From Membranipora membranacea (taxonomy: Eukaryota; Bryozoa; Gymnolaemata; Cheilostomatida; Membraniporidae): a stretch of 64,000 bases of DNA. This document shows positions 1 to 64,000 of the stretch, one piece after another. The first letter of the stretch is position 1; each line of letters opens with the position of its first letter. The translations under genes and the position numbers were made by a program. The notes under the pieces are model-generated. The model made no database searches. It saw only the letters and a program-made list of their open reading frames with translations, and had not been told where the DNA came from. The stretch covers positions 24,674,001 to 24,738,000 of the forward strand of contig OU612072.1 of the NCBI GenBank assembly GCA_914767715.1, given 5' to 3'.

Positions 1-18
1 TTGTTTAGAGGACTGTGA

Positions 19-138
19 TTGAATACCGTCAGGACTACAAATGGATCAGTATCTCAGGAGTGGAATGGTGGTTGTCCTGAGGAGAAAGTGGTTTGCTGCG
101 ATGGTTACATCTTCAGGGCTGTATCAGACAACTGCCTA
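19..138 (+). CDS. Internal exon of a cysteine-containing extracellular protein (partial)
   Basis: Reading frame 1 is open from about base 19 to a good donor (CTA|GTAAGT, GT at 139-140), which leaves the reading at phase 0. The peptide is extracellular in character and ends in VVCCDGYIFRAVSDNCL. A CC-x-GY-x(n)-C ending resembles the end of EMI-type or EGF-adjacent modules, but the stretch is too short to assign. A TGA at 16-18 closes the frame on the left, so the acceptor must lie between 19 and about 50; the candidate AG at 30-31 has a poor pyrimidine tract. It probably belongs to the same gene as the terminal exon at 539. The phases do not match directly (phase 0 donor, phase 1 acceptor), so a small exon may lie between them. 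Confidence 0.4.
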
Positions 139-538
139 GTAAGTATATGTGAATTAACATGACCCATCGTGTTGCGTTCAGAGTGATGCGAATGCCTTTT
201 GCCCTTAGATTTTTTATTACTACTTGTTAAGGGATGCTGGAGCACTGGATACTAGTTATCACCCACCAAGATATTTGAGTACAAAAGAAGGCAGTTTGCC
301 TGATGTTTGAAGACTCAGGCATGATGCATTCAAATTAGGAAACTCTAACATCACTAAAAGCTGGTTTGTCTAATTGAATGATCTAACTACCTACACATTA
401 TTCTAGTTAGTTGATTAATTACATTACTTGGCATTATTTATGTATCAACAATAGAAGTGCAATGTGGCAGAACAGTGTAATCTCTTTGTGTCAACCTTTC
501 ACTCGTTGTTTGTGAGTTCTGGTTCTTTCTCATTACAG

Positions 539-657
539 CTGGACAAGAGTATTCTGATATGGTGGATCTGCAAAAGAAATACTGTCAGTTTGATCTCGGA
601 ATTCTCGATAAGTTTGCGCCCCTTCCTATTGACTTGCCATGCCCTAGATTCGACTAG
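539..657 (+). CDS. Terminal exon, unidentified protein
   Basis: A strong pyrimidine-rich acceptor ends at 538. The phase-1 reading that follows is hydrophilic and protein-like, containing QEYSDMVDLQKKYCQFDLG and then LDKFAPLPIDLPCPRFD before TAG at 655-657. The first possible polyadenylation signal seen is AATAAA at about 1002. The frame differs from the longer overlapping open frame, which I treat as a shadow. It is most likely the 3' end of the gene whose exon ends at 138. No function is assigned. Confidence 0.4.
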
Positions 658-2908
658 CCAATCACATGGGTGAGATATATGGCTGAGGAAAACAAATCTG
701 ACCACGAATGAGACCATTATTACTAATGAAAATGATGATGTTCAAAATTTATCCTACCATACAAATACACAATATTATGAAGCCAACAGCTTGACTGATT
801 CTTAAACTCCTGTGTTTTATAACTATGTTTAAAGTGGTTTGCAGAACATGTAAAATTTAACACTAGCTAAATGCAAGTGTTCAAGCATTGAATTGTGCTT
901 TGGCCATAAAAGGCCACATCAAATGACCAAAAATCACTTAAAAGTATCAAGCATGCAGTGATTGGGTCATGCAGCAAGGTCCCACATCTAAACTATAATC
1001 CCAATAAAATTTTTGATAAATCACAAATTATTATCTCTTGATGTATGCATGTACCTTTATGTCAGGTCAATATCCAGAGGGGGAACTATAAAATAAAATT
1101 CATTGAAAGGAAATATAAACAGACTACAAGGTTCTCCATATCTGCAACAACATCCAGCAAAGCCTCTATTCAGGCCAAAAAAATTCATAAAGTCCTATCT
1201 AACATTAATAGTTGATTCAAATGAATGTGAGGTAGGTTTGCTTGTCATAGTGTCAGGAAATTCTATGTTGTAAGGTTGGCCAGCATGGGCTTGGTTTATT
1301 CAATCCTGAGGCCAGCTTGATTCGAATGATCACATAAAGCCTGACGGCAACCTGCCAGTCAAAAGGCTACCAGCCAGGCATAATCATATGTTTGATCAAC
1401 AATGCTAAGATTTTGTACTAACTAACTAACTTACAGCGTGACAAATTCAATTATTAGAAAAAATACAGAATTTAATATATGACAGTCAGAGACTAAAATT
1501 CCCCACAATAGTATGGTGTAGCAGCAGCTGGTGATGGTGAAGAATAACAATTGAATTTGAATCCGAATATGATCACTTATATTTTGATAATCGACAGTTA
1601 TAAAAGTCTACCTTCATAGAAAATTGATAACTAAATACAGGCTGGCAAATGCACAATGAACTATGATATGATAATTAGTCATGTAATAGAACTGTCACAG
1701 AGACAACAATTGTGTAGTTGGTAAAGGGGCAAATTCAGTAAGACAGGGTTATTCCAAATGTCAGGATCAATTCTCAAAGAAGGCTTAAAATACCTTCAAA
1801 AGTCATAATTTGCACACACTTTTTCAGCCCGAATGAGCATACAACTTTATGTTTCCTGGCAGATTCTGACAGATTGAAGCCTTAGATATTCGTTGATTGG
1901 AAACAAAGCAAAAACGCACTATCACCTTGAGTATTAAAGAATCTATGTGCCCGCGATAAGAAGGTCTTTTCCTCCAGTGCAATTCAGCATAATTTTTTCA
2001 TTAAGGCAGAAAGCAAACTGTTTTCCGTACGATGCTAATGATACAATTTTGAGGACTTTGATGTAACATCAGCCTGCACCGGTATCGAAGCCTTTGAGTA
2101 ACAAGCCCGTCCCCGATTTCTCATCCAGAATAATTGAAGTTTTTAATAAGCTTTCTCTATCCGACATCATCACTGACGGGATATTTATAATTCTTTGTAT
2201 GAATCATTTGGCCTTATTTGCATTCAACCTATATAGTGATTATATTGGAAGTGATCTACAGACTCGGTACGAGCTAAATTTTTGACGCTGACTTTTGTTG
2301 GCTTGCATATTTTAAATTAAGCTCATCATTTTATCGCTGTGATAGACACATTTTACACAATTGTTATAAAAGTAATCACAGATATTTTATCATGCCAAAA
2401 ATTGGATGATTGTTGAATTCCGAAGTGAATGGCTGAAAAAAAAACGGCTCTTTATCAAACAATGGCATCTGATACGCCTGGTACAAATGAGTGTAAGACA
2501 AAGAGGAAAGCAACCTGGTAATGACCCAACAAAAACTACTTAGCATGTATGTAGTTTTGAAACATGGGTCTGACTTGGAGTTATGCTTTCAAAGTTCTAT
2601 TGTGCAAGTTTCAAGTATGTGATTATAATTGCAAGGGCCTGCGGAGTAAAGACGACCATTGTCAATAATATGTATGCACTGGTAATGTGGAAAAGAAATA
2701 TTGAATATGCTCATGACTAAAATTGATAGCTAAAGACAATTGAGCAAATAATAACCAGTATAAAAAGGAAGGTGGTATGGAGCAACACATGGGTGATATA
2801 TTAAATACAAGGATTGATGAGTTTCAGATACTATCATGGTCCATAAATTACCTACAGTCTATGAGTACATGTAATAATGAACATGATATATATGAATAAT
2901 AACATTCA
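658..2908. other. Intergenic, nothing supported
   Basis: AT-rich sequence with short chance open frames, for example 2094-2285. I see no convincing splice-flanked exon, RNA gene or inverted-repeat element here. Confidence 0.5.
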
Positions 2909-3840
2909 GGCGACGGGACGCTCCTGTAGCGGACAGATGTAACATCTTAAATATGGATGGCTATTGGTGCAACCAGCACTTCCAGCTCTATCAGCATGAC
3001 AACAATGACAAAAACGCATATATCACAATCCTCACAACAACTGATGGCCAACTGTGACACGACTGCGCCGGCAACACCACGACATCACCTGACTCTGGCT
3101 TTTAACAGCGCGCTGAAAAGAGCGTCAACTGCCCAACCAATTCAAGCGCTACATAACAATGAACTGCCAAACAGAAATTCTTAGGGCAAATCAAACTAAA
3201 ACAATAAACCAGCTAAATGTAGTGTAAAGTATTGTAAGTGAAGTATTACTTAATTTTTCACATGCATAAATAGAAAGTCAATCATCAAATTCTATTCAAC
3301 TCATTGCTGATGTCCGTGGCTGGGATCAGAAGCTAATGCAGTGAATTCTATAGCCAAAGTGTTATTGATAATATTTAAAGGCTGTCCCTCATTTAACACA
3401 AACTGCAATTGAGTCCTCATTCACTCCAGTTTTTTTAATCATAATTAACCTGTCATTATCTCTTTTTCTAAGAGAGATGCAGCTTTATAGTTTTTTTCAT
3501 CATAAGATTCAGCTATGTCTGTTAAAGCTGAATTTAAATTGTTTTGCCAATGTTTCCGATCATCACTGTACAGGCAGCTGATGAGCATGCTGTCACAGGG
3601 ATTAACAGTGGATTATCTCCAGTTCAGATAATGATAGTCTGGTTATTGTGGGACAAGTCGCATTGCTCATCTCTGACATGTTTATGTCAACTATTAAGAG
3701 TTGAAAGCCCTACCCATAAACCACCTTCTCTGATGCATACTATACCACGGATGTTGGTGTAACCGATCCCAAGATTGTAACCACCGGCAGCAGGAATATC
3801 TATATCGATATGATATTGTCAGCGTTTGATTGACATAGTA
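2909..3840 (+). pseudogene. Decayed exon-like sequence of unknown origin
   Basis: Two stretches are locally richer in GC than their surroundings and look like protein, but stops interrupt them. After an AG at 2907-2908, one frame reads ADRCNILNMDGYWCNQHFQL and continues to a TGA near 3049 and a TAA near 3091. From about 3573 (AG at 3571-3572) there is a reading that changes frame, including DNDSLVIVGQVALLISDMF and then DVGVTDPKIVTTGSRNIYID, which ends at TGA near 3832 with two earlier stops. The simplest view is an old pseudogene or exons with unresolved splicing. No family is recognised. Confidence 0.25.
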
Positions 3841-3955
3841 ACTGTCACTTGTTGTTTGGTTTGATATGTACAATTTGGCTAAAACAATCGTAGAACAGAA
3901 ACTGAAAGTTCAATCATAAGATATGTTACCTGATATGTGATAGAACATTTGAATA

Positions 3956-4641
3956 TCAATCCCTGGCCCTTGCATAGACTAAGCTTAGCACTTTTAAAGG
4001 AAGTGTTAGCATAGTTAAAATTTGGAAATATGCTCTCCTGTCTCGTAACATACAATCAGATGGTAACTGATAATACCAAACCTTAACATGACAGCCAATT
4101 GTCAGGTTGGGTAATTTCCTTGAACTTTGATATTCAGCTTCATTCCCTGGGTCAAGTTTATCTGATTTGTACTGGGATGTCATGCATAAAAGCCTAGTTC
4201 TTGAATATCACAACCTTCAACCTGTCTATGCATGTAGAAGTCAAATATCTTTTTAATGAGGGTATAGAATATTGATATCGTAAGTCAAGAATCACCTACC
4301 GACACAATATGCAAATTCTGACTTCTATGGAGAACCCTATATATTTGTTCTCCAAGATCCACATAGGGTTTCCCCCTCTTATATGTGTTACAATTGTTTG
4401 CCTATGATTGCTGCTTATCATTTTTCTTTGTTTCCGTCTGGGTCAAATAGTCTCCTAGCTCTACATTGTCCTTCTTTTTCTCTCTTCGAATGACATATCC
4501 AAATATTTAGGATTAATTGAGAACGTTTACTTTTGGAGTATGGCATGATGAATAAATATCAAAGTAATGAGACTTACCCGTTACAGATTTGCTCGTCAAT
4601 GCATTTATTACCAATAGTATTAATGGAAGGATTCTAAACAT
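3956..4641 (-). CDS. Candidate small secreted protein, two exons
   Basis: Exon 1 (4641-4578) starts with MFRILPLILLVINALTSKS, a typical signal peptide, and ends at a consensus donor (GG|GTAAGTC) in phase 1. Exon 2 (4161-3956) follows an AAATCAG acceptor and is open in the compatible phase to its stop, giving about 89 residues. The mature part contains IGCHVKVWYYQLPSDCM followed by LRDRR. This spacing of C, K-V, C and a basic cluster loosely resembles the central block of the cysteine-rich family at 20.4 and 47.6-55.8 kb, but the resemblance is too weak to claim homology. The matching phases and signal peptide support the model; the acceptor has a weak pyrimidine tract. Confidence 0.38.
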
Positions 4642-4704
4642 TGAGTTTTTTAACACAGCTGCCGTACACTCTTCAGAGTTCAATTCAGGCTTGGCAAGGA
4701 TCAT

Positions 4705-6623
4705 TAAACCAGTAGCAGTGCAGTATTCCTTTGAAATGAAGGCAAAAATTGAATAACTTCAATTCATAAAAAGAAACAAAATTATGACAACTCGCAATAC
4801 GTCATTTATCAGGGATCACAGGCAATTTCTTTGATCACGATGATTGAGGACGCAAATCTGTTCACTAACTGGCTTGTATGGAGAACAGTTTAGATTCAAT
4901 TGATGACTTGCCTAATTATTAAAGTATACCAGCATCAGCAAACTCACTTTTGCTGTTAATGAATAACGTGCCGTGCCCTGATGGTTCGCTATGATCGGTT
5001 GACTTAATCAATTGGAAAATCAACAGTACCTCACATAATTCTTCAGCATTATGTTGTTGCGTCAGGGTAAACTTAGCGCACAGCTATTGTTTAACTTTAC
5101 ACACACAAGTGAATGAATTGTTGGTAAGCAGCATATTTATTTGCGGGTACAAAGTTTGTACCTATGTATCTGTTACATTAACTACCAATCTTGGTGTTAA
5201 TCAAGATATCATTGATTATTAAAGATTAAGATAATTGGTGATAATGGTATCGGTTATTGGTAACGAGACATCAGAAGAATCTTGTCTTCTATTGAAACTA
5301 TTTGCCGAGCTTCACATGAACGTAGTTCCCGAACCATCTAAGCTTTATATTTCAATCAGTGTTGTTTGAGCACATGACCTATTGATTGACGTAAATTTAA
5401 ATGAAATTAGCGTTGTGAGGGCTTTCCTTATCTTAAAAAACTATCTAACTTTAATATTGTCAACATTATAAAACCAAACAGTGCAAAGCCATATCTAGAT
5501 ATTAGTAGGTTGTTGTCCATCTATTTGTTAGAGTTTAGGGCATATTACAAAATCTGAGAAGTTATCAATTAAATTTCAGGCTCACCAAAACACCTTAATC
5601 TTGTGACATGTTATATTATATAACTTCTTTGTTTGACCTCTAACAGAGCTCTCCTGAAAAATCTAAAACACAACAATATTCAACTCAATGTCAAGTTTCA
5701 GAATTAAGGTCATTGATACATCACATGTGGTTGTGACACTGTTTTCACCTACTTCAGTTTACAATCATGAACCAATTACATCATCAAAAGTAAATCAATA
5801 TCATTTTAAAAACTGAGCAGTCTGTTTTGGAGCTTAATGAACTATTGATTAAATCATTGAAGGAAATTTCCTGCATAGTGTTATCATAATCAACAAATAC
5901 AATATCTTGATGTTTTAAGGTACGATTCCCAGCACTTGAAACTGTATCTAAATAATCACTGGCTAGCAATGTACACAACTTGAACAGGTCTGACAGCTCG
6001 TCTAACAATATTACAACTCCTGACCCCCAGCTCTCCCTCTGCCCTGTGATGCTCCATAGAGGGTTATACAACATAAGCTGATCAATGAACTGATAAACCT
6101 TCTCCTTAGATTGTATGTTTGTATTCATCATGATAATTGATAATTACTACATAGATGTTAAGATATAATCAAAAAATAGATGCTTTGCCGGCGAATGTAC
6201 CTTTATTTTGAAAAGATTGAGCTTGTGAAAAGCATGGGCTAATTGTGCAACGTGTTTGATTGTCATGTGTAACATTGAAATTGAAATTTAACTAATGTTA
6301 CATTTTTATGTATATTAGCGCTTTGAGGCATCATGCTTGGACTAATATTACAAACATGATATTGCTAACACTTGTGCTTGTGCATGCATGAATGCTAATC
6401 AGATCTTCATGTACCCAGAAAAAACAATTAATTGATGTTAATTTATCTCGATGACGTTCTGTAACATGAAGGATTTAAAAACTCAACAAAAGTATATATT
6501 GTGTTGTAAACTAGTTAGAAGTTTGTAAGATTTCCCCACATGAAATACTGAGCTGATGTGTATACAATAGGTTAAGGGCTCGGCAGACTGTTGAGCTTTG
6601 TTTGATTCGCAGCTCTCGTCAGC
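4705..6623. other. Intergenic region upstream of the GPCR
   Basis: Mostly featureless AT-rich DNA apart from the isolated minus-strand open frame at 5784-6131, listed separately. The 200 bases before the GPCR start contain a TATATAT stretch at about 6492, which is too common in this composition to call a promoter. Confidence 0.4.
5784..6131 (-). CDS. Isolated 115-codon open frame, hypothetical
   Basis: The frame opens with two ATG codons and contains an amphipathic segment (VVILLDELSDLFKLCTLLAS) followed by NRTLKHQDIVFVDYDN. The pattern of a helical stretch followed by a 'QDIVF' strand is faintly like GAIN-type receptor ectodomains, but this is only an impression. At this GC content a frame of this length can arise once or twice by chance in 64 kb. 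No flanking splice sites are clear. Confidence 0.22.
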   Translation of the reverse strand: MMNTNIQSKEKVYQFIDQLMLYNPLWSITGQRESWGSGVVILLDELSDLFKLCTLLASDYLDTVSSAGNRTLKHQDIVFVDYDNTMQEISFNDLINSSLSSKTDCSVFKMILIYF

Positions 6624-7553
6624 ATGGGTGAAAATTCACGATTGGAGTTACACGAAACCAACTTACCTGTACAGTTAGCTGTGATTTGCTTATTCGTCAA
6701 TCTATGTATTCTTACCAGCAACATGTTGGTGATAGTTACGTTCAAGAAACTGAGGAAGCTGAAAATTCAGCACTACTGCATGCTGGGACTAGTAGGATCT
6801 GATTTGGCGATGCTCGGTGTCAACACGGTGGCACTGATGATATTACTACGAGGTGAGATTTTACTCACATACCTACATTGCAATCTCTTTGGACAGGCGA
6901 CAATGTATGCAGCTAGTATAACCGCTCTCATTCACACTTCTATGTCTATCGATAAATGGATGATGGTTAAGTTTCCGATAACTCACAGACTGTTTCAGGT
7001 GAATACGACAAGGTCACCACACTTAATTCATATCTTTATTGTAATTCTGTATATATTTCCTCTCATTCCTGCTATTATATTTAGTTACTTTGATATGATT
7101 AGTTTTGGCTTTGACCCTTACCTGCCGTCATGTGTGATTATGTCAGGTGAGAACGGAATGGTGGGATGTATTGTGTGTGGGGCCTTGTTTATATTTACCC
7201 CTATTACAGTTCAAGCTGTCTTGAACTTCCTAGTCTTAAAAAGGATATCTGAGTTATAAGGAGTCAACCGAAGCAGACTTATAAGATCAACGAAAACAGT
7301 CCTAACAACGCTTGGAGTATATTACTTTTGTTGGCTGCCTGTTGGTGTTTGGGCAGCGAGGATATTTATCTCAGCATTAGGTCATCTTCCAGGCTGGTAC
7401 AGGTTCATAACCTTACAGCTACTTTGTTTAAATAGTGGGATGTGTTTTCCTATTTATTACTGGACTTTACCTTGCTTCAGGAAAACATTTACTTCTCTAT
7501 TCAAGAAAAAGCCAACTTACATTGTTACTCAATCTAGTAATGATATACTCTGA
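6624..7553 (+). pseudogene. Rhodopsin-like (class A) GPCR interrupted by one in-frame TAA
   Basis: A single-exon seven-transmembrane receptor of 309 codons. TM1 carries the conserved Asn (about residue 33) and TM2 the conserved Asp (D60 in LGLVGSDLAM). C86 sits at the top of TM3, and the DRY position reads DKW (110-112). TM4 (about 133-156) and TM5 (about 180-206) are clear. Codon 212 (7257-7259, in the third intracellular loop) is TAA. The same frame then continues without another stop through TM6 with a CWLP motif, TM7 with an NxxxxFPIYYW variant of NPxxY, and a short tail ending at TGA 7551-7553. AATAAA follows at 7661-7666. The ligand cannot be predicted. Everything except the one nonsense codon looks intact, so this is a very young pseudogene, a null allele or a base error. 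A spliced bypass is unlikely because no donor-acceptor pair brackets the stop. Confidence 0.75.
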
Positions 7554-7879
7554 GGTCATGATCTAATTTTTCAACCCTTATTATGTTACATTCATGAAAT
7601 TATTTTAAACCTTTATTGCCAAGTTATGTCCCGAGAGATTTATATAATACAACACAATACAATAAACTATGCTGACTGTCATATTCAATCGATGATGTCT
7701 GTGCCATTTTTGCAAATATGTACTTCGCATGCGAATACACATGTTCACATATATATGCAATTTACTCTAAGCGGTTGCGATAAAATTACCCTCAAGACAT
7801 GAAAGTATGACTGACCGGTTGATTTACTTGCAATGATGTATGCATTGTAAGAATTTGCCTCACAACATCCATAACCAAC

Positions 7880-8975
7880 TTCATTGATAAAGCCCAGACG
7901 AACTACGCTCGCTGTCTCTTCCTAGATTTTTCATCAGCCTTCAATACAATTAGAGTAGAAGATTTAATCCCATCACTGCAATACCTCGACTCAAACATTA
8001 CACAATGGATTATAAGCTTTCTCAGTAATCGCAGACAACAAACAATATGCATTAATAATAACTTACTCTCAGATACACTCATTACCAACACTGGCACCCC
8101 ACAAGGATCTGTACCAAGCCCTCTATTGTTTTCATTGTATACTGATGGAATTAGATCTAGATGTCAGAACTTTCATGTCTTAAAATATGTGGATGTTACT
8201 TGTTTAATTGGACTCACAGGTAATTCCTCTGATTTATATTGTTATTTTTCTGAAGTAAATAGAATAGCTAATCAATGCTCAGATCTTGATCTCCTTTTAA
8301 ACGCAGGTAAAACTAATGAAATGTTATTTTCAACTAAACGTGAAAGACCTGTCATTCTTAGCCTCTTACTTATGGATCATTTATTTTTTTTCTGTGAGAC
8401 TACTAAATATCTTGGTGTTGAGATTGACCAGAAGCTTAGATTTGAAGTCCACATCCAAAATTTTGTTCGTAAGGCAAATCAAAGAATGTATATAATTAAA
8501 AACTTTCTGTATTTGAGTACCAACCCACTTGCATGCATGCTTTTTAAAAGTTTTATTGTTTCACTTATAATGTATTGTCTACAAGTCCTCTATCCTGCCA
8601 TTTATCAACGAGATAAGAAAGACATGCGCAAAATATTTAAAGATGCTTCCTCGCTCGGATTGCAACTTAATTATGATTATGATGAATTGTATAATGCAGA
8701 TATTCACTGATGACGAACACTTTATCTAAACTACCTCGAACGATGGCTCTCAGGTCGACTTAGACACCCCTAAATACCGCTCTGCCTGGGGCAAAGACTG
8801 CTTTTTGAGACACATGTGCATTTATATTAATGATACAATTTTTAACTACCTTTCAATAATACTATCTTTGCATGCAAGGCAACTTCATTACTTTCAGCAG
8901 AGTACACCTACCAGCAACCTTTTTCTCACAACTTTTACAGTTAGTGATAGAATACAAATCAATCAATCAATCAAC
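7880..8975 (+). mobile_element. 5'-truncated CR1/L2-like LINE, reverse transcriptase 3' part
   Basis: From about 7883 the plus strand encodes RT motifs in order: FLDFSSAFNTI, then GTPQGSVPSPLLFSLYTDG, then a degraded catalytic box reading YVDVT where YADDT is expected, then KYLGVEID. The frame is open to 8710. The element ends in an (AATC)n microsatellite at about 8956-8974, the kind of short tandem tail typical of CR1/L2-type LINEs. The loss of the catalytic aspartates and the 5' truncation show it is dead. The left boundary is set by where homology begins, not by a visible duplication. Confidence 0.75.
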
Positions 8976-9075
8976 ATACAACATTCATACAAAGAAAGTT
9001 CAACTATTTTATTTGTTCATCTATTTTTAATCATTTTAATGTATCCAGCCACAGAATATAACCTATAATATCAAA

Positions 9076-9704
9076 TGATAATTATAATATATTAGTAATT
9101 ATTTTTTAATTTATCATGCTCATAGTAATTACCATAATAATTACTATGATACCACAGACCACAGACCCAGCTTCACACTAAGCTTCACTCGTACTGACTT
9201 GTGACATATTGGGGAATAGCAAACTTTCAAGAAGGTTGCTGTTTGTCCGATCAAGACTGCTATCCACCGAACCTTTGATACTAGTGTGTAAGTTTAGTTT
9301 ATGAAATAACTAACGTAGAACCATCATGCTTGTCTGTATGTTTTTCACTAATAACTTCTGGGTAATCGGTCAATGACCTTCTTACTTTCATATTATATTC
9401 ACCAATGTCTCAAATTACATATTGTAAAGTTTTGAGGATGCGCAAAGCTACCTGAGATATGGCCAGATAAAAAAAGCTACTCTCAATTTTGTCAATTTGC
9501 TTGTTTTGATGGCTCCCTGCAGGTCACATGTCATGTCACACCATTACGTTGTTTCAGTCTGATGAAAGTATTGGCTGCTGTAATAATAGCTTTCATGGTA
9601 GCGATAAAGATAGCCTAGGATATTAACTTGAGCTATTCTACATACTTCATGTATTTCCATGTGTACCATCTATCCGTGTGGCCACACTATAGTCAGCTTG
9701 ATAG
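9076..9704. other. Intergenic, AT-rich palindromic patch
   Basis: Around 9115-9150 there is an imperfect AT-rich palindrome built on AGTAATTA/TAATTACT. Nothing else is supported. Confidence 0.3.
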
Positions 9705-9719
9705 CACTATCCCCATTTT

Positions 9720-10048
9720 ATGTTAAGAGGATCTGCACCTGGAATATGTACTGATTCAAAAAAGGGTTCATTCAAAGCGCTGGCTGTCAAAGTCCAACAC
9801 AATCCACCAGCATATGCAGTACAACTCAGGTACTCGACTGGTACTCGCAGTGACGAGAAGCATCCTGCAATAATTGTGACTTTCATAACATTTCAACACT
9901 TAATTAAGCCATCAAAATTTTAGGATCTGAGGTGATATGCTATGAGCAAGCAACCCGGTTTTTTCAGGCTTCTATCTATGACATGGACTGGTTTGTGACA
10001 GTGACCAATCTTGGCGAAGCAAATATATACTTAAACTTAAAACTTTAA
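9720..10048 (+). CDS. Two possible exons of an unidentified gene
   Basis: 9720-9830 encodes a protein-like segment (DSKKGSFKALAVKVQHNPPA) that could end at a donor at 9830 (CTCAG|GTACTC) or simply run to TAG at 9923. A strong acceptor (GGTTTTTTCAG) ends at 9967, and 9968-10048 then reads ASIYDMDWFVTVTNLGEANI and on to TAA, which looks like a terminal exon. The phases do not join directly, so an intervening exon or a different donor is needed. No domain is recognised. Confidence 0.3.
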
Positions 10049-12479
10049 TGTCACAGATTGTTCACTATCGATGCAATTTGTACCTAAAACTAGTTTCTCA
10101 AAGGCCATTCCATGCAAAAATTTATTTCATTTAAGATTGTTGTGTAAAGATGTACTTCCGCGAGGAATATGAACCCCTTACAACAAGTATCAGCATAAAA
10201 AAGCTACCACCTATGATCGATCACCAATGAAGGTAAGAATTTGCTAAAAAGCTCAATTAATCATACAGGGTTAGTGGTGATTGCATTATCCAAAGTCATT
10301 TATGTAGGACTTGAGATATTGTTGCAACAACTTTGTACCTGGAAAGCTATCATACATGGAAAGCTAGTGTCCCTGGCAACAGTTTTTACCTGGCGAACCT
10401 TTGTACCCCGGGAACTTCTTTTTCTGACTCGGCAACCTTATCGGCTATTGTCAAAACCCAAACGGCAATAATCTGCCCGAATCGAACATTATCACAGAAT
10501 GAGCGAAGGTTATTTATAGCTTTACATTATGATAAATAGCAATTTGTAAATGTCACTTGCACCTGCTCCACTTTCTAAATAGAATTAGTGAGTTTGGATA
10601 ATATATATAAATTTTTATTGCCGATCAAAGTCAATGACAAATAAATAGATGAATAAATAAATAACATAAATAAAAAATAAGACGTCGAATGCCACATTTT
10701 TCATTGTAGGTCACATCAACATCTCTACGTTTTTGTCCGCACCCAATAAAATCTCAATCAAACTCAGAACTGATCACTTACACAGAACGTTTTGGCGATT
10801 ATCCACCCATTCAAATGCATTGATGGTGACATAACTTTAATTGGCAAGTTTTGATCAAACCCTATCAACATTTCCATTTTTTAACTTTGGCCTGAACACA
10901 TTTTATCAGAGTAGTTAATAGACATACACATGGTAGCTAATACTAAGTTACATCACGATAAAGCAAGCTTTTATGAGCTGGCCCCTAGAATTTTTGTAAC
11001 CAGTGGAAAAATAAGGAAACAGTACTACTCCATAGTGCCTTTGGTTGCCAGTACAACCTGTAGCACTCTGTATGCTATAACACTAGGTTTGCTTGACAAG
11101 AGAATAAACTGCACTCCTGCTATAGAAATCTTTGAGCCAGCTTCATAGCTTTCATGAGTTGTCTTATCAATCTTAGGTAATTCTACCTTATAACCGACAG
11201 CTTTTCACCTCAATTTATTTTAGTGTTTAGCAACCTATACAGGTCTCTCTCAAAAGCTTGAAACATCCAAGTTCATAGCAGGCAAATGCATTAAACAATC
11301 GGACAAAACTTCCGAATGAGCTAAACTTTATTGGGAGGATCACCTTAAGATGGATGTAAAAAGTAGTAATACATGATATTTCATTCAGCAATGTGGTGTT
11401 CCACGTACATGGCCTTATCCCACGCCAATAGTCTGTTTGTGGCCCTGCATGCAGCCCCAAATGGCTAGCATCACATGTCATTCAATTATCATAGCCACTA
11501 TCACCAAATCACCGAGCAGTAAATTGTGCTGAAAAAGATAACTAGAAATAATTTTGAAAAGCTTGATAAAATTATCATTATTTTTGCAGTGCAAAATCTT
11601 TTGTTACTGATTCACTGTTAATTATATAGTATCGTTGTTCAGGGCAAATAAATGACTATTACACTATCTATTTTCTGAGCATCCAACTAGCGATATGAAA
11701 CCTCTCTTAACTGAATATGAGTTACTAGCAAATACATAAACACATTCATGTCTCTGTGTTATGCACAGGTCGTGATTGTCATTCATTGAATTCTTTGAAA
11801 TCAATGAATGTTCAGTTGAACTTTAAGCTACTGTTTGAATCGGAAATACAAATTAGATAAGTTCATTAAAATATGTAGGGAGGCAAAATACCAGAATGCA
11901 CCATACAATTGAAATCAGGCACAAGTGGTAATGTCAAAATAAGAAAGTGAAGTACTTGTTGGATATGATAGCAGCTGCGCTATTTTGTGAACGTCATAGA
12001 CTTTGACATTGGAAAGGAACAGCATATTGGCTGACTAAGATCATTTGGTCTTCCTTTCATTCATGAAATTATTACATATTTAACTCATATCTTAAAAGCT
12101 TAAATTAATGTTTGCTGGAATTTTGATAAGCAGCAACACTTCCTCTTACTAGGGAAAGTCATCTCTACGAAAATTTTCAATAATTTCAGAATTTTTATTT
12201 CTATTTTATTATATTTCTACTTCCATCTCACATACCAAATAAGTGCTAATTGATATCACAGTTTATTTTGAAATGGTTCACTAACTTCTATTCAAAGTGA
12301 CCTCTTACATTAAACTTGTTCTATGTCTGGCTTGATATGAAGTGAAGATCCTGCGATTACGATTCGTACTCTAATGAAGAAATTAGGACTTCAAAATGTT
12401 CAGAAGTTTACTTTTGACATTTCATGCGTTGACAAGACAAGCTGCTTAAGGACCCAATCAATTGTACTCAATCATCTAC
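10049..12479. other. Intergenic, nothing supported
   Basis: Only chance open frames (for example 10241-10539, 10930-11148 and 11227-11481) and a 10-bp stem-loop near 11780-11812. A short minus-strand stretch before a donor at about 10765 (GT|GTAAGTG) could be a small exon but has no supporting partner. Confidence 0.35.
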
Positions 12480-12720
12480 ATCACTGTCCCTCCTCCTCTC
12501 CATTTGTCTACCTCTTTTTCCTGTTCCAGCTACCTTGAGATTCGCTACCTTTCTAATATCACAACCTTATCTTGGCGGTTTAGATGACCAAAGAAACTGA
12601 CCCTCTTTTTACTCACGCTCAAAGAGAATGGTTCCACTCTCACTTCCTCTCTACTGTTTTCATTTCCTACATGGTCTTTCCAAATGGCGCTATGAATGTA
12701 TCTGAATATATCTTCATCTG
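12480..12720 (-). mobile_element. LINE remnant, C-terminal part of an RTE/'craniofacial'-type ORF2
   Basis: On the minus strand one frame reads IWKDHVGNENSREEVRVEP and then SKKRVSFFGHLNRQDKVVIL before stops. This corresponds to the C-terminal region of RTE-like ORF2 proteins, where a WKD-(I/V) region is followed by a 'RRLxWFGHVxR' block. It is a short relic of the same general family as the copy at 22.1-24.4 kb. The upstream extent is unclear. Confidence 0.45.
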
Positions 12721-12959
12721 TTGTTTCAATTCACTCCGTATAATGGGCCACGCTTCATTTTCCAAAACATGAAAGTAGAGTTGTATTATTTGAAATGTAT
12801 CAGAACACAGGGTCAACAGGTGATTTTTGTTTAATACCCTTTGTATTTTTGTCATCGTTAATTGATTGTAGAAAGGGCAGACGAGGTTGTTGAGGTTGCA
12901 GTCTGTCCTTGGCAAGTGTTTTGGCTGGCATGCCACGTCAGTTTAAAGATTTGTCAAAA

Positions 12960-12982
12960 GCCTCTCTGTCTAACAGAGAGGT
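12960..12982. repeat. Short stem-loop
   Basis: CCTCTCTGT is followed by a 3-base loop and ACAGAGAGG, giving a perfect 9-bp stem. No T-run or other context assigns a role. Confidence 0.3.
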
Positions 12983-13305
12983 TTTTGAGTGAGAGAACTT
13001 TAAAATTTTTCTAGGGTTGATTTTTGATGTCAAAGCTTATTAGTTATATGACAGTAGTTGAAATGTAGACAGTTCTCTTATTAATGAGGAACAAAACATG
13101 AAAGTTGGTCTTATAGCTGTCTTAAAGGAGTCTGAAAAGAATCTTCTTACTGCACAGTACTCCTTTAAGGTCTCGCCATCGGTCCCATGCAGCTCCAGCC
13201 ATTTTAACCATCTCAGCACCACATCATCCTTTTTTATCAATCAATTTTCGAAGGAACTCGAAATGTGATACAGCAGGCAGTTATTTGTAATCATCATTAT
13301 TGTAA

Positions 13306-13455
13306 TTCCTATGTCTCATATAAAATATTAGCTCCCTGTGAGGATGCGTATTCTATCGAGGTATTTTACAACAAATTTTTGTCAATTTGTTGTAAAATAC
13401 CTCGATAGAATACGCATCCTCACAGGGAGCTAATATTTTATATGAGGCATAGGGA
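13306..13455. repeat. Near-perfect 72-bp inverted repeat with a 6-base loop
   Basis: The left arm (13306-13377) and right arm (13384-13455) are reverse complements over 72 positions, with only two differences seen, both of the G-U type if transcribed. The loop is TTTGTC. The right arm contains the last part of an intron and the first 30 bases of a coding exon (starting at 13426), so the left arm is an inverted copy of an exon boundary. I see no target-site duplication. This looks like a template-switch or fold-back duplication rather than a classical transposon. Confidence 0.9.
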
Positions 13456-13728
13456 CGTCATTGTGAACCTCAAAACAGAGTTTCAATCGTTTCTAAGCGA
13501 GTATAGGCTAAGGTAAGTGACTCATGCAGCAAAGCTATATATTCATGTGAACAAATCACACTTTCCAGAGATGGAAACATGAATGAAGTTATTTGAATGC
13601 GCAGAATTTGACTTGGTATCTAAAGATAATAACAATATGACACTCTATAGAAGTATCTCTTTATCAAAACTTGATGTCTCTGTTACAGAAGGAGACCGAC
13701 ACATCCACCGAAAAAATCAAAAACTTAA
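13426..13728 (+). CDS. Last two exons of an unidentified gene
   Basis: Exon 13426-13512 follows TCCTCACAG, reads in phase RHRDVIVNLKTEFQSFLSEY and ends at a consensus donor (AAG|GTAAGTG). The terminal exon 13689-13728 follows a strong acceptor (TGTCTCTGTTACAG). The phases join exactly, giving a basic tail containing RRRPTHPPKKSKT and then TAA. Both splice sites and the matching phases make this a good model. The family is not recognised, and upstream exons were not found before the inverted repeat at 13306, which may have disrupted the locus. Confidence 0.5.
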
Positions 13729-16074
13729 AAAGAATCACCAGATGTAAAGGCTGTCTAAACTTAACATCAGATCAGACAAAATATGGAAGCTTGTTGCCTA
13801 ACAATTATAGAATTGTCTTCCACACGTGTTTGTTAATCTTGGTACCATGATGTCCTCTGCTGGTCTACTTTTTAAGAGACAGTGGATTATCTGGCATGAT
13901 CTGCTTTGTTCCAATGTTATTTATTCAAATGATTCATGTTTTTTGAGAGATTAAGCATAATGTGGCCCTGCCCTAAGAGCAATTTGGCCACCAGTGATGA
14001 AATTGGTAGAAGTTTTTAATGAAATGCAGACTTTTTCACTGATTCCTCATCTTGGAGCTCTCCAAATGTGTTCAATGTGAAGTGGTGTTGCTTTTAAGTC
14101 ATTTTTTGGTCAATAAAAGCTAAAACTTTGGAAGATACAACCTTCAAATAGCCTTATTTCCACCTAAAATTTATGATAGAGGTTTACTGTTGCACATTAA
14201 AATTTATAATAAATGAGACTGAGGCTATTTTGAGCATCCCCTTCTGCTCATTTTCATGGTCTTGCCGAGGGTTTTTTGTGAGTGAATTAAATTTAGAGCT
14301 CAACACTAAGTTGTTAGTATAGCATGAAAATACCATGTTAGCAGTCATCTAACCGGGGTGATCACATTTTTTTCCCATTTACTTGGGGCAATCGGAAATT
14401 CAATCGACATTGCAATTGATGATAACAGTGATATATATATTACAGTGCAAATGAATTCCCGCTTAAACGGTCAAATAGTTTCTTGTATTGGTAAAATCAG
14501 CGAAAATAAAATATATAGTCACACACCTAGCAAAAGGCCAGTGGTTGTTTCCGTGAAGAATCTTGCAATGTATCTGCTCGGTGCTTTTTCTGACTGCTTA
14601 CAGTATGCACAAAGATGATAAATTTGTGGTAGGATCTTGACATGGAATATCATAAGTTTCCATGCAAAAATTTTGCGCTCCGAATTAATCACTATCAATT
14701 TGAATGGAATGAATTCGTTTCTATCATGATGAAACTTCTAATTCAATTTGTCGCGGTCAGGAATTGGACCTCGGCCTCCTAAGACACAGCCTTTCACGCT
14801 ACCTTAGTGAATATGACACAGCAACCTCAATTTATTGTAGCATCTATCTTGCCAGGTCATCCGCACAAAAAATCACTAGATACAATGTCAGTTATAGTGT
14901 AATATTGTCTAGCACTGTACTGTACTATAACAAGACAAAAGTGAATGAAAACTATTTAGCTGGCTGAGATTGTTTTTCTTATTCCATGTTTTTCACTGTT
15001 AACTTAACATGCCATACTGTTTGTTAAACTATTAATTACTGAGGCTTTGCTAGGAGAGACTGGCTGGAGTGAAGTAGATTGATTTAGATTCAGCATTGGG
15101 ATCTATACAACGATAACTAGATATTGACTTGTCAATTTCTATGTTGTGTTAATATTATCTATAGGCTACAGATTCAAACGGGACAACTCTTATTCTAATC
15201 TGAACTACTGTAATTTCTTTTTAGTTGTCCTCTCTTGTCAAATGGATTAACCTAGGCTGTCATCCCCCACACAAGCAACCCACACACCCACCCATTCCCC
15301 ACACCCCAGGCCAGTGTTGATATATTGTTAAAAAGTGAACAAAGCTATATTTATTCTTAATTCTTAAAGATTACATTAGCATAAACAAAGTGTACATGAT
15401 TCTGATCACTCCAGCTGTCAGACATGTAACCCATACATGGTAATCACTAATAGTACTGAGTAGTTTTTTTGCCAGATTAATGCTTAAAGTTTGAGCTCAG
15501 TACCCACTCAGTCTTTATTTCTTATGGTTGTTTTTTTAGGTTATAAAAAAAATTATAGTATGTGGAACTGAACAAACTCCTAGCAGTCAGCAAGATTCAT
15601 GTGACGCACTATGGCAAGCTGCTTGATTTTTGTGGAGGTAGTATTTCACATAAGATCAATATTTGATCTTCACAATTGTTTACTAGTAATATCAATTTAA
15701 CAAGTTTGGTCCCTTTGTGGTGGTGTTGGAAGGATTTCAAAAAGCTGTCTACAAATAACGTCTGTACCTATAAATAACTCAGTATTAAGCCATTAGCTTC
15801 ATAATTGTTCAGGGGCTTATGTTTTCAACAGGTTTAACTATATAGTGTGGTTCAGGCTGATTCAACTTTGCTAAGATTTCAAACTCTGAAGCATTTTGTC
15901 TCTGTCTGAGACTTCCTAAGTATAGTACACTAGTGTTGTAACTATCTCACATGGGTGTCCAAATGTCAATAATATCTGTACTGGTTGGGCATAAATGGAT
16001 AGAAGATTATTTTTCTCGACAGTCAGAAGAATGATTGACTGACGGAAATCGCATGTGTGGCATTGGCGGAAGGA
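13729..16074. other. Intergenic, nothing firm
   Basis: Several isolated short open frames (14358-14618, 14764-14967) lack splice context or recognisable motifs. A C-rich patch lies at 15263-15312. Confidence 0.35.
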
Positions 16075-16300
16075 TCACTTCTTTTGATGAATGGGCAGAA
16101 AAATATTAGAAATTTTATTCTGCCTGCCCGGGGACAAACGCACCACTGCTATATTGATCAAATGACTATGCCTTGTGACTATTGATATATAGACCCAATT
16201 ATCATCTATCTTCAATCTAAATGCCTGCCCCCTCCCGTTGCCATGACTGATAATCGCAATAAAGATGAAAGCATCTAATGCCTCTTCTTGCACCGTCATA
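16075..16300 (-). CDS. Caspase-like p20 exon (partial or relic)
   Basis: After an acceptor (CCACAG, exon starting at 16300) the minus strand reads TVQEEALDAFIFIAIISHGN and continues GRGQAF, then KIDDNWVYISIV. In the caspase p20 subunit the strand carrying the catalytic His has the form D-x-F-hydrophobic(5-6)-SHG-x-x-G, followed by a D-G/D-D turn and a helix. The match includes the His-Gly pair. The partner block with the catalytic Cys (QACxG) was not found in the roughly 600 bases downstream on this strand, and no clear donor ends the exon. It could be one exon of a caspase, an NLR-type protein or a relic. Confidence 0.42.
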
Positions 16301-17089
16301 CTGTGGCCTTATGAGCTGACAGTGAATGTCTAAGTGTGCATAATATTCAGGTGAGAAAAGATTTTGCCAGATCTAGACAGTTAAGATGATATCCTGGTGT
16401 CAGAATATTGTTGAAATGGAGACATTTTATACATTGACATGGCTTTGCAAACAGATTGTATTATTTTCATATTTTTTGAAACCATCCTTCTGTTTAAATT
16501 CCAATTCAAACCATTTCATATTGGGAAATCTCCATTCACTTGTATAAAAATATATGCAATGCCACAAATAGAAGGTAGCACTCAGATTTGTTGCATAGTG
16601 AGGAATGCGCTGAGTTAGGAAGGGCGCTATCAACCCTGCAGTTTCCAGCCTAGAGTACTTACATATTTATGCATACAAGACTCAGATTTCTGATTATCAG
16701 AAATATCTCTGCTCTTCAATATAAATTTACTAGATTGATACTTTATTGGACAAATGAGGCCATATGGATAAGAAAAGATAATAATAAATATAATTTAATA
16801 AATCTACGGTCCAGGCTATGCTTGAAATAATTAAAGTTTAACTTATCCCATTATATTTCTTTGTATCGATGTAAATACCAAACTAGAATTAATAATTTTG
16901 TGATGTGTTACAAAGCCTGATGGGAATCAAAAACTAATAATTGGTCAGTTCTACATCATCAGCTTGATCAGTGTGAAGTGAAATTACTGCATCAAATTAT
17001 CTCAATTTTTTTAGCATTCCTCATTTTTTTAAATTGACTGCCGAATTTTATATCTTTCATCTTCTTTCAGTTTCGGGTTTAGGTAGCGC
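16301..17089. other. Intergenic
   Basis: AT-rich, no supported feature. The 5' untranslated part of the LINE at 17.1 kb begins somewhere after about 17070. Confidence 0.35.
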
Positions 17090-20000
17090 CAGAGTAGGCT
17101 GCACCTAAACTTGCTCTCTAGTTTTTCAGCAATTACTCTGTCAGAACATGGACTATAACATCAGAAACATACTGACGGATAGATCTTGACGCTGCCGTTC
17201 GACTGATCTAAGCTGGATAAACGTATCACTTACTGCCGGACGGATATTCTCAACTTAAAAAACTATAACAGGTGTGGATTTAAAATCATCAACAATGAAA
17301 TCTTCAACCCAATCAGTAAACACTCATTAAACAAAGGACTACCAGATCAAAGGAGACAATTAAGTAAACATGGATATACCGAAAATGGATTATTCTATAG
17401 AAAAACTAAACGAGGTTGCAGAGCTAGCAAACGAAAACTCAGACCGTCCATTCATAGATTGGCACCGAGTCAGAATGCCGTCAAGTCAGTTCCACTTAGA
17501 TCCAATGCAATTGCACTCCCCTCCGTTTTGTACACAAACTGCAGATCATTAAACCAATGGAAACTTGGTGAGCTTACAGGCTATGTGCACATTTACAAGC
17601 CGGATATAATATGCTTAACCGAAACATGGCTTGATGAGATCAAAGAATAATCAATAAACATCGATGGCTATAAAAACCATTTCTGCAACCGTAAAAAGCG
17701 AATCGGGGGAGGGGTTGCCATTCTCACCTCACAGAAACTCACAACTAGTACCATATCATCTCATACCACAAGAACATTCTCAGCCATATGGGTACTTGTT
17801 AGTATCGGTAGCTACAAACCCCTGATAGTATGTTGCCTCTACCACCCGCCCAATGCTGATAAGGACACTACTCAAGTCTATATATCCTCAACCATACTTA
17901 AACTGTCGAAACGCTTTTCCAAGGCGCAGTTCCTATTATGCGGGGATTTTAACAGACTACCTATAGACGATATCACTGCTCAGTTTGGCCTCTCCAACCT
18001 GGTTAACTTCAATACTAGGGAGGAAGCTATGCTGGATTTGATATTAACTGTCATACCGCAATACAGCACAAGTGAGAAACTAGCCCCCATAGCAAACAAT
18101 GACCACTGCTGTATCTACCTAAAAGGAGAGGGCATAGAATCAACTAAATATATTAGAACAAAACGCCGACTAGTGACACCACAACGAAAACTCGATGTAC
18201 TCGCCGACCTAGCAAGGGAATCTTGGGATACAGTTTTACAGGCTAATGATGTCCACAGCAAGGTTAGCACCATGCACAGCATCATTAATAAAACACTTGA
18301 CAAGCACTGCCCAATGAAGACTACTAAGGTAAGAGCCGATAAACCACCATGGATGTCTGACACTATTATTAAGACAATCTCTGCGAGAAATGAGGCGTAC
18401 AAAGACAAATGCACATCATACAAAGTGCTACGGGCTCTGGTACAGAGACTAGTACGCACTAGCAAAAGAAAATATGTGAACAAGACTCTTAATAAAAATC
18501 GTAACTCTAAAGAATGGTGGGACACCGTTAAAAAACTCACCAATAAAGCACAACAGTTACACAAATCTGATCATATCATCATCGAGGACAAGAAACTACC
18601 TAACGCTGAATTCTGCCATAAACTGAATAATTACTACATAGAAGTCGGGGGAATACGAGCTACCCCGCAACCTGCCCAACAAACGACAAACAGAGCAAAA
18701 CTACAACACCTTAGTATAGGTGAAGTTAAAATGCTGATGAGAACGCTGAACACCTCAAAGGCTACATCAACCGAAGACTTCCCAACATGGGTGTCCAAGG
18801 AAGCCATTGAGGATGTATCAATTCCTCTAAATGATATTATCAACCACTCACTCGACACTGGCACATTCCCTGATATGTGGAAACGCGCGCAAGTAGTTCC
18901 AGTACCGAAGACCAAAACTCCCACCATCTACAAAGACTTCCGACCCATCAGCCTATTATTTCATCTCGGCAAACTCCTAGAGCAGGTGATCCTAAGTAAG
19001 ATGACGACACATCTCGCTGATATAATAGATGTGAATCAATATGCCTACCAACAGAAACTGGGTACCACTGACGCACTACTGCAGCTACTCGATGACTGGA
19101 CATCAGCTCTTGATCAGAACTCAAACATTAAATTTGTCCAGAACGCAGTTTTAGATTTTTCAAAGGCGTTCGACAGAATGCAACACCCGATCTTATTGTC
19201 TAAAATGAACTCGCTAGGATTTAAATCCAATTTTATCAACTTGGTAGGAAGTTTTCTAAATTTAAGACAGCAGTGTGTCAAGTTTTCTGGACAATTTTCC
19301 ACATACAAGCCCATTGATGTTGGTGCACCACAAGGCACTAAGCTTGGGCCTATTCTCTGGCTGATATACGTTAAGAACTTGAAAGCTGAAGGTTTTAATT
19401 GTGTGAAGTACGCAGATGACACCACATTTTATAAGCCTATTGTAAACCTCACCGATGACAATGTCTCTGATGCTATATCAAATGCTAATAGTTGGTCTTT
19501 AGAAAACAGTATGCTTCTCAACTCAAGTAAGACTGTTGTATTGAATATTGCTTTTTCTGACCGACCTGGTATGAACCTCGATGTAAACCCCAGTGATGAT
19601 ACTTTTATCTCCCTATCTAAATCTGCTAAACTATTAGGAATCACTGTAGACTCTCAACTGATTTTTAGTGACCACATAGACTCTGTCGTGAGCAAATGCA
19701 ATAGCAGACTGTATCTGATGAAGCAGCTTAAGACCATGGGTATGAACACTGCAGGACTGATAACATTCTATGCTGCCAATGTCAAACCCGTTCTTTCCTA
19801 CGCCTGCCCAGTATGGTTTCATTTTATCTCCGAAGCCGATAAAGAGAAACTAGAGAAAGTGCAGAGATACGCTACACGCATGATGATGCCACACAGAGAG
19901 CACTATGACGATAGACTGACCAAGCTAGCCTTACCCTATATATCCGACTTCTTAATGTCTCTATGCAGCGAACACTTTTTAAAAATTTCAACCGATAATA

Positions 20001-20250
20001 CCCATCCGCTGAACAATAGAATCGGACCTAACACTCAAAGAAAATCCGCCCGTAAAGCAGTAATCGACAAATACCGACCCAGCAAATGCCGCACTGTAAA
20101 ACGGCAGAACAGCTTTTTTGAATTCTATATGAGATTTTTCAACTAGTGCAATATTTTTCCATCAATTTTTATGTAAACATTTCAATTTTGTCAACCTTTT
20201 TAGGAGTGATACCGGAAATGTCTAAATAAACAAACATCAAACATCATGAG
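17090..20250 (+). mobile_element. Nearly full-length CR1-like non-LTR retrotransposon
   Basis: The element carries a 5' leader, an endonuclease-reverse transcriptase ORF2 and a short 3' tail in which AACATCA is repeated, as in CR1-type elements that end in short tandem repeats instead of poly(A). The left end is approximate. No target-site duplication could be defined. It is inserted in intergenic DNA between the caspase-like exon and gene A and is the best preserved retroelement in the window. Confidence 0.8.
17207..20146 (+). CDS. LINE ORF2: APE-type endonuclease and reverse transcriptase, one internal stop
   Basis: One frame stays open from 17207 to TAG at 20144-20146 except for a TAA at 17648-17650. 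Endonuclease blocks appear in order: TNCRSL, CLTETWLDE, GGGVAIL, CGDFNR, LDLILT and NNDHCC. The RT follows: NAVLDFSKAFDRM, then GAPQGTKLGPILWLIY, then the catalytic YADD at 19409-19420, then AKLLGITVD. The C-terminal thumb and tail end in FFEFYMRFFN. The stop falls in the endonuclease just after the ETWLDE block, so this copy cannot make the complete protein, though the 705-residue part from 18029 is intact. No ORF1 is visible upstream. Confidence 0.85.
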
Positions 20251-20426
20251 GCCCTTCGTAAACAATGTAGAAATAAATTTTGACAATTGATATTTCTGTT
20301 TATTTGACGCGTCATTATGAAAAGAAATTATTCACAATAGCTAACTGAATATAAATGAACTAATACTACATAAATTATCTATCATGGTAAGATATGTCAT
20401 TGATAAGAATGTTGTCCGATAACGAC

Positions 20427-21029
20427 TCAATTCAGTGATCTGTAGCATCGCAGCTGACTACAACAAATCTTGTGCTGGGGCTCACAATTCACCAGGAAGC
20501 CTGTTGATCTATTGAACTTTACTGAACTAGTTTCTCGCTTCTTTCTCATAGGTGTACATTTGATATAATTTGGAAGTAAAGGCAAGTCTTGCTGACACAT
20601 GGAAGATCGCTTTTTCCTATTTGAACGCTCAAAACATACTGACACAGTATGTTTGACACAGTTTTCAAAGGCTCGCCCTCCACGATCAGCTGTTTCTACA
20701 TAATGACGCACCTGGCCAAATCTTTGCTCACAGAACCCCGTCAGAAATGTCGGATTGACACAATGGCAATCTTGTGCCTAGAAAAGATAACAATCTCTAT
20801 TTAGAAAAGCAAAAGAATTGTAAAACATTCTTCTTTGAGCCAAAGTAATCCGTAGATAAGCGAAAGTTTTAATTCCTATATCTAACACATCAATTCAAAG
20901 CACCAGTGTGGTTAAAGCTAAAGGACTTACTTGTCTAACTATCTCCCTTGTTGTACAGGTCCCTGAAGTTGTCTGTATGATGCAACACAATAAAGAGATG
21001 ATCAAAAGTGCAGCTCTCTTTCCAAGCAT
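20427..21029 (-). CDS. Secreted 12-cysteine proprotein, family member A
   Basis: Exon 1 (21029-20931) encodes MLGKRAALLIISLLCCIIQ, a signal peptide, then TCTTREIVRQ, and ends CAA|GTAAGT in phase 0. Exon 2 (20777-20427) follows a strong acceptor (TTATCTTTTCTAG) and completes a 149-residue protein ending at TGA. The mature region has 12 cysteines: CTT, CHCVNP, GFC, ENCVKHTVSVC, MC, LPLLPNYIKC, NC and ICCSQLRC. Two basic sites (NRKKRS and MRKKRE) fit furin-type processing. It is clearly paralogous to gene B, which has the same order of cysteines. The satellite array at 21052 begins about 23 bases upstream of the ATG, so the array occupies the promoter or 5' leader position. AATAAA on this strand at about 20296 could serve as the polyadenylation signal. 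The biological role is unknown. Confidence 0.72.
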
Positions 21030-21051
21030 ATTGAGTAGTTATGGAATCCGC

Positions 21052-21595
21052 GACAACTTGGCCCGAGCCAAACTTGGCCCGAGCCAAACTTGGCCCGAGC
21101 CAAACTTGGCCCGAGCCAAACTTGGCCCGAGCCAAACTTGGCCCGAGCCAAACTTGGCCCGAGCCAAACTTGGCCCGAGACAAACTTGGCCCGGGACAAA
21201 CTTGGCCCGAGACAAACTTGGCCCGAGCCAAACTTGGCCCGAGCCAAACTTGGCCCGAGCCAAACTTGGCCCCAATTAGTAAAACTTGGCCCCAAATACT
21301 AAAAATTAGCCCCAGATACTAAAACTTGGCCCCAGATACTAAAACTTGGCCCCATGCAATGAAACTTGGCCCCAAATACCAAAACTTGGCTCCAAATATA
21401 AAACTTGGCCCTATTAGTAAAACTTGGCCCAGATACTAAAACTTGGCCCCATGCAATGAAACTTGGCCCCAATTAGTAAAACTTGGCCCCAAAAACCAAA
21501 ACTTGGCTCCAAATATTAAACTTGGCCCTTATTAGTAAAACTTGGCCCAAATACTAAAACTTAGCTCCAAATATAAAACTTGGCCCCATGCATGC
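21052..21595. repeat. Satellite array 1: 16-bp units grading into 20-bp units
   Basis: About 13 copies of the 16-bp unit GGCCCGAGCCAAACTT lie at 21052-21275, some with GAGACA or GGGACA variants. They then change to about 20-bp units with a constant GGCCCC-type part (AAACTTGGCCCC) and a variable 7-8 base word. The orientation is opposite to arrays 2 and 3 at 38.5 and 41.8 kb. Because 16 is not a multiple of 3, the array is open in all six frames; those open frames are artefacts. Confidence 0.95.
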
Positions 21596-22073
21596 CTCAT
21601 ACAATATTAATCTCTTGCAAGTGAACTATATACTAGGCTGAGTAGGAGTTTCTTGTACAGATGTTTAGCCGCCCAGTTCCTATCATTTAAGACAGTTCTA
21701 CAGTATTACCTGGCGATGCAGCTAGTTGGTCATGTCATTGAAACTAAATTGTATAAATCTCGCTCAAATGAGCTTCCATGTGGCATATATTAAGTATTAC
21801 AGAAAACCACCTTAAATAAATAGTCGATATAATGAGCGAACATGCTAATTGTTACCGCATTTATGGTCTGCTTACTGTATGTTTATCTGTGTTATGCCTT
21901 AAGAAGGCAATTCTGAACTCAAACAACAGCCACAGTATTCTGGTTTGTGATAATTGCATCATAAAAGTTTCTTTTAAACCTGTGAGCATGCCATCCCTAA
22001 AGAGTTACATGTTGCTAATTTTTGCATTCTTAGTATTTAGCTGTCCATCGTGGCCGATGATGACGTCTTTCGT
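21596..22073. other. Intergenic
   Basis: No supported feature; the open frame at 21832-22083 has no motif or splice context. Confidence 0.35.
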
Positions 22074-24440
22074 CTACGAATAAATAGTCTCCAATCGTCT
22101 CTGCTTTGGGATAGGCTCTGCCAAGATCTGAGGGGGATCTCCCGATCTTTCAGGGTTTCTTTTGATGATGTCCTCGTATCTCAGCTTTGGGCATGCAATT
22201 CTATATGTACCATCAGTGAGTTGTGAGTGCAATATAAGCTTTGGTATTCGGGTGTTATCTAGACTGTGGAAATGACCGGTCCTGCTGAGGCATCTGCTGA
22301 TGAGAATATCGTACATGCCAGGTAAGGAAGTTGTTTTTAGGATCCTTTCATTTGATATAAACTGCCACCACTTTATGTTGAGTATCTGTCTCAGGTGTCT
22401 CATCATAAATGCATTAAGTTTATAAACAGTAACCTTGTACACAAACCAGGATTCGACACCATAGAGAAGAACTGATAGAACAATGGCTCTGTACACAGCA
22501 CTTTTAGTCTTGATGGTAGGATCCTTATTGTCCCATGTATGATCTCTGAGTCTCCCAAAGGCTTTTGAGGCATTGGACATGCGTATCTCCAGTTCAGTGT
22601 CGAGCTTGTTGTCGTTGGTGTCAGTTGTACCAAGATGCTTAAACCTGCTAACCATAGCAAGGTTTTCACCATCAATATGGATGTCATCTCCTGCGTCAGA
22701 TAAGCCCGGTGAAGGTTGGTACATCACCTCAGTCTTTTTTATGCTAATCTTTTACCCAAACTGTTTGGCTGACTGGGCAAAACCAGATATAGTTTCCTGT
22801 GCATCTGCATGGTCTTGAGCAACAACTGGAGTATCATCTGCAAATATAAGTTCACGTACCAAAGCCCTTTCACCTGCTGACTGATGTATTCACTCCTTTG
22901 TGTAGGGCCGACACAAGATTGGTGAAATTGGCAGGACAACCAAGTTTCTCTAGAATAGCCCACAAGGCATTTCTGTTCACAGTGTCAAAGCCAAAAGTCA
23001 AAACACCATTACATCCTCGGCTCAACATAATCTTCTTGAATTTGCTTCAGGAAGAATATCATATCTACAGTGTCTTCGCCTGCAAAAAATCCACATTGTG
23101 CCTCTGGGAGTAGGTCCTCTGCATAAAGGCTCAGTCTTTTGAGTAACACACAGGCTAATACTTAACAGGTGTTGATAAAAGTGAGATGCCTTGATATTTC
23201 CCACAGAGACGTCGATCACCTTTCATAAACAGGGTTATAAGCTGAGCATCCTTCCAATCTTGTGGAGGCTCTCCGCTCTTCCAAGAGTCAACAATGATCT
23301 CATGGTGTTGCAGGTGCTGCACTAGTAGAGCCACTCTGAATATGATATTTCAGGGTGTATTCTATCTGCACCGGGTGACTTTCCATTGCTGAGCATATAC
23401 ATAGCATTGTTCACTTTGTCCAAGTCAGGAGCATCATCAATCTCATTGCTTTCATTGAGAAGAGTGTTGAGATGTTCTGTCCAACAAGGGAGAAGGTCTT
23501 TTTCTCAGTTAGTAAAGTCTGATTGTCGGAGGAAAGTAGCTGATCAGATTGATCAACCCTCGGACCCCGTACTGCCCAAAGTCCTTGATGGAAACCTCTA
23601 GTGTCATTCATGTCTGCCAGCTCCTGTAGTTCAGCAGCTTTACTCTGCCACCATTCATTTTTCAATTCATGACATTTCTTTTGCAGACGACATGAGTAGT
23701 GACTAAACCTGTTTTTGATGGATCTGGTATTACGATTCAACATTTCATTCAGGGCATGGTTACAAGCAGCTATCGGTTCACACAGTTCTTTATCGCTCTC
23801 CTCAAACCAGTCTGCATATTATCTCTCCACATATTCCAAGATCTCTTTGTACACCTCATACACCGTTGACTTGAATGCGGACCATTATTTTCTTCCACTG
23901 AGCCTGCCAGAGCAGGGAGCTTTTCATTCATGTTAGTTTCTAATTCACTTCTGATGGTATCAGACCACATAGTGTTAACATTGAGCTTTCTAGGACGCTG
24001 ACTTGATTTACACATGAGCTTCCGCACTCTGAGCCTGGTGTAACACCTGTTGATGATGTGATCAGTGCTGCAGTTGGCACTAGCTCTAGTATCACTGATG
24101 TCACACAATTCACATTGGCGGTTGACAATGAAGTCAATTAGGTGCCAGTGTCAAGCCCTCGGATGCATCCATGTGTTTTTATTGCTAGCTTTGTGCTTAA
24201 AGCTCGTATTCGTTTTCACCAGCTGATGTTCAGTACAGATAGACAGTAAAAGCTCACCATTAGAATTAGATCGTCCAGTTCCAAATTTTCCAAACACATT
24301 ATTCCAGATCTCATTATCTTGGCCAACTCTAGCATTAAAGTCACCTAGGAACATAATTTTAGCTTCCTTAGGTACTGTCATCAAGGTGGAATCCAGCTGC
24401 CGATAAAACTGTGAGATGTTCTCAGGGCTATTCGTCCTTG
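22074..24440 (-). mobile_element. Decayed RTE/'craniofacial'-type LINE ORF2
   Basis: Reading from 24440 down: the C-terminal half of the APE endonuclease (FLGDFNARVGQD, then NTWMHPRA), a frame-shifted RT region (24.1-22.8 kb), and a long intact C-terminal frame at 22727-22074. That frame contains HIDGENLAMVSRFKHLGTTD, KAFGRLRDHTW, VLLYGVESW and HLRQILNIKWW. These blocks are characteristic of RTE-like ORF2 proteins often annotated as craniofacial development protein 2-like. The endonuclease N-terminus is missing here; a fragment that could supply it lies at 37.73-38.07 kb in the same orientation. Several frameshifts and stops make it inactive. Confidence 0.8.
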
Positions 24441-25024
24441 TACCGTAAGGTCGCGTATTGTAGCTGCATGGTTGATGTCCATGAGTGGTTAAAACTTAGT
24501 CAAGCACACCGCGGTTATAATAAGGGCATTGTTTCCAAATTCTATAGGCAGGCGGCTAATCAGTGAACATACATACTAACTCAGTTGTAACATGCTAGCA
24601 GCGACTATATATCTCTTATTTTTATTAACAATATCTGACCTCAGAAGAGACATATAAGGATGTGGAGCTCAATGTATTGACCTTCAAGGTCAAGCAGTTG
24701 TTGCCTCGTTACACCTCCATAAAATTATCATCCAATTCGAAACAATCTGACCAATAGTTAACCAATCAGCATTCTTCTTCCCCAACCAGTCAATGCAATG
24801 GTTATTATTATGGCAGACAGAAATGTATCATAATGTCTTGTTTTGAAGAAGTTAGTAGGACAGCTGACGGCTGTGGTCAGGTCTGTGCAGTGTGGTGGGA
24901 AGGCATTAGCATGTAACACATAGTGTGCACATTTCTTGATCATTATATTCTCAGGGCATATAAGGTAATTTTGTGAACCCGAGTTATCTCCACATCTCGA
25001 AAAGGCCAAAATTCATATAAATTA
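24441..25024. other. Intergenic
   Basis: No supported feature. The sequence next to the LINE breakpoint (GCGTATTGTAGCTGC at about 24453) resembles sequence on the other strand beside the 37.7-kb LINE fragment. Confidence 0.3.
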
Positions 25025-26365
25025 TAAAGCGAAAAACTTCTTTTGTGGCTGGCATAAAAAGTTATCAAGCTACAGACCTCAAATTTTCAGGACACACTCA
25101 CAAACTGTGTATTTCTTCGCCCCCCCATGAAAGTGGAATAATTGCATACATAAGCCGGCAGCAGGGCAGCAATTTATATCATTTTTTAACCGTTTTCCGT
25201 AAAGCTATCGATATGTTGGTAGATACTTTCCTTGTTTACTAAAGAAAATAACCACTATGTCCCTCAGAAGAGGAGCAATCCAATGATATAAAAATTTGTG
25301 ATGTCAGACCATTTGAAGCCATGCTGCTGCTCAAAAGAAAATGTGCTTCTACATTATTTGATTGATTTGCGATGATTTAGCTGTGCACAAATATGCTGAT
25401 TGTGTGTGTATTCATCATCAGTAATATAATGTAATTATTGTAATACAGAATTCATGCTCCACTAAATTTAAGGCAGACACTCTTATTTTGATACAACATG
25501 TCTGTGTAGCTCAGTGGATAATTCTCTATTTCGTCAACGAAGAGCTCTGGGTTCGAGTTGGTGCCAAATTTTTTATACTCTCAATATGGCTATAAATCAT
25601 AATGATTGTAAAGAGGAAACCTTTTTGTTGCAAACAAAATAAGTTGTCGAGCTACAGACCTCAGATTTTCAGATCATACTCAAAAAATGCCCACCATGAA
25701 AATGGAGTAGTTGCATACATATGCCGGCAGCAGGGCAGCAATTTTATCATTTTCAAACTGTTTTCACTAAAGCTCTCGAAATGTTGGAAGATGTTTTCCT
25801 TTTTTACTAAAAAAATTAACACTATGTTCCTCGGGAGATGAAGAATCCAATGATATAAAAATTTGTGCTGTCAGACCTTTAGAAGTTATGCTGCTGCTCA
25901 AAAGATAATTTGGCTACACATTGTTTTACTGATTTTTGATGCTTTAGAAAAAGCTTCTTTTGTAGCTGGCATAAGAAAATATTGAGCTACAGACTTCAGA
26001 TTTTCAGGACACACTCACAAACTGTGTATTTCTTTGCCCCCCATGAAAGTGGAATAATTTCACACATAAGCCGGCAGCAGGGCAGCAATTAATATAATTT
26101 TTTAACTGTTTTCCATAAAGCTTTCGATATGTTGGTAGATATTTTCCTTGTTTACTAAAGAAAATAACCACTGTGTTCCTCAGAAGATGAGCAATCGAAT
26201 GATATAAAAATTTGTGGTGTCAGACCATTCGAAGCCATGCTGCTGCTCAAAAGAAAATGTGCCTACACATTATTTTACTGATTTGTGATGCTTTAGAGAA
26301 AGCTTCTTTTGTAGCTGGCATAAGCAATTATTGAGCTACAGACCTCAGATTTTCAGGACATACAC
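25025..26365. repeat. Tandem repeat of about 346 bp, three copies plus a partial
   Basis: Copies begin near 25025, 25610 and 25949, and a partial copy starts near 26295. Each starts with a GCTTCTTTTGTAGCTGGCAT-like segment and contains GAGCTACAGACCTCAGATTT, GCCGGCAGCAGGGCAGCAAT and GCTGCTGCTCAAAAG. Copies 1 and 2 are separated by about 220 bp containing a tRNA-like segment (25499-25570). No conserved frame runs through the unit. Confidence 0.85.
25499..25570 (+). repeat. tRNA-like (SINE-type) segment
   Basis: It contains an A-box-like TAGCTCAGTGG and a B-box-like GGGTTCGAGTTGG at tRNA spacing. The acceptor and anticodon stems do not pair properly, so this is a tRNA-derived repeat head, not a functional tRNA gene. 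Confidence 0.5.
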
Positions 26366-26899
26366 TGAGTTTCATGCCCCATATATCATTACCCAACCAG
26401 CAACATTATTGTATAATTAACCCTGCCTGCCAAATAAACTACATTCATTATTGCTATTGTATTGTTATAGTATAATCCTTTACAGTTCTAGCCCAGTTCT
26501 AGTCAATATTATATAATTGGATTGACATTGTATTCAATGAGTTTGTATTTAGATGACCAGGCAAGTTAGCTGCTACAATGAAAGCATTCCATTCCAATTG
26601 TCCTCCTCACAATTTTTGTAAGCACAGAAAACTCTTAGTATTGAGTATGATGAGCCGACAAAATACCTATGTTCAACTCTTCTGTGTTGTACTGTAGGCC
26701 TACCCTAAGCTATATCTTGTGCAATCTGAGAATGTAGGCAGCAACTGCATAAATAGAATACATCAGCTAAATTATGCTAGCAGAATGATCACAAAACTTT
26801 GCTACTAATAAAAAAGTACAACATCGCTCACCAGTTGAGCGAGGATCTACTTTGTATTAATCGCCCTACATGCCTAAGTGGAGAAAAGTGATATGCGAA

Positions 26900-27166
26900 C
26901 ACTGTGCAAAATTGGTTCCTATTCAGAGCTTATTCCAAGCGGGATAATGATTGTATAAATAGATGAATTTATACCTACATTGTATAATTACAATTGAATT
27001 GAATAAGTTGTCTACTTATACCAAACATTGAATAATTGTAGTTGCATAATTTTGCCAGGAATGTGGTATAATCATTGTATAAAGTTGAATAATGAAGGTA
27101 TAAACATGATTATTCAGACTTATGCCCAGTGTATAATCATTGAATAGGAACTGATTTTGCGCAGTG
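26900..27166. mobile_element. CACTA-like MITE
   Basis: Imperfect 26-bp terminal inverted repeats (CACTGTGCAAAATTGGTTCC at the left; the right end reads CACTGCGCAAAATCAGTTCC in reverse complement) flank 267 bp with no coding capacity. The interior has repeated TTGAATAAT/TGTATAAT words. The flanks GAA|CACTG and CAGTG|GAA give a 3-bp duplication. CACTG termini with 3-bp duplications fit the CACTA/EnSpm superfamily. Confidence 0.65.
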
Positions 27167-27222
27167 GAATGAGGCCATATTCTCCACAGAACTACCGAAA
27201 ATATGCTGACTGATGCTAGAAA

Positions 27223-27611
27223 TAGTGGCGTATATTAGCACTCATATTAGCTCAGTGTGTAGAGCGTCTGCCTAATAATCACTGTAAATAAGATTGTTGT
27301 GGGTTCGAATCCCTTCGGGGTCAGTTTTTTTTCAAATGGGTGCTTTATAACTGGAGCATTTTTACCGTAATCTTCTTCTGCTATTGAGTTGTTTTCTGAA
27401 AGTACCGAACAGCTCAGTGAGCTATTGAAATACCTCTCTGCTTGCACTATTTTGCTACCGATATGCAAACATTTCCGTGGTGGGAGGGCGCTTAAGCGCC
27501 CCTCCCACACCCTCCCCGCCACGCCTACGGCGTGTGGTTCGGGCTGTGCCCGATCATTATGCTCATCTCTAAAAAGTCAGTGAGTGAAATTTTTTAGAAT
27601 ATACGCCCCTG
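27223..27611 (+). mobile_element. hAT-like MITE carrying a tRNA-like module, copy 1
   Basis: This 389-bp element has terminal inverted repeats TAGTGGCGTATATT and, at the other end, CAGGGGCGTATATT in reverse complement. A perfect 8-bp target-site duplication (GCTAGAAA at 27215-27222 and 27612-27619) flanks it. The 8-bp duplication and CAG-G termini fit hAT. Inside are a tRNA-like stretch (about 27250-27325, with GCTCAGTG and GGTTCGAATCC boxes) and a GC-rich palindrome around GGGCGCTTAAGCGCCC. The reading frames across it are artefacts. Its sister is at 46160-46574. Confidence 0.9.
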
Positions 27612-27619
27612 GCTAGAAA

Positions 27620-28530
27620 CCATACTTGGTGTCAAAGCATGCAGTATTAATACTGATTATTGGCATAGCCTTAATCTACGCTCCTTGGGATTTTTGAGAT
27701 TGAATGGCTCTGAGCAAGGATTTAGCTCTGAATGCTATGGTATGTGGGTAAAATGAGGCAAAGGTAAATCTATTGTAAACCTGGTATACATTCATTACCT
27801 GTCTACAAAGGAGCTCTTGATGTTAAACTTTATCATTCCCCGCTATCTCAGTTATATGGTGTACAGGAAGCAATTGTGGCATTTTTCTCTCTCACTCTTG
27901 GATGGTAGTTCCCTAGCAGGTGTTGGCACTAGTACAGATAGTATTTAAATGTTAGGCTAGTGACAAGACAACAACGTTTACAGTAATACATTTTAAGCTG
28001 TCAGCTTGTGTGCCACAAGCAGGGAGGTTAGCCTTTAACAGGCATAATGACTTAATTACCTCAATATTCCTTGTCAAAATTTTTAATTATCGAATTAATT
28101 GTCGCTGGTAGTTAATCCTACACACACATTCCATTGCACTTGTAACAAGTCATCATGACACACTTGTGGAATTAGAGAGACAGGATGTCATCGTAAGCTG
28201 ACCTAACTGTCTTTTGCCGTTGATAATGAATGCGGTGAGTTTTTAATTTTGCGAATGTACATGTTTACAATGATGGTTGTTTTGGTGAAAGTACAATCAT
28301 GATCATTCTTTGACAGAAGAGTGAGGGGGTGGGAAGTTTTAACCTTTTATGAAAAATACTAGATGGTTGACCAAATTCCATTTCTATATTTTCATCAAAT
28401 TATTTCACCAAACTCTGCTTCCAAGCTCATAATAGTACAGAGTAACTATGCAAAACATGAGATTGCTTTGCAAAAAAATCTCTTGCGCTCTTATTATCCG
28501 GTGTTTCATTGATTTTCCTCTGCTACTTGG
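27620..28530. other. Intergenic
   Basis: No supported coding feature; a few weak donor-like sequences (for example GTGAGT at 28232) lack partners. Confidence 0.35.
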
Positions 28531-28537
28531 TCAACTA

Positions 28538-28589
28538 CAAGAGCTGAGCCCGATACAACATACAGTGGTTGTATCTGGCTCAGCTCTTG
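28538..28589 (+). ncRNA. Short near-perfect hairpin, possible pre-miRNA-like precursor
   Basis: Two 22-base arms (28538-28559 and 28568-28589) pair with a single mismatch around an 8-base loop. One arm is CAAGAGCTGAGCCCGATACA followed by AC. The size, near-perfect pairing and short loop resemble small-RNA precursors of early-branching animals. There is no flanking duplication and no proof of expression; it could equally be a small inverted duplication. Pairing does not extend beyond the arms. Confidence 0.3.
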
Positions 28590-28599
28590 ATAATCTGCT

Positions 28600-31136
28600 G
28601 CTAGCTCATTACGATAATCTGTGTGTTTACGCAAAGGGTTAACCATTTTTAAATCTACTGGTACCTTTTAAGTTCTGTGCAGGTTGCCTATGATTGCCAA
28701 TGTCAACAAAATTAACATTCTGACTGGCTTATCTTGATTATGACTTCATGGGTAAACAACTTGGATAACAACAATACATCCAATTATGCTTGAACTCAGC
28801 TGCTTGGCTAAGATGTTGATGTCAAGTAAAAGGTAAACAATTGGCAAATAGACACTGAGAATCTTGTTCAATTCGATAAGCTAATCCCATTGAAAGTGAT
28901 CAGGCAGATTGAACTGTACATTGTAGCCACTGAATGCATGCATTGAAATGTTTGGTATGTTGAAAGTTCTTTCAACCTATAGGTTTATCAATGAATATCA
29001 AGACTGATTTCACCAACCTACTCCAGATTAATACAATTTTCAACTAAAAAGGTTTAATTTTTTTAGCATTTTATTTCAAATCAATTGCATGTAATTGAGT
29101 GATGTGGCTAGTATCGGGCAAAACAACATCGATGCATCAGTTCCATGTGGTCTACCAAATACATTTCCTAGAAGTTTCGACCATTACGACAGGATTTCCA
29201 CAATGCAGCTATAGTCTGGAGTTCCAATCAAGGAATACTTTTACTCCTTGTTCCAATCATTTCAACAAATTCCTGCCAAAGGAATACCCACACTGATATT
29301 TATTCTGTTATATATGAGACCGGTAGCTTAGACAGGCGGCTAGGTTGCCAGATTAGGGGCTTGTAGGGCCATTACATCAGTTAAGATTTAGAGCGATAAA
29401 TAATTGCCTGGACAGTCTTGTAGCAGATAATCTTTCAAAGCTATCAGCTTAATATTATCGCCTGCATTGATATATTTAGAATTTACAGTGACCATCAGAC
29501 ATTCCGTACAAACGAGTTCTATTGTGTCATTGAACTATAGGTCTGTTTGATCAAGAGGTAACAGGGGAAGCTGTTACTCCTTGGTTTGATTTACCCTTGC
29601 TTCTCTCTACCCACATTCCATAAAATTCAGAGCTTGTGCTCCATGCCCAGAACATCTTCATCCAACAAACAGCTAATGAAAGCCATCCACGCTAAGAAAT
29701 CCCAAGGAGCGTAGATTAACCCTTAGTGTGTCATCTATATAATCTCTCTGGTTAGCTATTCTTGTTGAAATTCCTAAAAATGATAAGGGGTTGTAAAAAT
29801 TGATATATCTTAAAATCTAGAGGGTGTAGAAGGAAAGTTTAAATAGACTTCTTCTAAACAAGATTCCTGATCTATCTATATAACTTTTAACCACCCAGCA
29901 ATAACTGAAATGATTGATGAGGTGTTGAAACACACAAAAAAGTGTACAACTAGACTTATTTTGTATATATCTGAACACAAATACTCTCACACCGGTCTTA
30001 CAGAATCATAATTTGTACCACTGGACAGGGAATTTTGTTTAGATGAGAAATAAAAAAAGTAACTAACTCTTTACGAGCAATGATACTACCATGGTGATGT
30101 TTATAGCAAGGAGGGTTCAATATTAGCAAAGTTTATGTAAGCAGTGCCATCGTACTATAATCCTCTATCAATTGGTAAGCTGCTTTGTACTAATTTCTAA
30201 AAATTATTAAACTGCCTTGTACTAACTACTAACCAGGATAGTAGTCTTGGACCTCACTAACCAAAAAATGTGTACTAGCAGCACCGATTCCCACCTAACT
30301 GCAACCCTCTATGAGCCATAAGAAGCTTAACACAGGGATAAACCGACTTGTAAATTTGCCTGCCATTGCTAAACACAATGCCTGAGAAACCATTCTGTGA
30401 TCAATGAAGAGGGAGTTCATTGCTGTGATCAAACCTCAATATGTATGTGTGCGCTATACAAATGACACTTCTTGTTTCGGACATACAGAGGTAGACCGAC
30501 CCTCTCACCAACCTCAACCGGACTCACCACACAGTTCAGTGACAACGGACAACCGAATGTATCATGTAATGATATATGACAAGATGTAAGATCAGTGCAT
30601 CAACGTGAACCTAGTGCTCAGCCTATATATCGAGTGATGAACCTTTTGATCATGTTTTGGAAATGAATTGAAAGCTGTTTATTTTAAAAAACAAGTCGTA
30701 CTCATTGTACTCTTAAATATAACTGATATACATGTTAATCCACAGTAGGAATACCTGCATTGAACTAAAGTTCACTGATACCTGAATAGGATGCAAAGCA
30801 TTGGAATGAAAAATTATGAATAATCGACGAGGTGAGAACAATAAACTGTCCAAAAAAAAAATTGAATCAGTAAAAAATACTAAAAATTTTAGATGTTATT
30901 CTTGCATATGTTAACCCACAAAACATTGGCATTCACAATCAACAACGCTAGAAGGCCTCCTGCGATTGTCAACAGGATTATAAAATACCATTAGGCGCAA
31001 GAAATGCCCTAAAGTCAATTGATATATCAATACAAATGTGAACACTGAACAGCTTGAAACTTTGATAAAATGAGAGCATGTGCCCATCCCTATCAATTAT
31101 CATATGGGGAAAGTTTATGTGGCACTACTTTTTGAT
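28600..31136. other. Intergenic, nothing firm
   Basis: Short open frames only. Near 30900-30990 one minus-strand frame is strongly hydrophobic (FIILLTIAGGLLALLIVNAN) and could be a transmembrane exon of the minus-strand gene at 31.1-31.7 kb. A TAA directly precedes it and no acceptor fits, so it is not called. Confidence 0.3.
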
Positions 31137-31740
31137 CTATCGATTCAACAGTGTGCAGTGACAACATAGTGCTGCGCAGATATAAGAGTGTGACTTTTGT
31201 GACAGTTCACTATCGGAGGAGGTGCTTATGGTGCATATTTGATGTCTCATGACTGGTGTCCGCTCTATACCACCATGAGTCTCAATTATAGTCTGAAAAG
31301 AAGAAAAATGTATATCAATCACCGTGTCATACTTTCAGAGCGATTGTGGCTAAATTAGGGGGAGGGTGTCAACGTGTCGCTGGCTAAAGTATTCCAATTT
31401 GATATATTTGGTATATTCGATATTTACCGCAACCCATCACCAAAAAAAACTATATATAATACGCGTCTAAGTGATGTAGCAACAATCATGAATCAGAGGA
31501 TTACATTGTTTGACATAATAATTTTGCTGGTGACTCCCAAATTATTGATAGATAAGCATTGGTGATCATTCAAGCCCATACATACCTTGGGTGGGGGGGG
31601 GGGGTATTTGTCCCTGGTGTCTTCTCAACTTCAGTTCCAAGTGTAACAAAGAGAGCATCAGCAGAGTGTGCTTCTTTGAAGCTGGAGTTATTGGTGGTGG
31701 GTGACAAGGTGTGAGAAAACTGCTGAGTATGATGCTCTGT
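31137..31740 (-). CDS. Two exon-like pieces of an unidentified minus-strand gene
   Basis: The piece ending at 31586 is open for about 57 codons and reads SSFKEAHSADALFVTLGTEV followed by EKTPGTNTPPPPHP before a donor (AAG|GTATGT). The second piece starts at 31292 after a strong acceptor (TTCTTCTTTTCAG) and contains GGIERTPVMRHQICTISTSS and a cysteine cluster CAALCCHC before TAG at 31137-31139. The phases do not join directly. The proline stretch is encoded by a 12-base G/C homopolymer at 31593-31604, where a one-base slip would change the phase. No family is recognised. Confidence 0.35.
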
Positions 31741-33080
31741 CGTATATATTCTGAGTCACTGTCCCCATTCTACGTTCACTCCTCCAAATAGTAAAACTGT
31801 AAAAAATAATCTTGTATGTAGAAATTAATTCATGATGTGAAGTCAAAAAAACGGTAAGATTGTTGTAGAAAAAAATTATGTGCGGAGTTTGGGACACCAT
31901 ATATGAGTATATCTGTGAGAAATGACCTCCTGACAGCTATCTATTGTATGCCGTCTATAGAATATGATGAAGCTATGACTGTCCACTAAACTACGAATTG
32001 AGATGTATGTAGGCCCACGCGGCCACATCAAAACAGCACTTTTTGAAGTACCATACTATCACAAAAGACAAAAGTATGCAAAGCGAAAGCAGATATAATA
32101 TATATAAGCTCAGTGTCACGCCCAAGGTGAAACAACATTAGCAAATGCTCACTCCGATGGTTTGTTCAAAAGCTTCAGGTGTCATACAATAACCCCCCCC
32201 CCCCTAATTCCCTTCTAACAGAGGCACTGTTGAAGTTTAGATCAGAGTACACAATATGACGCAAAAATCATTGCTCAGAATAATTCATTTTAGCAATCAG
32301 GAGTGGGGAAACTTTTCAATATGGAGTAGCGTTGGTTGGGTGGTTGGCGATCAATAATGTTAAGTTGGTTGGATGAAGACATATTTCTTCTTTCTTTGAT
32401 CCAGAACCATTACAAGTTCTGTGATAAATGCCTACATTTCAAGTTCCTCCCATTTTACTGGTGACACCAGAAGCGAATCCAAATGCAGAAAAATTGGATA
32501 AAACGATAGGGATAATGACATAACATACACTGTGACATTGCATTGACTAGATTGGAAAGCAAGCACTATGTGCTCGACATCTACTTGACTCTTTGTTAGG
32601 TTATTTACTGAGCATGGTGACAAAAAGTAAAACATTCTCTACCTCAAGAAAAATTTTAATCTAATTTGCATATATTTGGAGCTGCTCCCCCTCCAGCCAT
32701 CAACACAAGACAACATCGTTTTACTTGGATTTTACTAGGATTGGAGCAACCGGAAATGCAGGGGTGAAAATATTTTAATTGACATACAACTTATATTATA
32801 ATCATGTGGGAATTTGCCAACAGCATTTACAGCCATGCTTTTTTTATTGTTATTCAGCAGACTGTTAATACTGCAATGGTTGTCTGCACTTAGTTTTTGT
32901 AATAGAGGTGAACTCCGAAGACACTTGGGTGCCTTTCTCAAGAATTGGATGTGACAACCCTGTCACAACCATCCAATGAGCTCATTAAAACCCAAGATGT
33001 ATTATTACTGATGAAAACCGTGTAAGCCCTCTTTCTTTCACCCATCTAGATATGAAGTTAGGGCACTGAGATCATTGCAT
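31741..33080. other. Intergenic with homopolymer tract
   Basis: Contains a 12-base C tract at 32193-32204. No supported gene. Confidence 0.35.
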
Positions 33081-33081
33081 T

Positions 33082-33135
33082 TGGAGCCGGATTCTAACAT
33101 TTTAACAAATTACAAATAACACAACACTTAAAAAC
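33082..33135. repeat. Dispersed ~50-bp repeat, copy 1
   Basis: This stretch, which includes AAATTACAAATAACACAACA followed by CTTAAA, is nearly repeated at 34630-34680 in the same orientation. The second copy abuts the 3' edge of an exon of the minus-strand gene at 33.6-35.3 kb. Confidence 0.6.
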
Positions 33136-33181
33136 CAAAATCACAATCTGATCGCTCACCAGGTGAGTGAGCAATACCTGC

Positions 33182-33357
33182 TAGGGGTCTCACTTTCAAA
33201 TCGTTCAGTCAATGATTGAACTATATACATTCTGAGCGAGCGATTTGGGAGTGATTTTGTCTAATTGAAAGACCAAGTGGGCAATAATTTCGAGTGATGT
33301 GATAGTGATAAATTGCTTTAGTAAAGTATCGCTCTTTCTAATTGAAAGACACCCCTG
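33182..33357. mobile_element. Possible small MITE with GGGGTGTCTTTCAATT-type ends
   Basis: The left end TAGGGGTCTCACTTTCAAAT and the right end (CAGGGGTGTCTTTCAATTAG in reverse complement) are imperfect inverted repeats about 176 bp apart. No clean target-site duplication is seen. The TTTCAATTAG core recurs in the element at 36086-36571. Confidence 0.35.
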
Positions 33358-33510
33358 ATTGGCAAACTACTGAAGGCTACTAGTAGTGATAATAACTAAC
33401 AGTTACTAGCTAGACTTCTTAGTTAGTCTACTCATTCTTCACGACTGAGTAGTAGAGTACTACTCTACTACTCAGTCGTGAAGAATGAGTAGACTTACAG
33501 AGTAGTGTGA
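33358..33510. repeat. Duplicated segment, copy 1 (partner at 37079-37190)
   Basis: Sequence containing GGCTACTAGTAGTGATAATA and CAGTTACTAGCTAGACTTCT is about 90% identical to 37079-37190. It contains the perfect hairpin described separately. Confidence 0.85.
33425..33495. repeat. Perfect 34-bp inverted repeat with a 3-base loop
   Basis: The left arm 33425-33458 and right arm 33462-33495 are exact reverse complements around ACT. The preceding sequence (33358-33458) is duplicated at 37079-37180, but that copy lacks the second arm. The hairpin therefore arose by addition of an inverted copy after the duplication. Confidence 0.92.
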
Positions 33511-34059
33511 GAGTAGCTTACCACTTTATCTGATGAATACTTGTTCTTCCTACACTAACTGCCTTCAAGTTGTTTGACGCGGTAGTCAAATGTCAATAGG
33601 TGCCAACATCCTGCTAATCCAATGCCTCAGGTACGTTCTAAAATGTAAGGTACAGTAATCAAAATCAAGCAGATATAATGTTCATAAAAAGTTCCTTAGA
33701 GGAGTAAAGTATTCATAGGAGGAAATTTTCTTCATTTTGCGCAGGCTTGAAAAAGCTAACTTCAAGAGTAGCAAACATACGCCCACCCTTTTTTTCTTTT
33801 TATGGACTTCAACCTTCACTAGCCAAAATTTAATGCTAGCTTACATTAAGTCATCTCAAGACTAGCTAAATTAAACTTTAGCTAATACTTACTCCCAAGG
33901 CTATACGTTTAGTTGACTATAAATTAGAAAGAAGTTTTATGCTGTTTAATTTTTTTTAGGGCCTGTGACCTAGAATTACCCACACACCAACATATGTTGG
34001 GAAGTTAAATGCCCCATGATAACCACAATCGAACAATTGACAATACTTTAAGAGACAGA

Positions 34060-34165
34060 TTTCATTCACCCCCCCCCCCTTCCTTCACCTGCAATCTAAT
34101 TAGTTAACCACTAATTAGGTTGATAAGGTAGATAGCAGGTGAAGGGAGGGAGGGAGGGGGGTCTT
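34060..34165. repeat. Imperfect inverted repeat with C-rich and G-rich arms
   Basis: TTCACCTGC and GCAGGTGAAG flank a CTAATTAG/CTAATTAG core, with an 11-base C tract at 34069-34079 and a GGGAGGGAGGGAGGGGGG tract at the other end. It may be a small fold-back element. It lies inside an intron of the minus-strand gene. Confidence 0.5.
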
Positions 34166-34202
34166 TCAATGAGTATGAGATATGGTTACCAATTAGGCTA
34201 CC

Positions 34203-34290
34203 GATGGTATCCTTGATTTGGACAATCAAATACAAATGATCACTGCGATGGTATCCTTGATTTGGACAATCAAATACAAATGATCACTGC
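34203..34290. repeat. Exact 44-bp tandem duplication
   Basis: The unit starting GATGGTATCCTTGATTTGGA occurs twice in direct succession (34203-34246 and 34247-34290) without differences, so the duplication is very recent. Confidence 0.95.
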
Positions 34291-35348
34291 GTCAGGGTAG
34301 CGAAGAGTATATCATGACCCATCATGAATCATAATAATGTAACTATTTGACACTCAGACACTCACTCGGTACATCAAGATTTCTCAGGACAGAATTCAAA
34401 CCACCAAAGGTTCTGATGCGTAACTCTGCCATTATCATGCCATACTGAATCAGTCTTTCTCCTGTATTCTCTGCAACAAATATTTAGTTGATGATGTGAT
34501 AAAGTATGAATATAATACATTCCAATGTCCTAAGTACATTATTTGCATTCAAATTATTTGCAGTCTTATAACAAGGCTTTGCTGCTACAAGGTTCATCCC
34601 TGGACCCTTCAATTTTCTCTGCATTGAGAGCCTGATTCTAGCATGTTGCCAAATTACAAATAACACAACACTTAAAGACCTGGTTAAATCTACAATCCCT
34701 ATGATGGAAACAGATTTGCCAGCTGTTGGAGAAGAAGTTTGTGAAATTTTATATCTGGTGTCTTGGAATGGAAACACTCGATCTATAGGTTTGATCAGCA
34801 CATAACGCCAGCAAATTTGTAACTAAAATGATCATTCAAGATAATGAGCTGTGGCAAGGAGGGTGGAATATAGGGAAGAGGTGACTTGATGTTGCGAGAT
34901 GGAATGAGTTGTTCCCTCCATGAAAAAAAGAGCACAACTCCAATAGTCACTGAACTCCTAATTACACTAACTGGCCGGCTTCAATGAAAATTTCTTGCTG
35001 AGGCCTGCCAGTGTTCAAGCAGTTTTTACCAAATTTATGCCATGATACTTCAACGATTACACCGACGCAATTATCATCAGTTAGCCTACACATATCACCT
35101 GACATTTATATCATTATATTACTAACGATGCTCGATGCAAGTGTAACAGTGGAGATATCGATGCTTATAACCCCAGCCATCTCAAGCCTTTCTGGGTCAG
35201 TTCCCTGCTGCAACTTAATCAAATTTTACAACCGAAAATGAAAATTTGATTGTCTGCTTACCTGTTTGAATTGAGTAAGCTGAACGACTATTGATACTAC
35301 GAGTTGTATCACATATGCTATAAACCACCCAAACACTCTCTTCTTCAT

Positions 35349-36085
35349 TGTACTGTTCTCAGTACTATTCTGCGGTCTGTGTTGCTTTACAATGTAGACT
35401 AAAATACAAAAAAATCTGCAATCAAAAGGAGTCATTTCTTGTATCTAGGCCTATCTACTTTTTTCCCAAATTAACAAGACGAATAATTAAACCAGCGTTA
35501 TACTCTAGAGAGCTAGTACCTCTACAACACTTGAATACACCATTCTATTGATGAAGATTTACATTTGGGAAACTTTTGCAATTGTGTGCAAGCTGGCAAT
35601 GGTCTAGTTTCTCTCAGTAACCAATTTCTCTACTCTCCAACTACAGACCACTATAACCAATGGTTGTCAGTGGTTGACCTTGAATTAAGGCGAAGTACAT
35701 GCTTGCAACTCAAAGAGCCCACACATGTAATATTATATGCAATCCGCCCCCCTCCCCGATCACTGCTTATTATAATGAAATGACCACTGTGACGCAGTTG
35801 AGACTCTGTACAGCCAACAAATCATTTGAATTCAATACCATTGGCAAAAGGCAAGGTCTGCACTGGTTTCCTTCCTCTGGTGATCGGGGTTGGTATATTC
35901 TTTATTACATTATAGACCAGGGAATATTTCAATTAGCATGAGCTGTGCTTTGTAAACCGAAAGATCATTACAACTTAAATGCTCAATATCCTCGCTCCTT
36001 AGATAAATTTGTTCGCAAATAGTTCACACAAGAGTGAGCATAGTTCAATTGATTAGTGGCCAATTCTCGAACGAAGCTGAAAGCA
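35349..36085. other. Intergenic
   Basis: Presumed promoter side of the minus-strand gene; no clear core promoter. Short open frames at 35348-35941 lack support. Confidence 0.3.
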
Positions 36086-36571
36086 GGGGCTGGTTTCAAT
36101 TAGAGATTTAGCCGTGCTTTCACGGCTACAGGCCAGCTAAAGCTCAGCCACTCACCAAATTGGGTTTCAATTAGGATAAATTTAACACACTCATAGCTGA
36201 TCCTGAGCCGAATCTTGGCTGTTCTGTTTCAGACGGCTATCACTCAGCCACCATGCAATTTTATATGTAAGATATGCTAATTTATTGAATGGTTTCATAC
36301 TATCGTAATTTATGATATAAATTACAATTCATCAAAGTGTAATTAATCTGCAATGACAATAGACATAAAACCACTGACTCATAAACTCTGTCGTAATTAG
36401 TGATAATGTGAAATCTCTCCAAAATGAATATCAATCTACTAACCTGAGTGACAACTGAGTGGTAGCAGGGCCTAATTGAAACATGATTAAAGTGGCTGCT
36501 AAGATCTGGCTACAGCTCAGGTTTACGTGTGCTAAATACAATTTAGCCGGATCCTAATTGAAACCAGCCCC
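36086..36571. mobile_element. MITE-like element with GGGGCTGGTTTCAATTAG ends
   Basis: Terminal inverted repeats GGGGCTGGTTTCAATTAG lie at 36086 and, inverted, at 36554-36571. Related shorter copies occur inside (GGGTTTCAATTAGGA at about 36163 and the inverse near 36467), suggesting nested or internal repeats. It has no coding capacity, and no certain target duplication was found. Confidence 0.7.
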
Positions 36572-37078
36572 AGGTCTCGCCTACTAAGCTAGACGATGAT
36601 GTACCACTTGGTCTTATAAGCGCATGCTTGATCAGTAAAAAAAGTGTATACTAATATGTATATAGTTTTGCTGTTTGTATTTAAGGGTGACCCCACCAGT
36701 CTCAGACAGTTGGGAATGGTTGACATGAAGCAATAATGATCCGTCAGTTGCGCCGAGGCAAAGCCTATGCACACACTTTATACAAATTCAAGACCCAGCC
36801 TACATAGGCTGTAGTTGTAGTAAAGAGAGGGGGCATTTGCTTACAATGTAAAGTATGTAGGCCTACATGTAGCCATAGTAGATTAGCAATAACAGTTCTA
36901 GACAATTAGTTGCACGAGAGTTGCCCACCTAAACATGCCACCACCAACAAACAACAAAGCGAGGAGTAAGGAGTAAACTCCTTGGACTTGTATGAGCCTT
37001 CCCCCCCCCCCTCTTACAACTCTTAGGAGTCCTTCTCCTAGCTTGATATTACACTGCACATGTACATTGGACTGGTAC
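36572..37078. other. Intergenic with C tract
   Basis: Contains an 11-base C tract at 37001-37011. No supported gene. Confidence 0.35.
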
Positions 37079-37190
37079 CATTGGCAAACTACAGAAAGCT
37101 ACTAGTAGTGATAGTAACTAACAGTTACTAGCTAGACTTCTTAGTTAGTCTACTCATTTTTCACTCACAACTGAGTAGTAGAATAGTAGT
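37079..37190. repeat. Duplicated segment, copy 2 (no hairpin)
   Basis: Same orientation as 33358-33510 but without the inverted arm. It shows the sequence as it was before the hairpin arose. Confidence 0.85.
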
Positions 37191-37729
37191 GTACCAAATA
37201 TAAATACTAAATAACATTTATTTACCTGAGAGCTACAACAAATTGATTCAATCAAGTCCATTCACAGCTGTTCTAATTTCATTCTTCTTCTTCTTGTGAA
37301 GCTGAGTTGGCTCATCATCTCTTCATCGTGGTCTTATGTGTCTGTGAAGTAACTGATTGGTGCCACTGAGTCTGACTGCTGTTCAGAAAGTTGACTACTA
37401 GCAATATCGATAACTAACTCGGTGTTCTCCAACACAGATATTGTAATCAGTATGAAGTTATTGAACAGGCCAATAAGAAAAAAGCAAGATGTAATGGGCC
37501 AATCATATCAAAGCCTGTGAAAATTCGAAGACAGAGGGCAACTCTTCATTTTGGAAGGTTTTAACGTGAGAGGGCAATTCCGAACCAGTTACCTTATTAC
37601 CCTGGAGTTGCCTGGGCGGCTAAATATTGTGGTTAAATTACAGTGGGCTTGCTGGTGTGATATGGCTAAAATCTGTGTTTTGTTTCCTAAATTAATCCAG
37701 GCCTGTTCACCAACAAGCCACGTGGTTAC

Positions 37730-38065
37730 AATACGCTACCCAACGGTAGGTGCATACACCGCAATGATAGTACAATATCTGTTCTTGTTTAGAGGGAGTT
37801 TAAGGGTGATCATTCTATCATTTACAGATTTGGGGGTCTTCAGTCATATTGGCGATGACAGCATTGATTCACTCTTCATTTCTGAGATTTTAGCACTACC
37901 AGTATCACCAAAACAAGCCTCACTTAGTGCTTCAACATCAATTCTATATTTCTTTAGCTCTTGTACAATGATGCCACTTCGCCTTTCTGGTCTATCTGCT
38001 CTATCACGATCAAGCATTGTTCTAATGTTCAACAAAGCAAAATTCAGATCATAAGCTGTTTGCAA
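37730..38065 (-). mobile_element. LINE endonuclease N-terminal fragment (RTE/'craniofacial'-type)
   Basis: The minus strand reads LLNIRTMLDRDRADRPERRS, then VQELKKYRIDVEALSEACFG, then after a stop VNDRMITLKLPLNKNRY and IIAVYAPTVG. This is the first half of the APE endonuclease of the family whose remaining part is at 22.1-24.4 kb. The expected 'SETR' block reads SEAC. It ends at about the endonuclease position where the 24.4-kb copy begins. Confidence 0.7.
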
Positions 38066-38461
38066 TTTTTATCCTTGGCGACGTCCTGCCAGTATGTATT
38101 TTATTTCTTGTGAGACTTCATGATCCAAATTGGAATAAAGCTTGCAAAGGATTTAAAAGGCTACTCTGAGTTTTGTAGGTTGTCAGAGCAGCCTTCTCTA
38201 CAGGTTTAGGAAATTCTGTACTGGCAAGGTGAGACTAAGACGAGTGCAGATCCTCAGCCTGCTGATGCAATGACCAGCCAGATGTGCTGTAGGCTTACAT
38301 ACACATTGCCCTTACAGGTTGTCACGCTCCTGGCTTATTTTCATGGTTTGTTCTCCCAAAGATCCCCATCTGATTAGCCTTGTGTCCAGTGTCCATTTCA
38401 CCTTACATTATACATTGAAAGTTGGCTGGACTTCATATTATCTATTATCATATTATCAGAG

Positions 38462-38752
38462 GCAAGTTTCAGTACATATGGCCAAGTTATATATTTGGGG
38501 CCAGGTTTTACTAATTGGGGCCAAGTTTCATTGTATGGGGCCATGGTTTAGTTACTGCGTCCAATTTTCAGTACATGGGCCCAAGTTTTAATAATTAGGG
38601 CCAAGTTTCATTTGGCGGGGCCAAGTTTTAATGAATGGGGCCAAGTTTTATTTATTGGGGCAAAGTTTTACTAATTGGGGCTAAGTTTTACTGATTGGGG
38701 TCAAGTTTCATTGCATGGGGCTAAGTCTTATATTTGGGGCCAATTGGCGCTG
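38462..38752. repeat. Satellite array 2: 20-bp units
   Basis: About 14 units with a constant GGGGCCAAGTTT and a variable 7-8 base word (TACTAATT, CAGTACAT, CATTGCAT and others). It has the same orientation as array 3 and directly abuts the truncated RT end of the LINE at 38753. Confidence 0.95.
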
Positions 38753-40930
38753 GGCATAAACACTTCCAACTGTCAGGGCCAGGAACAGGGCAGCCGGACA
38801 GAAGCCTGCACTGTGTGATAGCTCTCACCATCGTCTCCATGTACATAGCATACAAGGATGGGGACAAAGGTTTTTTATTTTTTTCCATTGACATGATAGC
38901 CTGCTTAATATCAGGGATAGAAAACGGACTATTGCCATCTTCTGTGGAATCAGTATTTACGAAGTTTGAAGGACCCAAGAAATCTAAAAGGAAATCTACC
39001 TCTGATCAAACAGTCAGCACTGGAGTATACAAATCTGAATAAAAATCACATGAACGATACCCTGGCAATCATGAATCAGTTGACCAGTGCCCTTTTCCTG
39101 GACAGATTCAACAATATTAGTTTATTATGCTGCTTGATTCTTCTGGAAAAGAAAGCGGTGTTCTTCTCATCCTGCTCAAAGATTTTAATTCTAGACCTAA
39201 CTCTAAGAGCTTGAAGCTTTGTCTAATTCAAATTTTAAATCTCTAATTTTACTCTTTCCACCTCAGCTTTGACGGCTGAGTTGGATATAAGCAAGTGTAG
39301 CTCATCTGATAGATTTTTAATCCTGTTTTTAAATCTAAACTACGCTCTGAGCAGTTTCAATACAAAAATATTTTGTTCTTAATCTGACACTTTCCCACCA
39401 AATTTAAAGGATTATTATAAGCTGGATTTAGTGTTTGCCACATTGAGTACAGCTCAAGGAACAACCTCACTTTGAGCTGAGCCATTTTTAGTGTCTGATG
39501 CGAAAGAATGGACACAATTGAAATCTCCAGCCACAATGTTTTTGCTAGTTTGAGAAAGCGAGGCTGACAATTCATCTGATCTTAATCTCCGTCTACCAGT
39601 GGGATGGTTAGGAGCATACACACAAACTAGCCTAATCTTCTGACCATTGATATCCATGTCCACATAGCATAAACGGCCATCAGCAATGTTACGCTTCATG
39701 AGAATAGCACACCCTCGAGCGTTACTAGCCCCCTAACTAGCAACATATTCCCCCTTCCATTCAGGTAACTCAACAGTGAGTTTCCTGGACAAACACAATA
39801 TCACAATCAAGGTTTTCGAGAAAAAACAAGACATTCTGCCTTTTAGCCTGATTGCCAATACCATTGACGTTAATAGTCATAAACTTCAACTTTGTAGAAT
39901 GAGACACGGTTGTTGTTGATTCCATATAGTTGTTAAGTGTATGGAACCAGAAAACTCTGCTAGATGAACCTTATATAAAACAGAAAGAAGAAAACATACT
40001 CTACACATTTGAAACCTCAGTTGCAGATCTCAAACTAAGAGGACTTGACTTTATTCGGTTCTATGTTTGGTGGCTCTGAAACCTGCAATGGAGGGTCAGC
40101 TGGCTTACTTCCCGTGTTACAACTCCCCTTTGCTCCCCCTCATGACCCTGGCTGGCTGATGTCATCACTTTTATCGCTTCCTGTATTACCATCTTGCTTC
40201 CTCCTACTACCCATTCCCCCTGTTTTTTTATTTGGGCCCCGTTTCGGTTATCTTGCCGCTATTTTAGCCCAACTATTCGTACCGGTTTCACTACATACAC
40301 TGCAAACAATCTCGGAGGAACAGTCCCTTGCCCTGTGGCCTATCTCACCGCAGTTTCTACACTTTGGGTCGGATGTGCAGTCCCTGATCATATGACCCCC
40401 CTCACCACACTTCAGGCCTTTACGAGATTGGCCCGGGAAGTTCACCATCACATTACGGCGGCTAAAGCTAAAGTTTGACGGGGGAAAGCTCTTCAAATCC
40501 ATCTTGACTTTGTATACACCATTATAAATGGATGGGAAATCTTCATGGACAAATTTGACATGGTCCAGAACCCTGCCGTATTCCCCCATCTTTGGGTACA
40601 CAATCTTCAAGTCAAACTCAAAAGGCACAATATGCAGTGTAACCACAGTGTAAACCTCACTGCTCCTTATTATTTCAACCTCTTCAACATCCATCAATTT
40701 TCGCATCAACTCATTGTACTTTGACACAGACTTCGCAGTGACTTCGACCCCTTTGCTGCGACCGAAATTCAGACCATCAACATCCTCCACACTAATACAA
40801 TAGCTACTCAAAAAACTCATCAAATTTTTAACAGAAGTAAATCCATCCACATGATTGAACTCCACAGATCGCTCAGATTTCTTCCAGGTCCAGCCATCAC
40901 GCACCACACACACACACCTCACACAAGTCA
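38753..40930 (-). mobile_element. L1/Tx1-like LINE, truncated in its RT by satellite
   Basis: Reading from 40930 down: ORF1 (separate entry), then a decayed ORF2. The endonuclease N-terminus (MTINVNGIGNQAKRQN, then DIVFVQETH) lies at about 39890-39770, and the next blocks (VCVYAPNHPTGRRRL, VAGDFNCVHS) follow in shifted frames to 39454. The pre-RT linker (SRIKIFEQDEKNTAFFSRRI) is near 39130-39190, and the first RT block (IPDIKQAIMSMEKNKKP) is near 38900. Coding similarity stops at about 38753, where the satellite begins. LINEs normally lose their 5' ends, so loss of the 3' part implies a secondary rearrangement. Confidence 0.75.
40248..40922 (-). CDS. LINE ORF1: nucleic-acid-binding protein with CCHC zinc knuckles
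   Basis: A 224-residue frame. The N-terminal 140 residues resemble the RNA-binding part of Tx1/L1-type ORF1 proteins. Near 165-170 the RRNVMVNFPGQ block precedes the knuckles. The first knuckle has lost its first cysteine (GLKCGEGGHMIRDC), the second is complete (CRNCGEIGHRARDC), and the third is partial (CSVCSETGTN). Such proteins bind their element RNA to form the retrotransposition particle. The frame is intact, but the start lacks a clear ATG and ORF2 is broken, so this copy is inactive. Confidence 0.75.
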   Translation of the reverse strand: MRCVCVVRDGWTWKKSERSVEFNHVDGFTSVKNLMSFLSSYCISVEDVDGLNFGRSKGVEVTAKSVSKYNELMRKLMDVEEVEIIRSSEVYTVVTLHIVPFEFDLKIVYPKMGEYGRVLDHVKFVHEDFPSIYNGVYKVKMDLKSFPPSNFSFSRRNVMVNFPGQSRKGLKCGEGGHMIRDCTSDPKCRNCGEIGHRARDCSSEIVCSVCSETGTNSWAKIAAR

Positions 40931-41787
40931 GCCCTGAAAAGGGCTATTGGGGTTGGGAGCTTTTTATATCCTAGTCCAAATAATCACAGATTTAAAGAAT
41001 TAATCTATAATCTGCAAGGGATAGCTATACAAACTTAATTGTTGCAGTTAAAGAGAGAGAGAATATGAACACAACCTTCCTCTTCGAATGCCAATCGCTT
41101 ATTGATCCAAGATGCCCCTGTGCCAGTTAAGTATTTAGCATTTAGCCTTAGGTATTCAGATACCAAGCTGGATTTGCTGATTCATGTAGTACCTTTAGTA
41201 ACATTTCCTGACCACCACTTTTTGTGTTGAGTATGAGGTGGTGCCAAAGGCAGTTTATTCAATCAAAGGCTACGTATTGACTTATTTCAAATTTCCTGGA
41301 TGTGATACAGATTCACAGGAAGTAAATAGGGCTTTGTGTCTGGATGTAACTAATTCTTATAACTAAGCAACTCGCTAGGGGAGACAAATGCTACTTTGGT
41401 CTACAAGTTACATCGACCTAGCTGTGACAACCATTTTTACACCCAGCCTAGACCTCTAGGGTTGGTACCGCAGTTAATGTGTACCATCGAATATAAACTG
41501 CTCTCATGCTGGAGCAATACTAATGGATGGTAGATACATTAATATTTAAGTGTTGGCTATGTGTTGTCAGTCCAGAAAAGTTATTTCTGCAACCGCCAAT
41601 GGCAAGAAAATAGAGTGTAAAAGCAGAAGCATCTACAACCACTTATATCTGTTGCTGGGAGATGGGGATATGTGGCTCCCTCTGGCATACCTATCAAAGA
41701 CAGGTGAAGTCAGAGGATATTGGCCAACAATAAAGCTACCCATTGGCAACCTCTATAGAAGGTTGCTGGCTATCCTTGTTGGCTGCG
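40931..41787. other. Spacer between LINE and satellite
   Basis: An open frame at 41550-41795 has no recognised motif. The sequence may be the LINE 5' leader or the original flank. Confidence 0.3.
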
Positions 41788-43024
41788 TTTACTAATTGGG
41801 GCCAAGTTTCATCTCATTGGGCCAAGTTTAACTGATTGGGGTCAAGTTTCATTGCATGGGCCAAATTTCATATTTGGGGCCAAGTTTTAGTTATTTGGGC
41901 CAAGTTTCATTGCATGGGGCAAAGTTATACTAATTTGGGCCAAGTTTCATTGCATGGGGCCAAGTTTTATATTTTGGGCCAAGTCTTAGTTATTGGGGCC
42001 AAGTTTCATAACCTTGGGCCATGTTTTGTATATGGGGCCAAGTTTTACTAATTGGGGCCAAGTTTTAGTAATTGGGGCAAAGTTTCATTGCATGGGGCCA
42101 AGTTTTCTATTCGGGCCAAGTCTTAGTTATTGGGGCCAAGTTTCATAACATGGGGCCAAGTTTTATATTTGGGGCCAAGTTATACTATTTGGGGCCAAGT
42201 TTCAGTACATGGGGCCAAGTTTTATGTTTGGGGCCAAGTTTTACTAATTGGGGCCAAGTTTCAGTACTAAGGGCCAAGTTTTACTAATTGGGGCCAAGTT
42301 TCACTGCATTGGGGCCAGGTTTCATTGCATCGGGCCAAGTTTTACATATTGGGGCCAAGTTTCAGTACATGGGGCCTAGTTTTATATTCGGGGCCAAGTT
42401 TTACTAATTGGGGCCAAGTTTCAGTACATGGGGTCAAGTTTCATATTTGGGGCCAAGTTTTACTAATTTGGGCCAAGTTCCAGTACTTTGGGCCAAGTTT
42501 TACTAATTGGGGCCAAGTTTCAGTACATGGGGCCAAGTTTTACTGATTGGGGCCAAGTTTCATTGCATTGGGCCAAGTTTTACTAATTGGGGCCAAGTTT
42601 CAGTACTAAGGGCCAAGTTTTACTAATTGGGGCAAAGCTTTACTAATTGGGGCCAGGTTTCATTGCATCGGGCCAAGTTATATATTTGGGGCCAAGTTTG
42701 GCTCCGGCCAAGTTATATATTTGGGGCCAAGTTTGGCTCCGGCCAAGTTTGGCTCGGGCCAAGTTTGGCTCGGGCCAAGTTTGGCTCGGGCCAAGTTTGG
42801 CTCGGGCCAAGTTTGGCTCGGGCCAAGTTTGGCTCGGGCCAAGTTTGGCTAGGGCCAAGTTTGGCTCGGGCCAAGTTTGGCTCGGGCCAAGTTTGGCTCG
42901 GGCCAAGTTTGGCTCGGGCCAAGTTTGGCTCGGGCCAAGTTTGGCTCGGGCCAAGTTTGGCTCGGGCCAAGTTTGGCTCGGGCCAAGTTTGGCTCGGGCC
43001 AAGTTTGGCTCGGGCCAAGTTGTC
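41788..43024. repeat. Satellite array 3: 20-bp units passing into 16-bp units
   Basis: From 41788 to about 42715 are about 45 units of the GGGGCCAAGTTT plus variable-word type. From about 42725 to 43020 are about 18 nearly identical copies of GGCTCGGGCCAAGTTT. The 16-bp block ends in CCAAGTTGTCGCG, the same junction as the 16-bp end of array 1 (read in inverse orientation at about 21045-21060). Long open frames in all phases are artefacts of the 16-bp period. Confidence 0.95.
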
Positions 43025-44393
43025 GCGCTTCCGTAGTTATGTATCTGCTTGGAGAGCAAATCTCATCAAATGAATCGTTGCCATCAGTAATGTCCTCTTT
43101 ATGGCGTTAGATTTGTGTGGAAGATGTAGCTTCATTAATGGAAGCATAGTGGTAATAAAGGGGCCTTCAATATATTTCAATCAATTCTCAGGGGGTAAAG
43201 AAGAATCTAAAGTAGTCTGAGGTGAAAATGGTCGAGATTTTCAAGTGTTGCTGTTATTTAATACACCAATCAATTAGTATTATCATCAAAAATTCTGCCT
43301 TTACAAGAACTTTATAAACCAAAGCTAGGGGATGTAACAAGGTTTTACTATACGCCCCTGTCGCAATGAATTCCTGTTTATGTATTCTGAGTAATCATGA
43401 CTCAAAATATACCACCTGATACCAAAGAAAATACCACAAGACATAACAAAATTGTATCAAGATATGAGTATGACTGACATGACCCTCTTCATTGCCAAAA
43501 TCCTGTCAAGCTAATTACAACCATTGAGGAACAGTGTATCATAAAACTATATTGCATTTCCTTCTACCTCAGTTCCAAGTATGTCCAATCAATGCCCTGC
43601 TATAGAGTTATTGCAGCGTGTTAAAGCAAGGCTGTGATGAGGGTTATCACCGAGTAATTAAAAAAATTAACCCCACAATGTAATGATCAAAGTGTTTATT
43701 GCAGAAAAGTCAGTCTCCTAGGAAAATTATGAAAGGCATGATAAATTGAGAATATTAATTTTTCTTTCAGGATAGTCATGGTCATAGTTTGAATTAACCA
43801 CTCCTCTCATCAGTCATTATATGGTAAATGATAAGGTATCTTTGTAATTCTGTCGGCCATCTCATGTATCATGTTTGAAGTGTTCCAGTGATTCAGTGTG
43901 CACATACCAAACTGTCATTTGCCTTGTTCCATTTTTCTTTTGCAACACTTTTATTAAAAATTGCTTGAAATTAGATGGTTTGGCAGCTAAAAGGCCCAAG
44001 AACATCTCCATGTCACAGCTAGGACTGTATTCACTCCTTCTCAAAGTAAGGCTTTGCTGACGCTTGCTCATGAATCTTGCTCAGGAAAATTTATGATTTC
44101 CTAAACATTTTCATCACAAGTCTACCATTTGAAACTAGAGAGGGAAAACTGGATGAATTGAGTCGGAATCAAATGTAAATTTTTTTAAATTAAGGAGAAT
44201 ATTCCAGCACAACACTCGGGTGGAAAACTTACTTTCACTTTCACGATTTCTGATAGGTAAAATTAAATGACCCACTCACCTACTGGGTTCCCAAGAGGGT
44301 CAGACTATAGCTGTTTATGAAGCAGACTAACTCTAGAAACAAAGTTGCTGATTTCAATTTCATTGCTTTCCCAACCTCATATTGACGTAAGTA
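43025..44393. other. Intergenic
   Basis: An acceptor-like TTTTTCTTTCAG at 43757-43768 is followed by a short DSHGHSLN reading and stop, which could be a terminal exon but is too short to call. Nothing else is supported. Confidence 0.3.
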
Positions 44394-44690
44394 ATCAATG
44401 TCAAACTGATATCCAGTCGACGTTGGCATCTTGACATAGGTAGCCCGGTAGTCTAGCTGACGTCCAGCTGACTTTGACATCTTGATGTAGGTGGTCAGTA
44501 TCAGGGTGATTCTGGGCTAGATATCAACATCAATGTCGGACATCAAACTGACGTCAGTTGGACATCGGCATCTTGATATGAGTAGTCAGTATCAGGGCGG
44601 CTCTAGACTAGATGTCAACATCAAGGTCTGACATCAAACTGACACTAGTTGGATGTTGGCGTTTTGATATAAGTAGTCAGTATCGGGGCT
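44394..44690. repeat. 91-bp tandem repeat, about three diverged copies
   Basis: GTCAGTATC landmarks at 44494, 44585 and 44676 give a 91-bp period. Shared blocks include ATCAAACTGA, TTGATAT and TAGTCAGTATC. No coding sense is visible. Confidence 0.85.
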
Positions 44691-46159
44691 ATAAACTGTG
44701 GAGCAGATAGTTTTCATCATAAATGACCACCATTAATGTCAGGAGTTTGTAAAGGGGCTTGGTCAGTGAGATGGTCAATAAAGAAACTGAAAAATGGCCA
44801 AACATTGACATTGACCGTGAATTACTGGGAAAGGTTTGAGCACACTTTTATTAGTTTCCCAGGTGGCTGGTTAGGATAAAGTCAAGATCTGTTTTTTATC
44901 AAATGGGCCACACTGATAATATTAACTGATTTATATGATGGGTTACACTCATGATGTGAAAGTGTAGTCAAAGTATCATTGATTCCATAACCTGGCCTTT
45001 ATTTATGCTCGTAACCTGTAGTACCACCAAATTTAAATATTTTAAATGCTTGAGTTTACTCAAAGTAATCTCCCACCAAATATTATCTCGTGGACATGAC
45101 ATTCCAGTAAACAAAAGCCTGTGTGTTGAGTGTAGCATATAGCCATTGTGGTACAGATAACTAACCAGTCCCTTTGATAAGATTATACATTATGCTCACT
45201 CTTAATCCTAAAATTACAATATTCATTTTTGACCAAATTGAATGCTTAGGAATTGTAAAGAATCCAAAATTGGGTGCTCGAAGCAGTTGTATGATTTTTC
45301 TTATTTGAATTAATCAAAAAGTATAAAGTAAACGTAGAGACCCAATTTGGAAATAATAGTAGTTAATAACAAATTGTGGAAGCGGCCATCGCCAGATATT
45401 GTTCCAAACCTGAGTACAAATAGACCCCAGATTAACTCCTTATGGACCCAAAGTTGAGTACATATTGACCTAAAACTCAGCAAACATTGACCACATCACC
45501 TCCAAATCTCTTGAACATTGATTTCAGTTGGAAGTCAGTTAGACATCATGACGTTGATTAGCAGTTCACCTTAGACCCTCAGACATCTACGACAATTTGA
45601 CCTCCGATTGATGAAGGCAAAGATGCTTCTAGCCTGCAGCTTTTTATAAAATAGGTCAATCTTAAGATATCAACCTTTATTCTGCTTGCTGTAGGATATC
45701 CGCTGAATTAAAGCTGAGTAAAGTCTATAGGTAATATTTATGTGTTATGCTGAGGGAATAAGGAATATATGTATCAATATCTTCTTGTTGACAAGGAAAA
45801 CAGCTATTGAGGAAGTTTTCTCTAATGAGCATGATTAGGCAGTTAAACAAATGATTGTGTTCCTTGTATGATAACATCACTTTCCCATATTTCATATTCA
45901 TGAATTAAGTTAAATAAGTTTTAACAAACAAGCCAATAGCCAAAAGCAGCTAAAGCATTAGTTGTTATGGCACAGACAGTATTTGATGTCAGGATACTGA
46001 TCACATTGTATACCTCATTGGTATATGTTCTGTAAAATTCATTGGGTGAGCACAGTTGTAATGGTCATATTAATAAATTAGAAGGTGTTTTATTTTTACA
46101 TTACATGTATGGGGACATAATTACTACTCTGATTCATATTCTTAATCTATCCAATGAAC
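44691..46159. other. Intergenic
   Basis: No supported feature. Confidence 0.35.
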
Positions 46160-46574
46160 CAGGGGCGTATATTCTAAAAAATTTAACTCACTGACTTTTT
46201 AGAGATGAGCATAATAATCGGGCGCAGCACGAGCCAGACGCCGTAGGCGTGGCGGGGAGGGTGTGGGAGGGGCGCTTAAGCGCCCTCCCACCACGGAAAT
46301 TTTTGCATATCGGTAGCAAAATAGTGCAAGCAGAGAGGTATTTCAATAGCTCACTAAGCTGTTGGGTACTTTCAGAAAACAACTCAATAGCAGTAGAAGA
46401 TTACGGTAAAAATGCTCCAGTTATAAAGCACCCATTTGAAAAAAAGCTGACCTCAATGGGATTCGAACCCAGAACAATCTTATTGACAGTGATTATTAAG
46501 CAGATGCTCTACACACTGAGCGATTCAGCCACTCACGGAAATCGGTGGGCCGTGAGTGCTAATATACGCCACTG
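46160..46574 (-). mobile_element. hAT-like MITE carrying a tRNA-like module, copy 2
   Basis: This is the inverse-orientation sister of 27223-27611, 415 bp long, flanked by a perfect 8-bp target-site duplication (CAATGAAC at 46152-46159 and 46575-46582). Its ends are CAGGGGCGTATATT and, in reverse complement, CAGTGGCGTATATT. It keeps about 28 bp next to the tRNA-like module, including a CACTCACGG/CCGTGAGTG palindrome, that copy 1 has lost. The long open frame across it is an artefact. Confidence 0.92.
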
Positions 46575-46582
46575 CAATGAAC

Positions 46583-47613
46583 AGTTTGATAATGTAATAA
46601 CTCATAATATGCAAAACATTCTGATCATCAGGGAATTTAACTTTTTGGATTCAGCATGTCTATCTAACATAGAAACACCCTTTTTTTCCTGCCATCAAAC
46701 TCTGTTCATGCCATCTTTTTAGATCACTTGGTTCTAGGCTGCTTCTGGCCTACAAGTTCAATCTTCTTCTAAAAAGAATCAAAGTGCAATACTGCCCACC
46801 TTAATATCTAAAGGAGTTAGTGTTTCCTAGGACGTATCAATTCAAACCCTATAAACCTAATTCCATAGGAATCACGGATTGTAAAAGGATCGGGGGGGGG
46901 GGGGGGGCAAGATTAGCAAACAAATACAATAAATGAGGAATTTCTAGACTGGTCAATCCTAATTAATTGATAGCACAACAACAGCGTGGCAAACACTTTA
47001 TCAATAGAATCAGTAAAATTGCTGCATGTGATGAGAAAGAGACAGAGATAATTGACATGCCCTTTGTTGAGGAAAGTCTTCTAATGTTCTAATGTGATAC
47101 TTGTGATAATGTGATACTGCATGTTTTCAGAATAAATAACAATCTGGTAATTTATCTTCGTAGTCCCCTTGTGTGAGGGATAAAAATAGCTGGAAAGGAG
47201 AAAGGAATCTTTTTTTGAGAATCAATAAATTCGCTTGACATCGAACTTTGTTTATGATGTTATGACATCTAAAGAATAAGCTTGGACTTCATAATTAATA
47301 ATCATAATAATTTGAAACCATATTAAAAGGTACTCATTATCATTTGTGGGAGTGGGAGTAAGGAAACTGCTAATCCGATTGTCAACTAAACAATAACATC
47401 TGAACCAGCCTGCACAAGACTGAGTAATGGGTTTGAGCTGTGTCAGGATATTATTGATTTATGTATTTCCTTGTTTGTTGACTCCAGTAGGTATATAGAG
47501 TGACTGAAAAACCATTTGAGCTCATTTATATGTGCTCTGCACACACTGTCATAAATGCATCACATTCTAGAGATCGAAAGAAAACATAGAAAAGAAAACA
47601 TAAAAGTTTTAAA
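46583..47613. other. Intergenic with G tract
   Basis: Contains a 16-base G tract at 46892-46907. No supported gene. Confidence 0.35.
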
Positions 47614-48407
47614 ATGTTGAGATCTGTACCTGGTTGTTGGCTAAGTTTTGCAGCTGCATTCACACTTACAGCAATCCAAAATAATTTTAGGGGTCCACCA
47701 GGGATGAACTGGGTTTTAGTGGGGACAACAACTCTCGAGTTAAGTTGTAATTACCTGAAATCCTCAATACGTGGAAATAGAAGAAAGAGACAAAAACTTG
47801 ATTAGGATTGGTTCATTGTCTGCTAATTCTGTAGGAAAATGCCTTTCTTTGATATTATCTTTGAGCATTGGTGCTTCTTCTGAAGTTAGAAATTCAGTTA
47901 GTTAGAGTTTGGTTTCTAAACTTTGTTTCCCAATAAATTTGTTAACACCAGCAGTACCGTCTCAATTGAAATCTGATCTACAATAATCTTTAGGCTTTAA
48001 CTCGACTTAATCCGAATATCGAACCAACCTTTCCAATTCATTACAATGTGTTAGAATTCTCTCAATATGAATGATTGAGTGTGAGTTCATGTTCCCTCAT
48101 GTTTCAAAAATGTCTTATTGTTAGGAGTTGCTTATATCAATATTGCTATGTGAAGTGGTGACAAGTTTACACCTTTTCACCTTTGAACATTTTATCTTTT
48201 CAACAGACATAGGGCCATTGTGAGACACCAGTGCCATTTAACTATACAGGCCAAACAAGAGGAAAGCGATCTGCAACTAACTCAATAAGAGAGTTATGCA
48301 AAAAAGTGATCACAATCAATTTCTATGTCAAGGCTAGTAGAAAATGTGAGGTGAGGAAGGATCTGGAATGCTTCACACCACTGACTACCATTTTACAGGT
48401 TGAATAA
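47614..48407 (+). pseudogene. Cysteine-rich family pseudogene C (related to D and E)
   Basis: The putative exon 1 (47614-47739) starts MLRSVPGCWLSFAAAFTL and ends at CTCGAG followed by TTAAGT, where the relatives have GAG|GTAAGA or GAG|GTGAGC; the donor G appears changed to T. Exon 2 starts at 48207 after TCTTTTCAACAG. It is clearly homologous to gene E exon 2 (TPVPFNYTGQTRGKRSATNS, then IRELCKKVITINFY), but its second codon is TAG and the second central cysteine reads Phe. Homology is lost after CEVRKDLECF and the frame stops at 48405-48407. Three independent defects make it a pseudogene. Confidence 0.72.
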
Positions 48408-48608
48408 TAAAACAAGTCAGAATAGTAAGAATAGTAAATTTTTTGGACTTAAAATTTTATTGTAACACATAGTAAAAAGTATGCCAAAAGTAAAGATAAA
48501 ATATCCAATCACGCATGTTGTAATCTATTTTAGTATGACTTACTAAAGTGTGAGGAAGGAACTATCTGCAATTGAATCATTTTGACAGCAAATTTAAAAG
48601 GTTCAATT

Positions 48609-49248
48609 TTATTCAAACACCTTGTAACATTGTGGCTGATTACAGCAAATCCTAATTTGGATCACACACCTATTGGTTAGGTCTGCAGAATGCTGTCCTC
48701 CATTAGTAGAACTAACTCCTTGCTCATCTGACTTTGGTGAGCATCTTATATAGAATGGGAGGATCGGCAAACTTCGCTGACAGGGGAAAGACCCTGGAAA
48801 TGACGAAGGAGGTGCACATACTGCCACAGTTGATTTAACACAACCTCCAAATGCACGTTCTGTCTGATAACTTGTAGCCGGTTCTCCTGTGAATCCTGCC
48901 GTAGTTTTGCTGTTGTTTATTATCAATGGATGCAAAATATCGAAGTTTTCCTTACAGAATCCCGGGAAGAATGGCGGATCAACACATTCACAGATTTGCT
49001 CCTAAAAAAGTTGTAAAAACGCGTAATGAAAATATGACATATAACTAACTTTGTCCTGGATGCCTTCACAGTATTGGGCCAACAGAAGTTGAAATTCATT
49101 AGACCCTGTGAGTTAATTCTTAGTATGTGTAGACACTTACTTGTTCCCTAACCACAATTGTGGTACAGACTGCAGAGGTTGTCCCTAACTGAATCACCAA
49201 ACATAACACTGTGTGAAGTAATAGCCTAGCTCCCATTATGTAAATCAT
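48609..49248 (-). CDS. Secreted 12-cysteine protein, family member B
   Basis: Exon 1 (49248-49141; a second ATG at 49236 has good context and aligns better with gene A) encodes a signal peptide (MGARLLLHTVLCLVIQLG) and VCTTIVVREQ, ending CAA|GTAAGTG in phase 0. Exon 2 (49001-48609) follows TACAACTTTTTTAG and ends at TAA, giving about 166 residues. The 12 cysteines after the signal core match gene A: ICECVDPPFFPGFC, GGCVKSTVAVC, CQRSLPILPFYIRC, RC, then RICCNQPQC. Unlike A, the basic cleavage sites are absent, so processing may differ. AATAAA on this strand at about 48455 fits polyadenylation. It lies divergently beside pseudogene C and genes D and E. Confidence 0.72.
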
Positions 49249-49704
49249 TATTTGAAGATGGGCAGTTCTGTTTGTCCACTGCTATATCAGAATGAACAGC
49301 TCACAAGATTGATATTGCATTAATATGGCAACTGAAGGAAATATGTTTCCCCATATGAATAATTTTGTGACTAAGCATATTTGGTGCCATCGTTACAAGG
49401 GTGGCGCATGTTTATATTGCTGTTTTGTGCATCATAGAACCTGCCTCGGAATAGGGGAGGGGGGCTCGCATAAAATCTTTAATCTCCTTCTAACAAATTT
49501 ATTTTTATAACATGCCGTAATGGCTCAAAATATGTTGTGCTAGTTAGAAAACCAGGTGCATCACTGAGCAGTATTAGGAAAGGCCTGGCATTTCCTTACC
49601 ATTAAAGACTTTGTTTGAGGCTGCTCTTTTGTATCACATCTTATACTCCATATTTTATTCTATCATGTGAGCGATTTTCAGCTTTAGAATCCAAATATTG
49701 AGGA
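49249..49704. other. Intergenic upstream of gene B
   Basis: An open frame at 49325-49510 contains clustered cysteines (CLYCCFVHHRTC) but no signal peptide or splice context; it is not called. Confidence 0.3.
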
Positions 49705-50023
49705 AGTTATGGCCTCTCAAACTTCCAAGGTGACGGCAATTTATCGGCAGTAAGAATCAGCCGGCAATCCCTAGGGTACGTCACAACTGGCCAATCTAGT
49801 TGGTCCAAGTGGCGTGATGGTAGCGTCCTTGCCTATAGGTATGGGGACCACCCAGGTCTGAATTTTGATCATCATCTTATCTTTGTGATTATTAGTGTAT
49901 TACCTAATAACTCATAATGTCCATGTCACATGTCTATGGTTGTGACATACCCCAGGGGAAAGATCCGCTTATTCCCAATGCCGATTGAAGGCAATCACCC
50001 TGGAAGTTTGAGAGGCCATAACT
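49705..50023. mobile_element. TIR element with an internal tRNA-like segment
   Basis: Terminal inverted repeats begin AGTTATGGCCTCTCAAACTT and match over about 29 positions with one mismatch, continuing more weakly. The interior at about 49797-49870 has tRNA-like boxes (GGCGTGATGGTAGCGTCC, then CCAGGTCTGAATTTTGATC). The target duplication is uncertain. It lies between genes B and D. Confidence 0.75.
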
Positions 50024-50202
50024 TGAGTCTTTAAGTGTGTAAAGGAAATACTTATCAGGTTGACCGCTATCGCTTGATATCTAATTTATTGTTTGACTTA
50101 GAAAAAAACCGGTACAGGCCCTGTTTATCTTGGTTGGTTTACATCTCTGACTAATAACCCTATGTGAGTTAATCATGTCTGTGATAAAACTGAAAAGGGG
50201 GA

Positions 50203-50290
50203 AGGAGGTAGCTCAGTTGGTTAGAGCGCCTGCACTCTAATACGCAATCCTTGGAGGTCTCAGGTTCGAATCCCGCTGCAACCTACCAAC
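50203..50290 (+). repeat. tRNA-derived SINE head
   Basis: A GGTAGCTCAGTTGGTTAGAG A-box region and a CAGGTTCGAATCCCG B-box region lie at tRNA spacing, but the acceptor and T stems do not pair, so it is not a working tRNA. A GC-richer tail with AGAGAGAG follows to about 50430, typical of a SINE body; the 3' end is unclear. Confidence 0.6.
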
Positions 50291-50559
50291 TACGGGGCTC
50301 AATTGACGGCCCAGGTGTGTTCCGACCTGCTTGCAAACTGAGAGCAACTTGGCGCTGGATACGGCGGCCGCAACCTTGGGGCACCTGTATTTCTCAGTCT
50401 TCAGTCAGAGAGAGAAAAAACTTCCGATTTTATCCCACAAGGGATCTACCACACTATTCATTGCACAAAAAAATACATGAAATATCTAATTCAAAGACTG
50501 TTTTGATTGCTCTCACAGAGAGAGTCATTTTTCATCTGCATCATTAACAACAAAGATGA

Positions 50560-51416
50560 TACAGCTAATATTATTTGCCAGCATTTGAAAATATTATTTG
50601 GAAGTCGTAAGTGAGGTGTCTAAATTGATCATAATAGGGGTGGCACTGAAAAACAACATGACAGTTCACCATTCAGTTGTCACAAGAAAGTCATTATGTG
50701 TTTATTTTTCTGTCCATGCCAAACTGTCTGTTACATTTATCGAGCTGAACTAGGAGGAACAATGCCAGGATTTCTACTACAGGACATGTTGTGACATACC
50801 ATCATGGTCTGTGTTTGCCAAAACAAGGAAACCAAAGATCAGTTAGGGTTTCGAATGAATAAGGAAATTATGAAGGAAGGACATTTTTCCAACTGACCCA
50901 ATGAGGTAGAGCCACGTCGCACATGCAGGAAAACATCAATCATTTATCTGTTTATAAAAAATCAGGAACTAAAACTTAAAGATATTTTTAAATTGTCATA
51001 AAAACCATTTACATATGATATTCATCATTGCGATCAAATATTTTTGAATTTGCCGAACTACGATTAGTAATGGTCATGGTATTTTTTTTGACATGCGCAT
51101 CTGAATCATTATTACTTAGGGGTAAGGGAGATAATGTTTGACATAATTTGCTTATTACTTGATATAAATTCATCACTTTTTATGCTCTGTTACATTTCTT
51201 TGGATCAAGAATACTCTAATTTTTAGACATGTGTGATGAAAGGGTAGTTTTCAAAGGTCAGTGACAATGATTTGATGAAGAGATAAGATATTTATAATCA
51301 CATGATACTTGTGGATGCACGCCCCAATTACAAGTGGATAGTTGCTAAATATCGGCTGCATGCCATCGATTGCACAATTCACAATTGATGAATGTTTTCC
51401 TTGTCTAGCTGTGAGG
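50560..51416. other. Intergenic
   Basis: No supported feature. Confidence 0.35.
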
Positions 51417-51420
51417 CTGG

Positions 51421-51428
51421 TATAAGAA
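51421..51428 (+). promoter_or_regulatory. Possible TATA element of gene D
   Basis: TATAAGAA lies 96 bases upstream of the ATG at 51517. No good initiator is seen at the expected distance, so this is weak. Confidence 0.3.
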
Positions 51429-51516
51429 GTGACGGTAGAACTTTATCAATCATAAAGTCCCTCCTACCACTTGGAGATAAAAAAACAATTTGAAGGAGAG
51501 AAGAGTTATACTTATC

Positions 51517-52400
51517 ATGGTTAGATTGTGCAGTTTCGCCGGAGTGGTGATGTTGATTGCTGTGCAAACAGTTCATCCATATTATGGGTCTTGGTTTGGA
51601 GGATTCAGGGTGCAAGAATCAGTTACTGAGGTGAGCATAGAGCGGCAGGTAACCGCCCCCCCCCCCCTCCCTTCCCCCTAAAATATATCAGGCATGGTTG
51701 AAGTAACCAAAACTATTTCAAATTTTTAACAGAAGATATTTCCTCAAAAGAGTCCTATATTGTTCAGCCTCTCTAGAACCTGCAAATAATCTATGTTTTT
51801 TTTATATTTGAAGAGAGTGTATAAGCTTTGACCACTCTGAGTTTTGACTATAGCTCAATTAGTGCCTAGTGTATCTAATTTTTGAGAAACATTTACCAAA
51901 GAAGCATTGTAATCATATGGATTTATATCCAACGTTTAGATCTTTCCCTATAAGTTTTGTGTTAACCTGCCGTCTTTAGTATTTATGTGAAACCATGGTC
52001 GATGTTGATATAGATAAAAGAGCTATGTGAAATTCTGGTCGCTGCTGGTATAATGAAAGGGGGCAGCTATGGAGGAAATCTAATAAGAAAGATATGTAAG
52101 AAAGTTATGACAACATATTGTTTCATATCCGATAATAGGAGAAAAAGATCTACTGCGAGCGCTAGGGCTGGTTTCCACACTAAGACAGAACAGAAGATAC
52201 AACTCCCTGATGAATGCTCTCAGGACATTGATATTGCTTCAAATGATAACTCCCTAAATCTTGAGCTTCAGCGAAACGGATTGCCTATCAACTCAAAATG
52301 TGATAGTTGTCACTGTGGCTGTTCATACAATGTGTTTGTTGATGGGCCTTGTTTCACAAGAACTCGATATATATGCCCAGGCATTAAATCTAAACCATAG
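51517..52400 (+). CDS. Secreted 10-cysteine proprotein, family member D
   Basis: Exon 1 (51517-51630) encodes a signal peptide (MVRLCSFAGVVMLIAVQTVH) and ends GAG|GTGAGC in phase 0. The intron contains a 12-base C tract (51656-51667). Exon 2 is modelled from 52014 (after TATAG) to TAG at 52398-52400, giving 166 residues. It reads KELCEILV, then NLIRKICKKVMTTYC, a furin-type site NRRKRS, DECSQD, NGLPINSKCDSCHCGC and a final CFTRTRYICPGI. These 10 cysteines match gene E. The acceptor region holds a near-duplicate of about 53 bp, so a better-looking acceptor at 51989 (CCGTCTTTAG) leads to a stop within 17 codons. The 52013 acceptor preserves homology. Function unknown. Confidence 0.68.
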
Positions 52401-52607
52401 ATCAGGAAATCAGCAAATCAGAGACCATTTTCAAGTTATTTGATATAATTTTTCTTGATTACTACAACATTAATGGCTTGTAACATTCACTCAGTTTATT
52501 ATTTTACACACTTACTTTACATACTCTACGGATATTTGTTGCGTTTTTCATGTTTCCCTACACAGTTATCTATCATGCAGAAACATCTCAACATTTCATA
52601 TTTTACT

Positions 52608-52783
52608 GTAACCAAACTTATTTGAAAGAAAACTTGGCTGATGTAGCCATAGCTGCTCTGATGAGGGCCTGGGATATATACTTGGATAACTGCAAAGTTT
52701 GCACTGGTTGCTGTTTGTCTCACATCAGAAAAAATTTGGTTGGCAATAGAAAGTGTTCTGAACTGCTACCCTGTTACTATTAA
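52608..52783 (+). pseudogene. Possible relic of a family C-terminal exon
   Basis: Directly downstream of gene D, one frame ends in WDIYLDNCKVCTGCCLSHIR and then KCSELLPCYY before TAA. The C-x2-C-x2-CC-x13-C-x6-C spacing resembles the C-terminal block of D and E (C-x2-C-x-C-x-C, then two more cysteines). There is no signal exon or clear acceptor, so this may be chance. Confidence 0.3.
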
Positions 52784-52800
52784 ACATTCACATGATGGGA

Positions 52801-54420
52801 GAATATGTACAAAATAGCTAAGCCTTGTGAACGATCAGACTGTAGGTTAAAAGTTCCTGAAGAATCAACATGCCCACGATCAAAAATGCACATGGGTACA
52901 AGATTTGCAGAACAATTACTTCTGGAATTCATCTTAATTGCTTTGTTGTCAACTTTTTGAAATCTTATTGCTGATGTCCCAATAAACTTATTACAATTTC
53001 ATTTTTAGAAAATCTGCTCTCAATAAATGAGATCTCCAGATTATTCCAACACTATTGTCTACCCATGTGTGTTTCGAACTGGACCTAAATGCTGTCCACT
53101 GAAGGGAACATCACATCTCATCACATATTTTACTTTCATAAAATTTAAGTTACATAATGTCAATTTCTGTGTCAAACCTGTGTTTTAATGGTGACACCAA
53201 TAAATTTGTTTGTTTTCCGTAGCAATCAGCTTTACATTCATGATGATATATTCAGGTACTAAAACATGGTAATCATGGGTGTTTCTGGTGTTGAAAAAAA
53301 CAAGCTTTTTCTTGAAAAAGCGATTTTTCAAAGGGATAATTTATAACCAGTTGTCTTTTTCTTTTACAAGGAAAAACAATTCTTATTCATACTTCAAGAA
53401 ATATTTTATTTACTGTCATTTTTACTATGTCTATTTGATCTGTTTTTCCTATTGGCTGTTGAGCAAAAGCTTTCAAAGCCCACACCAGCTTGCTAATGCC
53501 CTGATCTTTCTGAATCTGAAAGTGTAAGGGTTCTACATTCTATATTATTTTTATGACAACTCATGTTTTAATTACCAATTAACTCTGAACCGTATAGTCT
53601 CGTAGCTCATCCCAAAAATTTAATCATTTTGTTCTGATGCATATAAGGGAGAATAAAGAGTGAAAATGTTCTTGTCACAAAAGAACTTTACTTTTAAGTG
53701 CCTGAGGAATTAATTTGCTGTTTAGTCACTGTGTCATGCAAATAGAAGTTTAACAATTCTTTTTAACAGTTTTTGCTTGTGAAGCATGGACACAGTGGTA
53801 ACAAAAAGATAAGTTGATGGTAACAAAATTTCTTAGAACACCTATTTCAGTTAGTTTCGTCTATCTGTTTTGATCTGTCCATCATGTCTTCTTTTGACGT
53901 ATCAAGGGCCCTCTTTTGGCATTTGAGATATCAATAACATCACCCCACCTATCCCGTCACAAATTTTTGGGACTTGTATTTTGCAACATGAATGCAACTC
54001 TTAACACACAGACTTTTCAACTTTTTTGTGATATTTAGAGATATAAATGTTTGACTTGTCATGGTGAGTCTGATTTCCTGGTCCATCGTCATTAATCATA
54101 AGCAGACCAATTGATCATTCCATGAGTAATCAATTTGTTCTGTGTGTGATCACACTGGATAGAATTGTTTTGTTGTCATGAGTTCAAACCTAAATATAGA
54201 TTAAAATGCTATATCAAAGGAAATTTCTGGCTATATTATTTTGGTTGTCTCCTAGTTCATGCAGATAATTAGCTGAATACACCCACAATCTTCCTCACAG
54301 GCTTGGATCAGTCAGTAAGGTACAGTTGGAGACATGAGAGAAATTCTAAATGTAAAGAGGAAATAGTTCCACGTGCCAAACGAACAACAACTCAACAACT
54401 TATCAATGTGTTTCCTTTTC
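52801..54420. other. Spacer between genes D and E
   Basis: AATAAA at about 52981 could be the polyadenylation signal of D. Otherwise AT-rich with no supported feature. Confidence 0.35.
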
Positions 54421-54425
54421 TTGGG

Positions 54426-54462
54426 TATAAAATGTCAGGCCAAGACTTATTACAATCATTCT
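54426..54462 (+). promoter_or_regulatory. Core promoter of gene E (TATA plus initiator)
   Basis: TATAAAA at 54426-54432 is followed by TCATTCT (54456-54462), a match to the initiator consensus YYANWYY, with the A at 54458. The spacing of about 32 bases is canonical, and the ATG at 54512 follows 54 bases later. Confidence 0.6.
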
Positions 54463-54511
54463 GCTTTGCTGCTTCGTGCTAACACAGGCATACACAACTC
54501 ACGGTTGACCA

Positions 54512-55805
54512 ATGTCTTTTAGGATGTTAAGGATGAGCAGTTTGATCGGGGTATTCGTTCTGATCGTCATTCAAGTTGCGAAGCCACAATGGGTTTTTGA
54601 GACATCAAGTGTTGAGGTAAGATTTTGATGATGATATCTGCCTATATGATATAGCTATTGTTATGTTGGATCATCACACTTGGGATTATAGGATTTTATT
54701 ACAATGTTCAATTTCAATCTTGTAACGGTATCTAGGCAACCTCTGAAACCATAAATCATAACGTCAAAATCGACCGATAAGAGCTTGTTCAATTTGAAGC
54801 GTATGATTTGAAATCATTGGAACTGGGCGATTTTGGATGACATCAGATGTATTTTCACCACTTTCCAATGCAATTTTTGGAAGGAAAATTTATTGGGCAT
54901 GTGTATCACACAATTACGCATCAGCACATCTGATTCATATTAAAAAAAATTCACTACTGCTCCTCTTATTTCCGAAAAAAGAAAGAGGAATTTGAGCTAT
55001 AAAAAGAGTCATGTTCTTCCCGAACCAATTGCTAAAGTCATGATTTAGTCATGCGTTGGTAACTGGACCCAAATAAAAAAAATTCAAAAATGGATAGATC
55101 ACCCCATTTGTCAAAGATCTTTATGTCTAACCTACATTCTAAGTCTTATTTCCATAGAATTTGAGGCTTCTTGACTTATTTTTGTTTCACGATATATCAG
55201 ATTATGATAGTCCTCTTACGAAAATAAATCTGGTTCATTCAAATGGTGACACAATTCAAAAAGTCAACCCAAAACAACCCTGCACAAGATTTGATTATAA
55301 ACACAAACGAGATGCTTTATATCTGCATAATATGGCCCTTTGAATCAGATTAAGGAAATATGAACTTATTTCTGTTTTACAGACAAGGGAGAGGTGTGAA
55401 ATACCTGTGCCTCCTGGTTTTTCTGGAAGGGCAAAACGAGGAATAGCGACTAACAGTATAAGGAAAGTGTGCAAAAAGGTTATTATATTTCAATGTTGGG
55501 TCTACCGTAGCAGGCGAAAGAGGGCATCAAATCAAGATGACTCAAAAAGCTTTACCATCAAACTGCAGGATTCAGTGTACAACACCACACACAAGATCCA
55601 AAAGAGACAACTCCGATCTGAATGCCGAGGGGACATAAACCCAAACCCAAATGATTTACCATTACAGTCAAACGGTTTACCATTGAACACCATATGTGAT
55701 GGTTGCTTCTGTGGATGCGCTGGGTCACGAGGCCCCACTGATATTCTGAGACAATGTCGGGAGAGAGTAAACTACATCTGCCCTGGCATCAGACGAAGAC
55801 CATAG
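54512..55805 (+). CDS. Secreted 10-cysteine proprotein, family member E
   Basis: Exon 1 (54512-54616) encodes a signal peptide (MLRMSSLIGVFVLIVIQVA from the second in-frame ATG at 54524) and ends GTTGAG|GTAAGA in phase 0. Exon 2 (55383-55805) follows TCTGTTTTACAG and ends in TAG, giving 175 residues from the first ATG. It contains RCEIPVPPGFSGRAKR, TNSIRKVCKKVIIFQC, the basic site SRRKRA, a second site IQKRQ, SECRGD, NGLPLNTICDGCFCGC and a final YICPGIRRRP. It has ten cysteines, aligned with gene D. It has the clearest promoter in the window, and AATAAA occurs at about 56188. The protein should be secreted and cut by furin-like enzymes. The family and function are not recognised. Confidence 0.75.
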
Positions 55806-55899
55806 TTTTACTTGTCTGAATCTGGATTTTTTATTTGCCTCATTTGTTTTCTGACACTCTATTATGATGATTATAGCCAAATGACTTACAAATGTTCAT

Positions 55900-56390
55900 T
55901 GGAATCACACCTGGTGCTTACCGCCACTGTTTATCTTTTGCTTTCCGCCTGAATTCTATTCTGGGCTTCAAACTTTTGGGGCTTTGTTATACTCCGCAGG
56001 TATTTGAATATTTCACTGCGATTTTAATATTAGCTATTACTCCTTGCTCGTATGGTGTCATCTACCCTTGTAGCAGCTGTATAGAAGTGAATTGCTACAT
56101 GACATGCACAGTTCTTGTGTTTCTGTACTGGCTGTATCATTGGCAGTTTGTTTAAAAATTTGATTGGCTGTTTTATTGTTAACATGAATAAATTCCACCC
56201 TAAAACAGACCAGAGCTTTTCAGCCAAACAAATAAAGCCACAACACAAGCACATCGGACCACTCAGAAATGTACAAAACTGGTACACGAGTAGACAACAC
56301 GACAGAAGCAATATGCAATACAACTCAGAATACAGACAAAGCCCCATTGTTGGCCTGCATCCCAGTGCAACCAAATTATATCTAATCTGA
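55900..56390 (+). pseudogene. Decayed GPCR C-terminal part (TM6-TM7-tail)
   Basis: Directly after gene E, one frame reads AILILAITPCSYGVIYPCSS, resembling a TM6 with a degraded C-x-P-Y motif. TVLVFLYWLYH follows, resembling the start of TM7. After one frame change the reading continues KNLIGCFIVNMNKFHPK and then a hydrophilic 60-residue tail ending in KLYLI and a stop at 56390. The order and spacing fit a class A receptor, but the frameshift and missing TM1-5 make it a relic at best. Confidence 0.35.
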
Positions 56391-56401
56391 AAAAAAAACA
56401 T

Positions 56402-58030
56402 GAGCGCACACTATTTACCAGTTAAAACCATAACCTTACGTCTACCATCATGAGAATTTGGTTCTTATGCAAGGAATTACTGGCTAAACTCAACGATATA
56501 GTATGTGAAATGCATGTTTTTTTCATAGCAAATGATATCTGTGGTGTTTTGCTGTTCACTCAATTTTGTGTATTCACATGCTGATAATTTCATTGAGCTG
56601 GTCTACAATTTCAAGTGATGGCTGTCTAGGTGAGAGTTGTGACGCAATAGACACACATAGCTTAGCTTTACAATAACAAGGAAAGCTCTGACGGATAAAG
56701 ACTGTTTATAAAGGAAAGTAGGAATGAAGGTTACTAGTTTATCAAAATATAAACCACACTTTAGACTTGCGCTACTTGGTACTGATCATATCCTCAAGTG
56801 TTGTTGTGAAGGAAGTAATGGAGGAAATAGAGATATATTTATATCATTTGATCATTCTCAAATTTGTGACAATTAATCGTATTAGGCTGTAAATCTGGTT
56901 TTGTAAATTTATTACTCCGAGCACAGTCTATGCACAATCTATTACTTTACTGAGAGGTGCTACATGTAGAACTGTCAGGGCTTTTCTGGTGTAAGAACTA
57001 TGGCAAATTTCAAATGTGAATATATTGGACAGGCCAGCAATGAATACCTGGCATGACAACAACTTGCTTCATATGATGATGATCAGATGATAGCAGACAT
57101 GAAATATAGTTAATATGAGATAACAATGCTTATTTCAACAACCTTATTGTTCATAACCTGAAGGAATATATTATAAAAACTGCAGATTTGCTGTTGCTGA
57201 CATAGTTGCTACAACTGGGTACACTTGTACTTTTGGACTCAGCATGCTTTTTTGCCTAGCAAAACCTTTTTTAAAACTGTTTATATTTCACTTGTTAAAA
57301 GCAATTTGGAGTTTAAATTCAGATATTCTGACGCGCTGCTGCCGCTGACATGATCTCTTCAACAGGGTACACCCTTATATTTGGATTCAGCTTAACATAA
57401 TATCACAGCAAAACACCATTTTTATACTAAGTTAAGGCTATGCTGCTGTTCTGCTGCTGACTAGGACCGCTACAACTGGGTCCACCCTCACATTTGGATT
57501 CAGCAAGTTTTTACTATTTCAGACACACCTTTTCCCCCATCAGAAATTGGACGCGTTATCATTTTGCTAGAGAACTTATTGCTAGCCTGCTTCAGGCCAT
57601 AATTATACATCTAAAACTTCAAGCATGACGATACTATTCCTATTGTTTCTATGTGGAAAGTCAGCTATCTTGATTCACCATCTGGTATACTTAGAGGCAT
57701 TGAGTCCGCATGACCCATCAGGTTGAACCTGGAATAATATGTTCCTTATTCCTGGTTTGAAGATTCACTCAGTAAGAAAATAGATTTTTCATACGATCCT
57801 ACACAGGGTCTTTTTAGAGTTTTGTCTGTATATTTTTTATAGCTCGCGACATACAAGTGTTCAACTTCCAAACATGTTTGAGTAAAACTCTAAGTGGCTG
57901 AGTTAGATGAGATATTTTGGAGAGAACTTACTCTTGTTGATTTAAATAACCAAGAAATGCAGCTCTTTGATACAAGTAAGGACGGGTTACCTCTAGAGTT
58001 CTTGTATATGGTTAGGGTGAGTACATACAC
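56402..58030. other. Intergenic
   Basis: No firm feature. A 54-base open stretch at 57962-58015 (LFDTSKDGLPLEFLYMVR) between AG and GTGAGT has a faint EF-hand look but lacks the last acidic residue and is not called. Confidence 0.3.
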
Positions 58031-58039
58031 ATTGCTCGC

Positions 58040-58501
58040 TGATGATGTGACCTAAGAATCTTAGTGATCTCTGCTTAACAATAAGATTGATTTCAGCATC
58101 ATCTTTTTCTTCATCACTTGCAGAGCTTTAGTGGTAAATCGTCCATTCGGCACACAACACCAACGAGTTCATCATGCATTTTCAAAATCTGGCCTGAACT
58201 GATGAGTAAGCAGCCCAGAGGTACCATCTAGTGGTATCTGGTGATACCCTGAGGTTGTATCCAGTTTTGTCATGAATTTGGCTCCTGCTCTTTTTGCATA
58301 AGTGTTGTACAGCTTTACAGCCCAATTTAGTTTATTCCGGTCAGGAGATGCAGATTCCAGTAGGGTCGTATTAAGGACATAAACTGTATCTGAGCACCAG
58401 TCGATAGGAGCAGTCTCTTTGGATATGATGCCCTTCCTCATTATCTTGTCAAACTGATTATTGACTACAGGTAGTGGCGGCTGTGACACCTCCTGTGTCA
58501 T
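58040..58501 (-). mobile_element. Ty3/gypsy-type reverse transcriptase relic
   Basis: The minus strand contains KGIISKETAPIDWCSDTVYV and, after divergent sequence, KFMTKLDTTSGYHQIPLDG, the conserved blocks 1 to 3 of gypsy RT (F/MxKLDxxSGYxQI). It then jumps to SLRFLGHIISE, the block just after the catalytic box. The YVDD box is deleted and stops are present. No LTRs were seen. It is inactive. Confidence 0.75.
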
Positions 58502-58509
58502 GTGTAAAT

Positions 58510-59199
58510 GTGGCGGGTTTCACATCCTATCTTGTTCCTGTACGGCTCAGTGACTTTTACTTTGCCTAAACATGAAAAAATATCAGAAAAATCATTTGCA
58601 TCAATATCGTGCACATAATCGGTATAACATTCAATGAGAGCAAGATGAAAATATTGTTTTATTATCAACTCTGAGCTGCAATTTTGTCAGACCTCTTACA
58701 GGCAAAACTATACCAACTGCACCAAACAGTTTGTTATCTGAAGCTTGCTGTGGTCACCTTGATATGCCTGAAAGTATTTTACAGTAATTACACTTGGACT
58801 TACATGCTTGGCAGTCAGATTTATTCTTATTGTTGTTGTATATTTGACCCTCTCGATGCCAAACACCCTAGCAGAACAGGCATCTCACGATACTCATTGC
58901 TGCTTATTTATTTTGTATGGAGTCACCCTTTCCCATTTGACAAGGAGGCAACTCCATAGGCAGTGTTTTGTCTATTTATTTAAAATTTCAAGTGATTCCT
59001 ACCATACCTGTAGTAGGATGTACAATAGTCTATGCCTGCATTGCTATTTCATACCTTTTACTAATCTGGACTACATAGGCTAATGTGAGAGCTTCTTTCA
59101 GTTGCAACTTATCTCTGAGCTGGTCATCATCCACTCAAGTGACTATTATATCTATGAAATAAGTAAAACTTCATATTCACAATATTCTGTTTGTTGGTA
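58510..59199. other. Intergenic
   Basis: Open frames at 58684-59083 have no motif or consistent splice context. Confidence 0.3.
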
Positions 59200-59219
59200 C
59201 AGATTATTTATGAATATGC

Positions 59220-59425
59220 CCATGCTGTTGTGATAAATATGTGTCCGCTAAAAGACCTGCCACTTATTACCTCTGTTAAATAGCCATCCACTTGTGCTAA
59301 ACATCCGTCCTTTACTGCTAAATGGCCGACCATTTTATAAATCAATATATATGATAATGCACTGTCAAGTGGCCGTCCGTTTAGCAAGCATTTCAAGTGT
59401 TAAGTGGCCGTCCACCTTGATGAAT
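59220..59425. repeat. Degenerate minisatellite with GGCCGTCC words
   Basis: Words such as TGTCCGCTAAAAGACC, TAAACATCCGTCC, TAAATGGCCGACC, AAGTGGCCGTCCG and TTAAGTGGCCGTCC recur at irregular 20-50 base spacing. Confidence 0.5.
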
Positions 59426-59685
59426 ATTAGTGTGTCCAGTTGACTGGAATTTATAATGTTGAATGAATGTCTATTGGTCCTGATATGACTGACATTGATC
59501 TCGACTCAAGTTTGGTCATTTCACTATGGTTTTTAGTCTAGACATTATGCCTCGATTTATAGTTGTCACTCACGCCAACCACCTGAATGTTATGCAACGC
59601 ACTGATTCTTATAACAGCAAAACTTTTCTCGTTCGCAATTGGTGCAGATTAAGTTCCATGTTAACAATTTATTTATTATTTGCAG

Positions 59686-60263
59686 ATTGCAGTCCAAACG
59701 CTGGCTCTCAGGCTAAACTGAGTTGTGAGAACGATACTGTAACAGTTTGCTGGTCTACTGATGCCATATTTGATGGCACAGTTACGGGAATCCCAGATGG
59801 ACTAAAGCAGAGACTGACGGGAAGATTAGTAGGACAGAGCAGATACCAAATTCTGAACATGCTTGTCATCAATAGGATGCCTCTGTGAGTGATTGAATAT
59901 TGCTAAGTATAATTTAACTTTGCTCTGCTTTTTACTATAATGGAGCAGATCAGAATCCCAGTTGTGGCATACTCTTCTGCGTGCTTTGCCTAACTTAGCG
60001 AAGAAGATACTTGAATCTGACCATTTTCCTCAAGCTAGGCTGTGCTGATCGAATGATAGCTATGAAAGATCTGCGTATAAGTTTTCTGGTTAAACTTATC
60101 CTGATTGGCCTATTGAACCCTTCTTGCGTACACAGTTTATGTGAAAACCAAACTTAGCCGCCACATTTCATTCTTCTGTTTATTTTTATGATTTATCAGG
60201 GTGGTTTATCCAACTACGACAAAGACAGGAGCTTATGCTGAGCTGGTGTTGACGTCTTCTTGA
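59686..60263 (+). CDS. Last two exons of a gene with an Ig V-like domain
   Basis: Exon 59686-59884 follows ATTTATTATTTGCAG and ends CTCT|GTGAGTG. The last exon 60200-60263 follows TGATTTATCAG and joins in exact phase, ending at TGA. The peptide has B-strand (AKLSCEND), C-strand (VTVCWS), E-strand (GQSRYQILNMLVI) and G-strand-like (TGAYAELVLTSS) segments in the order of an immunoglobulin V fold. The usual F-strand Y-x-C is not evident. Upstream exons, including any signal peptide, were not found. The splice evidence is good; the domain call is tentative. Confidence 0.48.
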
Positions 60264-60443
60264 CTGAAAACTAAGAAGTACAACCTGAAGACGGATTCCT
60301 GTGTGTAACTAATAGACTGTACTGGAAATTTGCTCCGATATACAACCATAACAAGTTCTACGATGAGAAAGCAAATTTGACACAAATTTATGACTGCATC
60401 ATATCAAATTGAAATCATGGCAACTTAAGCCTTGAGCTTGAAT

Positions 60444-61000
60444 TTATATCCTGATCCGAGTTAATTTGTTTATCATATAGGGAGATTTTGGTTTATTCTT
60501 TCGACTTGGCATAAATTCTCTTAACTCGGAAAGGGAGGGAGAGTCATTCACCCAATGGTCACCCACACCGTCAGCATTTACCTGTTTTTTCATCATTGGC
60601 AGCAAAGCTAGGTTGACAAAACAATTTTTTGTCTGATTTTTTATCCTTTTATCCACCTTTAATATCAATGGAATTTTCTGGTTCCAACATCAATAGTGTT
60701 GGCATGGCTTTGTGTTTTGATTTCCGCCATAACACATAAATTAAAATATATGAATTGATGAGTAATTTGATTTCTTCATAATCCTGAAAATTGAATAATC
60801 TCCATTCGGTTTTTTGTCATATTTTCTCTGTGTTTCCTAGCTAACAACACACCTTCAACATAAGAACAGGGTAGTGTGCAGACATGTTGCATAAATGCAG
60901 AGGCAATGTAACTTCTCCGCCATGATGCATTACTGAGGGACAATCAAGTTGCCACGAGTGGGTCAAAAATTATTTTCAAATCCTGAAGTTATTGTTACAG
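60444..61000. other. Intergenic or intron
   Basis: No supported feature; it may be intron leading to the exon at 61001. Confidence 0.3.
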
Positions 61001-61177
61001 ATAGATGATTTAGTGATTCTAGTTCCGGCAGCCTTTTTTATATTCGGTAGTAATAGGTGTTGGAGAACCAGGTTGAGTATCCTAAACTCCACTCTGCGTG
61101 AAAACAGCTCCAGGAAACTTCACAATATAGTTTACACTATCATTGGGACACTTTATAAAGTTACAGACATATTGTAA
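61001..61177 (+). CDS. Terminal exon of an unidentified gene
   Basis: After a good acceptor (TTATTGTTACAG, ending at 61000) the frame is open for 58 codons to TAA. It begins IDDLVILVPAAFFIFGSNRC and ends LHNIVYTIIGTLYKVTDIL. It is hydrophobic at first, then basic. No domain is recognised and no upstream exon was identified; it could be a further 3' exon of a neighbouring gene. Confidence 0.35.
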   Translation: MDDLVILVPAAFFIFGSNRCWRTRLSILNSTLRENSSRKLHNIVYTIIGTLYKVTDIL

Positions 61178-63084
61178 ACTTTCTCCCCTTTTATATACTG
61201 GTTTTTTATCGTAAAGTGTCCATCTTTGCAAAATGTCCAATCTCTAAAGTATTCATGGATTTATTTTGGATGTTTGAAGCAGTGCCAACGTTGTTGATTA
61301 GCTGTCTGCAAATGCGACGTTCTCTGAGGTTTTTAAGAATCGCCGATATTTTTCCAAAAGTTGTTTTCTCTTGCCAATATTGTCATTGGTTGACACTTGA
61401 TTAGGACAGAGAAAAGACAAAAATTTATTTTCCTTAATTTAAACATTTTAAAAATCGCTGGGAAGACAACTCTAAAAACATCCAAAAATTATTCAAATTG
61501 CTAGAAACGTCCAAAAATTGTAACAATTCTCACCTTAAGGACCGAGTGTTGGTGCTGTGCAAGGAGAACCTATTCACTTCGGGCACAGTGCACCTTTGGA
61601 CATGTCTTAGCAAACCAAATCTCTTTAAATCATTAGAACCTAAAAGTACAACCGCTGTCCAAAAAATTTAATTTCATCAGGTACATTACGCAAGGGAAAT
61701 ATTTATTATTCAAATATGAAGTACAATAGGTTACAATCATCATGGGTGGCAACATGTAGGTGTTGTGTTATATGTTTGCGTATGTCTTGTATTCTTTTCA
61801 TTGTCTGAGAAAAAAACATATTAGGTGCTCTGATTAAACTTGTAATATTTTAAACACATAACAGTTACTACATGAATGAATGGGTAAAAAATGAATATAA
61901 ATTTTTCTATAACTAAAAAAAATTACTATTGGGATAAATAATACAATCTGCTCTAAAGTATTTTTGCACAAATCAGAATTTATGTTCGGTGGCAGTTAGG
62001 CAGTTTTAGTATCAGCTTGCTATTTACTATATCAGAATGATCAAAGATGGGCAGTGTTCTCAGGACAGTTTACGATATTGATAATCATTATCGGTTTGTT
62101 GCTTGGGTTGCTCATTCTATTAGAAAGCTAGCTTCTCAAAGTAATCCATTATCTTCTCTGATGACCCCTTAACCAGAAACAAACCGTTGATGTCCGAGTA
62201 TAAGGGGTAGCCTCTCCTTACCTTTGTTTCACCTGCAAGCAGCTAATTCTGTGATGTGGACTGCATGTCACTGCTACCACACAACCCAATGTGGTAATGT
62301 CATCCACTATTGAATGTCTTAGCCGCAAGGTTGAAGATTTTCACTGGCAAAAGTTTTATTATACTGAGGACTAGTTACTAGCGAATATGTATACACATTC
62401 ATGACGTTGTGATTTTCATTGCCAACAAGATTGCTGAGATTGGTGGTGAAACAATAGCTGCTCACTCTGTTGAACCTTAAGTTTTGGTCTGTAACTGAAA
62501 TACAACAAAAGGATTAGTTCACTGATGTGACCAGTGTCTAGCAGTTTTCTGCAAGAGTGTTTCTACTATTTAAAACAGGTTAGTCAAACGGATATATTAC
62601 CGATATGATAGATAGAGAGTATGACACTGTTAAGTGTAGGCTGATCATGGAAGCAAATCTTGTCAGCCTTAAACTCGAGGGGATATAAGAAAATAAAATA
62701 GTGGTTTATCTGACCAAGATGATTCAGTTAGTCATGAATTGCTGTGAATCAACCAATTCAATTTGTACAAAGCTTCTTCGATAACTAATGGGATAGCAAA
62801 ACTCCAATCGCGTAATTGAGCAATTGAACAAGGAGGGAAAGAGCAATGATATCGTTTCTCTTTTGAATTGCGTTTTGCCTTGACTAGCAATGTCAGGACT
62901 CAGTTGCTTTATATGTAAGTGATCTTTTTGTAACTTTGTCTCATAGCCTTTCATCTTAGGCCTATGGTACTGCAGTAACCAGGGCCAGCCAAGTCTGTAA
63001 CAGGTATCAGTAACGTACAGGCAGCTTATCAACATACATGTATTATTTTAGTGCTCACCAGTGGTGTGTGGCGGGCAAGTAAAT
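61178..63084. other. Intergenic
   Basis: No supported feature; the minus-strand open frame at 62724-63035 has no motif. Confidence 0.35.
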
Positions 63085-63640
63085 CATGCCCATTCCATTC
63101 CATGTTCAGATATTGTCCGTCCATGTCTGCCTGCTATGCAACATTAGGAATTTTACCATGCCTTTTTCTGTCTGTCTTTAAATTTTATCCACACATGTCC
63201 ATCTATTGGGAAACATTGGACAAATTTTGAGATTTCCGTTCTTGTCCATCTGTTCATTCAGATGTCAGCGTATGATAGTCCGACGCCTGTCCAGGTACGC
63301 CCATTAATCATTGCACAAATATCAATGTCAGTTCTAGTCAATCTTTTATGGATGTAGGCCCACTGCGGTCCACATGTGTCCAATAGCTGTCTATTGGGCT
63401 AAGTTGGGCAAATTTCCATGTCAATCCCCATCATTCTTTTAATTTTTTCCATCCAATGTCCGTCTATTTTTTTCCAATGTCCGACCAAGCATCTCTAATG
63501 TCAGTCCACTGTTGCCAAATGTCCTTCAAGGTTTGTCGAATTTCTCTCCATGTTTGTCCAAGTTCTGTCAATGTCATTCCGTTATACATTTGATTTCCAG
63601 GCCTTTCCATATACATTACATGTCTAACAAAATGGAGCTG
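63085..63640. repeat. Degenerate ~21-bp minisatellite (AATGTCC words)
   Basis: AATGTCC/CATGTCC/TTGTCC words recur, most regularly every 21-22 bases between 63455 and 63590. Because 21 is a multiple of three, the minus strand shows a pseudo-heptad peptide (TWREIRQTLKDIWQQWTDIR). I treat that frame as a product of the repeat. Confidence 0.6.
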
Positions 63641-64000
63641 ATTTCCTAACTCAAACTTTATGCCCAAGGCTCTCTCTATGAGGCAATCAGTCTTGTATTT
63701 TAGATATTTCTATTGGAAGGAGTTTTTGAGTGCAACATCCAAGCAACAACCTGGAGTACCCAGGGCTAGGGAATAACTTGCGCAATATTACGTTTACAAA
63801 AACTTAATGGCAGCCTCTAGGCAAATCATTGATAAAATCTCCATAATTAGAATTCTGAATTGATGGTAAATATTTCCAAATCATCCTAGCTCACTGTCTA
63901 TTTAACGGAATTTGTATGCAAAAAGTATTGATGACTGTATTATGTGCTGGGTCATCATAATCCTATTTACTTTTGGCATAACGTCAACTAGGTTCCATGC
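63641..64000. other. Right end, nothing supported
   Basis: AT-rich sequence with no recognisable exon or repeat. Confidence 0.35.

Follow-up and report, generated by a model that had tools for sequence, protein, structure and literature searches.

Genes A, B, D, and E of the bryozoan Membranipora membranacea probably belong to an old family, apparently confined to one lineage, whose secreted, disulfide-rich members are encoded in a small birth-and-death cluster on one chromosome, a reading drawn from sequence comparisons centered on a stretch of 64,000 nucleotides (hereafter the window). The four genes are real, and their products, we infer, are probably disulfide-locked secreted effectors or ligands that are cut in some members. 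If this reading is correct, the family would be one more of the many lineage-specific secreted cysteine-rich proteins, apparently an undescribed one; the finding would be modest, comprising an orphan family of a familiar kind and no new system, and by itself would leave the general picture unchanged. The cluster displays birth-and-death decay at base-level resolution, and the convertase sites of A, D, and E, set against their absence from B, would constitute an internal natural experiment on the effect of the cut.

Gene structures and state of preservation

The positions given for genes A, B, D, and E and for pseudogene C in an earlier note on this DNA are correct, and the architecture proposed there for the four genes, namely a signal exon, a single phase-0 intron, and one exon for the rest of the coding sequence, is confirmed by the exon 1 lengths (99, 96, 114, and 93 bases in A, B, D, and E, respectively, all multiples of three and thus consistent with phase 0) and by the intron donors (GTAAGT, GTAAGT, GTGAGC, and GTAAGA in the same order). 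All four N-termini are hydrophobic (best 12-residue hydropathy 2.25 to 3.27); the signal-peptide calls rest on this hydropathy, with the end of the signal placed by eye. Gene E, on the forward strand, consists of a signal-peptide exon (54524..54616) with a TATA-like box 98 bp ahead of the start codon and an intact-looking exon 2 (55383..55805, including the stop codon) that encodes 140 amino acids with 10 cysteines and the sites RAKR and RRKR. Gene B, on the reverse strand, likewise looks intact and combines a signal-peptide exon (49141..49236) with an exon 2 (48609..49001, including the stop codon) of 130 amino acids and 11 cysteines that lacks an R-x-[KR]-R site. Both genes have a near-identical, unspliced copy in a protein database, E differing from P0001 at two of 140 amino acids and B from P0002 at one of 130.

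The remaining copies are in poorer condition. Gene D (forward strand) has a signal-peptide exon (51517..51630) with a TATA-like box 96 bp ahead of the start codon and an open exon 2 frame (52023..52400, including the stop codon) of 125 amino acids with RRKR and the same 10 cysteines as E. Use of this frame requires a weak acceptor, as the frame-keeping AG lies only at the 9th percentile of AG sites. A better acceptor, with a good pyrimidine tract that ranks at the 91st percentile among 15434 AG sites, is located just before a 40-base tandem duplication (51984..52059, forward strand) covering the beginning of exon 2, but it would open exon 2 at 51980 and allow only 16 codons before a stop; D is thus not clearly intact. 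Gene A (reverse strand; signal-peptide exon at 20931..21029) retains an exon 2 (20427..20777, including the stop codon) of 116 amino acids with 11 cysteines and two RKKR sites. Its upstream region is disturbed, a minisatellite (21055..21592) beginning 26 bases upstream of the start codon, at the position that the TATA-like box occupies in paralogue G. Pseudogene C (forward strand) is a broken relative of E: its exon 1 (47614..47739) is followed by TTAAGT with no GT donor, and its exon 2 (48207..48407) has an in-frame stop near the start, has lost the second cysteine of C-x7-C, and is devoid of the C-terminal half.

Searches of the 339 Mb host genome with E, B, A, and D as queries recovered A, B, C, D, E, and a further paralogue, G, which lies 49 kb to the left of the window, as the only clear relatives, all six within about 105 kb; of these, B and E look intact, the state of A and D is doubtful, and C and G are broken. 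The family extends past the coordinates first noted, through G and through a weak, possibly decayed relic on the reverse strand (1827..1997). The Smith-Waterman score of the relic was reached in 0 of 1000 shuffles against D, 2 against A, 14 against E, and 48 against B, and two of three profiles matched it weakly in the window (HMM E values of 0.047 and 0.3), while it fell outside the best 12 matches of the third. Two further open reading frames were considered and rejected as copies, one behind D (52484-52780; 244, 919, 679, and 333 of 1000 shuffles against A, B, D, and E, respectively) and one at 59499-59885, for which the signal was weak (21 of 1000 against A; 204, 296, and 573 against B, D, and E).

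Family membership and divergence

Shuffling tests show that A and B, with 12 matching cysteines, form one homologous pair and that D and E, with 10, form another: neither pair score was reached in any of 2000 shuffles, with the cysteines free or fixed, and within-pair identity is 37-38%, yet all cysteines match. The earlier assignment of A, B, D, and E to one family accordingly stands for each pair, whereas joining the two pairs fails without paralogue G. When {A,B} was compared with {D,E}, column shuffling attained the real score 878 times in 2000 (850 times in 2000 when the cysteines were kept in place, and 89 times in 200 in the gapped version). None of 1000 column shuffles did so for {A,G} against either {D,E} or {C,D,E}, compared with 26 of 1000 for {A,B,G} against {D,E} and 64 of 1000 for {A,B,G} against {C,D,E}. 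The block C-[KV]-K-x5-C-x5-R-x-K-R is thus common to {A,G} and {D,E} beyond chance, the signal weakening when B or C is added. Among the nine single cross pairs, G-D stands out (2 and 1 of 2000 shuffles), as does A-D (17 and 34 of 2000); the remaining pairs, namely A-E, B-D, B-E, G-E, and the three that involve C, do not.

The family had also been described as locally expanding and possibly fast evolving. Expansion is not supported: exon 2 divergence is high (pS 0.46-0.78), the copies are few and all in the cluster, C, G, A, and D are in a broken or doubtful state, and no DNA match outside the coding sequence was found for D-E or A-B at the settings used. Fast evolution is borne out only to the extent that protein identity is about 37-57%, as pN is below pS in exon 2 of A-B (0.40 vs 0.60), D-E (0.37 vs 0.78), and A-G (0.24 vs 0.46; 86 codons), which points to constraint in all three comparisons and gives no sign of positive selection. 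The same values bear on the proposal that the family is functionless, comprising chance open reading frames or pseudogenes throughout. Although two copies are broken and two are doubtful, this proposal is very improbable given the lower pN between paralogues, the complete match of cysteines within pairs at such low identity, and the intact frames of B and E, which recur near-identically in a second source.

In exon 1 of the A-G pair, pN (0.106) and pS (0.126) are indistinguishable, and differences affect 11 of 99 bases in the signal exon compared with 67 of 255 in the compared part of exon 2 (Fisher p 0.0016). Greater conservation of the signal exon than of exon 2 hints at an effector-like mode of evolution, although gene conversion could also explain it. 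A venom- or secretion-type toxin family would share this feature as well as secretion and richness in disulfides, but is unlikely in view of only six clear genes, of which two are broken and two doubtful, and of the absence of a family match.

Cysteine framework and predicted processing

Of the shared blocks described previously, LP-x4-C was found in A, B, D, and E, whereas C-x-(K/V)-K-x-x-V-x-x-C, as written, matches none of the four; the corrected form, C-[KV]-K-x5-C, matches all of them. The reported RKKR and RRKR sites are likewise present in A (two), D, and E, and an R-x-[KR]-R site occurs in A, D, E, and the available part of G. As shuffling alone produced a run of four basic residues 378 times in 5000 for A, 168 for D, and 678 for E, only the fixed spacing of the sites makes them notable: the basic site lies exactly five residues after C-[KV]-K-x5-C in A, D, and E, and G has R-Q-K-R at this position. 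The description of the products as secreted, cysteine-rich, and equipped with convertase sites is thus supported as far as sequence goes; A, D, and E combine the signal, the cysteine-rich body, and the basic site of a secreted, convertase-processed precursor, while B has the first two only, such that the term proprotein does not suit B.

After the signal, A and B contain 12 cysteines each and D and E 10 each, distributed between the basic sites as 6/2/4 in A, 12 in B, which lacks a site, and 3/7 in both D and E. The precursor would enter the secretory pathway and form five (D/E) or six (A/B) disulfides, and a furin-like convertase may then cut the basic loop between the C-x7-C and LP-x4-C elements. 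Cleavage at RRKR would split D and E into parts with three and seven cysteines, so that at least one disulfide would span the cut if all cysteines pair intramolecularly, and the product would be a two-chain, disulfide-linked protein. E contains a second furin-type site, RAKR, with one cysteine ahead of it, which makes its cut products less certain than those of D. Since the 12-cysteine pattern of A persists in B, where no site is present, the cut would modulate the product and not define it.

Comparison with known secreted families

The earlier failure to place these proteins in a known family is upheld by profile and sequence searches, which yielded nothing relevant in Pfam, NCBIfam, or the PDB sequences. 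Pfam returned no family for A, B, E, and the G part at E values up to 10 or for D exon 2 at E values up to 1; NCBIfam returned none for B and A and three off-target matches for the E and D exons (E 0.12-0.24); and any matches to PDB sequences had E values above 0.07 and involved unrelated molecules. Insulin, spaetzle/NGF, Wnt, IL-17, and defensins were rejected for want of a profile match, Pfam including the spaetzle/NGF, IL-17, and Wnt families. Searches of 5.77 billion proteins yielded only the near-identical copies of E and B and no distant relatives, and viral contigs scanned with E and with a B/A alignment contained no relatives. No description of such a family was found in the literature, a weak indication given that papers are not searchable by sequence. 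Two AlphaFold2 models had mean pLDDT values of 32.5 and 34.9, too low for use.

The putative role is most likely that of an extracellular effector, defense or recognition being slightly favored over a function as hormone or growth factor. Antimicrobial or host-defense peptides with a layout like that of mollusc big defensins (a signal, a pro-part ending in RxKR, and a cysteine-rich C-terminus) offer a possible, if tentative, identity, favored by this layout, by clustered genes with birth-and-death decay, and by the A-G signal exon. Big defensins of molluscs and horseshoe crabs resemble the present proteins in their signal peptide, R-x-K-R, and cysteine-rich C-terminal part, and the R-x-[KR]-R site between their pro-part and mature part has a counterpart in A, D, E, and the available part of G, though not in B; here, too, the site would divide a pro-part from a mature part. 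RXKR is likewise described for big defensins in one report, as are two oyster genes with two exons, Cg-bigdef1 and Cg-bigdef2 (PMC3182236). The big defensin C-terminal domain, however, is beta-defensin-like with six cysteines, compared with 10 or 12 in another arrangement here and no profile match, and exon 1 of those genes also encodes the propeptide and N-terminal domain, whereas little beyond the signal peptide is encoded here. Net charge is not consistently positive (0 in D and +5 in E behind RRKR, +4 and +3 in the two later segments of A, and 0 in B as a whole), and the known copies of E and B differ little, which also argues against a defense peptide.

A hormone, cytokine, or growth factor (cystine-knot, IL-17-like, or relaxin-like) that has diverged beyond the reach of profiles is rather doubtful. 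The convertase sites of A, D, and E, the N-glycosylation sequons in A, B, E, and the G part (D has none), and the two-chain arithmetic of D and E would suit such a ligand, but no profile or PDB sequence matches and the cysteine spacing is unlike that of insulin. The convertase-cut, disulfide-linked two-chain principle proposed here is shared with insulin and relaxin, whose A-chain pattern, CC-x3-C-x8-C, is not found in A, B, D, or E; A and B end in CC-x4-C, and D and E are without CC. Cystine-knot ligands (spaetzle, neurotrophin, noggin, and PDGF/VEGF) are secreted, convertase-cut, and cysteine-rich, but a knot spacing is unrecognizable by eye in the four proteins. The sea-urchin 185/333 (SpTransformer) genes are likewise clustered and composed of two exons, a short signal exon and one mature exon; their proteins are not known to contain cysteines, unlike the present family with its 10-12.

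Lastly, a bolder form of the preferred reading would posit a new lineage-restricted disulfide fold that is secreted to serve as a signal or an effector, both with the cut (D/E, A) and without it (B), with A and G duplicated along with an orphan rhodopsin-like GPCR to which they may be functionally linked; as a whole, this is quite improbable. The duplication itself is an inverted segmental one, of which one arm occupies 3632..21043 of the window and the other, inverted relative to it, spans roughly 49.0 to 28.4 kb to the left of the window and contains paralogue G together with an open GPCR copy and an open reading frame of Ig-like appearance.

Gene layout and paralogous pairs

In this genome (339 Mb in 18 contigs), where the window occupies bases 24674001-24738000 of contig C8 (OU612072.1), the four genes A, B, D, and E for secreted cysteine-rich proteins have the layout given in the earlier note, namely a first exon coding for a hydrophobic N-terminus, a single phase-0 intron, and a second exon encoding the remainder; each first exon is followed by a GT donor. 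Genes A (exons 21029-20931 and 20777-20427) and B (49236-49141 and 49001-48609) lie on the minus strand with introns of 153 and 139 bases, respectively, and genes D (51517-51630 and 52023-52400) and E (54524-54616 and 55383-55805) on the plus strand with introns of 392 bases (to the second acceptor) and 766 bases. All four stop codons are trailed by polyadenylation-like signals. D and E have TATA-like boxes 96 and 98 bases before their start codons, and C, the broken relative of E, has them at 122 and 87 bases; that of B lies 180 bases upstream, with no close one, and A has none nearer than 371 bases. LINE-type reverse transcriptases and a GPCR were also detected alongside intron-bearing genes, and SOS-like exons were noted by eye to the left of the window; these features together indicate an animal genome. 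A tRNA-like, SINE-looking sequence was likewise noted by eye at 50200-50450; ARAGORN reported no tRNA in the whole window.

Over the aligned precursors, A and B share 37% protein identity and D and E 38%, and every cysteine past the signal (12 each in A and B, 10 each in D and E) matches within its pair; with cysteines free or fixed, neither pair's score was equaled in any of 2000 shuffles. At the blastn settings used, DNA similarity within both pairs is confined to coding sequence, and that between C and E extends to about 22 bases of the intron end. Nonsynonymous divergence falls below synonymous divergence both for A-B (pN 0.40, pS 0.60; of 500 bootstraps, 0.4% gave a difference of zero or less) and for D-E (0.37 and 0.78; 0 of 500). 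Given this excess of pS and the coding-only DNA match, the two pairs are old duplicates under protein-level constraint, not a fresh expansion.

Likely common descent of the two groups

The proposal that these genes form one family did not stand on A, B, D, and E alone, as 878 of 2000 column shuffles reach the cross-group score; it became likely once a further paralogue, G, was added. Between A/B and D/E, hhalign gave a probability of 0.1%, and among the four single cross pairs only A-D stands out (8 and 17 of 2000 shuffles as high), the counts being 424 and 402 for A-E, 1503 and 1492 for B-D, and 595 and 525 for B-E. The A-type G (C8:24625846-24626106), detected by the genome search with B and again with A, shares 82% protein identity with A in exon 1 and 57% over the C-terminal 86 residues. 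Of 2000 shuffles, 2 and 1 matched its score against D, and 237 and 204 that against E; none of 1000 shuffles equaled the column-profile score of A and G against D and E, across the block C-[KV]-K-x5-C-x5-R-x-K-R, or against C, D, and E. Adding B to A and G raised these counts to 26 and 64 of 1000, respectively. Common descent of the A/B/G and D/E groups, which is also backed by their identical gene layout, is thus likely from the sequences, not proven. The variable loop of G before its C-x7-C block (ORF L014:1687-2109, plus strand) is Gly/Lys/Pro-rich and resembles irregular collagen repeats, which A and B lack.

Decay, relatives, and likely product

Several copies are broken or suspect. C carries TTAAGT at the expected donor position, and its second exon has an in-frame stop at its start and has lost its C-terminal half. 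In G, which has a TATA-like box, the frame set by the exon-2 acceptor meets a stop after 34 codons, the family sequence carries on in a different frame, and the ORF extends beyond the family's stop position. The ORF of A is intact; the DNA it shares with G stops about 14 bases upstream of its start codon. Where G has its TATA-like box, 26 bases before the A start codon, a minisatellite sets in, and A may be silenced. Related minisatellites, unit variants of GGCCAAGTTT, occupy 21055-21592 (directly upstream of A), 38480-38743, and 41788-43021. In D, a 40-base tandem duplication spans the exon-2 start; the acceptor preceded by a good pyrimidine tract, at the 91st percentile among 15434 AG sites, opens a frame that stops after 16 codons of exon 2, and the frame-keeping one ranks at the 9th percentile. 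No defect was seen in B or E, B nonetheless lacking a close TATA-like box. With old constrained pairs and broken C and G, the suggestion of local expansion was not upheld; the pattern points to slow turnover and decay instead.

Genome protein searches, which score first-look candidates only and may miss distant copies, returned E, D, and a match in the C region with E as query; D and E with D; B, A, G, and two matches elsewhere (E 0.8 and 1.1) with B; and A, G, B, and one match elsewhere (E 6.8) with A. Three profiles run over 264 kb around the window gave no further clear member and placed a possible relic at 1827-1997 on the minus strand at E 0.08, 0.18, and 4.8; favoring this relic, its score was equaled by 0 of 1000 shuffles against D, 2 against A, 14 against E, and 48 against B. 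Among 5.77 billion database proteins, searched by a method that requires shared 5-residue words and with neither D nor B as a query on its own, the sole relatives were near-identical unspliced copies of E and B from a source labeled lgn (2 differences in 140 residues and 1 in 130); A retrieved none. The earlier failure to match any known family was borne out at the sequence level: Pfam gave no family for A, B, E, or part of G at E up to 10, or for the D exon at E up to 1, NCBIfam gave off-target matches only (E 0.12-0.24), and PDB sequences held no relative. AlphaFold2 on alignments of three and two sequences yielded no usable model. The family is real, orphan, and small, and ordinary in kind.

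The label of proprotein fits A, D, and E, which have convertase-type sites, but not B, which has the same 12 cysteines as A and no site. In D and E, RRKR leaves three cysteines before it (signal excluded) and seven after, so that at least one disulfide would span the cut if all cysteines pair intramolecularly; the segments between the sites of A, with six, two, and four cysteines, could in principle separate after cutting. The simplest common model would be a disulfide-locked extracellular protein that some members have in nicked form. A positive charge is not a constant feature (after-site segment 0 in D and +5 in E; later segments of A +4 and +3; whole B 0). A defense or recognition effector is tentatively favored over a hormone, given the birth-and-death pattern and the better conservation of the signal exon between A and G. 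In the part of the literature consulted, big defensins are nearest in layout, although cysteine number and exon division differ (PMC3182236).

Inverted duplication and neighboring genes

An inverted duplication joins about -48995..-28438, to the left of the window, to 21043..3632, with nine collinear inverted matches among 24 listed of 28, and both arms carry a member of the G/A pair, of an open/broken GPCR pair, and of a pair of Ig-like-looking ORFs. The rhodopsin-like GPCR copy in the window (6606-7550, plus strand) has an internal stop at 7257-7259; the left-arm copy (L015:7842-8786, minus strand), some 32 kb to the left of the window, is open and matches Pfam 7tm_1 (E 6e-13); by sequence it also matches a beta-1 adrenergic receptor at E 7e-7 and adenosine A2a receptors at E 4e-5, the pair of GPCR copies having pN 0.042 versus pS 0.248. 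Also within the duplication, a signal-peptide-like stretch followed by GTAAGT (4516-4758, minus strand) precedes an Ig-like-looking ORF (3632-4197, minus strand); the two left-hand Ig-like ORFs had no Pfam match.

The arms of the duplication differ by 15.6% over 2103 noncoding bases and by 14.4% in another block. Between A and G, divergence is 11.1% in exon 1, 26.3% in the compared part of exon 2, and 29-36% in intron pieces (Fisher p 0.0016 for exon 1 versus exon 2; p 4e-5 for exon 2 versus the 2103 noncoding bases). The high exon-2 divergence does not demonstrate positive selection, because pN (0.24) is below pS (0.46) and the introns are equally diverged; a different segment age, or gene conversion elsewhere, would be simpler reasons. 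On the right flank (L027-L028, about 145-157 kb window-relative), a Gly/Tyr-rich (GLYGQYGKGTGG)n ORF occurs in several copies.
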